From NCBI GenBank assembly GCA_029204225.1, contig MU832132.1, forward strand, positions 21,689 to 85,688: a stretch of DNA of 64,000 bases, in the 5' to 3' direction. The DNA is from Diphasiastrum complanatum (taxonomy: Eukaryota; Streptophyta; Lycopodiopsida; Lycopodiales; Lycopodiaceae). Positions 1-64,000 of the stretch are shown here, piece after piece (the first letter of the stretch is position 1; each line of letters begins with the position of its first letter). The notes under the pieces were generated by a model. It did no database searches and was not told where the DNA came from. It saw only the letters and a list, made by a program, of their open reading frames with translations. Position numbers and translations under genes: made by a program.

Positions 1-929
1 ATGTAAAAATTGCTTTAGCAAAAGAGTTTAAGATGGTAGATCTCGGCCTATTGAGCTTCATTCTTGGAATAGAGGTTATTAGAGGATGTGATTTTAGCTT
101 CATTTGTCAATCTAAATATGCTACATCCATCCTAGATAGATTTGGAATGAAGAATTGTAAAGGCATTGAGACACCAATGGAGCAACATGTAAAAGCATTT
201 ATTGGTTGTGATGAAGCATCCTTTGAGGACATCACATTATATAGAAGGCTTATTGGCTCCTTGATCTATTTAACTATAACTAGACCTGATCTTAGTTACA
301 GTGTTGGAAAGTTAAGCCAATTCATGCAAAGTCCTCTAGTTTCACATTGGAAGATGGCCAAAAGAGTTCTTAGATACATTTCATTCACTAAGAATTTTGG
401 TATTTTGTATAGAGGAACTAATCTTGGCTTAAGAGCCTATAGTGACTCGGATTTTGCAGGGGACAAAGTGGATAGAAGATCAACAAGTGCCTTTTCCACC
501 TTTCTATGTGATGGAGTAGTATAATGGCTTTCCAAAAAGCAAGATACCATCTCCCTATCTTCCACAGAATCCGAATACAAGGCCTTGACATCAACATGCA
601 AGGAGGTCTTGTGGCTCAAAAGGCTATTGGTGGAGCTTCATATCATGGAGGAGGAGATCCCTATCATCTATTGTGACAACCAATCAGCCCAATCACTTGC
701 AACTAATCCTACATTCCATGCAAGGAGCAAACACATCGAAATTGCTCATCATTTCGTGAGGGAAAAAGTGCAAGCTAAAGAGATCAAGCTCCAACACGTG
801 CCATCATCAAGTTGCTTGGCTGATTTGTTTACTAAACCTTTACCTAAAGATTCATTTGTCAAGCTTAGATCTTCAATTGGAGTTATTGATAAAAGCATTG
901 TGATCTCCAAGTCTAGATTTGAGGAGGAG
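1..929 (+). pseudogene. copia reverse transcriptase / RNase H 3' fragment
   Basis: Reading frame from base 3 gives the end of a copia polymerase: the RVT_2 tail (DLGLLSFILGIEV, TRPDLSYSVGKLSQ) and then copia-type RNase H (AYSDSDFAGD, STESEYKAL, CDNQSAQ, HIEIAHHFVREK). The 5' part lies outside the window. A TAA at 522-524 replaces the serine codon before the conserved WLSKKQDT block, so the frame is broken once and resumes at once. The purine-rich tract at 917-929 is the polypurine tract that primes plus-strand synthesis, so the apparent protein beyond it is LTR read-through. Closest relatives in the window are the minus-strand elements near 20 kb and 44 kb. Dead copy; the family call is secure. 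Confidence 0.9.
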
Positions 930-1566
930 TGTGAAAAATTGCCTACATTGGCAAATCTAGACATGTAGAATATTGTATATTTTGTCAATATTGTTTATTG
1001 GTTACTTGAATGGCCAAAGTGCCACTTGTACATACACACCTAAAGTAGGTTACCACGAGTCAAGAGGAGTGGTTGTGTCTATTTGGTAGTGATTCCTACT
1101 TTGTAGGATCTAGACCATGATATATGATGAGATTTGTACCTACCATGCACCTACCAAGCATGACTCTTGGATCTAGGCTAGGGTTTTCACATTAGGGCAA
1201 TAAAGTGGAGTCTACTTCCTTATTACATGCTTGATTTTTACCTAACTTTGCAAAGGAAGTGTGTTTTACTATGTATTCCCATTCTCCATAGTGAGAAGAT
1301 AGAAACTTTTTGGAGCCTCAAGGAGAAACTCGAGTTTTCTCTCATTGTATGGTGATTACTCTTGATTTTCAATGAAACCCAGATTTGGCACTTTGTAAAC
1401 ACTGTCTACAGGCCGTACTACAGCCTTATTTCCACACGTGTGGAGTTGGATTATACTATTTGATCAATGCTTTGATTGTCTCTACTTGTTTCCTATCAAG
1501 CTGCTAAACTAGATCTTGTTTTCTGATGACTAGTTTCTGATAGATTGTTTAACAAGCATACAATCA
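930..1566 (+). repeat. 3' LTR of the preceding copia fragment
   Basis: It starts TGTGAAAAATT directly after the polypurine tract and can end CAATCA at 1566, giving the TG...CA form of an LTR (637 bp). It contains a CACACGTGTG palindrome (1433-1442) next to a CCGTAC motif. The right boundary is inferred; the next five bases are the target duplication of the following element, so that element landed at or right beside this LTR's end. Confidence 0.6.
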
Positions 1567-1571
1567 CCTTG
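1567..1571. repeat. target-site duplication CCTTG (left)
   Basis: Five bases CCTTG flank the intact copia on the left and are repeated at 7886-7890. Five-base duplications are the normal footprint of copia integrase. Confidence 0.95.
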
Positions 1572-2433
1572 TGTTGAAAATTGTCACTTCTCACTTGACA
1601 TTGGTTCATGTAAATATTGATCAAACATTAGAATATGTTGATGATATGATTTCACACGTGTGGAGCATGTTCCCATGTGTGAAAGGATGTACTTTTCATG
1701 TTTGTATATATCCAAATTGATTTTGTATCATTCTAGTTAGTGTGAACATGAAATGACTAGTTTTTAGTCAAGTTGACTAGTCACCTACAAATTAGCTTTT
1801 CCTTGCATGTGCATGAGTAAATGCTCCCACATGGCAAGTGGATGTTCACATGTGTGTATAGAGTACTAGAAGATAAGAGTTGACCATTTTCCTTAGATCC
1901 TATTTTGTAGGGAATATTCCTATATTCTAGGAGACTAGCTTTTTGGATTTTAGTCATATTCTAGAAGGTCAACTATTGGATAAGGATCAAGGATGGATCA
2001 AATGGATAGATATGAGTGATGTGGCACTCTTCACACGTGTGAAGGCCTGCTGGACTGTACCAGACTCATGGATGTACTTGATCCATAAAAGGATCATCAT
2101 TTTGCTAAGAAAATTGATGAGACTTTTGCACTCTACACTTTTGTGAGATTTCTAGTCATTTGTCTTGTGATTTTTATGCATGATTGCTATCTAGTATCAT
2201 TGTACTTGTTGTTTCAGGTGCAGTCCGTACAGTGGACAGTACTCCACACGTGTGAAGCCGCTCTCACTAAAAAATGATGTGTTGATCCATTGCTCTTGCT
2301 TAAATCCAAGTGTAGTGAATCTAGATCAAGATCTAATGTGTAGAACTTGATAGATTCATTGATTAAGCAACCAATAACTCTCTATGATTGTAAAGTACAA
2401 TCATTATTGTCCTAAAAACTGTAAAATTTATCA
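1572..2433 (+). repeat. 5' LTR of the complete copia
   Basis: Begins TGTTGAAAATT and ends TTTATCA, matching 7024-7885. It has CACACGTGTG palindromes at 1653, 2032 and 2245 and a GTACAG motif near 2229. An apparent 67-codon frame at 1943-2146 is repeated exactly in the 3' LTR and is LTR sequence, not a gene. Confidence 0.97.
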
Positions 2434-2445
2434 TGGTATCAGAGC
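2434..2445 (+). other. primer binding site (initiator Met tRNA)
   Basis: TGGTATCAGAGC directly follows the LTR terminal CA. This is the usual copia site complementary to the 3' end of plant initiator methionine tRNA. Confidence 0.95.
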
Positions 2446-3029
2446 TAAGTAAGAGAGTGATCATTGAATCATAAATCTTGTAAAGATCATTGGCAAAATT
2501 TGTTTTTTGGCCAATACTAGTGAGGGCGAGTTCTTCTAGAGTGATAGCTTGTAATCATTTGGATCAAAACGACTTGGAGGCTGTGTATGTACTTTTCACA
2601 CGTGTGAAACCGTACAGCAACTTTCAATTCAAGTTACTTTGTGTTTTTTGGTCCCAAAATCACAATACTAGTTCATTTTTGGTGCTTTTTGAAGCATAGT
2701 ATTGATCTAGATTCATTCTAACTAATGCCTATGACCAAATAGTGTTTTGGATCATTGAAGCATTTCTTTTTAGAGTCTAAGATCAGATCTAAGAGGCTGA
2801 TTTGTTCAGATCCTTAGTTGAAGTGAAATCTCTAAGAAAAGTGTAAAGCAATTTTTTTTTGTGAGAGTGAAAGCTAGAAATTTTTGGTAAGATCTTTGAG
2901 TATCATTCAAGCTTGTGTGTTAGTTTGATAGAGACAAGCCTATAGGCATTCTAGTAAGCTTTAGGCCACTTCATAGATCTTTTAAAATTCAAAAATCTTT
3001 GTGATTTTTAAAAGAGCATTCATTCTAAA

Positions 3030-6000
3030 ATGTCATCCATGGGTGGATATTTGATGGAATCAAGTGAGAGACTCACTTCCACAAATTATTCCATTTGGAA
3101 AGTGAGAATGGAATCACTCCTAGTGATCCATGATCTATATGACATAGTTCAAGGAGTAGAGGAAGAGCCTCAAACTCCCCAAGAACAAGCCAAATACAAG
3201 AAGAGAGCAAGATTAGCTCTACATTGCATAAAGTTAAATGTATGCAATGACCTCTTGAAAGAGGTGTCTTCTTGTACCTCATCCAAAGAGGCTTGGGATT
3301 CATTAAAGAGCATTTATGAATCCAACAATACTTCAAGAATCCTCATGCTAAGAAATCAAGTTTTCCAAAGCATGAAAGGAAGTGGAGAGAGTGGACAAGA
3401 GTATGTTCTTAGGATCAAATCTCTTAACAAGGAGTTAAGTGCAATAGGAGAGAAGATCCAAGATCAAGAACTAGTACAAATCATTTTGAATGGTCTAAGT
3501 GATGAGTTTACCAACTTAGTCCAATCATTTGCCATTCAAGACTCTCTTCCATCCATTGAAAAGTTGCACAATGTTCTTGTGGCCGAGGAGGGTAGGCTTC
3601 TACACCTCAAGACAAGAATGGATAGCATGTCACTTAATGGAGGAGAGGAGAAAGCTAACTTTACATCTAAAGGCAAGAAAAAGCAAAATCCATTCAAGAA
3701 AAATCAAGGCAAGGAGGCCGAGATGAAGAATGGAGGATCTACCTCCAAAGGCAAAGTGAAGAACAAGGCAAAACTAAAGTGTTTCTTTTGTGGAAAGAAA
3801 GGACACTTTGCCTCAGAATGCTACTTGAAGAAGAATCAACAAGCCAAAGGAGATCAAGGGAACATTGCTCAAGAGGAAGAATATGAGGATGGATTCAACA
3901 CATCCTTAATGGTTGCATCTACACCAACTTCAAGTCAAGACACATGGTGGATAGATAGTGGGGCTAGTTCCCACATGTCCTTTAACAAGCATTATTTTTC
4001 TACTCTTCTATCTTGTAATGACTCTAAGAAGTCAATATACACTGCTAGTGATCAAGCATGCAAGATAGATGGCATAGGATCTATACCTCTTTGTTTAGGC
4101 ACATCTAAAAGGATAGATCTAGATAATGTTTTGTATGTTCCTACCATTTCAAGAAACTTGCTTAGTGTAGGACAATTAATGGACAATGGACTAGATGTAC
4201 ATTTCAAGAATGGAGTTTGTTCCATCTTGAAAAATGATAAGTGCATAGCTAGTGGCATTAAGCAAGGTAGACTTTTCAAGTTGGATGCTAATGTTGCAAG
4301 TGAAAGTGTGAACTTGGCTAGGGAGGAGCTAACTCAAGTGGAGCTTTGGCATAAGAGATTAGGCCATCCTAATCTTCAATCTATGGAGTCAATGGCAAGC
4401 AAGGAACTAGCTCTCGGCCTACCAAGAGCTTTCAAGAAGTGTGGAAAAATGTGTGAGGCATGTGGCCTTGCAAAGTCACACAAATCTTCTTACAAGAAAT
4501 CTTCATCAAGATCTCTCTCTCCCTTGGATCTCATACATTCTGATGTACATAGTTTTTCACATGCAAGTAATGGAGGTGCCTTGATGTATGTAACTTTTAT
4601 AGATGATTGTACTAGATTCACATGGATTGAGTTACTATCAAAGAAAAATCTTGTTTATGAAGCTTTCATTAAGTTCAAGTCTCTAGTAGAGAAACAACTT
4701 AGTACTTCTATCAAAGCACTAAGATGTGATAATGGAGGAGAGTACACCTCCAATAAAATGAAAGACTTTTGTGAGATCAATGGTATTAAGTTACAATACA
4801 CTTGTTCCTACACCCCTCAACAAAATGGGGTGGCCGAGAGGAAAAATAGGAGTCTATGTGAGTGTGCAAAGTCCTTGAGGCTTGATGCATCACTTCCCAT
4901 CTCATTTTGGGGAGAAGCCATAACATGTGCTAATTATTTGTGTAATAGACTTCCTAGTAGTGCTATAGATGGGATCTCACCTTATCAAGCCTTGTTTGAT
5001 AAGAAACCCAATGTAAAATATTTTAAGATCTTTGGATGTACTTGTTATGTACACATTCCTTTGGAGACTAGAAGGAAAGAAGATGCTACCTCCTTCAAAG
5101 GAATCTTTGTTGGCTATGGAGAAAATAGCAAGGGATATAGGATATATGATCCTACATCCAAGAAAGTAAAGGTAAGCAAGGATGTACTTTTTGATGAGTC
5201 ACAATTTGCTAAGAGCTTGTCAAATGGATCTAACCCATTGTGCATTGAAGATCTTGACAAATCCGAGGAGGATCTTGACAAACCCGAGGAGGATCATGAC
5301 AAACCCGAGGATGGAGATTTGGATCCAAGTCAAAAGGGGCCAAGAAGATCATCAAGGAGCAAGGCCGAGCCCTCAAGGCTTACCTATGTGGACAAGGGAA
5401 AGCAAAAGGAAGGCTCTACATCTTCTACCTCTTACTCTTTTTTAGCTACATTGATTGAAGAACCATCATCTTTTGAAGAAGCATGTAAATCTAAAGTTTG
5501 GAGAGATGCAATGCAAGTAGAGTATGATGCATTAGAAGAAAATCATACTTGGAATCTTGTAAATCTTCCAAGAGGAAAGAAACCACTTGCATGTAAGTGG
5601 ATTTATAGAATTAAGTACAATCAAGATGGATCTATTAGTAAATACAAAGCTAGGCTTGTTGCTAAGGGATTTCTTCAAATAAAAGGATTGGATTATGAAG
5701 AAACATTTGCACCTGTAGCTAAGCTTGTAACTATTAGATTAATCATTTGCATTGCTACTTTGTTCAAATGGGATCTCTACCAAATGGATGTGACAAATGC
5801 CTTCTTGAATGGCTTCTTAGAAGAGGAAATCTACATGATGCAACCCGAGGGCTTCATCAAGATTGGTGAGGAGCAAAAGGTGTGCTACTTAAGGAAGAGC
5901 CTATATGGCTTGAAGCAAGCACCTAGAGCTTGGTACTCTAGGTTGCATGATTTTCTCTATTCCCTTGGCTTTGTACTAAGTGCTTATGAACCTTCTTTAT

Positions 6001-7010
6001 ATTTCAAATGTAATGAAGGAAAGATCATCATTTTGGTTCTTTATGTTGATGACATCATTATGACAGGAAATGATGATGATGGCATAGGCAAAGTAAAAGT
6101 TGACTTATCTAGTGAGTTCAAGATGGTAGATCTAGGCTTCCTAAAGTTTATACTTGGGATAGAAGTGTCTAGAAGTAGCAATTGTACTTTCATAAGTCAA
6201 TCTAAGTATGCTACTTCCATTCTTGAAAGATTTGGTATGAAAGATTGTAAGGGGATTGACACCCCTATGGAGCATGTTGTGAAAGCAACTAATGAAGGTG
6301 ATGAAGCATCCTTTGAGGACATCACTCTCTTTAGGAAGCTTATAGGCTCTCTAATCTATTTAACCATCACTAGACCTGACTTAAGTTTTTGTGTAAGCAA
6401 GTTGAGTCAAAGTATGCAAGCTCCTTTAATTCATCATTGGAAAAGTGCCAAGAGAGTACTTAGATATGTTTCTAGTACTAGATTTTTTGGTATACTTTAT
6501 GAAGGATCTAACTTGCACTTGAGAGCCTACTCGGATTCAGATTTTGCAGGTGACAAGATGGATAGGAAGTCCATTAGTGCATTTGCAACATTTCTTTGTG
6601 GAGGAGTGATATCTTGGCTTTCCAAAAAGCAAGATACAATCTCACTATCTTCTTGTGAAGCCGAGTACAAGGCATTGACTTCAACAACCAAAGAGCTCTT
6701 ATGGCTAAGAAGACTCTTGATGGAACTACATGTGCTAGAGGCCGAGGAGATCCCTTACATATTTTGTGACAATCAAGCTTCTCAACAAATTGCTTCAAAT
6801 CCTATCTTCCATGCTAGAACAAAGCATATTGAGATAGCTCACCACTTTGTGAGGGAGAAGGTACAATCCAAGGAAGTGCAACTACATCATGTACCATCAT
6901 CCGAATGCATAGCTGATATCTTAACCAAACCATTGTCCAAAGATCCATTTTTTAAGTTAAGATATGCTCTTGGAATTGTAGATAGATGTACACTAGATTT
7001 GCCAAGTTAG
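3030..7010 (+). CDS. copia Gag-Pol polyprotein, 1326 aa, intact
   Basis: The polyprotein makes the capsid and all enzymes needed for copying and insertion. Gag of the UBN2 type covers roughly residues 1-230, followed by a CCHC zinc knuckle at 251-264 (CFFCGKKGHFASEC). The aspartic protease site is D309-S-G-A. Integrase has its zinc site at H441, H446, C475 and C478 and a catalytic triad D505, D567, E603 with 35 residues between the last two, the standard DD35E spacing. RVT_2 reverse transcriptase carries YVDD at 1005-1008. Copia RNase H follows (SDSDFAGD, SCEAEYKAL, CDNQ). Order protease-integrase-RT-RNase H is diagnostic of Ty1/copia. The ATG chosen opens the conserved MSSMGGYLMESSERL gag start, also present at 63287. 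There is no stop or frameshift. Size is normal for the family. Confidence 0.97.
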   Translation: MSSMGGYLMESSERLTSTNYSIWKVRMESLLVIHDLYDIVQGVEEEPQTPQEQAKYKKRARLALHCIKLNVCNDLLKEVSSCTSSKEAWDSLKSIYESNNTSRILMLRNQVFQSMKGSGESGQEYVLRIKSLNKELSAIGEKIQDQELVQIILNGLSDEFTNLVQSFAIQDSLPSIEKLHNVLVAEEGRLLHLKTRMDSMSLNGGEEKANFTSKGKKKQNPFKKNQGKEAEMKNGGSTSKGKVKNKAKLKCFFCGKKGHFASECYLKKNQQAKGDQGNIAQEEEYEDGFNTSLMVASTPTSSQDTWWIDSGASSHMSFNKHYFSTLLSCNDSKKSIYTASDQACKIDGIGSIPLCLGTSKRIDLDNVLYVPTISRNLLSVGQLMDNGLDVHFKNGVCSILKNDKCIASGIKQGRLFKLDANVASESVNLAREELTQVELWHKRLGHPNLQSMESMASKELALGLPRAFKKCGKMCEACGLAKSHKSSYKKSSSRSLSPLDLIHSDVHSFSHASNGGALMYVTFIDDCTRFTWIELLSKKNLVYEAFIKFKSLVEKQLSTSIKALRCDNGGEYTSNKMKDFCEINGIKLQYTCSYTPQQNGVAERKNRSLCECAKSLRLDASLPISFWGEAITCANYLCNRLPSSAIDGISPYQALFDKKPNVKYFKIFGCTCYVHIPLETRRKEDATSFKGIFVGYGENSKGYRIYDPTSKKVKVSKDVLFDESQFAKSLSNGSNPLCIEDLDKSEEDLDKPEEDHDKPEDGDLDPSQKGPRRSSRSKAEPSRLTYVDKGKQKEGSTSSTSYSFLATLIEEPSSFEEACKSKVWRDAMQVEYDALEENHTWNLVNLPRGKKPLACKWIYRIKYNQDGSISKYKARLVAKGFLQIKGLDYEETFAPVAKLVTIRLIICIATLFKWDLYQMDVTNAFLNGFLEEEIYMMQPEGFIKIGEEQKVCYLRKSLYGLKQAPRAWYSRLHDFLYSLGFVLSAYEPSLYFKCNEGKIIILVLYVDDIIMTGNDDDGIGKVKVDLSSEFKMVDLGFLKFILGIEVSRSSNCTFISQSKYATSILERFGMKDCKGIDTPMEHVVKATNEGDEASFEDITLFRKLIGSLIYLTITRPDLSFCVSKLSQSMQAPLIHHWKSAKRVLRYVSSTRFFGILYEGSNLHLRAYSDSDFAGDKMDRKSISAFATFLCGGVISWLSKKQDTISLSSCEAEYKALTSTTKELLWLRRLLMELHVLEAEEIPYIFCDNQASQQIASNPIFHARTKHIEIAHHFVREKVQSKEVQLHHVPSSECIADILTKPLSKDPFFKLRYALGIVDRCTLDLPS

Positions 7011-7023
7011 AAGTGAGGAGGAG
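7011..7023 (+). other. polypurine tract
   Basis: AAGTGAGGAGGAG lies between the gag-pol stop and the 3' LTR. Similar tracts precede the LTRs near 930, 43886 and 56302. Confidence 0.9.
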
Positions 7024-7885
7024 TGTTGAAAATTGTCACTTCTCACTTGACATTGGTTCATGTAAATATTGATCAAACATTAGAATATGTTGATGATATG
7101 ATTTCACACGTGTGGAGCATGTTCCCATGTGTGAAAGGATGTACTTTTCATGTTTGTATATATCCAAATTGATTTTGTATCATTCTAGTTAGTGTGAACA
7201 TGAAATGACTAGTTTTTAGTCAAGTTGACTAGTCACCTACAAATTAGCTTTTCCTTGCATGTGCATGAGTAAATGCTCCCACATGGCAAGTGGATGTTCA
7301 CATGTGTGTATAGAGTACTAGAAGATAAGAGTTGACCATTTTCCTTAGATCCTATTTTGTAGGGAATATTCCTATATTCTAGGAGACTAGCTTTTTGGAT
7401 TTTAGTCATATTCTAGAAGGTCAACTATTGGATAAGGATCAAGGATGGATCAAATGGATAGATATGAGTGATGTGGCACTCTTCACACGTGTGAAGGCCT
7501 GCTGGACTGTACCAGACTCATGGATGTACTTGATCCATAAAAGGATCATCATTTTGCTAAGAAAATTGATGAGACTTTTGCACTCTACACTTTTGTGAGA
7601 TTTCTAGTCATTTGTCTTGTGATTTTTATGCATGATTGCTATCTAGTATCATTGTACTTGTTGTTTCAGGTGCAGTCCGTACAGTGGACAGTACTCCACA
7701 CGTGTGAAGCCGCTCTCACTAAAAAATGATGTGTTGATCCATTGCTCTTGCTTAAATCCAAGTGTAGTGAATCTAGATCAAGATCTAATGTGTAGAACTT
7801 GATAGATTCATTGATTAAGCAACCAATAACTCTCTATGATTGTAAAGTACAATCATTATTGTCCTAAAAACTGTAAAATTTATCA
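7024..7885 (+). repeat. 3' LTR of the complete copia
   Basis: It is 862 bp and appears identical to 1572-2433. It is followed directly by the CCTTG duplication. Confidence 0.97.
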
Positions 7886-7890
7886 CCTTG
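7886..7890. repeat. target-site duplication CCTTG (right)
   Basis: Exact repeat of 1567-1571, closing the insertion. Confidence 0.95.
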
Positions 7891-7934
7891 TGGATCATTC
7901 AAAGATCCATTTATGGTCCTTAGTACTATACTTT

Positions 7935-8858
7935 TCACAGGAAATCGTGCATTTTGTTGTTGTGCTTCCTTTTGTATTGTTGAAGCCCTTTGAGACCAAC
8001 CTCTTGATCTTCCTCTTGACCATCAAAGTCATTCAACAAACTTTGTTTTTCAGATCCATTACTTGCTTTTCCAACATGAAAACCATGAGAACCAATATCC
8101 ACTTGCATAGCATCATGTACACAAAAAGATTTTCCAAAACATGTGAGTAAAGCAAAGTGTGTCTCTTCCACTTGCTTAGCTTTCTCTTGAACATCAAAGA
8201 TATCAAAGATATGAATATCTTTTGACCTAATCCTTTGGAAATACTCCCTCTCAAACATATGTTTTGGATCCAACAATATATCATCAATGCTTGATCTCAA
8301 ACTTCCACAAAGGTTAGTCAAAACAATGCCACCAATGCCACCATCATAAATCGAAAGATAGATTCCAAACTTTCCATCCAACATGAAGTAGAGTAGGTGA
8401 AGATGAGTACCAAACCTAATAAATCCATCCCTCTTGAGTCCATAAAGAACCTCAATAAGCTCACCAATGAGATCTCCCATGCCTTGAAGAAATTGCCTCT
8501 CAATTTGCTCCATGTAGCCTCCTTTAACCAACCTTTTGCCATCTCGATCATGATTGATCAATTCATAATCATAGAATCCTTTGAGTTGATGAAGAGATGT
8601 GAGATCCATGCCTTGGATCTTCCCAAGAACCAATCTTCCATTGCTCTTTCCTTCATAGGGCTCCCTCTTAATGATTACATCATAAGAAGTAGAATCCTCA
8701 AAAACATTAGAAGCCATGAAAAAAATGATTAGTACCTTCAACATAAGGATGATTGAAGTACTCTCTTTATTCAAACAAGAACTTCTACTCAATGTTTTAG
8801 GTAATGACTCATATGATAATGATTCTGCCTCACTATCATTCACAATGACGTCATTCAA
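7935..8858 (-). CDS. unknown ORF in a copia remnant, 307 codons
   Basis: A long minus-strand frame I cannot assign to any family. It is rich in acidic and basic residues and has no copia integrase, RT or RNase H motif. It lies where those domains should follow the protease and GAG-pre-integrase segment encoded just upstream (minus strand) at 9422-9370. Frames at 8867-9403 and 8955-9425 appear to continue it on the 5' side through frameshifts, so the original may have been about 500 residues. It could be a captured host sequence or a replaced polymerase region in a non-autonomous copia. Expression is not indicated. Confidence 0.45.
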   Translation of the reverse strand: MNDVIVNDSEAESLSYESLPKTLSRSSCLNKESTSIILMLKVLIIFFMASNVFEDSTSYDVIIKREPYEGKSNGRLVLGKIQGMDLTSLHQLKGFYDYELINHDRDGKRLVKGGYMEQIERQFLQGMGDLIGELIEVLYGLKRDGFIRFGTHLHLLYFMLDGKFGIYLSIYDGGIGGIVLTNLCGSLRSSIDDILLDPKHMFEREYFQRIRSKDIHIFDIFDVQEKAKQVEETHFALLTCFGKSFCVHDAMQVDIGSHGFHVGKASNGSEKQSLLNDFDGQEEDQEVGLKGLQQYKRKHNNKMHDFL

Positions 8859-8866
8859 AGTACATC

Positions 8867-9422
8867 CTACTTTGAACTCTTCACATACTTCTCTTCTGCT
8901 TGACTTGTGACTATCTCCCTCACCAAGTCTGTTGATAGGAACATTTGATCTACTCTATTTATGAAGACATGTGTCACCACTTGTTGCAAAAATGGCTTTC
9001 TTGGACTCATCACAAAAGAATGTAGAAGAACCATCTCCTTCATGAATGCACCTAGCAACATCTTTTTCCATATGATCAAAGAAATCATTAACAACAACCT
9101 TTTCCAAGGAAGCACCTTCACCTCCATTGATGAAGTTAGCTCTTTCCTTACCTTTTGCAAGCTTGCACTTGCCATGAAGAACCATTGAAACACCATCGTT
9201 ATCCTCAAGACTAGCCAAGTGAGCACAAAGATGAACATCTCCAAGAAGCATATTAGATCTTGACCTAGATCTAGCATAAGGAAGCTTTTTAGACTTTGCA
9301 TCAGATCCACCAATCTTATTGATGCTAAAAGAGAACTTTGGAAAGTTGAGACCAATCTCCTTTTCCATTCCATCCTTTTTGTTAGCCATAACAAAAGTAT
9401 CAATCTTGAAAAGTCTACCTTG
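8867..9422 (-). pseudogene. copia GAG-pre-integrase start fused to unknown sequence
   Basis: The minus strand opens with QGRLFKIDTF, matching the KQGRLFKLD segment before integrase in copia. The sequence then leaves copia and becomes lysine- and serine-rich unknown protein in two alternating frames. Its upstream half is at 18784-18960, on the far side of the inserted TIR element; joining 18784 to 9422 makes the frame continuous (AARGNR-type end, then QGRLF). Confidence 0.6.
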
Positions 9423-9460
9423 CATTAGAGAAAATATGGGCCCAAAGAGGGCCCTATAAG
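9423..9460 (+). repeat. left terminal inverted repeat
   Basis: The same terminus occurs on the minus strand from 59192 and, more weakly, from 53038, each time with unrelated flanking sequence outside CATTAG. The inner part TGGGCCC...TATAAG recurs near 40500 and could act as promoter (TGGGCC site II plus TATA-like box), which is inference. Confidence 0.75.
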
Positions 9461-9751
9461 AAATGCCATGTAGGAGAGAGAAAAATAACTATAAAGTAAT
9501 CATAATATCATTTTCTAACTTCTTTACGCATCTGCCCGCACTACTTTCCATGTAAATGAATGCACCTTAGTTTAGTCACATCAAACTTCACTGGTGTTTA
9601 ACTATAGTTAAAATATAATTTTTCAAAATGCTGAAATATTCTGAAAAAAATGTACGCCATCTCTATCTCCAGTAGAGTCGTTAGCACCATCTCCAACTTT
9701 GTTATTGTCATTGTGTTGTTTGTTACTATACTACTGTACTGATGACAAAGC

Positions 9752-12445
9752 TTTATCATCTTCATGTGGATCTGTCACCGGAATATGCTCCGCTCAGGAC
9801 GAGAAATTCAAAGCAACCCAAATTGTCAACTTCTAATATGGTCCGATACAGGGAGGAAAAGCTAAACATGTAGATTTATGGTCATCAGGAACATTGTATC
9901 CTATTGATCCATGTTCATTGCAGCATCCAGATTTTCATTCGGTGAGTCAGTTAATAATCTATATGTGTCATGGTAAAAATGGCCTTTTGGGTTACTGTGA
10001 GAATTTGATGCTCTATGGGAATGCACATTCAATGCAAAGAATACATTATTTGGAAGAGGAATCAAGGAAAATATCAAATGAGTGCGAAGAAAAATCTACA
10101 AAGATGAAAACTTGTTTGGATGAAAATGAGATGCTCAGATCAAGGAGGAGATCCAAAGGTTGAAATCTTTTTTGCATCATTATACAACTAGTAATGATGA
10201 GATAAAAATTGCATTTCAATCCATGCGTATCTCATATTTGTCTCTTGTTAAAAATATGGATGTGCTCAACAGAAAGGTCCGAAGCAACAAGAGGAAAAGA
10301 CTGGTAAACAAGGATATATGTGATCTATCATCTAGAGGAGGTCATAGAAAACGACGAATCCGTGCATTCAAGTAAGTTATAGCTTATTTGGTACTGAAAA
10401 TTGCTTGAACTTTTTGATTTATTTAAAATCACTAATTTTGTTATTTATTCATTTCAACTTTCTGTTGATTTGCTTATTATATACTACTGTGAATACTATG
10501 AGTGTCCTAATTTCTACTGACATTTTCATGAACATTATGTTTGCAATGCAGATCAACATTGGTTGTTGAAGACCATTTGGCTGATGAGATTTCAATTGGA
10601 AACTTACTAGGCTCTATCTTGACTTCTAAATCTATGAAATCAATGTTAAATAATAACAAAATGAAAAAGATCAAGGCTTAAGTTACTGATAGCATTATGG
10701 ATGAAGTTGGAAAAATATTAGACACTATATTGCTTCAGGGTGCATGTGACTTTTCTAGCATCAGTAGGGAAGCATATGCAACAATGTTTAAGATGATAAA
10801 GGAGGCATTTGCATAGGTAAATATTAAAAAGTTTCCAATCCCATGACCATTTTATCTTAAAAAAAAAAAGAGACATGTTAAACCATGGTATGCAGACAAT
10901 AGTTGGTAATCCATCTCATATCAATGAAGTGTATTGCTTGAAAGGAGAAATTCTAGCATATAACAATTCCAACAATTTATTTTTTTGACATTAATCAGTT
11001 ATTAACATTCATCATAAATTTTTACGGTATTACAAATGAGAATGTCAATAACAAGTTGATAGTTGTTCTCAAGTTAGATGAGTCTGAAATTATAAAAGGA
11101 CAAAAAATGGAAAGAGTCAGTCTCACAATCATGAATGGAGCACTTTCAAATTCACTGAAAGACTCAGAAGGCCTCAATTTCAGTGTTCAATTAGAAAATG
11201 ATATTTGGTGGTTGGCAGCATTTCAGGTATAGCAGTTCCTTTGCATAATAAATAGGGATAATCATTTGAATATGGATTTCATATCTAAAATCTTCTCTGT
11301 GTTAATATTATGAGGCTAATTACGTTTTTGTATTCTCTTATAGGTGCTGAAAGAAGACCATAACATTCTCTTATGGATATTTACTAGAACATCACATTCT
11401 GCCACCATAAAAAATCACATGAAGAGAGTTCCACTCAATATTCTTGGAATTGGCACTTTCAACATTGAATGGCATTTAGCAGGAGATATGAAGATATTAA
11501 TCTATGTTCAATGTATCTCATGGCGCTAACTCTAAACACCCTTGTTTGCACTGCATGAAAACAACAAAAGACATGACAAGGAGTACATGAATATCAAGAG
11601 ATCGAGAAGATCCTAATTGGAAACCTGTACTACCAATTCCTCTACGAAATGTTCATATCTGTACATTGCATGTGGAGGTGCGTATTATAGAAAAAATAAT
11701 ATATCTTCACATCTTGTTTGCATGGAATTCCGAGCAAGAGGCCTCTGCAAAGGAAGCTATTTCCAGATTAGAGGATGTGTTGTCCAAAGCAGGCTTACAT
11801 AAAGGCCACATTAAAATTAAAAAAGATGACAAGTTATCAGGTAAAACAGGAAATATTCCATGCAAGCCGAGCATTGGAGGATCTAAAGCTCGAAGATTTT
11901 TATCAAATTATTCTAGCAAACAATCTAAGGTTCAATACATTAGCAACTCAAGATTTCGAAGAAGAAGGTTCTACTCGTATTCACAAAGTAGAAGTTTGGA
12001 AAAAAGTTAGACAACATGGTACTTGAGAAAAGATAAATTTTCAAATACTGATGTTCAAATGATATAGAAAACAACCAATGAATTTGTGGATGCAGTTCAG
12101 AGTGCATGGGGTGTTGATCATATAACACATTATATGGTAAGATTTTGATTTTACACTACGATAGACAAATATGTGCAATTAAATTAGTTACTTTTGGTAC
12201 TGATTTAGATTATGTTTTTATGACATGCAACACATATTACAACATCATTCGACATTCTTTGCAAGAAATAGTGGAAGTCTTAGCATATGGTCATCGCAAA
12301 GAATGGAAAAATCTCATTGGCAAGCAAGAGCGTCATTTTATAAAATTACACAACATGGCGAGACTAGAACAAAAAACAGCTATATACTGCAGCTTTTCCA
12401 ATGGTTTTACAGAAGAATCCAAATTCGTCATAATACAAAATCGAT
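9752..12445 (+). pseudogene. DDE transposase-like spliced gene of the TIR element
   Basis: At least five exons can be traced with normal GT-AG borders: about 9752-10371, 10552-10816, about 10896-11226, 11344-12136 and about 12262-12445. The N-terminal part (YHLHVDLSPEY, NGLLGYCENL) recurs at 58.8 kb and 40.9 kb; exon 2 recurs at 57.1 kb. The C-terminal half has AGDMK, a CxxC site (PCLHCM), HICTLHVEVRIIEK, KPSIGGSKARRFL and MEKSHWQAR. Acidic residues at KLDE (11077), GD-K (11484) and MEKSH (12306) are candidates for a D-D-E triad; this is inference. Lesions are a frameshift near 9870, stops at 10681 and 10814, and a frameshift near 11505. I cannot name the superfamily. Confidence 0.6.
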
Positions 12446-12701
12446 GAATTATAAAAAATTTCAAAAAGCATGCAAATTTATACAAGCCAGTAGGCTATAG
12501 ACACACAGTAAAATTTTGTATATTAAATAAAAATATTCACAAAGTACAATTCGGCAATATCTAAAATACTTCCGATATTTTTTCCGATGAAAGTTGCAAC
12601 TTAGAATCATGCAACAATCTTCTTCTTTCGTATGGATACAATAGCTCATAGTTTTCATGCTTACTCAGATCAACGTAAGCAGCATACACTGCAAAATGAG
12701 A

Positions 12702-13770
12702 TCATCTGAGCATGAAATTCACTGGTCCATATCCTAAAATTTTAACCGCAATAGTTTTCTTTACAAAAATTATTTTATGCACCTTATTAAAATTATGTCC
12801 TCCAAGAAAATGAGACAGTGCCTTGATTGCCATAATCATAGTTTCACCATATTGATGAAACTTTGAATGGGCAACACTTATCTCATTATTCTTGAATGAC
12901 TTTAGATAGTGCCCGAGTGCATGATCTCTTGAAAATTTTACCGCAGAAGATCTCTGCCCTCCTCGACGAATTGCGAAATCATCAAGGAAAATTGTTTCCT
13001 GAAATGATAAAAAAAAAAGTAAGCTCCAATATATAATCTGACATAACAAATCTACTAGTACTTGATAGACAAAAACTTATGCATTCGGCTTTGTCTTTTC
13101 TGATTACTGTCTCTCCATCAATATTATGTCCACCTTTCGATGTCAATATTGTTGGTGAATAGGCAGTTGGCTGTGGAAAACCAAGTTGACTTTGGATTCT
13201 AAGAAACTCCTCCTCAGAAGGTAGATCATCTTCTTTGTTGCACATTTCCTCCACAACCATTTTCAAGCAATCTTTTCTTGAATAAAACTTATCATTGTGT
13301 ACATCGTCAACACCAGGGAGAAGATCATCAGCATCAAAATCAATTATATCCGAAAATTCATCAAGCTCTTTGCTCAAAATGCAAAGAGTCTCAGCTTCAA
13401 TGAAGTCAAAAAGATTCGATATATCCGATATTGTTAGAAAAGAATTATTATCTATAATATAAGTAGGCAAAGTGATCAAAGATTCATCAGAAAGAGAAAG
13501 GGTAGTGGGTGTTCTAGGGCCTATAAAAGTAGCCCTATTTCGAGCAGGATCAAAATCAGAACAATCATCTAAATGAACACTCGTGTCAATAAAAAAGATA
13601 TCTATATCTACAATCTTTGACTTTTCAGACTTTGTACCACTAGAAGAAGCTACTTCAGAAGTGGAGAGCACAGCCTTCGAATCGTCAAAAATATTTAACA
13701 ATGGGAAAAAGGGAAAAAACAAACTGAAAATCAACAAATCTACATTTTTTATTATGAATTGGGCACTCAC
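12702..13770 (-). CDS. ORF2 of the TIR element, unknown, at least two exons
   Basis: The upstream exon (about 13700-13097) encodes an acidic, serine-rich segment (VDIDIFFIDTSV, LPSEEEFLRIQSQLGF). A donor GTAATC near 13097 pairs with a pyrimidine-rich acceptor at about 13000, joining GGHNIDGET to a basic exon (ETIFLDDFAIRRGGQRSS, SRDHALGHYLKSF, HSKFHQYGETMIMAIKALSHFLG) that ends before 12702. The splice keeps frame, which supports a real gene. It converges on the transposase-like gene, with about 250 bp between them. No family recognised and no transmembrane segment needed. The true N terminus is uncertain because the start of the long frame looks intronic. Confidence 0.5.
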
Positions 13771-13799
13771 CTACAGACTTGAAATCATTATGTAACTTG

Positions 13800-14029
13800 G
13801 TAAACATTATGTCAAGCTTAGCTAGATATGCTTGTCGAGTGCCACCAGGTTCTGATAATGAATTATGTCTTTATTCTAAGACCTGAATAACGGAGTCCTG
13901 AGCAGGGACTTAAAGCTGAGATATATCTCAGAAAATGCCTCCACACCAGGGCCCTCAATTATAGAATGTAGAATAAAAAGAAAAGGAGAAAAAAGGGATT
14001 TGAAATAGTCCAACCTATCAGTAATACCA
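13800..14029. other. short intergenic stretch, nothing recognised
   Basis: AT-rich sequence between the start of ORF2 and the tandem duplication. No coding frame is supported. Confidence 0.4.
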
Positions 14030-15275
14030 ATTCACTAAAAAAAAATAAATTGGATTCAAAATTAGACATTTTAAACAAAATAAATAGAATTGAAGTTTCA
14101 AATATCACTCTCAGGCACAAACCCTAGGTCAGACAAGCACGTAAAGGCAACGTGCGCTCGAGAGAGATATTGGAAGCTGGAGTATCGGATCCGAGCGCAA
14201 GAACAATGAGCAGGAAAGAAAAGGGATACTAAATGCGCTTGAATGCGATACCGGAGGATGCAGTATCGGATCCAGGCGCATAATAGTCAACGAGACATAA
14301 TGAGAGCAAGTGGTGTGCTTGAAATCGATATTCGGCAAAGCAATCGTAAATTTGCGTGAAAATTCGAGCCGAAAAAGACCTATTTATATAAAAATTTTCG
14401 GACATGTGAAGGAGTGGCAAAGGAACATGTGTCGACATGTGATTGGCCAAAATAAATGCGCCGTACCTTGAATGATTGATTTGACATCTGTCACGTGCGA
14501 GAATGACATGCATCGATAAGGGATTCGCGCACGTGTCTCAGCCCACATGTCCCCCTAATTGGGTCATCAGTATCAGTACGGAATTTTCACGTGGTCTAGT
14601 CATCTGACGACACGTGGCTCGGCCATCTTTTCACACGTGCATTGCGAAAATTCATTAAAAAAAGAAAGCAAACTAGATTCGAAATTAGACATTTTAGTCA
14701 AAAATAACAAAACTAAAGTTCCAAATATCGCTCTCAAGCGCAAACCCCAGGTCCGACAAGCATGTCAAATCAACGTGCGCTCGAGAGAGATATTTGAAGT
14801 TGGAGTATCGGATCCGAGCGCAAGGACAACAAGCAGAAAAGAAAAGGGTTGCGAGACGCGCTCGAATGCGATACCGGACGATGCAGTATGTTATCCAGGC
14901 GCATAATAGCCAACGAGATGTAATGAGAGCAAGTGGTGCGCTTGAAATCAATATTCGACACAGCAATCGTGAATTTGCGTGAAAATACGAGCCCAAAAAC
15001 ACATATTTATAAAATTTTTTTTGCACGTGTGGAGAACTGGCGAAGGAACACGTGTCGACTTGTGATAGCCAAATTAAATGCGCCGTACCTAGTATGATTG
15101 ATCTGATATCTGTCATGTGCGAGAATGACATGCGTCGATTAGGGATTCGCACACTTGTCTCAGCCCACGTGGCCTCATAATTGGCTCATCATTGTCAGTA
15201 CGGACATTCCACGTGGTCTAATCATCTGACGACATGTGTCTTGGTCGTGTTTTCACACGTGCAAAAATTTCGTGT
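14030..15275 (+). repeat. two-copy tandem duplication, period about 623 bp
   Basis: The GATTC of GATTCAAAATTAGAC in copy 1 (14053) lines up with that of GATTCGAAATTAGAC in copy 2 (14676), and similarity continues to the end of each unit (TTTTCACACGTGCA near 14630 and 15250). Each unit contains several copies, in both orientations, of a degenerate motif like GCGCTTGAAAGCGATATT, plus many ACGTG cores. Further copies continue in the leader of the H3-like gene (15331, 15413, 15490). The block separates the divergent ORF2 and H3-like gene, so it is a candidate shared control region or protein-binding array. Confidence 0.75.
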
Positions 15276-15281
15276 ATATAA
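15275..15281 (+). promoter_or_regulatory. TATA box of the H3-like gene
   Basis: TATATAA sits at the end of the second repeat unit, about 310 bp upstream of the H3-like ATG, with a pyrimidine-rich leader between. Position and sequence suit a plant core promoter; there is no direct evidence of transcription. Confidence 0.5.
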
Positions 15282-15588
15282 GTCCTCAGAATTTTCATTT
15301 TTTTCACAAAATTTTCGCTTTTAGCTCCCGATATCGCTCTCAAGCACGCTCTTTCATCTTTCAAACTTCCGCCCCCTCACAATGCACTCGAGTCCGATAC
15401 TGCCTGCTGTGCAATATCGCTTTCAAGCACGCATCTCTTTTCTGCAAATAATCTCTGTAGATCTTGTGTTCAAAACCGATATTCAGTGCTGGTATCGATC
15501 TCAAGCGCCCTTTCATTGCAAAGTTTTTTGTTTTGATCCACTTTTGTTTTGTTCAAATTTATTTTTGTTAATTTTTTTTCTTCCGAGA

Positions 15589-16808
15589 ATGATGGCCAGG
15601 ACCAAATCCACCGCCCCTGCCATCACCACTGTACAGCCATCCCATTTCCATGTTCCCCCTGGTACTGGCCGTAAGCGTGGTAGGAAGCAAGTCTGGCTAA
15701 GGGAAATCAGAAAACTCCAGAGATCAACTGAATTGTTGATCCCTAGAGCTCCTTTCGGCCGATCTGTACGGAATGTCACTCTGTCACTTGGGCTGGATGT
15801 TCGTTTTGCCGTGACAGCCATGTAGGCCTTGTAGGGTGCTGCAGAAGATTTTCTGTTCCAGTTTTTTGAGGATACTTGTCTTTTGGCAGTGCATGGTAAG
15901 CGTGTCACCATCATGCCAAAGGATTTCATCATTCTCAAAAGCTTCGGGACAGATATTCTGTTTTGCATGTTGATAATGCCAGCACCTCCAGAGACCTGCC
16001 TCTGGATAGAACCAACGTGCCTACTACCTCTAGGAGGAAGAGAAAGCCTGCTGTCCCCAAGAAGGCTGAATCTCGAAGGCCAGCTGCTTCCCTTCCTCCT
16101 AGACATATCCCGGCCAAGAGACCCCGTGACTTCCGGAGCTCTGAGTCAGATGCTGGAGGACCCATGTATTCCTTTTTTAATTCAAATATATCGTCATAGC
16201 ATAAATTAAATTTCTATCATAATATTACTAATTTTTGTTCTATATATGCAGTGTGTACAGATGACACTTTTAGTTGTGCATGGTTCATCTTGTACAATAC
16301 GAAGCTATTTTTTGAATGGTATAATTTACAAATGGATGTAGATATTGAAAATATAATATTCTATTCATTTTGTAGTTCATTTCATTCTGATTCATATTTT
16401 ATTACTATCATTGTTTGTGATTTGCTGATTCTCGTGTTTTGTGATGACAGTTCACTCGAGCTGTATACTCCTGATGATGTATATAGATTTCGGCAAGAGT
16501 TGATCAGAACCTTTGCCCAGTACGGTGTAAGCATTGCACCTGCAATCGAGGGCCCTCAAAAGGAAGCTGCTCCTGTCTTAACAGCCTTTCAGGTTGTTCA
16601 GGTTGCAGATCTTATAAATTTATATGATAAAAAAGGAATAAAAGTCCTTCCTAATACAGAGGAAGGCAATTTTGTAGCAAATATTCCTCTTGCCTTAAAA
16701 GGCATTGAGGCCCTTCCCGAAACAAAGGAGAGCAAGATTATAGAAGGAGCTGTTGCTTTATCAGTTCCTAATACTGATATAGAAAATATAGAAAAATTGA
16801 TTGAATAG
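15589..16808 (+). pseudogene. histone H3-like gene with C-terminal extension
   Basis: Tandem ATGs (15589, 15592) open MARTKSTAP, an H3 N terminus. The fold follows: WLREIRKLQRSTELLIPRAPF (alpha-N and alpha-1), a loop 1 of canonical H3 length, GAAEDFLFQFFEDT (alpha-2) and AVHGKRVTIMPKDF (loop 2/alpha-3). LLIP and AAEDFL recall centromeric H3, but loop 1 is not lengthened, so a CENH3 call is not secure. TAG codons at 15823 and 15832 stand where H3 has glutamine-like positions. A one-base slip in an A run near 15938 moves the frame; the shifted frame continues about 75 residues rich in K, R and P. A possible donor near 16167 and acceptor at 16450 join in phase to a 119-codon exon (LELYTPDDVYRFRQEL...) of unknown type ending at 16808. 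It may be a captured host H3 or an element gene. Confidence 0.7.
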
Positions 16809-17001
16809 AGATCTATTTGTAAATAGAGAGACATAAAAAAAAAAGATACAATCATTTTACTTGTAAACAACTCGTTTATGGGTTTTTTTTATTGATATCA
16901 CAATAGATTCTTACAATCAGCTTGTGTCCATAGTCTAATAATGGAATGCAATTTTTCTATAATGATAAAAGACATTGACATGTATTTGATAATAGTGAAT
17001 T

Positions 17002-18334
17002 TCAATGTTCTTCCATAAGTTGGATTGCTTCGCCAATATCTCTGCATTTGATCTCGAGCTCATGTCTTTTACGTACCTGCATAAAACTAATACAAAGTTA
17101 GTTAGAATTATTACAGAGTTTGTATTAGAAAGTTTTGATTGAAACTATTCATAAAAGATCAAGTGTTTACAGTTACTTACGAGTTTACCATTGAAAATGA
17201 ATCTGAAGTCTAAAAGTACATCATCTTGTAGGAGTAATAGTTCCAGCCGGATGTAGTTTAGACTCCAATCTTCTTCCACCTCAACACATGTCAAAACGAC
17301 ATCATTGTATATAATTTCAATATTTTTTCGTTTTGAATGTCCATTGGCTTCCAAGTCTTGATCGAGTGGCACCCATTTACCTTTATTTTTTTTTCCATCT
17401 TTGATAATGGAAGCATAAGCTCAACATTTGATCTTTTGTCCCAGCCTTCATCCATAAGTTCAGATAATAAACTATCTGATAAATTTTTGCATACAAACAT
17501 CGTTGGGGTTTTGTGTACATTGACACTTGAAAAGAAATTCACAAATATATTCAAGGAAATAAACCAACTCAATCTGACTGATTTTGATCTCGTGCTCATT
17601 TTTAATGAATTTTTTACATCATTATATATCTTGCAACGAAATGATTCTGAAACTGTAGCATCTGGTGCAATCCATTCATCACTTTCAAAGCTAGGTAGTG
17701 GAATTGGTACTATTTGTCCAAAATTTTCTTTTGTATCAGGAATGTACACTGATTCATAAAATAAAAATTCCACCATCAACTAGATCTTCTGCAATTCTAC
17801 CTCGATATTGCAGCTGTCCAATATCAGTGTGAATAACATCTAAGACACCTGCTAAAGATCCACTGGGATCCCATTCATTTATGCTGGATGGATATAAATC
17901 TGCAAGAGAAAAATGATCAGATTGGCAAGTTTACTATTAGATATTTATGAATGACAAAAATCAAAGTATCAAAAATATCAATACTCACAGTTGTTTTTTT
18001 TGTGATCCTGACGGTTGAATCCTTGCACATTTATATCTGAATGCATATATACATGTTGGACTAGAATTTTAGAATTGGATTTTTCTCTTGATGATGTTTT
18101 GAAATCCAAAATTTTGGCCTTCCAATAAGATCGAAATGATAGTTTTGACCTTTTCCTTTTTTGAAATGCTCTTCTTGATGATAGATGCATCAAAACCCAA
18201 GAGTTTTTTGAATATTTTCTTGGCACCCATAATCCATTATCATCTGTCTCGTTGAATAGAAGCACAAAGTCGATTGAGGAGCACGGCTTCCTTGATGGCA
18301 TCATTCGTAATTTGCATGCAAAAATCTGAAACAA
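17002..18334 (-). pseudogene. ORF4 of the TIR element, unknown, three exons
   Basis: Exons 18334-17989, 17899-17181 and 17076-17002 join in phase through GT-AG introns and end in TGA at 17004-17002. The first exon is basic (RRAFQKRKRSKLSFRSYW). The second has WDPSGSLAGVLDVIHTDIGQ, KWVPLDQDLEANG and a stretch IRLELLLLQDD...DFRFIFNGKL whose pattern resembles a ubiquitin-like or similar small beta-grasp domain; that is weak inference. Two one-base frameshifts occur, both in homopolymers (a T run near 17768 and an A run near 17395). The protein starts about 450 bp inside the right end, mirroring the transposase-like gene on the left. Function unknown. Confidence 0.55.
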
Positions 18335-18745
18335 TGAACTATGAATCTTAAAATTTGCGTAGACAAAAAGCCATGAATCTGAGAAAAAGTGTTGGCAAAA
18401 ATTTGAAACACTGATCTATTTGGCGCCACAAATTAACTCTGGTTATCCCTGTTAACCATGGTTTGACAATGCATATACATTAATGGTACATCGATTTTCT
18501 CATCTCAACCATTTGTCATATTCATTTTTCAATATTTTTGGATCTCTTCGGGCTGTGATGAGATGGAAGGGCAGGCCTCATCAACCAATAGCATTTCCAC
18601 ATGCTGCCTGACGAAACAACAGTATATATAAAAAGTTTTTATTTTATTTATATTTGGAAAATTCTACGTTACGTAGAACCCCGAAGCTAAGGTTTCAATT
18701 GGTCCACATGGCAATGAAAATAAGAAAAAAAATAAAAAGCATCTT

Positions 18746-18783
18746 TATCAAAGGCCCTCATTGGGCTCTAAGTTTCTCTAATA
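18746..18783 (-). repeat. right terminal inverted repeat
   Basis: On the minus strand it reads TATTAGAGAAAC then AGAGCCCAATGAGGGCC, matching the left end at most of the first 32 positions. The copia frame resumes at 18784. Confidence 0.7.
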
Positions 18784-18960
18784 TCTATTGCCCCTAGCAA
18801 CCAAGATTTCTTCCTTTGTAATGAAAGAAGCATCACCACCAAACTTTACCATGTATCATTTTTCTATCATTTGACCAACAGTTAGCAAATTCTTTGAAAG
18901 TGAAGGAATGTAAAGAACACCATAAAGTCTTGCTTTCCTATTAGTAGAGAGTTCTCAAAG
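18784..18960 (-). pseudogene. copia protease-region fragment
   Basis: The minus strand encodes YGVLYIPSLSKNLLTVGQM and then EEILVARGNR, the copia segment between protease and GAG-pre-integrase. It is the upstream half of the remnant that continues at 9422. One internal stop is present. Confidence 0.7.
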
Positions 18961-18966
18961 GGAACG

Positions 18967-19274
18967 TGAAAAGGTATTTCTTCTTCTACATCCTCTAAAG
19001 GAGATGAAGATAACTTTTCAAAGTTCAAAAGGAAGATGATATGTTTCTATTGTCACAAAGAGGGACATACCATCAAATATTGTAGGAAAAGAATAGAGAA
19101 AGCAAAGCATGAGGCATCTATTGAAGATCATGAAGAACCTAATATGGCCACCTTAGCATCTATGGAGCCACAAGTGGAGGAGGAAGCAAATCTTATTGAT
19201 ATAGATTATGCTTTTATGGTTTCTAAAAAACCAAGTTTCGAGTGGTTCATGGATAGTGGAGCCACTAATCATAT
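18967..19274 (+). pseudogene. copia gag zinc knuckle and protease start
   Basis: Encodes a CCHC knuckle (CFYCHKEGHTIKYC) and then the protease site FMDSGATNH, cut by the LTR at 19275. The frame resumes at 48851 as HMSYQREVF, so this is the 5' half of a copia interrupted by the large composite insertion. No 5' LTR is visible. Confidence 0.85.
19270..19274. repeat. target-site duplication CATAT (left)
   Basis: CATAT precedes the minus-strand LTR and is repeated at 48851-48855, 29.6 kb away. Keeping one copy restores the copia frame. Confidence 0.85.
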
Positions 19275-19942
19275 TGTCAAATTTCAGAGTTTAAGGACTG
19301 AAATTGATCTACAAATGATCACAAAGAGTGATTGGTAGCTTGGGATCTTGATCTATATCAAGACTAGCTTCCAAATCTAGCTTCTACTTGACAATCTTTG
19401 TGATTCCAAGCAAGAACAATAAAAAAAGATGATCCATGGATTCACACGTGTGAAGTACAGTTACTGTACGGCCAAATAATAGAGAAATAGTTTACTTATC
19501 ATTTACAAAGCATTCATTCACAAAGAAAGTGCTTAAGACAGTCAAAACACAATGATAGCTCCACAAACCAAGATTTCTCATCATTAGCTCAAAAATGGAT
19601 CCATCATGGATCAAGTACAAAATCACCATAATCTCTCTCTAAGCTGCATCCAGCACGTGTGGGAAAGCTCATTGTATTTATCCATATCCACTTTGGATAA
19701 GATCTATCAAGTTTGCCACATCATCCGTTGGTGGTTTGTGTTGACCTTCTAGATTCCTACAATCTAGGACCTAACTCCTATAATTTAGGAGATGTCATAT
19801 TAGCCTCAAATGAAAGCTAATCAAAATGGATCTGAATATTACAAGTGTCATTTCACACGTGTGGACAGGTCCTCACTTGTGTGGATCCACATAGATGTCT
19901 AATATTCATCAAAAACCATGTGAAAATTGCTAAATTCTAACA
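19275..19942 (-). repeat. 3' LTR of minus-strand copia, left copy
   Basis: On the minus strand it runs TGTTAGAATTTAGC...AAATTTGACA, 668 bp, and is homologous throughout to 48184-48850 with scattered substitutions. It carries CACACGTGTG at 19443 followed by GTACAG and CTGTACGG. Confidence 0.9.
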
Positions 19943-21806
19943 CTCCTCAATTTTTACATGATACAACTATAGTACATCTATCTACAACACCTAAGGCTGA
20001 TCTTAACTTGATAAATGAAGCCTTTGGCAAGGCTTTAGTGAGTAGATCAGCAAGGCAATCTGAAGAAGACACATGATGTAGCTTGATCTCCTTTGCTTGA
20101 ACCTTTTCCCTCACAAAATGGTGAGCAATGTGCTTGCTCCTTGTATGGAATGTGGGATTGGTTGCTAATGCTTGGCTTGATTGGTTGTCACAATATATGA
20201 TTGGTTGCTCCTCGGCCTCCATGACTTGTAACTCCATCAAAAGCCTCTTCAACCACAACATGAAAATCTCCTCTTCCAAATATCCATTGAGAAAAGCATT
20301 AGTCACATCAAGTTGAAATAGAGGCCAATTGAAAGTTGTTGCAAGAGAAATAATCAACCTTATGGAAACTAGCTTAGCAACAGGAGCAAAAGTTTCATCA
20401 AAATCTACTCCCTTGGTTTGCAAGAACCCCTTTGCTACTAGCCTTGCCTTGTGTTTGTTGATGCTCCCATCTTGATTGTACTTCAATCTATAGATCCATT
20501 TTCACTCAAGTGGCTTTCTTCCTTGAGGACGATCCACAATCTTCCATGTATGATTCTCCATAAGAGCATCATACTCTTTTTGCATGGCATCCCTCCATTC
20601 TTGTGACTCCATAGCTTCTTCAAAGCAACTTGGCTCATCAAACATAGAAGTTAGAAAAGTGTAAGAGGTAAGTGAATGTAGATCTTTCCTTTGTTCACCA
20701 TTGTCAACATAGGTGAGCCTTGAGGGCTTGGCCTTCCTTCTTGTAGATCTCCTTGGAGTCCTCGGATCTTGAGATGGATCTTCAAGATCTTGATCACATG
20801 TAGGCTCCTCCTGAAACCTTACAAGATCCTTGACATAAGATGGATTAGAAGCTTTCTCATTCAACTTGTAGTAGTTACCTTCATCAAAAGTAACATCTCT
20901 ACTCACTAAAATCTTCTTAGTGATTGGATTATAGACTCTATATCCCTTGCTATTTTCTGCATTACCAACAAAGATCCTTTTAATAGAAGTAGGATCATCC
21001 TTTTTTCTTGTATCTAATGCTTGAAAAACATAGCAAGTTGATCCAAAAATTCTTAGATCTTTAAGATTTGGCTTCTTACAAAATAGAGCCTCATAAGATG
21101 TTATGCCTCCAATGGGCTTACATGGCAATCTATTACACAAATAAGTTGCACAAATAATAGCCTCTCCCCAAAAGGACTTAGGTAGAGATGCATCTATCCT
21201 TAAAGCCTTAGCACACTCACATAGTGTTCTATTCGTCCTCTCAGCTATACCATTTTGTTGAGGACTATAAGTACATGTAAGTTATCTCTTAATGCCATTG
21301 GATTTACGGAACTCTATCATCTTCGTGGAGATATACTCTCCACCATTATCACTCCTTAATACTTTAATTCTAGCATCAAGTTGATTTTCAGCTAGAGTTT
21401 TGAACTTAACAAAAGCTTCAAACACTTTACTTTTGGAATCCAAAAGTTCAATCCAAGTGTATCTAGAGTAATCATCAATAAAAGATACATACATAGATGC
21501 ACCTCCATTAGATTCTTGAGAGAAAGAGTGCACATCACTATGAATAAGATCTAATGCTTTTGTAGATCTAGTGGAAGAGATATCAAAAGGTAGCTTGTGT
21601 GCCTTTGAGAGGCTACAAGCTTCACAACTTTTTTCACACTTTGAGAGTGTCTTTGAGAGGCCGAGAGCAAGATCCTTGGTGCATAGCATCTCCATAGATT
21701 TGAAGTTGGGGTAGCCCAACCTCTTATACCAAAGCTCCACTTGATTGAGCTCCTCCTTCACCATGTTCACACTTCCAAGAAAAACATTAGCATCAAGCTT
21801 AAAAAT
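19943..21806 (-). pseudogene. minus-strand copia internal region, left partial copy
   Basis: Reading right to left: GAG-pre-integrase (QVELWYKRLGYPN), integrase (IHSDVHSFSQ, SDNGGEYIS), the linker, RVT_2 start (WKIVDRPQGRKPLE, then a TGA, then KWIYRLKYNQDG) and RNase H (CDNQSSQ). About 850 bp covering the YVDD region and early RNase H is missing compared with the copy at 43.9-46.4 kb; the join near 20259 places YLEEEIFM directly before LWLKRLLMEL. The TGA after PLE is shared with that copy. The upstream end stops abruptly at 21806. Confidence 0.9.
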
Positions 21807-22800
21807 TTGCTTTCAATTAGCAGAATCACTGATTCTGGTCATAAGAAGACCATACTATTCTTGACAAATCTAGAAATGCTTTAGCTTTCGGTATGAGTCG
21901 ATGTGGCTATCTTTACAAGCTAAGCCATTCTTATTCTACAAATAGTCAAGCTCTTCACACTTCAACTTCTGAGTCGATTGATATGCTATGGCATTTCAGA
22001 CTAGGTCATTTAAATCTCAAAATTATTTAACAAATGTCGAATCTGAATCTAGTGCAAGATCTCCCATCTATTAGCAAATCGACTCTCTCTGTGAGAGCTA
22101 TATTATTAGAAAACATGCTAGAATCTTATTCAATTATGATTCAGGCCATTTTTATAAAGATTTGCTAGATCTTGTACATGGTGACATTGTGGTCCTCTGC
22201 AGACTGCTTCCACAGGGGGAGCCATTTACCTTCTAACCTTTATTGATGATTTTTCTTGAAGAACTGTCACCTATTTTTTGAAGAACACTTCTGAAGAATT
22301 CAAGTTCTTCAAACAGTTCAAGGCATTTGTTGAAAATAAGACACAAAGAAAAGTCAAGGCTCTCTATACGAGTTTTATTTGCTTATGTAGCAGCCTACAA
22401 TCTAAAAATCCATATTGTAGATGAAAGGACATCCTTTCTGCATGATGATCTGAAAGAAGAGGTCTATATGGACTAGCCACCAGGTTTTACCTGCAAGTCA
22501 TTTTATGACTATGTTTGCAAAATGCACTGAAGTATCTATGGACTGAAAGAGTCTGCCAGGCAATGGTACAAGAAGAAGGATCAAGCACTCAGATCCTTAG
22601 GCTTCCAGCCTTTAATGGCTGATTACAATGTCTATGTGAAAGTCATAGATGGGGAGATTATCATTATCAGTGTCTATGTAGACAACACCCTGATTTTGTC
22701 AAGGTGCGATAACCTGATTGCATAGGTGAAGGCAGATATTTTGAGACACTTCGAAATATCGGATCTAGGAGAAGTAAAGTTGTTCAGGCAAATTTTGACT
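21807..22800 (+). pseudogene. old copia fragment (pre-integrase, integrase start, RT)
   Basis: Begins in the protease-to-integrase segment (ALAFGMSRCGYLYKLSHS, LWHFRLGHLNL) and, after a deletion, encodes RT pieces (YGLKESARQWYKK, ISVYVDNTLILS with YVDN in place of YVDD, FEISDLGEVK). Several stops. The first 180 bp overlap in sequence with 52149-52346, where the 5' part of the same family occurs; the two pieces are complementary around a shared overlap. Confidence 0.8.
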
Positions 22801-25480
22801 AGGGATTGGTCCAGCCAAAATGCCTTAGCGAGGGAAGGACCCACACTGTCCTTACACGGTTTGACCAATTCCAATCTTGGGGGCCCCACTGATCACCCCG
22901 TACTCCCAGGTCAATGAGAGTTTTCCGGGCTCTTAGAGGTATGACCAATGAGAGATCGTAACTGAATCGTATTGGACATTATATCCACTTGCTGGCAATG
23001 ATAGGCAGACTTTGGTGAGGGATCTTGAACTTTTAGAACATTCCACTCTCTCTCATGTGTACTCAATTATCTATCATTGTGCTTGACTCTTAGAATGCCG
23101 GTCCTCTCGATGACAAGTTGCATTTTGGTCTATTCTAGATGTGACACAACCTGGGTGACTTTAGACTCTTATTCTATCTGCCAATGATAGCTATTTCTTG
23201 GGTTCTATAGTGAGCTCCCTGTTCGAGCTTGCATCTGGTAGTATCATTTACTCCTTTTAAAAAGCCGTCTTAATACTATTTTCTATCCCTCAAGCAGTAA
23301 TCCCAAATATAGTATCGTCACCACATAGAGATCTTAAGGAAATTAGTCCTATTCTCAGGTCTTGATGGTATGTGAAACAACCTTCAAGTCTTGGGGCTTA
23401 GCCTATAGGAGCATGGGACTCATCCTTGTAGCTAATTTTTGAGGGTATCATCTGCTAAGGATCCTCCAAGAAGGTGGCCTAAACATTGACGGTATAGATT
23501 TCAAAACCTTGTGATATTTGTGATTTGGTATCATGTCATAATATGGATTTCACAATTCACACCCTCCCCCCCCTCCTTTCTCTATAATTGGCATATCTCT
23601 TTCCCTTGCTTGATTTATCCATATTGTATGATGCTAGGAAATGATTTTATTGATATCACTGTCAAATTTTGTAGCTCGAGTAGGGTATTCCCTTAGGTCG
23701 AGGGGGTGTTGACTAACTGATAATGAGTGTTTCGCATATTTCGTCAGTTCGGACTTTTACGGCTTGGTAGGTTTTTCTTAGATCATCTTCTTCTTATGCT
23801 TGTGCTAGTGAGAGGACTCGGGTTCCAGGGGCCCGTGAATCTCGCAATGCCCGTGTATTCCAACAGCACAATGGGAATTGTGTTCTAGGTTTGGCATGAG
23901 AATGTTTTTATTTTCTAGGCTCGGGAGGATATTCTGCCTCACTTGGTGCCGGTAGCCCTCCCTCTATATTCCAAGAGGTTGGGGTTTTACATGATCCAAA
24001 GTCCTATGGCATTAGTTTTTCTATCAGACATTCCGTATGAGTATTGAAAACTTGCAAAAACCAAATTACAGATTCAGTTGAGCACTTCGGCTACCATTAT
24101 AGATATTTATACTAGTTGAGGCTCAACTTCGTAAGCGTAATGCGTGTTAGTCAGATACACATTCAAAACTTTTATTTAATGAGAAAAAGAGTTGAAGCAG
24201 CAATACGACCATTCAGGGTGATGGGAAAATATAACTCACTACTGGTTGTCAGATCGTGCTCAATGGAAGGGGAGGCTCAGTCACCAATGATAAGAGTGAA
24301 CCGTCGTTTGAAAAATGGTTTTGTGAGGCCACTTCTCCAACAAACCTTTGCTCTTACTCTTCACCACACGTCTTTGGAAGAGAGGTGCACACTCGTGGAA
24401 CTGAAGCGAGCTGGTTAGGAAAGTTGAAGAGCGCTCATTCACTGCTCTCCACTCGCGATGGCTCTGTGGCTCACGGCCTACTATTCTGGTCGCGATTGTA
24501 TCTCTTTCTACGATCTGCTTCTGGCTCACAGTAGGTGCCCACAGCTCGCACTTCTGGCTCACAGTAGCACGACCTCTTCATCACGCATTTCTGACCTGAT
24601 TTTTGAGTTTGCTGACTGCGGATCAACGATTTCAAAGCCAAGGGTGCATCGCGCTCCTAACTGCAGCTCAGTGAAGGCAAAAAGTGCGCTGGCTCTGGTC
24701 TTCTGGCCACAGAGGCCCACTGTGTTGGTGACTGCTCATTTTGTAAACACTTTGCTTACTGTGAATCGGATCTTCATGACAACTGAGTGTATGGAGTGTC
24801 ATTTCCACTTTCATGTGTGGTAGCTGCATGAAATGTGGAGAGAGGGCATACTGCCTATCTTGCTTTAGAACTGATGGGTGCTTGCTTCATCCCTGCAGCT
24901 ATGTAGTGACACAGGTAATTGATTGTCATTGATGATCTGTTGATAGGTATTGCTCCTTTGTCTGGCTTTTGGTAATGCTCACTTGCTTCTCACTTTTACA
25001 TAGCCTGTAACATAGACTTTCACACACTGATCTACAGTCTTATCTACCAAATGCAACACATACACACACCCTTTCTGCTCAATTCTATAGTCTTAACACA
25101 ATTTAGTGCAGCTCACAGGTGATCCTCACCACATTCTCACTCCACAATGGTATCATTTAGAACCTCTACTAAAGACTTCTTAGCATTCCTACACACAACC
25201 CTGGATGATCATAGGCTTCTGAGACAGACCTTCACACATGGTTTCAAGAGAGCTAACATTTGGTTAACACCAGAAAGACTAATAATCTGCTTTTACTGAG
25301 CAAGAGGTAAAATAATCAGTGGGTCTCTAGGCAAGGAAAAACTTAGCATAGCAATTGGAAGAAAAAATGACGAGTCTCGAAAAAGCCGACACTTAGCCTA
25401 TTTTAACTTAGTATCAGTTTTGTAAAGACCTTCGCATTCCTCGCACTTTTCTTGACTCAGGTGCAAGTTCCTTAACTAGC
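22801..25480. other. 2.7 kb without a supported gene
   Basis: Less AT-rich than its surroundings. A run AGGTCGAGGGGG then TGTTGACTAACTG at about 23698-23720 looks like a polypurine tract and LTR start of a gypsy-like element, but I could not find the other LTR. Near 24518 and 24550 the phrase CTTCTGGCTCACAGTAG is repeated. There is a C run at 23566-23575. Frames longer than 90 codons near 24.1-24.8 kb show no recognisable motif. Confidence 0.35.
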
Positions 25481-25487
25481 ATTAATC

Positions 25488-26140
25488 ATGTTCGTGAGTC
25501 TTGTGCATTGTCAAAGTCACATAGACTACCTTATACTAGATTTCCATCTAGATCTAAAAAGCCTTTTAAGGTTGTACATTACAGTTAGCAATAGTGGAGC
25601 TAAGATGTATGTAACTTTCATTGATGATTTTAGTAGATTTTGTTGGATGTATATACTAAAGAGCAAAGGTGAAATGTATGATGTTTTTGTCAAGTTCAAG
25701 AATGCAAGGGAGAACCAATTTTCTACAAGGATCAAGTGCTTAAGGAGTGACAATGGTGGAGAGTACATATCTACCAAGTTCAAGGCCTTTTGTGATGAGC
25801 ATGGGATCAAGAGTGAGTATACAATACCATGAAGTGGCTGAGAGGAAGAATAAGACTTTATGTGAAACTGCTAAAGCCATGAGGTTAAGTGCTAAACTCG
25901 ATAAGCCATTTTGGGATCAAGCATTGTTGTGTGCTAATTTCTTGTGCAATAGGTGGACGAGTGCTATTTTGGATGGAAGGACACCTTTTGAGATGTTATT
26001 CAATAGGAGGCTGAGTGTAAACTTTCTTAGAACATTTGGATGCACATGCTATGTCAACGTAACTCTTGATGATAGGACCAAGGAGGATCCATCTTCAAGG
26101 AAAGGTATATTTGTTGGATATAGTGAGGTGAGTAAAGCAT
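25488..26140 (+). pseudogene. copia integrase fragment
   Basis: Encodes the pre-integrase end (SKSHRLPY), MYVTFIDDFSRF, RSDNGGEYIS and, after a small deletion that removes the PQQNG part of PQQNGVAERKN and shifts frame near 25830, VAERKNKTLCETAKAMRL to GIFVGYSE. Both flanks leave copia sequence abruptly. Confidence 0.85.
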
Positions 26141-26394
26141 TAGAAGAGTTCCAAGGCCCAAAAGGGTTGTCTAAGAAATGTCACATAAGAGAGAGAAAAC
26201 AGTCAGATTTTAAAACCTCGACCGAGTTTTTGGTCTGCCCGCACAACTCCGATGACTTGACCTCACTAGTAACCTGCGTAGTTAATTGGAAGTTAGGTAG
26301 CCACAATGCGTGGAAACTAGGAAAAAGCCTCAAGGCATTTCAAATTGATGGAGGGGAAAAATGCAAAATTAAATGATAGAGAAATGGCATTGAC
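26141..26394. other. flank of the next element, degenerate
   Basis: The last 55 bases (AAATGATAGAGAAATGGCATTGAC) match 59595 onward, where the same sequence continues without an insertion. The remainder shows nothing recognisable. Confidence 0.5.
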
Positions 26395-26399
26395 GAAAC
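26395..26399. repeat. target-site duplication GAAAC (left)
   Basis: Repeated at 32297-32301. The unoccupied relative near 59630 has a single GAAAC at this point. Confidence 0.95.
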
Positions 26400-26842
26400 T
26401 GTAGGAATCCAGAATCAAGACTATTCATTAACACAAAGTATTCTCAAAGAGAAGAGAGAGATGGTTAGATGACCCTCTTGTAGAAACTTGTGGACAACCA
26501 ATATAAACAGTAGATTGCTTAACAAAAGTGTGTCTCATACAAATGAATGGCTACATATAAGTAGTCCAAGATGTCTATCTACCTTCATGACTGTTGGCTG
26601 TCCAATAACTTGACTAGTGGCTATCTAGCTACCATAAGTTACATAAAATAATTAAGTACCCCAAATAACAAGTTAGGTACTTGATTCACATGTATAGGCC
26701 CCTAGTGGGCCCACGAGTCCCTACAAGTTAGTTTCATACTAACTTGGGCCTAAAATATAAATGACCATGGTTACACAGATCTCGACCTTTTGGGTCATAG
26801 TAACCTATGGCTTCTACATCATTTACATTTATTATTCTAACG
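26400..26842 (-). repeat. 3' LTR of the minus-strand copia
   Basis: 443 bp; minus strand CGTTAGAATAATAAATG...GATTCCTACA. The first base of the canonical TGTTAG is mutated. It lacks the 87-bp tandem copy present in the 5' LTR. Confidence 0.92.
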
Positions 26843-26869
26843 CTCTCCTTAAATGAAAATGGCATGTAT

Positions 26870-29800
26870 TCAGTAGGTAAGAAAATCAGCATGTTGCTTC
26901 AAATTTAAAGCTTCACAAAGAGCTTTAAATCGAACTCTAGGCAATGCCTTAGTGAACACATCTGCAATATTATTCTTCGTGGGACAATATTCAAGCATGG
27001 TGTCGCCATTATGAAGCTTCTCCCGAACAAAGTGATAGTGGATCTCGATATGCTTTGTTCTTGCATGAAATACTGGATTTCGTGCAATGGCAATAGTACT
27101 TTGACTATCCATAAATAGGAGAGTAGCTGAGGGCTGGCCATGCTTCATATTGACAAGTAATTGTCTCAGCCATATACACTCCGTAGTGGCTGAAAACGTT
27201 GCTCTATTTTCCTGCTTCACTTGAGGATGTAGCACCGGTGGGCTGCTTCTTGCTTAACCAAGAAACTGCAAAATTTCCAATGAAAAAGCAATGACCACTA
27301 GTAGAGCGTCTAGTGTCTTGATCTCCACCCCAATCCGAGTCACAAAAACCAGCCAAACATGCATCATCACTAGAAGGATAAAACAGACCAAGTGTTTTAC
27401 TTACTTGAAGATATCAAAGGATCCTCTTCAATGCTTTCAATGTGATGTCAATGGAGCATGCATGAATTGACTCATGAGGGAAACACTATAAGATATGTTT
27501 GGTCTTGAGTTGCATAAGTAAATGAGACTTCCAACCGCTTGACAATATAGTGTAGTATCAAATGGTTCACCACCACTTTGATTACTTAACTTCAGGCCTG
27601 TCTCAATTGGTGTAGCAACCGGCTTGCAATCTTCCATTTTGAAACGCTTCAAAATCTGCTTAATATACCGTTGTTGGGTAATGAAGATACCAGCCTTTCC
27701 TTGCAAAAACTCAAGACCAAGGTAGAAATGCAATTGGCCTAAATCTGATGTATCATAAACTGAAGCAAGATCAGATTTTAAGGCTGCAATATATTGTTCA
27801 CTACTACCTGTAATGATAATATCATCAACATATAGCAAAATGATGATGATAAACTCAGATGTATGCATGACATAAAGCGTAGATTCACTAGGGCTGTTAG
27901 AAAACCCACAATCACAAAAGTATGTGTGTATCTTTTGTTACCACATCCTTGGGGCTTGTTTTAGTCCATAGAGAGCCTTCTTGAGAAGACACACTTTGTC
28001 TTCTTGACCTGCAACCAAAAAACTAGCAGGTTGCTGTAAACTTCCTCATTAAGATCACCATTGAGGAAGGCTGTCTTTATGTCAAGTTGGTGCATACGCC
28101 AACCATGATGGGCAACCAAAGCAGTGACTATCCTTACGGTAGTTATTCGTGTGGTAGGTGCAAAAGTTTCCTCATAATCAATGCCCTCCTTTTGCGCATA
28201 ACCTTTGGCAACAAGTCTTGCCTTGTACCTTTCAACAGTACCATCGGACTTGTACTTGATCTTATGAACCCATTTACGGCCAATTACTTTCTTTCCATGT
28301 GGAAGATCAACAAGAACCCATGTGTGGTTCTTTATGAGTGAGTCATACTCCTCTTTCATCGCGTCCTCCCAACATTTTACTCCTCTGGCCTGCTCATAAA
28401 AAACAGGTTCTATTGCACTATCCTCCATAGATGTAAGAGCAAAATCAGAAAAGTCAGCAAATTCTACTGATTTAGATGAGGCACGAGTCTTCCCTTCATA
28501 GAAGCAGTTCACTTTGCTGTCCTGCAAAGTCCCTTACTTTGATCAACGCTTTGCTGTCCAAAGTGATCTGAATTGTCAACACTTTGCTGTCCAAAGTGCT
28601 GTGAAATTGGACTATGTTGTCCAAAGTTTTCAACAAGCCATTCCTCTTCATATGTCTGCTCCTCTTGATGAATTATGGGCTGTTCGCTTGAAGAACCAGT
28701 GGGCTGTCCATTAGAGGATGATGGCAGTCCCTCCTCTTCAACATTAGATGGTGATACCAAATCTGGAAACACTTCAACATAGTCATCTTGGGGGATGTCC
28801 CCTTTCATGACATGAATGGGCGCAAGATCATAGGAGTTCTTCTCATCAAAATGAACATCACGACTCACTATGATTTTGTTAGTATCCACATTAAACAATC
28901 TATAGCCTTTACTTTCACTACTATAGCCCATAAAAATGCATTTTACTCCTTTATCATCTAGTTTGGATCTTAGCTTATCGAGAATAAATGCATAAGCCGT
29001 TCAACCAAAAGTGCGAAAGTGAGAAACCGATGGCTTCTTACCATACCAAACTTCATAAGGAGTCAAAATCTTCAAGGCTTTAGTCGGACACCGATTACTA
29101 ATGTATGCCGCCGTAATAATCGCTTCAGCCCAAAACTTGTGGGGAACGCCCTTTGCTTAAGCATGCAACGAGCCATCTCCATGATTGTGCAATTTTTTCT
29201 CTCGGCAACACCATTTTGTTGCGGTGTATAAGGTGTAGTCATTTGATGTAGAATGCCTTTGATTTGAAGAAACGTGTCGAACGTACTTTTAATGTATTCC
29301 TCTCCTCAGTCGGTACGTAGTATCTTCAAAGTATGCCCAAATTGATTTTCTATCATAGCTAGAAAATCTTTGAAGCATTGAAAAACTTCAGATTTTGCCT
29401 TCATAGAAAGATCCATGTAAACCTTGAATAATCAGCAATAAAAGTAACGAAGTACTTGCATTTACAAATGGATTCGGTCCTCATTGGACCACATACATCA
29501 CTATGAATTAAGGCAAACTTATCACCAACTTTGATAGTCCCATCAATAGGAAAAGGCTTCCGCTAAAACTTACCAAGTATGCATCCTTCGCATACATGTC
29601 CTTCGGGATGCTCCATATTTGGAATGCCTTCCAGCATGTTGAATTTCTTCAACATATTCAAACTTCCTAAATTTAGGTGCCCGTATCTCGCATGCCATAG
29701 TTTAGCCAACTCCAATACATGTGAATTAGTAACAACAAGACCAAAGGATGTCAAAGTTTTAGGTTCATAAATATCCAACAAAAACAAACCTCCTCACAAT

Positions 29801-31146
29801 GTTCCCGAAGCAACAATTAAAAGTGATCTCTTTGGGTCTTTTATAAGATATTTGTCTTCTTTAAATTCTACAATCAATCCTTGATTCATGATTGTAGAGA
29901 CCGAAATGGATTTTTCTTAATCTTAGGAACATAAAGTACATTTCGAATGTACTTTTCTTCTCTATTGGGAAGAATGAGTGGTATAGATCCAATGCCTTCA
30001 ATTGGATAGGAGGTGCTGTCAACACCTTGAACCTTGCTTCCATCTTTGATTTTCATAAGCTTTGTGAAGACGTCTCTATGGTGAGTCATATGGCGTGTAG
30101 CTCCGCTATCAATCACCCAATCAATGGAAGAAAAAACAGCAACCTGCAAAGCTGAAGTAGTGTTGTTTTCCACTGAAAAACTAGCAAGTCGAGAAGTGGA
30201 TTAGAAATAACATTGTTACTGACAAAAGCAAAATCACCATTGAAAGAATCATCCTCCTTTTGATGTTCTAATGAAATCATGGCTATATTTGTATCAATAC
30301 CTTTCTCTTTATCCTTAGTAAGCTTCTTCCTACATTCCTTTATGTGGTGCCCAGACTTTTCACAATAATGGCACTTACCCTTCTTTTTGGATCCTTGATC
30401 TTGGCCTTCCTTGGATTTTTGATCCTTGGAAGAAGAAGGCTTAACTTTCCACTTGCCCTTGCCTTTGCCTTTGGTGAAGAAAGCTTGATCTTCTTGTTCA
30501 CCAAAATTAATCCTTGTTTGCTCTTCTTGGAGAAGTAAGCCAACAAGCTCTTCAAAGTAGATTTGCTGTCCCCTAAGAGATATGCTTAAAGTAGACACAA
30601 ATGGAAGATAGGAATGAGGAAGTGAATTAAGAGTAATTGAAACAGATTGAGAGTTCGCGACAATTTCGTCAATGCTACGAAGCTCTTCCCGAAGATCCTT
30701 GATCTTCATTAAGTGATTTGAAAGCGTATCACCCTCTTGCATCTTCAATGTTGAGAGTTGATTACGTAGAAAAAGCACTTTCGCCGTATTCTTCACTTGG
30801 AACATCTGGCAAGTACTTCCCAAGCACTCTTGGAATTTTTGCATGATCGAATGTGAGGTAGGATTGATCTCTTCACGGATAGCACTATGACCGAATGTGC
30901 TTGTGTGTCACGTCGATCCCACTTCTTTTGTTCTTCGGAAGACACCTCCACATATGTTGAAGAAGTAGCTCTTGACGGTGTAGTAGGTGCCAAACTAGGT
31001 GGCCTCTCTTCATCACCACTTACAACTTCAAACAAACCTTTAGCAATAAGGAGGCTTTTGATCATGTAGCACCACAAAGAGAAATTAGTTCCATCCAACC
31101 TATCTTCATTGAACAAAGACGTTATAGATTCAGATTTTTTAGCCAT
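26870..31146 (-). pseudogene. copia Gag-Pol, frameshifted
   Basis: Right to left: gag from the ATG at 31146 (TSLFNEDRLDGTNFSLWCYM), shift near 30.82 kb, zinc knuckle CHYCEKSGHHIKEC, protease VIDSGATRHMTHH near 30.09 kb, pre-integrase WHARYGHLNLGSL near 29.7 kb, integrase with breaks between 29.5 and 29.0 kb, the GYSSESKGYRLFN segment, RVT_2 ([20 protein letters not shown]), YVDD at about 27.8 kb, a gap of RNase H, and the RNase H end (TECIWLRQLL, HIEIHYHFVREK). At least five separate frame breaks, so no functional polyprotein. Confidence 0.93.
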
Positions 31147-31767
31147 TTCTAAAAATTCAGCTAATAGTAGATGGAAAAAACATATTCCAGGCCAAAATCT
31201 ACTAACTAATCAGCAAGATCAAAGCTGAATTGATGAGCACTATAGATTACAATACACCACATGCAATAGCTCATTCACAAGAAGATATAGGTGGCTGTAT
31301 TATGCTACTAACTAGTATGCAGGCTTCCAATGAAGCCAAAACCACAACCAAAACTTTTGTGGTAAAATGGAGTGCACTCAATGTGCTAATGGAGCAGATG
31401 GTAAGACCTTCTTCCAGGCTCAAAAAGAGAAAAATTTCAGCCACTAAAAATGTGTCAAAAACACATTTGTCTTCAAGGTAGACGGGCGCCCTCCTCCAAG
31501 AAGAAAATCTAAAATTTGAAGCATGTAATCTGATTTCAATCACATGAAAACTAGTTGAGCATGGGCGCCCTACTATTGGCTCCCAAATGAGTGGAGGTTC
31601 CAAGCTTTTCCCTGCAATTTCCTGCACAAAAAACAAGGAGCCCAACAGTTCTCTCTCCACAAATTTTTTTTTTTTTTTGATTTTTATGAACCAAAAGAGG
31701 AGAAATGTGGCTGCCTATTGCGTGCCCTCCAGCAAGCAATCAATTTTGAAAAATGGCTCTGATACCA

Positions 31768-32296
31768 TGCAGGAATCCAGAATCAAGACTATTCATTAAC
31801 ACAAAGTATTCTCAAAGAGAAGAGAGAGATGGTTAGATGACCCTCTTGTAGAAACTTGTGGATAGCCAATATGAACAGTAGATTGCTTAATAGTATTCTC
31901 AAAGAGAAGAGAGAGATGGTTAGATGACCCTCTTGTAGAAACTTGTGGACAGGCAATATGAACAGTAGATTGCTTAACAAAGTGTGTCTCATACAAATGA
32001 ATGGCTACATCTAAGTAGTCCAAGATGGCTATCTACCTTCATGACTGTTGGCTATCCAATAGCTTGACTAATGGCTATCTAGCTACCATAAGTTACATAA
32101 AATAATTAAGTACCCCAAATAACAAGTTAGGTACTTAATTCACATGTATAGGCTCCTAGTGGACCCATGAGTCCCTACAAGTTAGTTTCATACTAACTTG
32201 GGTCTAAAATATGAATGACCATGGTTACACAGATCTCGACCTTTTGGGTCATAGTAACCTATGGATGGTACATCATTTACATTTATTATTCTAACA
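31768..32296 (-). repeat. 5' LTR of the minus-strand copia
   Basis: 529 bp; 86 bp longer than the other LTR because a unit with period 87 (starting AGTATTCTC at 31805 and again at 31892) is present twice. The leader between it and gag (31147-31754) has no gene. Confidence 0.93.
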
Positions 32297-32301
32297 GAAA
32301 C
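32297..32301. repeat. target-site duplication GAAAC (right)
   Basis: Matches 26395-26399; followed by AAAAGCCAAAACCCTAAT as at the unoccupied site. Confidence 0.95.
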
Positions 32302-32790
32302 AAAAGCCAAAACCCTAATGGAGACAATCCGGTTGATGCTGATATTTTACAAACTTCCGCACAAAGTTTTTGGACTGAAGTTGTAGCCACAAACTCCTTG
32401 AGCTTGGTTTGAAAGAGTCATTTCTTATTTGATTCAGATAAACTTGATCTTTTACTAATGTTGCAAACATAAATGTTGATATGAAGCATTTCAATTCAAG
32501 ATATTTGACTATTGCACACTATGTAGTTCTTATTAGTAACTCAAGTAGTACAAGAAATTAAATCAAACCTTCATATAGAGTTTGACATTTTAGTTTTTAA
32601 AATCAGTATATTAAGGGTAACAAAGGCATGACATTGTGCTACAATGGTAATATTTCTGAAGCTAGAACAACTTATGGATAGACTTCTCATATTGGAGAAG
32701 TGATTAAGATTCTAGGAAGACTACTTTAAACCAATACTCCTATCAGAATCTGGCAAAAGTCCCAATTTTGGCCACCAAAGAAGTTATTTG
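32302..32790 (+). pseudogene. degenerate copia RT fragment (insertion target)
   Basis: Matches 59634-60083 in the same orientation and, from 32487, the inverse of 37765 leftward. The relatives encode HYVDDTLVLISN; here 12 bases covering most of the YVDD motif are deleted near 32524. Many stops. Confidence 0.7.
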
Positions 32791-34149
32791 GATTAAATTA
32801 CTATTGCATAATTTATTTTTATACTAGCTACTACATATTTTATAAAGTTTTCTCTAATAAAATGTAAAACATTTGCAATATTGAATATGTTATTCTTGAG
32901 AGTATTGTCCATGTATATGATCCAGCAATATCATTTCTATTTTGAAGAAATACTGTAGCTCTAACAATCTACATTTAACCTACAAATTTGCTCACAAATT
33001 ATGAGAGTTTGCAGATTTACTCAGAAAATAAAGGTGTCTACAAATTTACTCCTAAAGTTGGACAATTTGTAGAAAAACACTATATTCTGCTACAAGTAAT
33101 ACATCTATATGATATATTGAACATGCATATCTATGCGTTTGTAACTTGATGGAGAGTATAAATTTTGTATATAATGGCATTATTGCATTTAAGTGGTCAA
33201 CAAAAAAAACAATCATCTCCCTAGTAGACGCATGCACACATTATGCTGAGCATTAAAGCAAATCATATACAATAATGTCATCAATTAGACTCAAGTCATT
33301 GTTGTTTGAACACCATGGTGTAATTTATTCACATGAATGAGCTATTAAGCTTCAAGCCATGTACAAATGAACTGAAAAAATTCCAATTGGTTTTGAATGG
33401 GTAAAAAAACCCAATGAATTCAGTTTAGTGACTGTTCAGATCTGCCCATTGTTTCCGGATCCAGATTCCAGATCTCTCTTGCACTCACAAATAATAAACT
33501 AACTCTCTCTCTCTCTCTCTCTCTACAGTTGATCCATATGTTTTGAGACTCCTTTCTCTACCTCTGCTGTGTGTGAAAGTGCATCCAAGAAAATTCAACA
33601 TGATTGATGATGTAGTGATGCTGCAGACTGTCAAGTCCACTGTTTACTGCTCCAAGGATCCCTCAAGAAAGTCATAGTGTGCTCCATGCAATGAAACTTT
33701 CCCGTCTCTCACCGCATCTCTCACCCACGGAAATGTCAGTAGATTTGTCAATGACAGATTCACAGATTCCTGCATAGTACAACCAATTCTTCCTCATCAT
33801 TTTTGTCTTCATCAATCTTACAACAGACATAATTGTGAACACAGTACTAGGAATCCATGTGGGCTTCAAAGATTTTGATGAGCAGAATTTAGCTTCACCT
33901 TTTCACAGTGTGTACACTGTTTTCCAATATCTGCATCAGCTATGGTTGCTAAAGTGCGAGCACGGGCAGGTTCACCGATTCGTATCCAGCTTTCAATGAA
34001 GTCACTGGGTACAAATTTGCATAGATGATCTTGCATCAGGGCTGTTAGTTCTTATTTGTACTTCAGGAAGAGCTGAAGTAGCTATTCTATAGCTACACCA
34101 CGCCAAAAAACTTTACTGGAGCTCACGAGAAATTGTACCTCCAGGGTTT
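32487..34149 (+). repeat. left arm of a 1.7-kb inverted repeat
   Basis: Reverse complement of 36031-37765 with few differences: a longer GA microsatellite on the right, small indels and scattered substitutions. It covers the copia RT fragment, noncoding sequence, and the last two exons (plus the final bases of exon 6) of the carbonic anhydrase gene. The inner break lies at the CCAGGGTTT sequence at 34141-34149. Confidence 0.92.
33503..33524 (+). repeat. (CT)11 microsatellite
   Basis: 22-base CT run in the left arm; its mirror in the right arm is about 80 bases. Confidence 0.95.
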
Positions 34150-35491
34150 TCCATTGACGCCATGTGAGATAAGAGCATGGATGCCTCCGCAGCGATTATG
34201 CCCCATCACTAGAATGTTTGACACCTGCACAAAACAATCAACCATGAAAATTTGGTGAAAGAAGAAAAATAACAACTGCATGCCTGTTGGATCGGATCAT
34301 GGGCAGCTCAAGCATTTAAACAGCAAAAGAATTTCTTTTCTTAAGACGTCACTATAGGCGCTCACCTTCAGGTGCAGTACACCATACTCTAGAGCTGCAC
34401 TACTTCCAGGATAGCCTGACTGCATGACAGAAAGGGAGCTTATGAGCGAATCTTTCGATAGAGGTTTAGTTGCTTAGAGTACCTATTTGCTTAGCTTACC
34501 TAGACAGATTCTGTGCAACTGAGCGTAATAGTATTTATGGAAATTAGGGGCTTGTAGAGAAAGTACCTTATCCCAAGGAGGGATCATGTTGGCAACATTT
34601 CTTACAACAAACGCCTCTCTAAGGTCAAATCCCAAAATTGTAGTGGGGCAAACACGAGAATCTGAGCAGGCAAACACCATCAACTGCAAAATCCAAATGC
34701 TTCTCGTTGTGACATTATCATCTGCTACAAACCAGATCATCCGCTACAACCCAGATTATCCATCCTACAAATATTCTGAATCTGTATGGAAAGCCAGTGC
34801 ACATGACAATACGACGTTGGTTCAAGGGTACATTACCTTCGGGCTCTGGCCTTGCTTCAGTTGGTTGAACAGTTCGGGCTGCTTCCTGTAAAAATCGTGA
34901 AGATAAAAGCTTATTGTATTCGTTTTCCATTTGCAATTGGAAGAGAAGGAACGAAGGCATTAAGATTAATTCTGTGAAGTGTTGAAGCCTTATATATATC
35001 ACAGATGGATTGCACGTCCCTGTGTGAAGAACAAACGTACTGTAGACGATGTATAGCAGCAATGATGTGATTAAAAGCTCACAAGAATTTTTCTGTCTTA
35101 AATTTTAAGAAGCCCTGTTTAATCCTTTCTACAGGAGAAAACTCGAAGCTTCCCTCCTGTGCAGATGATTCTGCTACTTCAACCTCACTGAATTCTTCAG
35201 CTAGTTGCTCAAGCCTTGTTGCGAGAAGGCTGCGAAGACTGGGCTTCTCCCTGCGCATAATTCAAAAGCTGGAAGTATCTTAGAGCCACTAGAACTCTCA
35301 GAATAAGCATCTTAATTGTCCAGATAGCCAAGAAGCGGAGCGATCTAAGAAATCAACAATCGCAATGGATGGACGGCGTGAAACATAGTCAGCTAGAAGC
35401 ATGAGTAGTTAGGGGTGTAAGAAAACGGTTATCACTTTGATAATTTAAGAATCTTTCGCTGGGATTCCTCAAACAGGTCCGCTGCCGCCAT
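33644..35491 (-). CDS. beta-carbonic anhydrase, eight coding exons
   Basis: Catalyses CO2 plus water to bicarbonate plus a proton. Coding exons (minus): 35491-35436, 35250-35083, 34885-34837, 34683-34567, 34419-34366, 34224-34139, 34004-33899, 33769-33644; all introns are GT-AG and the phases join to 253 codons. Zinc site residues are present: the Cys, Asp and Arg of [10 protein letters not shown] and the His and Cys of GHNRCGG. Other family blocks are [46 protein letters not shown] and [16 protein letters not shown]. No evident transit peptide in this model, suggesting cytosol, but the ATG follows a possible acceptor (ATTGCAG) so a further 5' exon could exist. The stop (TAA) comes just after GSLEQ; the inverted copy reads W there and continues, so the C terminus is probably shortened by about a dozen residues. 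It is the only intact host gene seen. Confidence 0.93.
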
Positions 35492-35499
35492 TGGATGCT

Positions 35500-36030
35500 G
35501 CAATCACTCAGAAGCAGCTGCAAGAGCCAAAAAAATGCTAAGAACTTTCACAAATTAGCAGTTTAGTATATAATATTTGTGATCTGCAGTTGCTAGATAT
35601 GGATCGACTGTGCTGTTGATAATCCGATACGCTTGACTCCCGCATTTAATGCAGATGAGCGAAAAGTCTCCCTAATCTTTGAAAGTATGGTGAGGAGAAT
35701 AGCCAGAATAGACTTTCCTGTCCGCAAACGGATGCAATTCTGGAAAGCTCAGTGTTCGGTGCTCAGCTCAAGGAAAGTGGAAGGAGGTGGAGGATATGAT
35801 ATATTCCGTGGCAGCGTCTACTGTGAAAAGTTGCAACCCTGCATGTTTCAACAGTATCGATCAGGACAGCGATCCAAAATGAAGGTACTGCCTGGAGAGG
35901 CGGGATCACAAGTTATATAACGAAAGAAGAAAATAGCAAAAATTACACAGTCAAACACGATATATTCAGATTTCGAATTAGAAAGGAATTTTTTGTTGCC
36001 ACATGGTGTATCAGGCTGTAGGTAGCTGAG
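35500..36030 (-). promoter_or_regulatory. upstream region of the carbonic anhydrase gene
   Basis: Unique spacer sequence between gene and right arm. A TATATAA box lies on the minus strand at 35919-35913, about 420 bp before the ATG, leaving room for a leader with an intron. A plus-strand 95-codon frame here has no recognisable motif. Confidence 0.45.
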
Positions 36031-36592
36031 CTGATAAACCCTGGAGGTACAATTTCTCGTGAGCCAGTAAAGTTTTTTGGCGTGGTGTAGCTGTAGAATA
36101 GCTACTTCAGCTCGTCCTGAAGTACAAATAAGAACTAACAGCCCTGATGCAAGATCATCTATGCAAATTTGTACCCAGTGACTTCATTGAAAGCTGGATA
36201 CGAATCGGTGAACCTGCCCGTGCTCGCACTTTAGCAACCATAGCTGATGCAGATATTAGAAAACAGTGTACACACTGTGAAAAGGTGAACCTAAATTCTG
36301 CTCATCAAAATCTTTGAAGCCCACATGGATTCCTAGTACTGTGTTCACAATTATGTCTGTTGTAAAATTGATGAAAACAAAAATGATGAGGAAGAATTGG
36401 TTGTACAATGCAGGAATCTGTGAATCTGTCATTGACAAATCTACTGACATTTCCGTGGGTGAGAGATACGGTGAGATGGGAAAGTTTCATTGCATGGAGC
36501 ACACTATGACTTTCTTGAGGGATCCTTGGAGCAGTGGACAGTGGACTTGACAGTGAGCAGCATCACTACATCATAAATCATGTTGAATTTTC
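36031..36592 (+). pseudogene. inverted copy of beta-carbonic anhydrase 3' exons
   Basis: Contains the end of exon 6, intact exon 7 ([25 protein letters not shown], splice signals kept) and exon 8 with a two-base deletion in the DAVRDGKV region that shifts the frame. Unlike the main gene it retains TGG after GSLEQ and the WTVDL ending typical of the longer plant beta-carbonic anhydrases. Exons 1-5 are absent, so it is a pseudogene. Confidence 0.9.
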
Positions 36593-36656
36593 TTGGATGC
36601 ACTTTCACACACAGCAGAGGTAGAGAAAGGAGTCTCAAAACATATGGATAAAATGC

Positions 36657-36734
<78 letters not shown>

Positions 36735-36736
36735 AG
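36657..36736 (+). repeat. (AG)n microsatellite, about 80 bp
   Basis: Nearly pure AG repeats with a few A and G interruptions, expanded relative to 22 bp at the mirror position 33503-33524. Confidence 0.95.
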
Positions 36737-37761
36737 TTAGTTTATTATTTGTGAGTGCAAGAGAGATCTGGAATCTGGATCCGGAAACAATGGGCAGATC
36801 TGAACAGTCACTAAACTGAATTCATTGGGTTTTTTTACCCATTCAAAACCAATTGGAATTTTGTTAGTTCATTTGTACATGGCTTGAAGCTTAATAGCTC
36901 ATTTATGTGAATAAATTACACCATGGTGTTCAAACAACAATGACTTGAGTCTGATTGATGACATTATTGTATATGGTTTGCTTTAATGCTCAGCATAATG
37001 TGTGCATGTGTCTACTAGGGAGATGATCGTTTTTTTTGTTGACCACTTAAATGCAATAATGCCATTATATACAAAATTTATACTCTCCATCAAGTTACAA
37101 ACGCATAGATATGCATGTTCAATATATCGTATAGATGTATTACTTGTAGCAGAATATAGTGTTTTTCTACAAATTGTCCAACTTTAGGAGTAAATTTGTA
37201 GACACCTTTATTTTCTGAGTAAATCTGCAAACTCTAATAATTTGTGAGCAATTTTGTAGGTTAAATGTAGATTGTTAGAGCTACATTATTTCTTCAAAAT
37301 AGAAATGATATTGCTGGATCATATACATGGAGAATACTCTCAAGAATAACATATTCAATATTGCAAATGTTTTACATTTTATCAGAAAAAACTTTATAAA
37401 ATATGTAGTAGCTAGTATAAAAATAAATTATGCAATAGTAATTTAATCCAAATGACTTCTTTGGTGGCCAAAATTGGGACTTATGCCAGAATCTGATAGG
37501 AGTATTGGTTTAAAGTAGTCTTCCTAGAATCTTAATCACTTCTCCAATATGAGAAGTCTATCCATAAGTTGTTCTAGCTTCAAAAATATTACCATTGTAG
37601 CACAATGTCATGCCTTTGTTACCCTGAATATACTGATTTTAAAAACTAAAATGTCAAACTCTATATGAAGGTTTGATTTAATTTCCTCTACTACTTGAGT
37701 TACTAATAAGAACTAATGTATCATCTACATAGTGTGCAATAGTCAAATATCTTGAATTGAA

Positions 37762-38120
37762 ATGTTTCTAGCCATGAAGGAGGAATATGATGCTTTGATG
37801 GCCAACAAGACATGGGAGCTTGTGGATCTTCCATCCAACAAGCACACCATTTGTTGCAAATGGGTTTTTCGAGTCAAATATAATCAAGATGGCACAATCA
37901 ACAAGTACAAGGCAAGGCTTTGTGCAAAGGGTTTTGCTCAAGTTTATGGACTTGATAATGAGGAGACTTTTGCTCTAGTTGCAAAGATGGTATCAATTAG
38001 AATCATAATTTCTATTGCATGTTTTTTCAAATGGCAAGTTTTTCAACTAGATGTCTCTAATGCGTTTTTAAATGGATATCTAGAAGAAGAGATTTATATG
38101 GATCAACCTATTGGGTTCAT
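37762..38120 (+). pseudogene. copia RT N-terminal fragment
   Basis: RVT_2 start: MKEEYDALMANKTWELVDL, CKWVFRVKYNQDGTINKYKA, FQLDVSNAFLNGYLEEEIY. It ends abruptly near 38120 before YVDD. It begins exactly at the end of the inverted-repeat arm. Confidence 0.88.
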
Positions 38121-38907
38121 TGTAGTGGGTTTTCTTTCCTTGCCTAACCTCAAACCAAGATCTAGTCAATCTAGCATCAAAGAGACGAGATTAGTTGTCA
38201 CGCGTAGGTTCGTTCCCATGAGAGCGATAGTATAGTTTAGATTTCAACATAAATGGAGGATTCACATCTAACTCTAACATCCATTAACCCTATGATCCAT
38301 TAACACTACACATCCACAATAAGATAGCTTACTCTTTCTCTCTCCCCCTTTCTCTCTCATAAAAAGTATAATAACATACAATCCCAATAACATTCAGATT
38401 CAACAATTAGCAAAATCCAAAGGAAGCATGAGAGATGGAGGAAAAGTTATAGAGAGCAAAGACATTCATCAATCCATTTGTGAAGAGAACCAATATGCTT
38501 TATTGAAATGAAGAAATGAACATGAGGAGCAACTCGAGTTGGTCCCTTTTTATAATAGAGAGGGAGACCCTGGCCTCTGAATCCTATTGGTCCATTTTTG
38601 CCTCTCTAATTATTCAAATTTAAAAAAGAGCGGGGACCATCCAATTTGGAGGGAAACCCAACTTTATTCACTAACTTGACATTTAGGCCCTGCGACATTA
38701 CAAGTCCCGCAAAAAGGTCTAAAGTCCTTTTATTGACTTTCTAATTAATCAAATAACTATGCGATCATCGGGTTGGACTTACACACGCAGGGTGCCAAAT
38801 CCCTCTCACTTATTAACTAGGGTTAGGGTTGTCTTGGGGTTCACAAACCCTCCAGCAGTATCCACCACCAAAACTGGTGGCGGTCCCATGACACCTGCGA
38901 GATGCAG
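38121..38907. other. no gene; possible LTR-like sequence
   Basis: AT-rich with TC tracts. CATCTAACTCTAACA near 38266-38280 could be the end of a minus-strand LTR but no partner was found. Confidence 0.3.
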
Positions 38908-40480
38908 TTATTGGGGACTTTTATTGGCCTCGCGTCGAATCTTTATTAAATGGTACTGCACCTTCTCCATAAAGTCGAGGTGAGCAGTATTGAAATCCAA
39001 GTTGTGGGGCAGAAAACAATGATGGGCTCCGGCAATCCACTTGGAGGTTGTCCATGATGTGAAGCGTGATTCCCAGGAGCCTCTCATCATTGCTGCATGA
39101 AAATATAAACAAGCAACCGGCAGCTGATCTTTGATATTCTCTGAGGCCATTGGCTTATTTGGATCGAATGCCAGAGGAGGGAGGCAATCTTCCGATCTAG
39201 TTGTTACTGATGTCAAGAGAGTTAGATCTTTCACAAATAGTGCTGATTGTCGAACCGTCAGATTTGGAGAATAGACATACTGTCTCTGATATGCTTGCAA
39301 AGCCCGGTGGAAATCCACTAAAATTGTCTAGCTGTAGGGCTGATGGATGATTGGCCAATTGGACGTATGGATGGTGATTTTGTCCATAGCAATCCCAAAT
39401 CTTTCCATTCATTCCTTCGCGGCATTGGCACATAATAAGGATCTACCCGCAATTGGCGAGGGTTTGCGACGTAACTCTTGATTGATTCCGAAGTTTTCTC
39501 AAAAACGATAATTCTCCATGCTGGCTACTCTCCCAATGCAGGTATTTTGTCCAACTCTTTGCCGACCTCTATCTCGGAGGTCTTAAACTTCAGAACCCAA
39601 CCCCCACAATAGGACTCATGCGGATGTTGCAATAAGAAGCTCTGGATCTGGTCCTCGACGCTGATGGGTCTTCAAAATAGTGGTGTGGTCCTTGATGAGG
39701 ATGGACCCACTGGTAAAATTGGTGGTTGTTCTAGTATATCTGGAGCTCCCCCCTGGTCCATGCCCGAATCTAACCTTGTATCCATTTGTACATCTTCTTG
39801 GCGCGTAGGGGAGAATTGTGGCATGACCGGTACTGGGATCCGTGGTCCGACTTCCAATACCTGAGCAACTGCTTTTTCATAGGCGGTGATGGTTTCTTTA
39901 GCCTTTGTGAACTCAGTTGAAGCTGCTCCTTTGAATCTGTCAAAGTGGCCTTGGAATCCCTGAAGGGCCACTTTGTACGTTTCCACTTTCTTAAACAAAT
40001 ACGCGATCTCCGTTGGTGTGACCGGATGATCTGGTATTTGTGTCTAAAGATACACATCATTCTCAAGGGTGGTTACATCCAATTCACCTTGGAGACACGT
40101 GCGATCTTGCTCCGCCATATGCAATTGACCCTTCAGCAGTTGCACCTGTTGTTTTGCATCCTGCATGGCCTTATCCACCTGATCCTGTGCGGTTGTCAGG
40201 GCGTTTTGCAGGGAGCTGATGTATTCTTTCAGACGATCAGCCTATTGTTGGGCCAGTTTCTTTTCAACTTCAGACTTGTCTTCATGCTGCTTGGCAATCT
40301 TTAACTCTCGATCCAGTTGGACAATCTTCTGGCTGATCAAACTGTTTTTGGATCCTAGATCTGAAATTCTCTGCTCCATTTCTTTTTCCTTCTCCAACAT
40401 AGACTGGATCACTTGCGCAAGACTTGAGACTAAACCAAGAGCATCATCAGAATCTACTGTTGTGGAGGCGGCAACAGCAG
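38908..40480 (-). pseudogene. coiled-coil gag-like remnant
   Basis: Right to left, a broken frame encodes a heptad-rich coiled coil (EKEMEQRISDLGSKNSLI, LDRELKIAKQHEDKSEVEKK, LKEYISSLQNALTTAQDQV), then VTPTEIAYLFKKVETYKVAL, a proline-rich hinge (RIPVPVMPQFSPTRQ) and VEDQIQSFLLQHP. Several stops and frameshifts split it into pieces of 78-136 codons. This layout is common in gag-like proteins of large plant retroelements, but I recognise no defining motif. The right end stops where the TIR-element relative begins (about 40490). Confidence 0.45.
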
Positions 40481-40489
40481 GACCTGATG

Positions 40490-41690
40490 GAGCTCAAAAT
40501 GGGCCCTTTAAGAAATTGCACTTTAAAGAGAGGTTACGTAGAGAGAGAATGCAAACTAGTAACTTCTAGTTGCTGTTTTATGAGTTTTTAGCCTTGTCCG
40601 ACGTTTAACTGGTATGGTTAACTTCAGACAATAGTTAGTTAAGCATGAGATGTAATAAGTTCTCTTCATGCTTGTTCCAAAATTCGGGACTAGAGCTTTA
40701 AGACTGAAAATCTTGGTGTGCTCCATGCAAAAACTGAAGCGGGAGTAGCAGAACTTTTGAAATCATTGTATGCTTATAGTGAAATATGAGGTGGGACGAT
40801 TTTTCAATGTGACATCAACATTACAAAAGTAAGGTATGCTAGATCTATTCATGTTGATTTACTGTAGTTTAAAGTATTTATGGATTGTAGCTTTTAACAA
40901 TGTCAATGTTCCATGTGCATGTTGCTCTTCCTATGGAATACACTCCAATTATTAAGAAAAATTCGAAAGTTGTAGAGAATGTTGCTGCAATAGTTAGAGA
41001 ATTGAGAATGAATAATCATATGAATATAGATTTGTGGGTGGATGGATCAATTTATCCTAATGATCGAGCTACTAATTTGTGTCCAGATTTTAAGTCCGTA
41101 ACTCATCTTCTCAGATTTGTATGTGAAGGAAATAGCGGATTACTTGGATATTGTCAAAGGTTGCGTGATATACAGTTGAAAACCATGGAAGTTTTCAAAT
41201 TCAATGGCACATTGCAGGGGATTTGAAAACATTAAAATGTATCTATAATGTCTCTCATGGGGCAACATCAAAACATCCATCTCTTTATTGCATGAATGAT
41301 TGTTACAATATGAATTTGGGACGATCAACAAACACTCGCCCAACGTGAGAAGATGAAGATCCAAATATAAAAAGTGTTCTGCCAATTCCATTAAAAAATA
41401 TTCACATATGCACATTGCATGTTGAGGTTCATATTATTGAAAAACTTATTTGCCTGCATATTCTACTAGTATGGAATCATAAATTGGAGTCTGTGGCTAA
41501 AGCAACAATTAGGAGGTTGAAAATAGTTCTGTCAAATGCAGGACTACATAAAGAGAATGTCATGATTGAAAAAAGTGACAGACTCTCCGGGAAAAAAGAA
41601 AACGTTCCTAATAAGCCATCAATTGGAGGTGCTAAAGCAAGAAGATTCTTATCCAATCACACATTAAAACTAGTTGAAGAGGGAGTGTGA
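40490..41690 (+). mobile_element. internally deleted relative of the TIR element
   Basis: Starts with the inner terminal motif (AAAATGGGCCCTTTAAGAAATT), the outer 15-20 bases being missing. An upstream exon (VLHAKTEAGVAELLKSLY, IFQCDINITK) ends at a GTAAGG donor near 40833. The N-terminal block (MFHVHVALPMEYTPI, LWVDGSIYP, SGLLGYCQRL) at 40900-41160 is joined out of frame to the catalytic half (HIAGDLKTLKCIYNVSHGA, HICTLHVEVHIIEK, KPSIGGAKARRFLSN). The deletion near 41165-41185 removes everything between. The GDLK acidic residue is kept; the CxxC is degraded (SLYC). No right terminus is visible. Confidence 0.65.
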
Positions 41691-41904
41691 AAGGTTCAAC
41701 TAGTTTGATCATTTTGTCAATATTTCCATATTTGGTGAGGCCAAAACTTGTTTTAGACTTAGAGAATAACTTTTCAAAGTTCATTAGTCTAAATTTCATT
41801 TGAATAACTGGGTACATTAAATCTAGACCCAAAAATAGTAGGGTTTGCATTTTGGAGAGAAAGCCATGTTCCAAAAAACCAGCAAAGGTGCTGAATTTTG
41901 TGAT
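41691..41904. other. no gene recognised
   Basis: Begins TGTGAAAGGTTC after a purine-rich GAAGAGGGAG, which could mark an LTR start; unsupported otherwise. Confidence 0.3.
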
Positions 41905-42290
41905 CCCTAAGTGAAGACGGATTTTGACCAGGCCCTCTACAACAACAAAGAAAAATCCAAGAAACAATTTAAGCCTAAGAGGGAGTCGAATCAGAGGCAG
42001 GATCGTGATCAGCAAGCAGAGGGAACAAGCAAGGGAAACTGGAAGACTAAAGAGAGGTCGAAACAACAAGGTGCAGACAAGAAGACTTGCATGAGATGTA
42101 GAAGAGATGGGCATACAGTAGATACCTGCTAGCTCAATTCCAAGATTGAGTGTATCCATTACCATAAGAAGGGTCACACAGCCATGGATTGCTGCCAGAA
42201 TCTGAGGAACAAATCAGCGTAGAACAGACAGGGGAACAACAACAGTTCATCCTATGTCGAGGAGCCCGAGAGTTCGAAGATGGGCGAAGA
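41905..42290 (+). pseudogene. gag fragment with two zinc knuckles
   Basis: Lys/Gln/Arg-rich segment followed by CMRCRRDGHTVDTC and, after a stop, a damaged second knuckle CIHYHKKGHTAMDC. Tandem CCHC knuckles indicate a retroelement or pararetrovirus-like gag. The remaining gag and pol are missing. Confidence 0.65.
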
Positions 42291-42417
42291 AAGAACGAAC
42301 AGAAACTGTTCAACCTTCTATATCTATGAAGATGTGTGTGTCTGTCTTTATTCGCGTGGCTCACTCCTCCTGCAAATGCTTATGGAGAGCAACATTGTGT
42401 TGATTTGAAGCCAACAA

Positions 42418-43665
42418 CTATTGTTTCAAAGAATTATTTTGAGTCTGAAAATTTACAAACTTGGCCTCAATTGCCTTATTGGTCTGCTTCAAAGAATCAG
42501 CTTCATTTATTGCAGTCTGAAGCTGTGTTTTGAGAGAATGATTTCGTTCGATTAGTTGAGTGTTGTCTGATTCGAGCAAGTCGATCTTCTCGTAGGACTC
42601 TTTGAGAGAGTCTTGATACTTCCTCTCTGCTTGTATCAAGTCCAGGATCATCTTCTGATTATATCGATCAAAATCATAAATATCAGCCACTAAATTCTTG
42701 GCTTTCTCTGACATGTTGCGGAACCACTGGGGCTAGTTAGCTGGTTTGTCCTCTTTGTCGTCTATTGCCCCAATGTCACCTAATTGTGCTGCTCGTCCAC
42801 TGCCTGAAGTGTCGGACTGAGTAGCATCGTCATTCGAGGTTGATGCACTCTTCTACTTATGGGATGTTGAAGCAGATGCTGGCTTTGATAAATCAGTAGT
42901 AGCAGCTCAATTAGTATCCATGGCCGTAGTATCAGGTGCATCAGTCTGAGAAGCACCAACATCAATATCCATAGCATCCATCACTGGCGCAACAACTGTT
43001 GTAGTGGCTGTGGTTGGAACAGCCAGAAGGCTAGAAAGGTCAATGGGTTTTAGAGGCAATAGTCTTCCCATCAGCATGGGGTTCTCTTGATTGTTTAACA
43101 CTCCAAAATGTTCGCATAGTCACGAAACGTGTGCTCCGACTCCAGAAAACTTTTGGTGTTTGATCCACCTCAAAAATGTCTTGTATGTGATAACACCGAA
43201 GCAAACAGGATTACCAGCTAACGCGTCCAATATATAACCAAAATTTTGGACTGACATGGTTGCATCCACATCTGTCAAAAATATGGCTTGATTCGCGTAT
43301 TTACAAAACAATTTAAAGGTGTACCCCTTTGTGGATACAAAGCAATTACTCAGAAAATGGGCGGCTTCATCCACTGAATCTTTGTTTGTAGAAACAAGTT
43401 TACCATCCAATGGTAATCCCAGAGTTGTGCAGAATACGTCTTCAGAGATAGTGAAAAATTTGCCTCGCATATGGACTTTGAAATCCACTTCAAAAACTGC
43501 ATGGATGGAGTTCACAAATTCAGTACTGATGTTAGAAAAGATGATTGAAGGATCCACTTTCAAATTTTCCAACCTGCATTGATCCAAATAGGAATGGATT
43601 GATGCCATTGTTGGTAGAGATGTCATTTTTGATGAGGGGAACATTACAAAAGTATCCTCAAGCAT
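42418..43665 (-). pseudogene. plant transposon-type gag with coiled coil
   Basis: From the ATG at 43665: ASIHSYLDQCRLENL, an alpha-beta segment with VDFKVHMRGKFFTISEDV and TTLGLPLDGKLV that resembles the putative plant transposon protein domain (Transposase_32 type), then a Pro/Thr/Asp-rich linker, WFRNMSEKAKNL and a long coiled coil (YEKIDLLESDNTQLIERN). Three or more stops. Similar architecture to 38908-40480 but not clearly the same sequence. The family name is by pattern only. Confidence 0.5.
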
Positions 43666-43756
43666 AATTGATGGTAGTGTGGATGGATCTAATCTTGATG
43701 TTGATGAAAAGGACCTTACTTTGGGTGGTGATGATGATGGACCTTCATCAAGTCAA

Positions 43757-43886
43757 AAAGCTAATCAAAATGGATCTGAATATTACAAGTGTCATTTCAC
43801 ACGTGTGGACAGGTCCTCACACGTGTGGATCCACATAGATGTCTAATATTCATCAAAAACCATGTGAAAATTGCTAAATTCTAACA
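43757..43886 (-). repeat. 3' LTR, truncated to 130 bp
   Basis: Keeps only the first 130 bp of the 667-bp LTR (TGTTAGAATT...) including two CACACGTGTG palindromes; it ends abruptly against unrelated sequence. Confidence 0.9.
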
Positions 43887-46800
43887 CTCCTCCTCAATTT
43901 TTACATGATACAACTATAGTACATCTATCTACAACACCTAAGGCTGATCTTAACTTGATAAATGAAGCCTTTGGCAAGGCTTTAGTGAGTAGATCAGCAA
44001 GGCAATCTGAAGAAGACACATGATGTAGCTTGATCTCCTTTGCTTGAACCTTTTCCTTCAGAAAATGGTGAGCAATGTGCTTGCTCCTTGTATGGAATGT
44101 GAGAGTGGTTGCTAATGCTTGGCTTGATTGGTTGTCACAATGTATGATTGGTTGCTCCTCGGCCTCCATGACTTGTAACTCCACCAAAAGCCTCTTCAAC
44201 CACAAAACCTCCTTGGTTGTTGATGTTAATGCCTTGTATTTCGACTCGGTTGAAGATAAAAAAATTGTGTCTTGCTCTTTGGAAAGCCAAGACACTATGT
44301 CATTGCAAAGAAAGGTAACAAAAGCACTTGTGGACCTCCTATCCACCTTATCACCTACAAAATCAGCATCCGAATATGCCCTCAAAGCAAGGTTAGATCC
44401 ATGATACAAAATGCCAAAGTTCTTGGTGGCCGAGATGTACCTCAACACCCTTTTTGCATTTTTCCAATAACAAACCAATGGATTTTGCATAGATTGGCTT
44501 AGCTTACCTACACTATAACTTAGATCAGGTCTAGTTATAGTAATATAGATTAGGGAGCCTACAAGTCTTCTATATAGTGTGATGTCCTCAAAGGATGCTT
44601 CATCATCACCATTAGAGACTTTCACATTTTGCTCGATAGGAGTATCTACTCCTTTACAATCTTTCATTTCAAACTTAGATAAGATAGAAAAAGCATATTT
44701 GGACTGACAAACAAAACTCAAATCTTTGCCTCTTGAAACTTCTATTCCTAATATGAAATGAAGATTACCAAGATCCACCATCTTAAACTCCTTAAACAAT
44801 GCTACTTTCACTTCTTGTATACCATCAAGATCATTTCCACTAAGGATGTCATCAACATACAAAATGATTTTACCATCATTAAATCTTAAGTACAAAGAAG
44901 GATCATAAGCACTTACAACAAACTTAATAGAGTTCAAGAAGGTATTCAACCTAGAGTACCAAGCTCTAGGTGCTTGCTTAAGCCCATAAAGGCTTCTTAG
45001 CAACAAACACACTTTTTCCTCATGATCTTCTTTGATGAAGCCCTCGAGTTGCCTCATGAAAATCTTCTCTTCCAAATATCCATTGAGAAAAGCATTAGTC
45101 ACATCAAGTTGAAATAGAGGCCAATTGAAAGTTGTTGCAAGAGAAATAATCAACCTTATGGAAACTAGCTTAGCAACAGGAGCAAAAGTTTCATCAAAAT
45201 ATACTCTCTTGGTTTGCAAGAACCCCTTTGCCACTAGCCTTGTCTTGTGTTTGTTGATGCTCCCATCTTGATTGTACTTCAATCTATAGATCCGTTTTCA
45301 CTCAAGTGGCTTTCTTCCTTGAGGAAGATCCACAATCTTCCATGTATGATTCTCCATAAGAGCATTATACTCTTTTTGCATGGCATCCCTCCATTCTTGT
45401 GATTCCATAGCTTCATCAAAAGTAACATCTCTACTCACTAAAATCTTCTTAGTGATTGGATTATAGACTCTACATCCCTTCCTATTTTCAGCATAACCAA
45501 CAAAGATCCCTTTAATAGAAGTAGGATCATCCTTTTTTCTTGTATCTAATGCTTGAAAAACATAGCAAGTTGATCCAAAAATTCTTAGATCTTTAAGATT
45601 CGGCTTCTTACAAAATAGAGCCTCATAAGATGTTATGCCTCCAATGGGCTTACATGGCAATCTATTACACAAATAAGTTGCACAAATAATAGCCTCTCCC
45701 CAAAAGGATTTAGGTAGAGATGCATCTATCCTTAAAGCCTTAGCACACTCACATAGTGTTCTATTCATCCTCTCGGCTATACCATTTTGTTGAGGACTAT
45801 AAGTACATGTAAGTTCTCTCTTAATGCCATTGGATTTACGCAACTCTATCATCTTCGTGGAGATATACTCTCCACCATTATCACTCCCTAATACTTTAAT
45901 TCTAGCATCAAGTTGATTTTCAACTAGAGTTTTGAGCTTAACAAAAGCTTCAAACACTTTACTTTTGGAATCCAAAAGTTCAATCCAAGTGTATCTAGAG
46001 TAATCATCAATAAAAGATACATACATAGATGCACCTCCATTAAATTCTTGAGAAAAAGAGTGCACATCACTATGAATAAGATCTAATGCTTTTGTAGGTC
46101 TAGTGGAAGAGATATCACAAGGTAGCTTGTGTGCCTTTGAGAGGCTACAAGCTTCACAACTTTTTCCACACTTTGAGAGTGTCTTTGAGAGGCCGAGAGC
46201 AAGATCCTTGGTGCATAGCATCTCCATAGATTTGAAGCTGGGATAGCCCAACCTCTTATACCAAAGCTCCACTTGATTGAGCTCCTCCTTCACCATGTTC
46301 ACACTTCCAAGAAAAACATTAGCATCAAGTTTAAAAGCCTTCCTTGCTTGAATCCCTTTACAATGCAAGTATTATTCATCATTATGGAGCAAACACCTTG
46401 CTTAAAATGGACATCTAAGCCATCATCCATCAATTGTCCTACACTTAACAAATTCTTAGTGAGTGTAGGAACATAGAGTACATTATCAAGTTCTACTCTT
46501 TTAGAGGATCCAAGACTTAAGGGAATAGTTCCCACTCCATCTATTCTACATTCTTGATCACTTGCTGTTAGAATAGACTGTTTACAACCTACAAAAGGTA
46601 CAAGAGTTGACAAAAAAATCCTTTTGTAATGTCATGTGGGAACTAGCCCCACTATCAATCCACCATGTGTCATTGGAGTAGCTCTTTGATGTTGATGTAG
46701 AAGCCATCAAGGATCAATCCACTTCATCCTCATCTTCCTCAAGAGTGAGGTTGCCTTGTTTGCTCTCTCCTTGTGCATTCTTCTTCTTGAAACACTCGGA

Positions 46801-47585
46801 TGCAAAGTGCTCCTTCTTTACACAAAAGAAGCACTTGAGTTTGGCTTTGTTCTTCTTTCCACCTTTGGAGCTAGATGGTTGATCATCATTCTTGGTCTCC
46901 TTGTGTTGGATGTTCTTCTTTGACTTTGCCTTTCCCTTGCTCGAGAAGTTGGCCTTCTCATCACCATCATGCAACTTTAAGGATCCAATCCTTTGCTTGA
47001 CATGAAGGATCCTACTCTCCTCGGCCACAAGCACACTACGGAGCTTGTCAATGGAAGGTAGTGCATTTTGAATAGCAAATCTTTGTACAAGATTGGAGAA
47101 CTCATCTGCAAGACCATTCCAAATGATTTGAACAAGTTCATCATCATGAATACCCTCACTAATGATGGAAAGTTCTTTGTTGAGAGATTTTATTCTCAAG
47201 ACATACTCTTGAGCACTCTCATCAATCCCTCTAATGCTTTGAAGAACTTTGTTTCTAATCATAAGCACTCATTTTTGGATTCATAAATTTCTTTGAGGTA
47301 GTTCCATGCATCCTTGGCTGAGGTACAAGATGCTACTTCCTTTAGAAGTTCATTACTAACATTCATTTTCAAACAATTTAATGCTAGTCTAGCTCTCTTT
47401 TTGTACCTCACTTGATCTTGCCCTCCTTGAGGTTCTTCTTCCTCTCCTATGACAAGGTCAAAAATATCTTGGAGCACAAGTAGTGACTTCATTCTTACTT
47501 TCCAAGTTGAATAATTATTAGAATTTATCCTTTCATTAGCCTCAAGAAGATAGGCTCCAATTGAACCCATTCTAAAGTACAACAA
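43887..47585 (-). pseudogene. copia Gag-Pol with stops and deletions
   Basis: From the ATG at 47573: gag (GSIGAYLLEANERINSNNYS), a frameshift near 47265, zinc knuckle CFFCVKKEHFASEC with one glycine lost, a stop at 46714, protease WWIDSGASSHM near 46650, pre-integrase and integrase (LIHSDVHSFSQEF, SDNGGEYISTKM, PQQNGIAERMNR), a 250-base deletion joining TFDE to AMESQEW, the shared TGA after PLE (about 45297), RVT_2 with LYVDDI in a shortened segment, and RNase H with CDNQSSQ to 43894. Compared with the 19.9-21.8 kb copy it keeps the RT core but lacks the integrase-RT linker. Confidence 0.93.
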
Positions 47586-48183
47586 ATGTACTATTCAAAG
47601 GCTCTCCCTTCTTCCTTTCTCAGAATTTAGCTAAAATGCTACTCTCTTGAATCTCACTAGACTCAAGAAGCAAGATCTATAATGATCTTGAACTTAAAAA
47701 GATTTGAGAAAGTGTATTCTACACAATCTATTTACTTAGAACCTTGGATTTGATTTTTGGAAGTGCCAATGCCTTCCTATGGTGTTTAGAATTGGTTTTA
47801 GTTTCACTCTTGAACTAAAAACATAAGTCTCAAACTCTCTCACAAGGATTTGTAGGTTTAATAAGATTCTAACACCATTCACTCATCAAATCTATAATGG
47901 AAACAATGGTTTTTCATAAGCACATCACTAGTTTCACTCTAAACAACTTGTTTGAAACTCAAATATTGAAAAAACACAAAGTTTTGGTGAAAGTAAAATT
48001 CCAACAGCCTCTCACACGTGTGAGAAGTACATCTGAACTTTACACACTAATCTGGACCTCAACATCACAAGTAAACTATTAGAAAAGGTCGCCCTTCTTC
48101 AAAGTGACTCTAGCACCAATGCTTTCACCAAAATGAAGATTTTTGGATCATCAACTAAGCTCTTTGACTTGGCTCTAATACCA

Positions 48184-48850
48184 TGTCAAATTTCAGAGTT
48201 TAAGAATTGAAATTGATCTTCAAATGATCACAAAGAGTGTTGGTAGCTTGGGACCTTGATCTATATCAAGACTAGCTTCCAAATCTAGCTTCTACTTGAC
48301 AATCTTGGTGATTCCAAGCAAGAACAATAAAAAAAGATGATCCATGGCTTCACACGTGTGAAGTACAGCTACTGTACAGCCTGATAACAAAGAAGTAGTT
48401 TACTTATCATTTACAAAGCATTCATCCACAAAGAAAGTGCTTAAGAGAGTCAAAACACAATGATAGCTCCACAAACTAAGATTTATGATCATTAGCTCAA
48501 AAATGGATCCATCATGGATCAAGTACAAAATCACCATAATCTCTCTCTAAGATGCATCCAGGATGTGTGGGATAGCTCATTGTACTTATCCATATCTACT
48601 TTGGATAAGATCTATCAAGTTTGCCACATCATCCATTGGTGGTTTGTGTTGACCTTCTAGATTCCTACAATCTAGGACCTAACTCCTATAATTTAGGAGA
48701 TGTCATATTAGACTCAAATGAAAGCTAATCAAAATGGATCTAAATATTACAAGTGTCATTTCACACATGTGGACAGGTCCTCACACGTGTGGATCCACAT
48801 AAATGTCTAATATTCATCAAAAACCATGTGAAAATTGCTAAATTCTAACA
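48184..48850 (-). repeat. 5' LTR of the minus-strand copia, right copy
   Basis: 667 bp, homologous end to end with 19275-19942 with several substitutions, so insertion is clearly older than the element at 1572. Contains CACACGTGTG at two sites and CACACATGTG at a third. Confidence 0.92.
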
Positions 48851-48855
48851 CATAT
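48851..48855. repeat. target-site duplication CATAT (right)
   Basis: Partner of 19270-19274. The copia frame resumes immediately (HMSYQREVF). Confidence 0.85.
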
Positions 48856-49640
48856 GTCCTATCAACGTGAAGTTTTCACAAGCTTGAAGGCAATTAATGA
48901 TGGAAGCCAAGTTCAATGTGCAAGAGACACATCACATTTGATCAAAGGTATTGGTGATATTGCTCTTGTTTTGCCTAACGGAGAACAAAAGTATGTCAAG
49001 GATGTACTTTATGTATTTATTTTTCTAATCATCAAACAAGGGTTGCTTGTTGAATTTAAGGAAGGAAAATGTTTTGTAAAAGATCCTTCTAAATGTTTGA
49101 AGCTTATTGCTATGGGCACCGCAAGAAATAATTTGTTTGTGTTGGACACATATAAGCAGGAAGCTTCATCTTGTTTTCTAGCATCCACTTTGATGGTAGA
49201 AGAACAAAGCCTGATGAAATGTTTGGAAATTCAAGCTTGCTTGAAAATGTTGATATGGTTGAGACATCATGTTATGAATCACCGCAAGTTGATGCAAATT
49301 ATGGGAGCATTAATGAAAAGGTCCAGGAACAAACTTTTCAAGATAAAGCTATAGAAAAAGCTAGAAAAATTGGGCATTCTTTGAAGTCTATTGGTACGTC
49401 AGATCAAAGCGACAAGCTACTATTTTTCTATTGAAGATAATGGTAAGCAAAATCAACTTTCTTCTTTTGATTGGTTTTTTATGTTCAAACTGGTGGACAA
49501 CAGATTCAGCCTTGTTCTTTTGTTCATTTTCAGTTTATTTTATATCTTATGCATCCTTTTACGCTTCGAAAACAGCCTGCAAAAGATTTTTGGATAGCAA
49601 GGTCCAATTTTGGAACACTTTGGACAGTCAAGAGGTGAAA
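48851..49640 (+). pseudogene. copia protease and downstream region, 3' half of the interrupted copia
   Basis: Continues the frame cut at 19274: MSYQREVFTSLKAINDG, KGIGDIALVLPNGEQKYVKDVLYV, LVEFKEGKCFVKDPS, NNLFVLDTY. After about 49200 it no longer matches copia integrase; the remaining polymerase has been lost before the LTR at 49938. Confidence 0.8.
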
Positions 49641-49937
49641 ATGATGTGACTGTTGGACAATCAACTTTGCAGGGCAGCAAGGTTGTTGGTTCACATTTTG
49701 CATTGTCTCAAACTCATTTTTCAAGTGCCTTTGATGATCAAGAGTGGGGATGAGACTTGAAAAGTCTCTTTTACTACAAGTTGAAGTTTTTTGGCGGCAT
49801 TAAGCTTGGACAACAAGCTATATCTTTTCTTTTTCGGCTACATGGAGTTTTGGGTAGCATGCAACACTTTACATTTTTGTTGCAATTTTTCATACTTCAT
49901 GTCATGTTTTGTTTTTTACATTATTATTTAAGGAAGG
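49641..49937. other. degenerate interior before an LTR
   Basis: No domain recognised. It ends in AAGGAAGG, a possible polypurine tract directly before TGTTAG. Confidence 0.4.
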
Positions 49938-50400
49938 TGTTAGAAATAATAAATGATTATGCTAGTTTCCCATAGGTTACTTTGACTCAAAAGGTGTAGA
50001 CTTGTGTAACCATGAGTTAGGTTTATTATCTAGACCATGTTAAGTTAGTTTTAGTTAAGTTGGACCCAATTTTGGTCTAGTAGTAACTCGTGGGTCCAAG
50101 GAAAGCCTAATTATGTTAAAGAACCCTATCTTGACTTTTGGGGGTGACCTATAATTAGTGGATAAGCTTAGGGTTTGGAAGGTTCTAGAAGTTAGGGTTT
50201 GGAAGTGTCTAGGCCCTTAAAAGGCCTATTTATATGTTTCATTATTCGTTTATAATTGATTCTGTTTCAAGTATTGCTACTACTTTCTCTCTCCTTGAGT
50301 GCGCCTAACCCTCTCTCTCTCTTCTTCTTGTATATGGATTTTGATGTTAAAGGATCTTGGCACTTTGATTTCCTATAGTTCTCTCACTAACATTGATCCA
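49938..50400 (+). repeat. 3' LTR of the interrupted plus-strand copia
   Basis: Starts TGTTAGAAATAATAAATG and includes CATAGGTTACTTTGACTCAAAAGG and GTGTAACCATGAG, recognisably the same LTR lineage as 26400-26842 and 31768-32296. TATTTATATG near 50228 suits a TATA box. The right boundary is approximate. Confidence 0.65.
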
Positions 50401-50461
50401 TTTTTTTAGGCACTGTCCCTAGCCGTTGGATGTTTTTCTTGAAATGATTCATGAAAACATT

Positions 50462-51825
50462 GAAAGGTTTCATAAGATAAAGAGCAAGGCCTGAGGGTAG
50501 CATGGCGGAAGGATGGCTAGTGCAAGAGTCCATGGTTTACATCACGGAGTTCCTTGCTCATAGCGATCCTTCTATTCCTTGTCTTTGGGATAAGAAAGAT
50601 GATGAGCGTGTTGTTGGGGAGGTTCCTCAAGGGAAAGGAGCGATCATGAGAATGAGTGAGTCCTTCAGGGAGAAGGTAAATAAGTTTTGCATTCTTAATA
50701 GTGAGGAAAGTGGATTTCACTATACGAAGAGGCCAAGGCTCGTTGACAAACCACTCGAGCCACTTTCAGGAGAGGGCATAGAAGACAACCATATCCATAC
50801 GACCTCACCCTTCTACCCAAGGACATGACGCTTGATTGGCTTCATGATGCCCTTAGAGAAGCCTTGACAAATAACCAGGAAGTAATAGAGAAGAGCGAGA
50901 ATATGCAAGGGGGTGCGATTTACATGGAAGCTATGATGATCATCATTCACATGTTAAGTAAAACATTTGTACGTGCAATTTTGTACATGTTTGTTGTATC
51001 TCTAACACATTTACTTCTAATTCATTCAGTACAAAAATACAATTCACTGTGGATGCATGGATGACACTTTTGTACGGAGCACATTGACAAAAATAGAAAT
51101 ACATACAATTGTGGAGTAATGGCAAATTTTACCCAAGAGAGTCGAGCAAGCATGGCGGACACCAATTTACTCTCTTCTCAACTTGATTATTGTGGGACAA
51201 ACAATGACATCCTCAAAGTTGGATTTAGACAATTCAGCTTTTTCATATTTGATATCAAATGGTTCAAAGTTATTTGCAATGGTCCGAATGCAACTGTCAG
51301 GAAGATGAGAGTGCTTATTTTGCCATTGACTCTACCAAGCTTTGGACAAAAAAAAGTGAGACATTTGTTTTTCCTCAACATTGTGAGTAGGCACATTTCT
51401 TCTATGTCTTCAAAATGTCTATGCTCTTTTGTTGTCAATCAATCGATTTTCAGCGTACTGCAAAAAATGTATATTGTGTATAGTAATATCCAAGAAGCTG
51501 TAAGATTTAGCTATGAATACTGATTACAAGTCAATGTTTATGGTAACATTGATGAATTACAGTGGTCTTTCAACCCGATCGTCCAGATCCCAGATGGCGG
51601 TACGTGATTCAAGTCGCTCCTCAAAATAAAAGAATTCTTGAAGGTATGGATGTCGTGGAGGACATGGCGCTGCCAGCTGATGCACCTCATGAACAAGATC
51701 GTGATGACGGATTCAATGAAACATTTTTGGAGGATGATCATGTGCAAGCTTCACAAGCTAATGATGATGTTGAGTGTGATGCATCATCATCGGATGGATC
51801 CTTATCAAGGACTATAGAACGTTGA
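50462..51825 (+). pseudogene. CACTA (En/Spm) TNP2-like transposase C-terminal fragment
   Basis: ARPEGSMAEGWLVQES and KVNKFCILNSEE fit the end of the DUF4218 segment (typically RPEGSIAEGY...E). Farther on, LDYCGTNNDILKVGFRQFS, YFAIDSTKLWTKKSETFVFPQHCE and FQPDRPDPRWRYVIQVAPQNKR fit DUF4216, with an intron-like gap from about 51440 to 51560. Together these are the C-terminal half of CACTA transposase. The catalytic N-terminal half and CACTA termini are not present. Stops and a frameshift around 50828 and 51330. Confidence 0.65.
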
Positions 51826-51839
51826 AATACAACAATGAA

Positions 51840-52346
51840 AAGAAGAAGCAGTTCCAACAACAAGCAAATGCTGCTACTACCAGCCATTCGATCCAGCCAC
51901 AAGAGGAAGATGAAGCAGTCTTCAAGACCAAAGTTGGAGAAAAATAGGATAACGATTCCTGGTATCTAGATTCAGGAGCAACACAATACATGACTCACCA
52001 TCGTGATTGGTTCCAAGACCACAAGTCATTCACCCATTCTAGAGTTAGGAGACAACTCATCTCATACTATCAAGGGTGAAGGAACAGTCAGAACCGAATT
52101 TCAAAAAGGTGATGTAAAGTTTCTGTCCAATATTCTTCACGTTCCAAATCCTACCAAAAATCTGCTTTCAATTAGTAGAATCACTGATTCTGGTCATAAG
52201 AAGACCATACTATTCTTGACAAATCTAGAAATGTTTTAGCTTTCGGTATGAGTCGATGTGGCTATCTTTACAAGCTAAGCCATTCTTATTCTACAAATAG
52301 TCAAGCTCTTCACACTTCAACTTCTGAATCGATTGATATGCTATTC
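51840..52346 (+). pseudogene. old copia fragment (gag end, protease)
   Basis: Encodes WYLDSGATQYMTHHRDWF, KFLSNILHVPNPTKNLLSIS and ALAFGMSRCGYLYKLSHS with frame changes. It ends at 52346 inside SIDML, where the homologous piece at 21807-22800 continues LWHFRLGHLNL. Confidence 0.8.
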
Positions 52347-53038
52347 AAGTTTACCCTTATTTTAATAGTTTAAGGGAAGAGGATTTGAACCTCTACAAGG
52401 TTAAGCCTCGTCTTCCAAACCTTTAATCCTACACAAAGGAGTGGTTAATCTAATAACAGAGGGAACATCTTACTCAACCAAGAAGCTGAAAAGATCAATA
52501 CATTATCTACAACAATGTTAACTATTAATCTAAGGGAGAGCATAATAACAATAAACCTGAACATTGCGAAAAGCAATCATAGCATCTACAAGAACAAGAC
52601 ATATAGCATCAAGAAAAAGTTGCAAAAGGAGCCCACACTGCTAAAACTTCCTTACAAAGCTCCTCAAAGTCATTCTCAGGACGACTCACAAGTATTCGAC
52701 AAGCTGACATGCAAATTAGTGTGACAACATGACTGGAGAAATCTAAAAGCCTAGAGGTTCTATTTATGTAAAACTTCGATCCTTTACACGTGAAATTCTG
52801 GAGGGAATTTTCTCCCACTTGTGGCGTGTGCTTTGTTTCTTGGCAACGTGCTTTGTTTCATGCACACCATTAATATACTTCAGAAAATGAGCCAGCCACA
52901 CAACTTAGACGACGGGCAGCACTGGAAACTAAGAAAACAGAAATTTTTTTTGGTCATTTTATCATTCTCTCTCTAACATTCTCTTACTAAGGCACGATTT
53001 CTTATATGGCCCTTTTAGATTCAAAAACTCCTCTAATG
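52347..53038 (-). mobile_element. possible truncated TIR-element terminus
   Basis: On the minus strand from 53038 it begins CATTAGAGGAG and has GGGCCATATAAGAAAT, similar to the terminus at 9423 and 59192. The remaining 600 bp has no traceable gene, so this may be a degenerate end or a short non-coding derivative. Small frames here look like chance. Confidence 0.35.
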
Positions 53039-53639
53039 AGTGAAGAGAGATCTAATGGTTTTTGCTTTATAGGCTTTTTAGCTTCAAAATCCAAGTTGTG
53101 GTCATCTCTTATCAATTGGATCAAAATAACAAGTGTTTTGCACTTTCATCATATTGATGCTACTCGATTTGTGGAGTCTATCACAAGGAATAGTTTTCAA
53201 TCGATCAAAAGCAAGGTAGATCCTTATCTTTGGTACTGTAATAGGTCGTTCTTAGACTTAGTTTGGATTGATTATTGCATGATGATTCAACCTGATCTAG
53301 TAGGAATGATTTGAAGAGGCATTTATGTGCATATGATTTCTTTTGGTTCAGGTTAGGTGAATCTTATATCCTTGTAAGTCGAGATCAAAGAGGCGGAAAT
53401 TCTAGATCCATTCTTTATGCAAATTCAAGCTAGCTTCCACTATTGTTAACATTCATAGATTTGATCTGGCTTAAGATCAGGTAGGATCTTATTGAGAGGT
53501 CAAGTTTTGAGCTTTCTCAAGTCCCTAGGTAGTGGGATAGATAGCCTTTCAATCATTTCTATTTTGCATCTATTCTTGTGATCGACATCTTTTTTAAACA
53601 TAGATAACTTCAATGAATACATATCTTTTGAATTCACAT
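53039..53639. other. no gene supported
   Basis: A plus-strand frame at 53006-53314 (FVESITRNSFQSIKSKV) has no known motif. No LTR or primer site was found before the gag remnant that follows. Confidence 0.3.
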
Positions 53640-53724
53640 GATAGATTGAATGCTTCTAATTAATGAATTTGGAAGCTAAGAATGGAATCCATTCTTATTT
53701 TACATGATCTAATGGATATAGTGA

Positions 53725-54911
53725 GTGGTGAAGAGGATGAGCCCATTCACCCTCGAGAAGCTACGAAATACAAAAGGAGGTGATGTAGCTAATGAGCTTC
53801 TTAAGGAGGTAGGTGCTTGCACCTCGGCTCAAGAAGCATGGGAAACTCTTCAAAAGATATATGAATCCAAGAATACTTCAAGGTTGCTATCCTTGAAGAA
53901 TCAAATCCTTCACTGTTTTCAAGCTAAAGGAGATAGTGGACATTCACATGTGTTGAGAGTTAAGGACTTGACAAGGAGCTTGCTTACATAGGATATTCCA
54001 TTAAGGAAAGTGAACTTGTTCAACTAATCTTGAATGTTTTGAGTGTGGATTTTGCTAACCTAGTTCAAGGCTATGCAATTATGGGCAAGTTGCCCTCGCT
54101 TGAAGATCTCCAAGGAGTCCTCATGGAAGAGGAAAGTAGAAGAAAACACATCCAGTCAAGGATGGAGATGCTCTCTCTCAATGATGGAGATGAAAAGGCT
54201 CTTTTCATCAAGAGCAAAGGCAAAGGTGCTGCATTCAAGAGGAACCAAGTCAAGGGTGAAGATCAAGAAGGATGATCAAGTCCCAACTCGAGCAAGCCAA
54301 GGAAGGATAAGTCAAAGGTCAAGTGCTACTTTTGTAGCAAGATGGGGTATTATGCCTCCGAGTTCTTCAAGAGGAAGCAAGCTCAAGGTCAAGAAAAACT
54401 AGGCCAAAAGGAAGAGGAGAGTTCATATGAAGACTCTCTCATGATGTGAAGTTTTTCATCTTCAAGCATGAGAGGAGGAAACCCTTGGTGGATAGATAGT
54501 GGGGCTATCACCCACATGACAAGTAAGAGGGAGTATTTCTCAACCTTATCCATCTATGATGGACCTGCCAAGTCAATTCTTATAGCAAATGATTATGCTT
54601 GTAAAGTAGAAGGCATAGGATCCATACTTTTATGCTTGGGATCTTCAAGGAAGATCAAGATAGATGGTGTACTTTACATTCCTAGCATCACTAAGAGCTT
54701 ACTTAGTGTAGGCCAATTGCTTGAAAATGGTTTCATTGTGGAATTCTCTACTAATGTATGCAAGATCAAGAAGAATGGGAAGATCGTAGCAATAGGAAGA
54801 AGGTTTGGGAGGTTGTTTAAGCTTGATGCTTTTGTTGATCCTAACTAATTTGTCATGGTAGCCAAAGAGGACAAAGTGATCACAAATGATTTGTGGCACA
54901 AGAGGCTTGGT
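53725..54911 (+). pseudogene. copia gag, protease and pre-integrase remnant
   Basis: Frames 53725-53991, 54030-54275 and 54468-54848 are the usable parts, separated by frameshifts and stops. Domain order is the normal copia one. Confidence 0.85.
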
Positions 54912-55188
54912 CACATCAACACCAAGTCTATGGAAGTCATGTGCAAGGAGGAGTTTTTTTTAAGCCTTTCAAGATCCATGTCAAAAGGAGGAAAAGGTTT
55001 GTGAAGGATGTACTTTGACTAAAGCACATGGGTTGCCTTTCCTAACTCTAAGAGCAAAGATGGAGCTATCAATGCTCATTTTTGTGGACAAGGAAAGGAA
55101 ACTTGGAGAAGGGGGTGCATTTTGTACTTCATTTTATAAGTTTTGTAATGAAGTCACTTTGAATTCTAAAGTATGGAATTAAAGGTAT

Positions 55189-55749
55189 TTGTCATATCTA
55201 CTTACTCTTGAGAGTGCTAGAAGTAAGCATGACATTTTCATTCATAAGTTGAAAGAATTTGACTTCATTTTTAAAGGGCCATATTGTAAACCTTGTATGA
55301 GAATAAGTGAATCATCCTTGAAGGGCACTTATATCCATAAAAGAGTATTTGGCATCATTAGTTTTAAGTTCAACAAGTATGTATTGCAAGCTAGTGGTAA
55401 GCAATTGTGGACTAGTAAATTTGGTATAAATAATCTTGGTAACTGTTTTGTTGGCTTGAAAGATCATATTGAGAAGGAGAAAATTCAGGTTTGGAGACTT
55501 GAAAATGAATTCCTTGAGAGTCTTGAAGAAGATTATGGTTTTGATCTATGTTTCCATCATCAACACCAAGAGGGAGTGAGCATGATGAAGAAAAAAGACA
55601 TCAAGGAGGAAGCCGAGAAGGAGCACTTGTCTCAAGGCAAAAGAGACCTGAATCTACATCATATGAAGGTTTGGTTAAAGAGAAAGGAGCAGCAAGGAAG
55701 TTTATCCATATCTCCCTTTACTCATCTTATTTTGTGTTTGATGTCATGA
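55189..55749 (+). CDS. unknown ORF in the copia cargo region, 186 codons
   Basis: Basic, lysine-rich frame (SARSKHDIFIHKLKEFDF, GPYCKPCMRIS with a CxxC) with no copia polymerase motif. A second frame at 55935-56273 continues unknown sequence. No similarity seen to the other cargo at 7935-9380. It may be captured sequence or a highly degraded region. Confidence 0.35.
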   Translation: MSYLLTLESARSKHDIFIHKLKEFDFIFKGPYCKPCMRISESSLKGTYIHKRVFGIISFKFNKYVLQASGKQLWTSKFGINNLGNCFVGLKDHIEKEKIQVWRLENEFLESLEEDYGFDLCFHHQHQEGVSMMKKKDIKEEAEKEHLSQGKRDLNLHHMKVWLKRKEQQGSLSISPFTHLILCLMS

Positions 55750-56301
55750 ATTTGACAAAGTCCTTTGATGATGCTAGTATGAACATTGTTATTTATCCTA
55801 CATCTGACGATGATGAAATAGTGATCATTACTACTTTGATTGGAGTTCCAAATATGTATTGAAAGTCCTCATCTTTTGATCCATTCACTCTTGAATTTTC
55901 AAGGAAAGAAGACCTTCATTGGAAGGATGCCAAGTTGGAGTTCATTGTTTTGGTGGATAAAGTCAAGATAGTGATATCTCAAGCTTTGATTGTATGTGCT
56001 TCATACAAAAGTTGGATCTTATGGAAAGCTGCTGTTTTTCATGTTTATTTTGAGGAGGAGACTCACATTTTTCAGACCAACGTGATCATTCAAGAACCTA
56101 CCAAAGACAAAGCTTGGATCTTGAAGAGAATCCTTATTGAGCTCTCACTACATTTGAGAACTTGGAGCTCAAATCATATTCTTATCATGATGAGTGATCA
56201 TACTCACTCAACAAAGCAAGAACCTGAAAATTATGTTGTTTTTATCTATGTATTAATTATTGATCCAGGATAGTCTCATCAAGCTAAATTGTGAGGAGGA
56301 G

Positions 56302-56967
56302 TGTTAAAATTTTACAATTCTAGCTTGACCAATTTTGGTCATATTTCTTGTAAATTGTATTATGGTCATGTTGTGGCTTGTCACACGTGCCAAATAGCAT
56401 AGGATACTCTTTGTAAGTCTCATTCCTAACCTAGCATAGGAGTGGCACCTTTGGAATGAGTCCAAATAGTACTTTGATAGGCTAGAGAGATTCTGGGAAC
56501 TAGAAATAGCATGTTTTTCATTGTTTTGGGATCTCGAGATAAGTGGATATTTAGGTTAGATGTTAGGGCTAGATTATGATGAATACATAGAATCCCTAAT
56601 ATGCTCAGATCCAAGCTCTACATGTATAAATATGTGATGGGATTTCCATCCAATTATTAAAAAAATCGAGATTTTCCTTCTTGACTAGTTTGAGTCTATG
56701 ATTTGATTGATGAATGCTATTGGCATATGATTTTTTGTGATGATTGAATGAGTATGGAGTTGCAGGTATAGTACACAAGCAGCATCAGGCCGTACTTTCA
56801 CACGTGTGAGGAGTTTTGGAGCTAATTCATGGAGTTCAAGCCAAGATAGGCTAGGAATCAATGCATTGATTAGTAATCTAGCTTCTAGATCTTGTTTGGA
56901 TCTTAAGTACGTGCTTTCTCCATCATTTCTAGGATCAAATGGGATTATTTTGCTGTATTTTTTATCA
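56302..56967 (+). repeat. 3' LTR of the cargo-bearing copia
   Basis: 666 bp, TGTTAAAATT...TTTATCA, followed by CTTTC. Contains a CACACGTGTG site near 56798 next to CCGTAC. Its inverted partner is 57482-58013. Confidence 0.85.
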
Positions 56968-56972
56968 CTTTC
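56968..56972. repeat. target-site duplication CTTTC
   Basis: CTTTC after the plus-strand LTR matches CTTTC (minus strand of 58014-58018) before the minus-strand LTR start. The two LTR outer ends thus come from one insertion although they now face each other. Confidence 0.75.
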
Positions 56973-57480
56973 ATGCAATGGAAGTTACTAAAAAAGAAGA
57001 ATCGGTGCATTTAAGTAAGTTCTAGCTTATTTGTATTGATATTGATTGAACTTTTTGATTTGTGTCCAATTTGTTCAGTATAGTTTGTGTCCAAATCTTT
57101 ACTGACTATTTTCTGAAAACTCATTTGCTATATAGATTTACATTGGTTGTTGAAGATCATTTGGCCGATGGGATTTCCATTGGAAGATCATTAGGTTCTA
57201 TTTTGACTACCAAGTCTTTGAAGTCAATGTTAGACAACAATAGAATGAAAAAGATTAAAGCTTCAATTATAGATAGCATTATGAATGAAGTTGAACAAAT
57301 ATTAGACATTACATTGGTACAAGGGGCATGTGATTTTGCTAGCATCAGTAGAGAAGCATATGCCACAATGTTCAACATGATAGTGGAAGCATTTGCACAA
57401 GTGAGTGTAAAAAAGTTTATGATTCCACGACTGTTTCATCTTAAAAAGAAGAGAGACACATTAAACCAATGGATATTGTG
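56973..57480 (+). pseudogene. exon 2 of a TIR-element transposase-like gene, inverted piece
   Basis: GAATCGGTGCATTTAAGTAAG matches the exon 1 end and donor at 10350-10377; after the intron, VVEDHLADGISIGRSLGS and DFASISREAYATMFNMIVEAFAQ match 10562-10815. Here both stops of the 10.7-kb copy are sense codons. The N-terminal exons of this same copy lie at 58014-58829 on the opposite strand. Confidence 0.75.
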
Positions 57481-57481
57481 A

Positions 57482-58013
57482 ACTCTTCACGCGTGTGAAA
57501 GTACGGCCTGCTGCTGCCTGTGTACTTTACCTGCAACTCGAAACACATTCAATCATCACAAAAAATCATATGCCAATAGTATTTATCAATCAAATCATAG
57601 ACTCAAACTAGTCAAGAAGGAAAATCTCGACTTTGCTCATAATTGGATGGAAATCCCATCACATTTTTACACATGTAGAGCTCGGATCATATTAGGGCTT
57701 CTATGTATGCATCATAACCTAACCCTAACATCTAACCTAAATATCCACTTGATCCACCCTAATTAGGGGTCTAGATCCCGAGATCCCAAAACAATGAAAA
57801 ACATGCTATTTTTAGCTCCTAGAATCTCTCTAGCCTATCAAAGCACTATTTGGACTCATTCCAAAGGTTCCACTCCTATGCTAGGTTAGGAATGAGACTT
57901 ACAAAGAGTATCCTATGCTATTTGGCACGTGTGACAAGCCACAACATGACCATAATACAATTTACAAGCAATATGACCAAAATTGGTCAAGGTAGAGTTG
58001 TGAAATTTTAACA
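57482..58013 (-). repeat. truncated 5' LTR, minus strand
   Basis: Minus strand starts TGTTAAAATTTCAC at 58013 and matches the first 530 bp of 56302-56967, ending within the CACGCGTGTGAA palindrome where exon 2 sequence is joined. Confidence 0.85.
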
Positions 58014-59192
58014 GAAAGATCACAAATATCTTTCTCTTCTTAGTTTTTGCCTTTTTGTTCAACAAATCCATGTCTTTAACCAGAGATAAATAAGAGGTAT
58101 GCATGGATTGAAATGCAAACTTCATCTTATCATAACTAATTGGATCACTATGGCAGCCACAGTTGCGTATTGGGTCATGGTCAACTGCTACACTAAATTT
58201 GGGGACCAGATTTCGGAAGGGTGTGACCCAAGAATCTAAATTTGCATGGCAGAATCTATTGTCTCTCTTGTCTGGTAGTTGGGAATTTTATCTTACCCTA
58301 GTGAAAACCAAAAATTCTTCAACCAAAAAAGCAGAGGGAAATAGCTTCCTTTTCTGTTTCTGCTGCTCCTCACTTTGCTGCTGCTGCTTTCTGGTAGTGG
58401 AAGTGAATTCCTCTGCTCTGCTTGGATCAGTCTGAAATGGATGGAATCACATTAAGAAGACTGTAACATTTGATTCTCCTTCTTGAGAATATTTCTTGAC
58501 ACTCCCTTGATATGTTCTTCAATTGCTCTTCTAGAAAAAATATTTTACGCAATGAGTGTGCATTACCATAAGCTTTCAAATTCTCACAGTAACCTAGGAG
58601 ACCATTTTTTTTCATGACACATATAAATTAACAATTGAGTCACCGAATTAAAATGAGGATGTTGCAATGAATATACTCCTAATGACCATAAATCTAAATA
58701 CCTTAGCTTTGCCTCCCTCCAATTCATCATATCAGAATATGATAAGTTAGAATCTTTTGAATTTCTTGTTCTAATCGGAACATACTCTGGTGAGAGATCC
58801 ACATGAAGGTGATAAAACTTCATCATCAATAAAAAAAACCGGTAACAAAGCTATTATAACAGAGCTGGAGATGGCGCTAAACATTTGTTCGAATAGTTGT
58901 TCGACCTTGGAGATGGAGATGGTACAAACCCAGAGCTGTGAAAGGTCATAGTCCACATCTTTTTTAAATTTTTGAACGTCCAAGCTTCTGGGAGGGAATA
59001 TTTTGACTTCACATGAGTCACATTAAATTGTAGTTACGCATTTGTGATGTTTGATGTGACTACAATAAGGGATATTTATGCGCATGTAAAGTCATGCAGG
59101 CAAAACTATATTTAGATTATTTTAGTGTTATTTTCTCTCTCCTACATGGAATTTCTTATAGGGCCCATTTTGGGCCCATATTTTCTCTAATG
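58014..59192 (-). mobile_element. TIR-element relative, terminus and first exons
   Basis: From the terminus at 59192 (CATTAGAGAAAAT, GGGCCC, TATAAGAAAT) leftward: leader homologous to 9460-9750, then FYHLHVDLSPEYVPIRTRN, YLDLWSLGVYSLQHPHF, and after a one-base slip in a run of eight A near 58607, NGLLGYCENLKAYGNAHS; then FAFQSMHTSYLSLVKDMDLLN at 58120. It ends GATCTTTC at the LTR. About 300 bp at 58145-58445 has no match in the 9.4-kb copy and is an extra insertion or intron. Confidence 0.7.
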
Positions 59193-59420
59193 AGAGGATT
59201 TTATCAAGTACATAATGTCGCGTACTCTGAGACTTTCAATCCAGTAGTTCTATCAGACTTCTCTGTTGAATACTTATTCATCGCTGCAATATTCTATACA
59301 TCACTTCGCAATCTGAAATTGGTTGACTACAAACACCATCACTTGAAGGAGCTCTTTGTTTTATCACATTTGCTGATGAGTATTCTAGGAGGACATCAAT
59401 TATGTTGATCAACAGAAAAA
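59193..59420 (+). pseudogene. copia RT scrap flanking the TIR terminus
   Basis: GFYQVHNVAYSETFNPVV resembles the RVT_2 KGF-QVxGxDYxETFxPVV block. Beyond it the frame is degenerate. The TIR-element relative inserted here. Confidence 0.55.
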
Positions 59421-59589
59421 TTGAATTTCTAAATGCTCCAAAGAAATCAAAGCTAATTATGAAATTCAAACTAGCAAATACCATCACTTCAAGGGGCCAT
59501 TTGTTTTATCACATTTGTTGATGACTATTCTAGGTAGACATCGGTCATGTTCATTAAAAGAAAAACTAAATTTGTGAATGCTGGGAAAA

Positions 59590-60083
59590 TGCAAAAATGA
59601 ATGATAGAGAAATGGCATTGACGAAACAAAAGCCAAAACCCTAATAGAGACAATCCGGTTGATGCTGAATTTTACAAACCTACGCACAAAGTTTTTGGAC
59701 TGAACTCTTTGAGCTTGGTTTGAAAGAGTCATTTCTTGTTTGATTCAAATAAACTTGATCTTTTACTGTGTTGCCAACATAAATGTTGATATAAAGAATT
59801 TTGACTATTGCACACTATGTAGATGATACATTAGTTCTTATTAGTAACTCAAGTAGTACAAGAAATTAAATCAAACCTTCATATAGAGTTTGACATTTTA
59901 GTTTCTAAATTCAGTATATTCAGGCTAACAAAGGCATGACATTGTGCTACAATGGTAATATTTATGAAGCTAGAACAACTTATGGATAGACTTCTCATAT
60001 TGGAGAAGTGATTAAGATTTTAGGAAGACTACTTCAAACCAATACTCCTATCTGGCAAAAGTCCCAATTTTGGCCACCAAAGT
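59590..60083 (+). pseudogene. degenerate copia RT with unoccupied insertion site
   Basis: Matches 26350-26399 joined directly to 32302-32790, with one GAAAC at about 59630, so it is the site before insertion of the 26400-32296 element. It encodes HYVDDTLVLISN near 59810. Joined at 60083 to an inverted copia piece. Confidence 0.8.
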
Positions 60084-61856
60084 GATCTGAATTGTCAACA
60101 CTTTGCTGTCCAAAGTGCTGTGAAATTGGACTATGCTGTCCAAAGTTTTCAACAAGCCATTCCTCTTCATAAGTCTGCTCCTCTTGATGAATTATGGGCT
60201 GTTCGCTTGAAGAACCAGTGGGCTGTCCATTAGAGGATGATGGCAGTCCCTCCTCTTCAACATTAGATGGTGATACCAAATCTGGAAACACTTCAACATA
60301 GTCATCTTGGGGGATGTCCCCTTTCATGACATGAATGGGCGCAAGATCATAGGAGTTCTTCTCATCAAAATGAACATCACGACTCACTATGATTTTGTTA
60401 GTATCCACATTAAACAATCTATAGCCTTTACTTTCACTACTATAGCCCATAAAAATGCATTTTACTCCTTTATCATCTAGTTTGGATCTTAGCTTATCGA
60501 GAATAAATGCATAAGCTGTTCAACCAAAAGTGCGAAAGTGAGAAACCGATGGCTTCTTACCATACCAAACTTCATAAGGAGTCAAAATCTTCAAGGCTTT
60601 AGTCGGACACCGATTATTAATGTATGACGCCGTAATAACCGCTTCAGCCCAAAACTTGTGGGGAACGCCCTTTGTCTTAAGCATGCAATGAGCCATCTCC
60701 ATGATTGTGTGATTTTTCCTCTCGACAACACCATTTTGTTGCGGTGTGTAAGGTGTAGTCATTTGATGTAGAATGCCTTTGCTTTGAAGAAACGTGCCAA
60801 ATGTACTTTTAATGTATTCCCCTCCTCGGTCGGTACGTAGTATCTTCAAAGTATGCCCAAATTAATTTTCTATCATAGCTAGAAAATCTTTGAAGCATTG
60901 AAAAACTTCAGATTTTGCCTTCATAGGAAAGATCCATGTAAATCTTGAAAAATCATGAATAAAAGTAACAAAGTACTTGCATGTACCAATGGATTCGGTC
61001 CTCATTGGACCACATACATCACTATGAATTAAGGCAAACTTATCACCAACTTTGATAGTGTTGATTTTTCTTTTTGAAGCAATTAGAGACATAGTGCCCC
61101 TTCTTGCCACAAAAGAAACACTTGACTTTCTTCTTCGTGGTCTTTGAAGTAGAAGGATGAGATGAGTCATCCTCTTCACCATCTTTGTCTCTTTCCTTGG
61201 CTTTGTCTTTGTTGAATGCTTGAGAAAATTGGTTCTCCTTTATGATTGTCCTTGACAAAGAGGTTTTTGTCACTTCCAATATGCTCGAGTTTGTTCATCC
61301 TAGAAAGTTTGTAACTTTGCCTAGATTCTTCAGAGATGAGAATTTCTTGAAGAGTTTTCAAATTGGGCAACTCCTCCTTAATGGCAAAGGATTGAATAAG
61401 ATTATCATAGTCATCTTTTAAGCCATTTAGAATGACACCAACACAAGCAGGCTCCCTATGAAGATCTTTTACTCTCAAAACATAATTTGATGCACTCTCC
61501 TCACTTCTTTGAAAACTTTGGAAAATCTGATTTCTAAGAGTGAGTATTCTAGAAGTGTTCTTAGCTTCATAGATGGAATTGAGTGCATCCCAAGCATCTT
61601 TAGCAGTGGTGCAAGGTCCTATTTCTCTCAGAATCTCATTAGAAACATTCATTTTAATGAAGTGTAAAGCCATTCTAGCTCTCTTCTTGTAATTTGGTAT
61701 TTCAAGCTGTGCTTGAGGCACCCCCTCAATACCAAGTACTATGTCCATAACATCCTGGAGTATCAAAATAGACTCCATCCTTACCTTCCATATTGAGTAA
61801 TTAGAGGTACTTAGTCTTTCACCTGCTTCTAGGAGATATCCTCCCACAGATGCCAT
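60084..61856 (-). pseudogene. chimeric copia: gag of one family, integrase of another
   Basis: From the ATG at 61856: gag (ASVGGYLLEAGERLSTSNYS, ELPNLKTLQEILISEESR), frameshift near 61270, zinc knuckle CFFCGKKGHYVSNC, then at about 61058 a direct switch to integrase of the 26.4-32.3-kb family (IKVGDKFALIHSDVCGPM, TPYTPQQNGVVERKNH, GYSSESKGYRLFN). Protease and pre-integrase are missing. It ends at 60084 against plus-strand RT sequence. Confidence 0.85.
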
Positions 61857-61975
61857 AATGTGAAGACTTCTTAGTTATTGGACAATTATATGTTTGAGCT
61901 TGTTCCAATCAGACTTAATGTTGCTACTCTCTTTCACTATAGATATTTTCAAGGATTTTCTACCTTCTATCTATT

Positions 61976-62692
61976 TTGATTTTGTATCAATCAAGTTAAG
62001 TGTGAACATGATATGACTATACTTTTAGTCAAGTTGACTAGTCACCTAGGAATTAGCTTTTCCTTGCATGTGCATGAGTAAATGCTCCCACATGGCAAGT
62101 GGATGTTCACACGTGTGTATAGAGTTCTAGAAGATAAGAGTTGACCATTTTGCTTAGATCCTATTTTGTAGGGAATATTCCTATATTCTAGGAGACTAGC
62201 TCTTTGGATTCTAGCCATATTCTAGAAGGTCAACTTTGGATAAGGATCAAGTATGGATCAAATGGATAGCTTTGAGTGATGTGGCACTGTTCACACGTGT
62301 GAAGACTTGCTGAACTATACCAGACTCGTGGATGTACTTGATCCATAAAAGGATCATCATTTTGCTAATGAGATTGATGAAACTTTTGCATTCTACACTT
62401 TTGTCAGATTTCTAGTCAATAGAATTGTGATTTTAATGGATGATTGCTATCAAGAACCAAAGTACTTGTTGTTTAAGGTGTAGGCCGTACAGTGGATGGT
62501 ACTCCACACGTGTGAGGCCTCTCTCACTAGTTTATGAAGTTTTGATCCATTTCTCTTGCTTAAATCTAAGTGTAGTGAACCTAGATCAAGATCTAAAGTG
62601 TAGAACTTGATAGATCCATTGATTAGGCAACCAATAACTCTCTATGATTGTTAAGTACAATCATTATTGTCTTTTAAACTGAAATTTTATCA
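61976..62692 (+). repeat. 5'-truncated LTR, family of the 1572 element
   Basis: Matches the last 720 bp of 1572-2433 with many substitutions; the first 140 bp are missing. CACACGTGTG sites near 62110, 62291, 62504 and (in the leader) 62856. Confidence 0.9.
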
Positions 62693-62704
62693 TGGTATCA
62701 GAGC
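62693..62704 (+). other. primer binding site
   Basis: TGGTATCAGAGC directly after the LTR, as at 2434. Confidence 0.92.
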
Positions 62705-63286
62705 TAAGTAAGAGAGTGACCATTTGATTCATAAAACTTGCAAAGATCATTGGCAGAAATTGTTTTTGGCCAATACTAGTGAGGGCGAGTTCATCTAGAG
62801 TGATAGCTTGTTTCTATTTGGATCAAATCGACTTGGAGGTTGTGTATGTACTTTTCACACGTGTGAAACCGTACAACAACGTTATTTCAAGTTACTTTGT
62901 GTTTTTTGGTCCTATAATCTCAATTCTAGTTCATTTTTAGTGCTTTTTGAAGCATAGTATTGATCTAGATTCAATCTAGCTAATGCCTATGACCAAATAG
63001 GGTTTTGGATCATTGAAGCAGTTCTTTTTGGAGTTTAAGTTCAGATCTAAAAGGCTGATTTGTTTAGATCCTTAGTTGAAGTGAAACCTCTAAGAAAAGT
63101 GTAAAGCAAATTTTTTTTTTGGGAGTGAAAGCTAGGATTTTTTGTCAAGATCTAATTGTGTATCATTCAAGCTTGTGTGCTAGTTTGATAGAGACAAGGC
63201 TATAGGAAATCTTGTGATTTTTAGTCCTTTCATAGATCTTTAAAATTCATAAATCTTTGTGATTTTAGAAGAGCATCCATTCTACA

Positions 63287-64000
63287 ATGTCATCCATGGG
63301 TGGTTATTTGTTGGAATCAAGTGAGAGACTCACTTCCACAAATTATTCCATTTGGAAAGTGAGGATGGAATCACTCCTAGTGATCCATGACCTCTCTGAC
63401 ATAGTTCTAGGAGTTGAGGAAGAGCCTCAAGCTGCCCAAGAACAAACCAAATAAAAGAAGGGAGCAAGATGACCTCTACATTGCATAAAGTTGAATGTAT
63501 GCAATGACCTCTTGAAGGACGTGTCTTCTTGTGCTTCATCCAAAGAGGCTTGGAATTCATTAAAGGGTATTTATGAATCCAATAACACTTCAAGAATCCT
63601 CATGCTAAGCAATCAAGTCTTTCAAAGCATGAAAGGAAGTGGAGAGAGTGGACAAGAGTATGTCCTTAGGATCAAATCTCTTAACAAGGAATTGAGTGCT
63701 ATAGGAGAAAAGATCCAAGATCAAGAGCTAGTACAAATCATATTGAATGACCTAGGTGATGAGTTCACCAACTTGGTCCAATAATTTTCTATTCAAGACA
63801 CTCTTCCATCCATTGAAAAGTTGCATAATGTTCTTGTGGCCGAGGAGAGTAGACTCCTACACCTCAAGACAAGAATGGAAGGCATGCCACTTAATGGAGG
63901 AGAGGGGAAAGCAAACTTTACATCCAAAGGCAAGAAGAAACAACATCCATTCAAGAAAAATCAAGCAAGGAGGCCGAGATGAAGAATGGAGGTTCTACTT
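63287..64000 (+). pseudogene. gag of a second 1572-family copy, runs off the window
   Basis: Same start as the intact gag (MSSMGGYLLESSERL). TAA at 63452-63454 replaces the tyrosine codon in KYKK, and TAA at 63782-63784 follows NLVQ. Otherwise collinear with 3030-3745. Its pol is beyond the window. Confidence 0.92.

Follow-up and report, generated by a model that had tools for sequence, protein, structure and literature searches.

The 64-kb window (the whole stretch of DNA that was analyzed) contains, at positions 9423-18783, an inserted block of 9,361 bp that interrupts a copia reading frame, as established by joining its flanks. Four genes lie in the block in alternating orientation (+, -, +, -), judged from their open pieces and from introns seen in genes 3 and 4, and an array of a short motif sits between genes 2 and 3. 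The features are as follows.

9423..9453, plus strand: left terminus, CATTAGAGAAAATATGGGCCC..., one arm of inverted repeat I2; recurs at 59192 (minus strand) and more weakly at 26140 and about 40480
9742..12143 (extent approximate), plus strand: gene 1, transposase-like, broken by in-frame stops and frameshifts; motifs at 11077 (candidate D), 11482 onward (GDMK), 11543-11554 (C(2)C), and 11654-11671 (H(4)H)
12700..13870, minus strand: gene 2, acidic, read from open frames (main open piece 12982-13770)
14029..15263, no strand: two tandem repeat units (14029-14641 and 14649-15263) that share 84% identity and abound in ACGTG words and CpG
14103..15508, no strand: motif array, in which a 16-bp motif (consensus about TATCGNTYTCRAGCRC) occurs 17 times and its orientation alternates strictly from one copy to the next
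15592..16165, plus strand: gene 3, exon 1; H3-like at 15592-15927, then a basic C-terminal extension in another frame
16166-16450, plus strand: gene 3, GT-AG intron
16451..16808, plus strand: gene 3, exon 2, with an in-phase junction
17004..18304, minus strand: gene 4, exons 18304-17989, 17899-17181, and 17076 to about 17004
17988-17900 and 17180-17077, minus strand: gene 4, introns
18753..18783, minus strand: right terminus, reading inward TATTAGAGAAACTTAGAGCCC..., the other arm of I2

Joining the flanks gave back the copia frame without gaps and without a target site duplication (TSD), and thus the 9,361 bp were gained. The alignment with the window's copia polyprotein was gap-free from LSTNRKAR... 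through ARGNR/QGRLFKIDTFV (48 versus 48 bases paired, 81%, E 6.5e-07). Beyond FKIDTFV, 28 gaps were required, so that the left-flank support for the join comes from only ~33 bp, and the copia frame of the right flank contains one stop. The terminal arms (9424-9453 and 18753-18782) form a 30-nt inverted repeat with 83% complementarity. Unrelated inverted repeats of comparable length occur in the window (e.g., I3, 31 nt, 81%), and arm length alone is therefore no proof; the binomial chance of at least 25 of 30 matches at these two positions, which were set independently by the copia break, was 4.5e-10 at an assumed match rate of 0.28. Inspection of the borders by eye revealed no TSD, in agreement with the ungapped restoration of the copia frame. 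Spy transposons, which belong to the PIF/Harbinger-ISL2EU-Spy group, are likewise TIR elements without a TSD but differ in having a Spy-group transposase. The left end begins with CA, and the right end reads ...TA, one transition away from TG. The original prediction of a 9.4-kb block with terminal inverted repeats (TIRs), whose removal restores the surrounding copia frame, was thus confirmed, and its four genes on alternating strands were supported by the open pieces, the in-phase gene 3 intron, and the gene 4 introns. In this copy genes 1, 3, and 4 are disrupted, which excludes function of the copy itself.

Four left ends, including that of the element, were found in the window, and two of the other three were weak. 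We numbered them copy 1 (9423), copy 2 (59192), copy 3 (~26140), and copy 4 (~40480); the related sequences outside the block are given below.

59192, minus strand: left end of copy 2 (190 bp, 73%)
about 26140: left end of copy 3 (46 bp, 80%, E 0.001)
near 40480: degraded left end of copy 4 (30 bp, 83%, E 1.8 alone)
56991-58880: further copy of gene 1, partly inverted
40891-41690: further copy of gene 1

Both predicted recurrences, of the terminus at 59192 and of a coding part near 40.5 kb, were borne out, the latter as a copy of gene 1, a gene that adjoins the left end in three copies. The window held a single right end: among the best six matches per strand, sites with at most 11 of 30 mismatches to the right terminus were found only at the left ends 9424 and 59191, and at copy 3 neither a resuming copia frame nor a right terminus was found. 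A tblastx search with the region of genes 2 to 4 alone detected no second copy in the window (best E 0.41), and the 16 further rows that the whole-element search returned beyond element base 2700 were all short pieces, included because statistics were summed over chains of gene 1 matches. The motif array also occurs only once in the window. Thus, the predicted TIR element with transposase-like and H3-like genes inside its borders stood, whereas membership of all four genes in one family is unproven from the 64-kb window, in which one of the four left ends leads into genes 2 to 4. The other three left ends are truncated or interrupted, and the missing genes there are therefore no refutation of such a family. 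The presence of genes 2 to 4 in one copy, together with left ends lacking a right end among those best six matches per strand, would also be expected if the ends of a short element had come to frame unrelated host genes by aberrant transposition, in which case genes 2 to 4 never belonged to a family. We regard this as improbable, given that gene 1 lies beside the left end in three copies and that the precise single insertion into copia implies at least one move of the entire block in one piece.

Gene 1 evolved under purifying selection, with a pS of 0.50 and a pN of 0.11 when copy 1 is compared with copy 2 and values of 0.84 and 0.20, respectively, when it is compared with copy 4 (stop codons excluded). 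Transposases of the CACTA-Mirage-Chapaev-Transib (CMCT) kind carry D, D, C(2)C, H(3-4)H, and E in this order, as outlined in PMC12730594, and all of these but the final E (both D residues, C(2)C, H(4)H) were read in that order by eye in gene 1, across a frameshift; in copy 4, Ser replaces the first Cys of C(2)C. These motifs suggest that gene 1 may encode a transposase of the CMCT kind, and the left end resembles CMCT elements in starting with CA. However, the same source gives CMCT elements a TSD of 2-5 bp, and their termini are CA...TG, in contrast to the lack of a visible TSD and the right end ...TA seen here, and the composite gene 1 protein matched no solved structure in the PDB. A Herpes_LAMP2 match to a gene 1 piece (Pfam E 0.0059) fell below the cut-off and was set aside like other weak matches. 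In viral contigs, nine stretches matched a pattern for the gene 1 piece taken from copy 4 and 29 did so for the H3-like protein, with no relatives by tblastn in either case.

Judged by its sequence, gene 3 is a relative of histone H3. The Pfam family Histone (PF00125) matched both halves above the cut-off (E 7.8e-09 and 2.7e-07) and the best PDB match was histone H3.1 (E 6.6e-22), so that the predicted H3-like gene was upheld; genes 1, 2, and 4 had no Pfam match above the cut-off. In the fold, 46 of 79 residues are identical to H3.1 and 45 of 79 to rice CENH3. Capture of a CENH3 gene was an appealing origin in view of this identity and of the CENH3-like touches IPxAPF (IPRAPF), AAEDFL, and PKDF. 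However, loop 1 of gene 3 has the length found in H3, with no gap there, and shows a gap of 1-2 residues relative to the longer loops of the CENH3 and CENP-A sequences; thus, we did not classify gene 3 as CENH3. Bit scores were 88.6 for H3.1 and 70.1, 74.3, and 80.5 for two CENH3s and CENP-A, although the latter cover the fold part only and are not strictly comparable. Gene 3 differs from H3.1 and H3.3 in its extended C terminus and in its tail, where ARTK is retained and the ARKS motif (K9/K27) is missing. Counting the initial Met, the tail is free of lysine between residues 5 and 28; with Met uncounted, a lysine falls at position 27 in the context RKRG, which counts against a tail that cannot be marked. 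The gene is damaged by a frameshift that follows MPKD and by two TAG codons in frame, all of them within the H3 domain or at its end, and its structure prediction (pLDDT 40.9) was too poor for a fold call.

The 17 motifs upstream of gene 3 follow a strict geometry, with start distances of 51/29/52/29/51 in both repeat units and 52/31/51/27 in a third, partial unit. With at most three mismatches, 11 sites were found, whereas 100 mononucleotide shuffles averaged 0.01, the consensus having been taken from the same region. The mismatch count recovered 15 of the 17 array sites and 26 sites window-wide; the 11 that lie elsewhere than in the array have 3-5 mismatches. The other two array sites, 14887 and 15466, were placed by expected spacing more than by score (15.8 and 12.4 in a matrix scan in which the best score of one shuffle was 17.4 and the outside site 27057 scored 14.4). 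Between subunits, excluding the 622/623-bp pairs, motifs were 50-94% alike and spacers 8-46%. ACGTG occurs at 13 distinct sites, or in 23 matches if each CACGTG is counted twice. CpG observed/expected exceeded 1.0 in 5 of 254 overlapping 500-bp bins, all at 14001-15500, against a window median of 0.28; in the comparison of the two repeat units, CpG was retained in 50 of 75 cases, inside the range of the other dinucleotides (0.59-0.78). A subterminal motif region, which is usual in CACTA elements, would give another origin for the array if it and the H3-like gene formed a separate CACTA-type element nested inside an element of genes 1, 2, and 4. Such an element could run from CACTA at 14033 to TAGTG at 16991-16995, with AATT on both sides (by eye) and the inverted repeat I20 (14029-14050 and 16980-17001, 77%) at its ends. 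However, the ends are hardly alike beyond CACTA, a 3-bp TSD does not fit (ATT and AAT), the right end has no nearby motif site whose score exceeds noise, and inverted repeats of I20 quality are frequent by chance in the window, which makes this origin quite improbable.

Base composition bears on a further explanation, in which a TIR element took up a host H3-variant gene with its unmethylated, motif-rich promoter; the array would then belong to the host gene, and the histone, without any part in transposition, would have decayed once it had been captured. In 250-bp bins, 14151-15650 had a GC content of 0.41-0.48 and a CpG observed/expected of 0.72-1.7, and the H3 exon had a GC content of 0.49-0.52, compared with 0.26-0.40 and 0-0.74 in the remaining bins, with two CpG exceptions (12401, 1.25; 12901, 0.95). 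The block and the H3 exon thus stand out as a captured promoter and gene would, and the two stops and the frameshift noted above for gene 3 also agree with decay. Plant TIR elements are well documented as gene capturers (PMC13317346, as outlined there), and carbonic anhydrase exons between long inverted repeats are a second likely case in the window. However, the tail and C terminus of gene 3 are far from canonical H3, so that the captured source itself must have been an unusual H3 variant. Additionally, strict motif geometry with unconserved spacers is, to our knowledge, unusual for a histone promoter. We consider this capture a serious candidate, if short of even odds, and about as likely as a CMCT-like anti-silencing element.

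The latter is our main reading, to which we assign a probability of roughly one in three: the block would be a decayed large plant cut-and-paste transposon, CMCT-like, with an H3-based anti-silencing module of the VANDAL style. Gene 1 would be the transposase, and genes 2 to 4 and the motif array would be accessory parts. By analogy with VANDALs, the product of gene 2 or gene 4 would bind the array and hold the divergent control region of genes 2 and 3 free of methylation, and the H3-like protein would enter the chromatin of the element at this region. That protein could not bear the K9/K27 silencing marks in their usual ARKS context, and transcription of the element would therefore persist; the element thus may once have resisted silencing with a histone of its own. 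Points against this proposal, besides the broken state of genes 1, 3, and 4, the missing TSD, the RKRG lysine, and the standout composition, are the single occurrence of genes 2 to 4 and the array in the 64-kb window and the lack of Pfam relatives above the cut-off for genes 2 and 4, whose PDB chains are weak and chance-like. For gene 2, a limit of E 10 admitted six chains, of which five are designed SAKe proteins aligned over ~26 residues (best E 0.00014), and these short matches were taken as chance. Gene 4, in which exon 2 loses and then regains its reading frame, had one weak match at its end (Chk1, E 0.23); a ubiquitin-like fold seen there by eye had no Pfam match and a poor model (pLDDT 48.7) and was dropped.

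VANDALs are Mutator-like elements with 9-bp TSDs, and we know of none that carries a histone gene. The array at 14103-15508 occupies noncoding tandem repeats in which one short motif abounds, and in this it resembles the motif arrays of these anti-silencing transposons. VANDAL21 and other Arabidopsis VANDALs combine a transposase with accessory genes and noncoding repeats of this kind, and VANC21 binds the short motifs in the tandem repeats and removes methylation, as outlined in PMC5735166 and PMC10398659. Methylation avoidance may be a further likeness, to which the CpG retention in our element points, whereas the VANC21 motif is a 9-bp YAGTATTAY and the motif found here has 16 bp, bears a CpG, and alternates in orientation. 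TET/JBP-carrying DNA transposons of fungi encode enzymes that oxidize methylcytosine, proposed to act against silencing (PMC12730594, in outline); they share a methylation- or chromatin-related accessory gene with the plant element but encode an enzyme instead of a histone. Among the titles and abstract openings listed, none described a transposon-encoded histone, which does not prove absence. The counter-measures described in these sources, VANC proteins and TET/JBP enzymes, act on DNA methylation; a transposon-borne unmarkable histone, if real, would be a different attack on host chromatin defense, and escape of a parasite from silencing by nucleosome swapping would become directly testable. 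In its boldest form, a plant transposon lineage that inserts without a TSD and deploys its own ARKS-less H3 via the alternating array as a sequence-addressed anti-silencing nucleosome system, the idea is unlikely. If gene 3 is instead a captured host gene, the element would be an ordinary Pack-type one whose passenger is unusual; Pack-type plant TIR elements, as outlined in PMC13317346, share gene sequence between TIRs with this element, which differs in having a selected transposase-like gene and a motif array. The alternating array is a concrete candidate binding site.

The block at 9423-18783 splits a minus-strand frame of copia type, and the expectation that its removal restores this frame was borne out. 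With the flanks joined by script, the frame reads ...EEILVARGNR up to the join and QGRLFKIDTFV... after it, and the alignment with the window's copia polyprotein is ungapped through the join, across which 48 bases are paired with 48 (81%; E 6.5e-07). Beyond FKIDTFV the match to copia is poor, needing 28 gaps, and one stop lies in the copia frame of the right flank. The sequence gained at insertion is 9,361 bp; no target-site duplication could be placed at either border of 9423-18783. The element ends in the predicted inverted arms, 30 nt long with 83% complementarity. Inverted repeats of comparable length also occur by chance elsewhere in the region, and the 25/30 arm matches at the borders, whose positions were fixed independently, have a chance probability of ~4.5e-10.

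Left ends of further copies were found in the window, as follows.
59192, minus strand: left end of copy 2, 190 bp, 73%
~26140: left end of copy 3, 46 bp, 80%, E 0.001; the copia match stops at 26139
near 40480: degraded left end of copy 4, 30 bp, E 1.8 taken alone
The original prediction of a recurring family held for the left end at 59192, followed by the transposase-like gene 1 with an internal inversion, and for gene 1 near 40480; it did not extend to the region of genes 2 to 4, which has no second copy within the 64-kb window. No second right end was found in the window at ≤11/30 mismatches (six best per strand). An inverted pair (56302-56815 and 57481-58013, 89% identity) surrounds the inverted gene 1 piece of copy 2, and a copia element at 26437-32295 with 405-bp LTR-like repeats (26437-26841 and 31892-32295, 95.6%) lies close to the left end of copy 3 (26140).

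Gene 1 was once a protein under selection, since pN was well under pS both for its exon in copies 1 (the element itself) and 2 (pS 0.50, pN 0.11) and for its C-terminal piece in copies 1 and 4 (pS 0.84, pN 0.20). It carries the motifs D (KLDES), GD(L/M)K, C(2)C (PCLHC), and H(4)H (HICTLH), with Ser in place of the first Cys of C(2)C in copy 4. This follows the order D, D, C(2)C, H(3-4)H, E given for CACTA-Mirage-Chapaev-Transib (CMCT) transposases (PMC12730594), except that no residue could be matched to the closing E. Its putative transposase class is assigned by motif only, because gene 1 had neither a Pfam match above cut-off nor a PDB match.

The H3-like gene expected inside the element was confirmed: each half of the gene 3 product passed the Pfam Histone cut-off, and residues 33-111 matched histone H3.1 in the PDB (E 6.6e-22, 46/79 identical). 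Identity to rice CENH3 (45/79) was on par with that to H3, whereas gene 3 lacks the longer loop 1 of CENH3 and CENP-A. The tail starts with MARTKSTAPAITTVQPSHFHVPPGTGRKRGRK, retaining ARTK, lacking ARKS, and containing zero lysines from residue 5 to 28 (Met counted). Downstream of the fold, a basic extension is followed by exon 2, in phase across a GT-AG intron. Judged from its sequence, this copy of gene 3 is dead, because it contains two TAG codons, the second where a conserved Gln belongs, and a frameshift after MPKD. AlphaFold models of the H3-like product and of the end of gene 4 were poor.

Between gene 3 and gene 2, which diverge from each other, lie two tandem units of ~615 bp each (84% identity), and a third, partial unit extends to the start codon of the H3-like gene. 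They hold an array of a 16-bp motif, with 15 sites identified by mismatch count and 2 more placed at the expected spacing. Eleven sites had ≤3 mismatches, where 100 mononucleotide shuffles gave 0.01 on average; the consensus used had been drawn from the region itself. Motif orientation alternates throughout (+,-,+,-,+,- per full unit), and successive sites start 51, 29, 52, 29, and 51 bp apart in each of the two full units; in the third the distances are 52, 31, 51, and 27 bp. Motif and spacing are preserved while the remainder drifts, because among sub-units, with the 622/623-bp pairs left out, motif identity was 50-94% versus 8-46% for spacers. ACGTG-type words are also dense here (13 distinct sites, 10/13 being CACGTG; 23 overlapping matches versus 2.3 in shuffles). 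Separate from the 16-bp motif, 10/36 of the window's CACGTG words fall within 14029-15590 (2.4% of its length), which we take to be possible bZIP/bHLH sites.

The median CpG observed/expected ratio over 254 overlapping 500-bp bins of the window was 0.28, and only five bins, with starts at 14001-15001, exceeded 1.0; 250-bp bins added one high stretch of the element (12401, 1.25). Between the two tandem units, CpG was conserved in 50/75 counts, within the range of other dinucleotides. Methylated CpG is expected to decay faster, so the tandem-unit region has probably escaped germ-line methylation ever since it was duplicated. Capture of a host H3-variant gene together with its promoter would account equally well for the step in GC and CpG, and we consider it about as likely as an anti-silencing role in the element; the unmethylated phase may have passed inside the element or in that host promoter before capture.

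PMC5735166 and PMC10398659 describe VANC, the anti-silencing proteins of Arabidopsis VANDAL elements, as binding short motifs in tandem-repeat noncoding DNA and stripping methylation, and the array here follows the same logic. In fungi, TET/JBP enzymes encoded by DNA transposons have been proposed to aid escape from methylation (PMC12730594). An H3-like protein unable to bear K9/K27 marks in their normal context would fit naturally with such an array, a pairing that we infer.

Elsewhere in the window, 32483-37768 looks like a further element with a captured host gene. Its inverted repeats (32483-33524 and 36715-37768; 33503-34149 and 36036-36678; both 96.6%) enclose carbonic anhydrase exons on the minus strand at 34483-34743 (Pfam Pro_CA, E 2.7e-10) and 34123-34296 (Pro_CA, E 3.4e-05, slightly below cut-off), and copia sequence picks up again at 37771. 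The split carbonic anhydrase exons, like the copia type, fit a plant origin of the window. The copia element at 1571-7885 has an open 1332-aa polyprotein (3012-7010) that matches gag, integrase, and reverse transcriptase; it is apparently a young insertion, because its 863-bp flanking repeats (1571-2433 and 7023-7885) are 100% identical. Its CpG observed/expected ratio is just 0.09.
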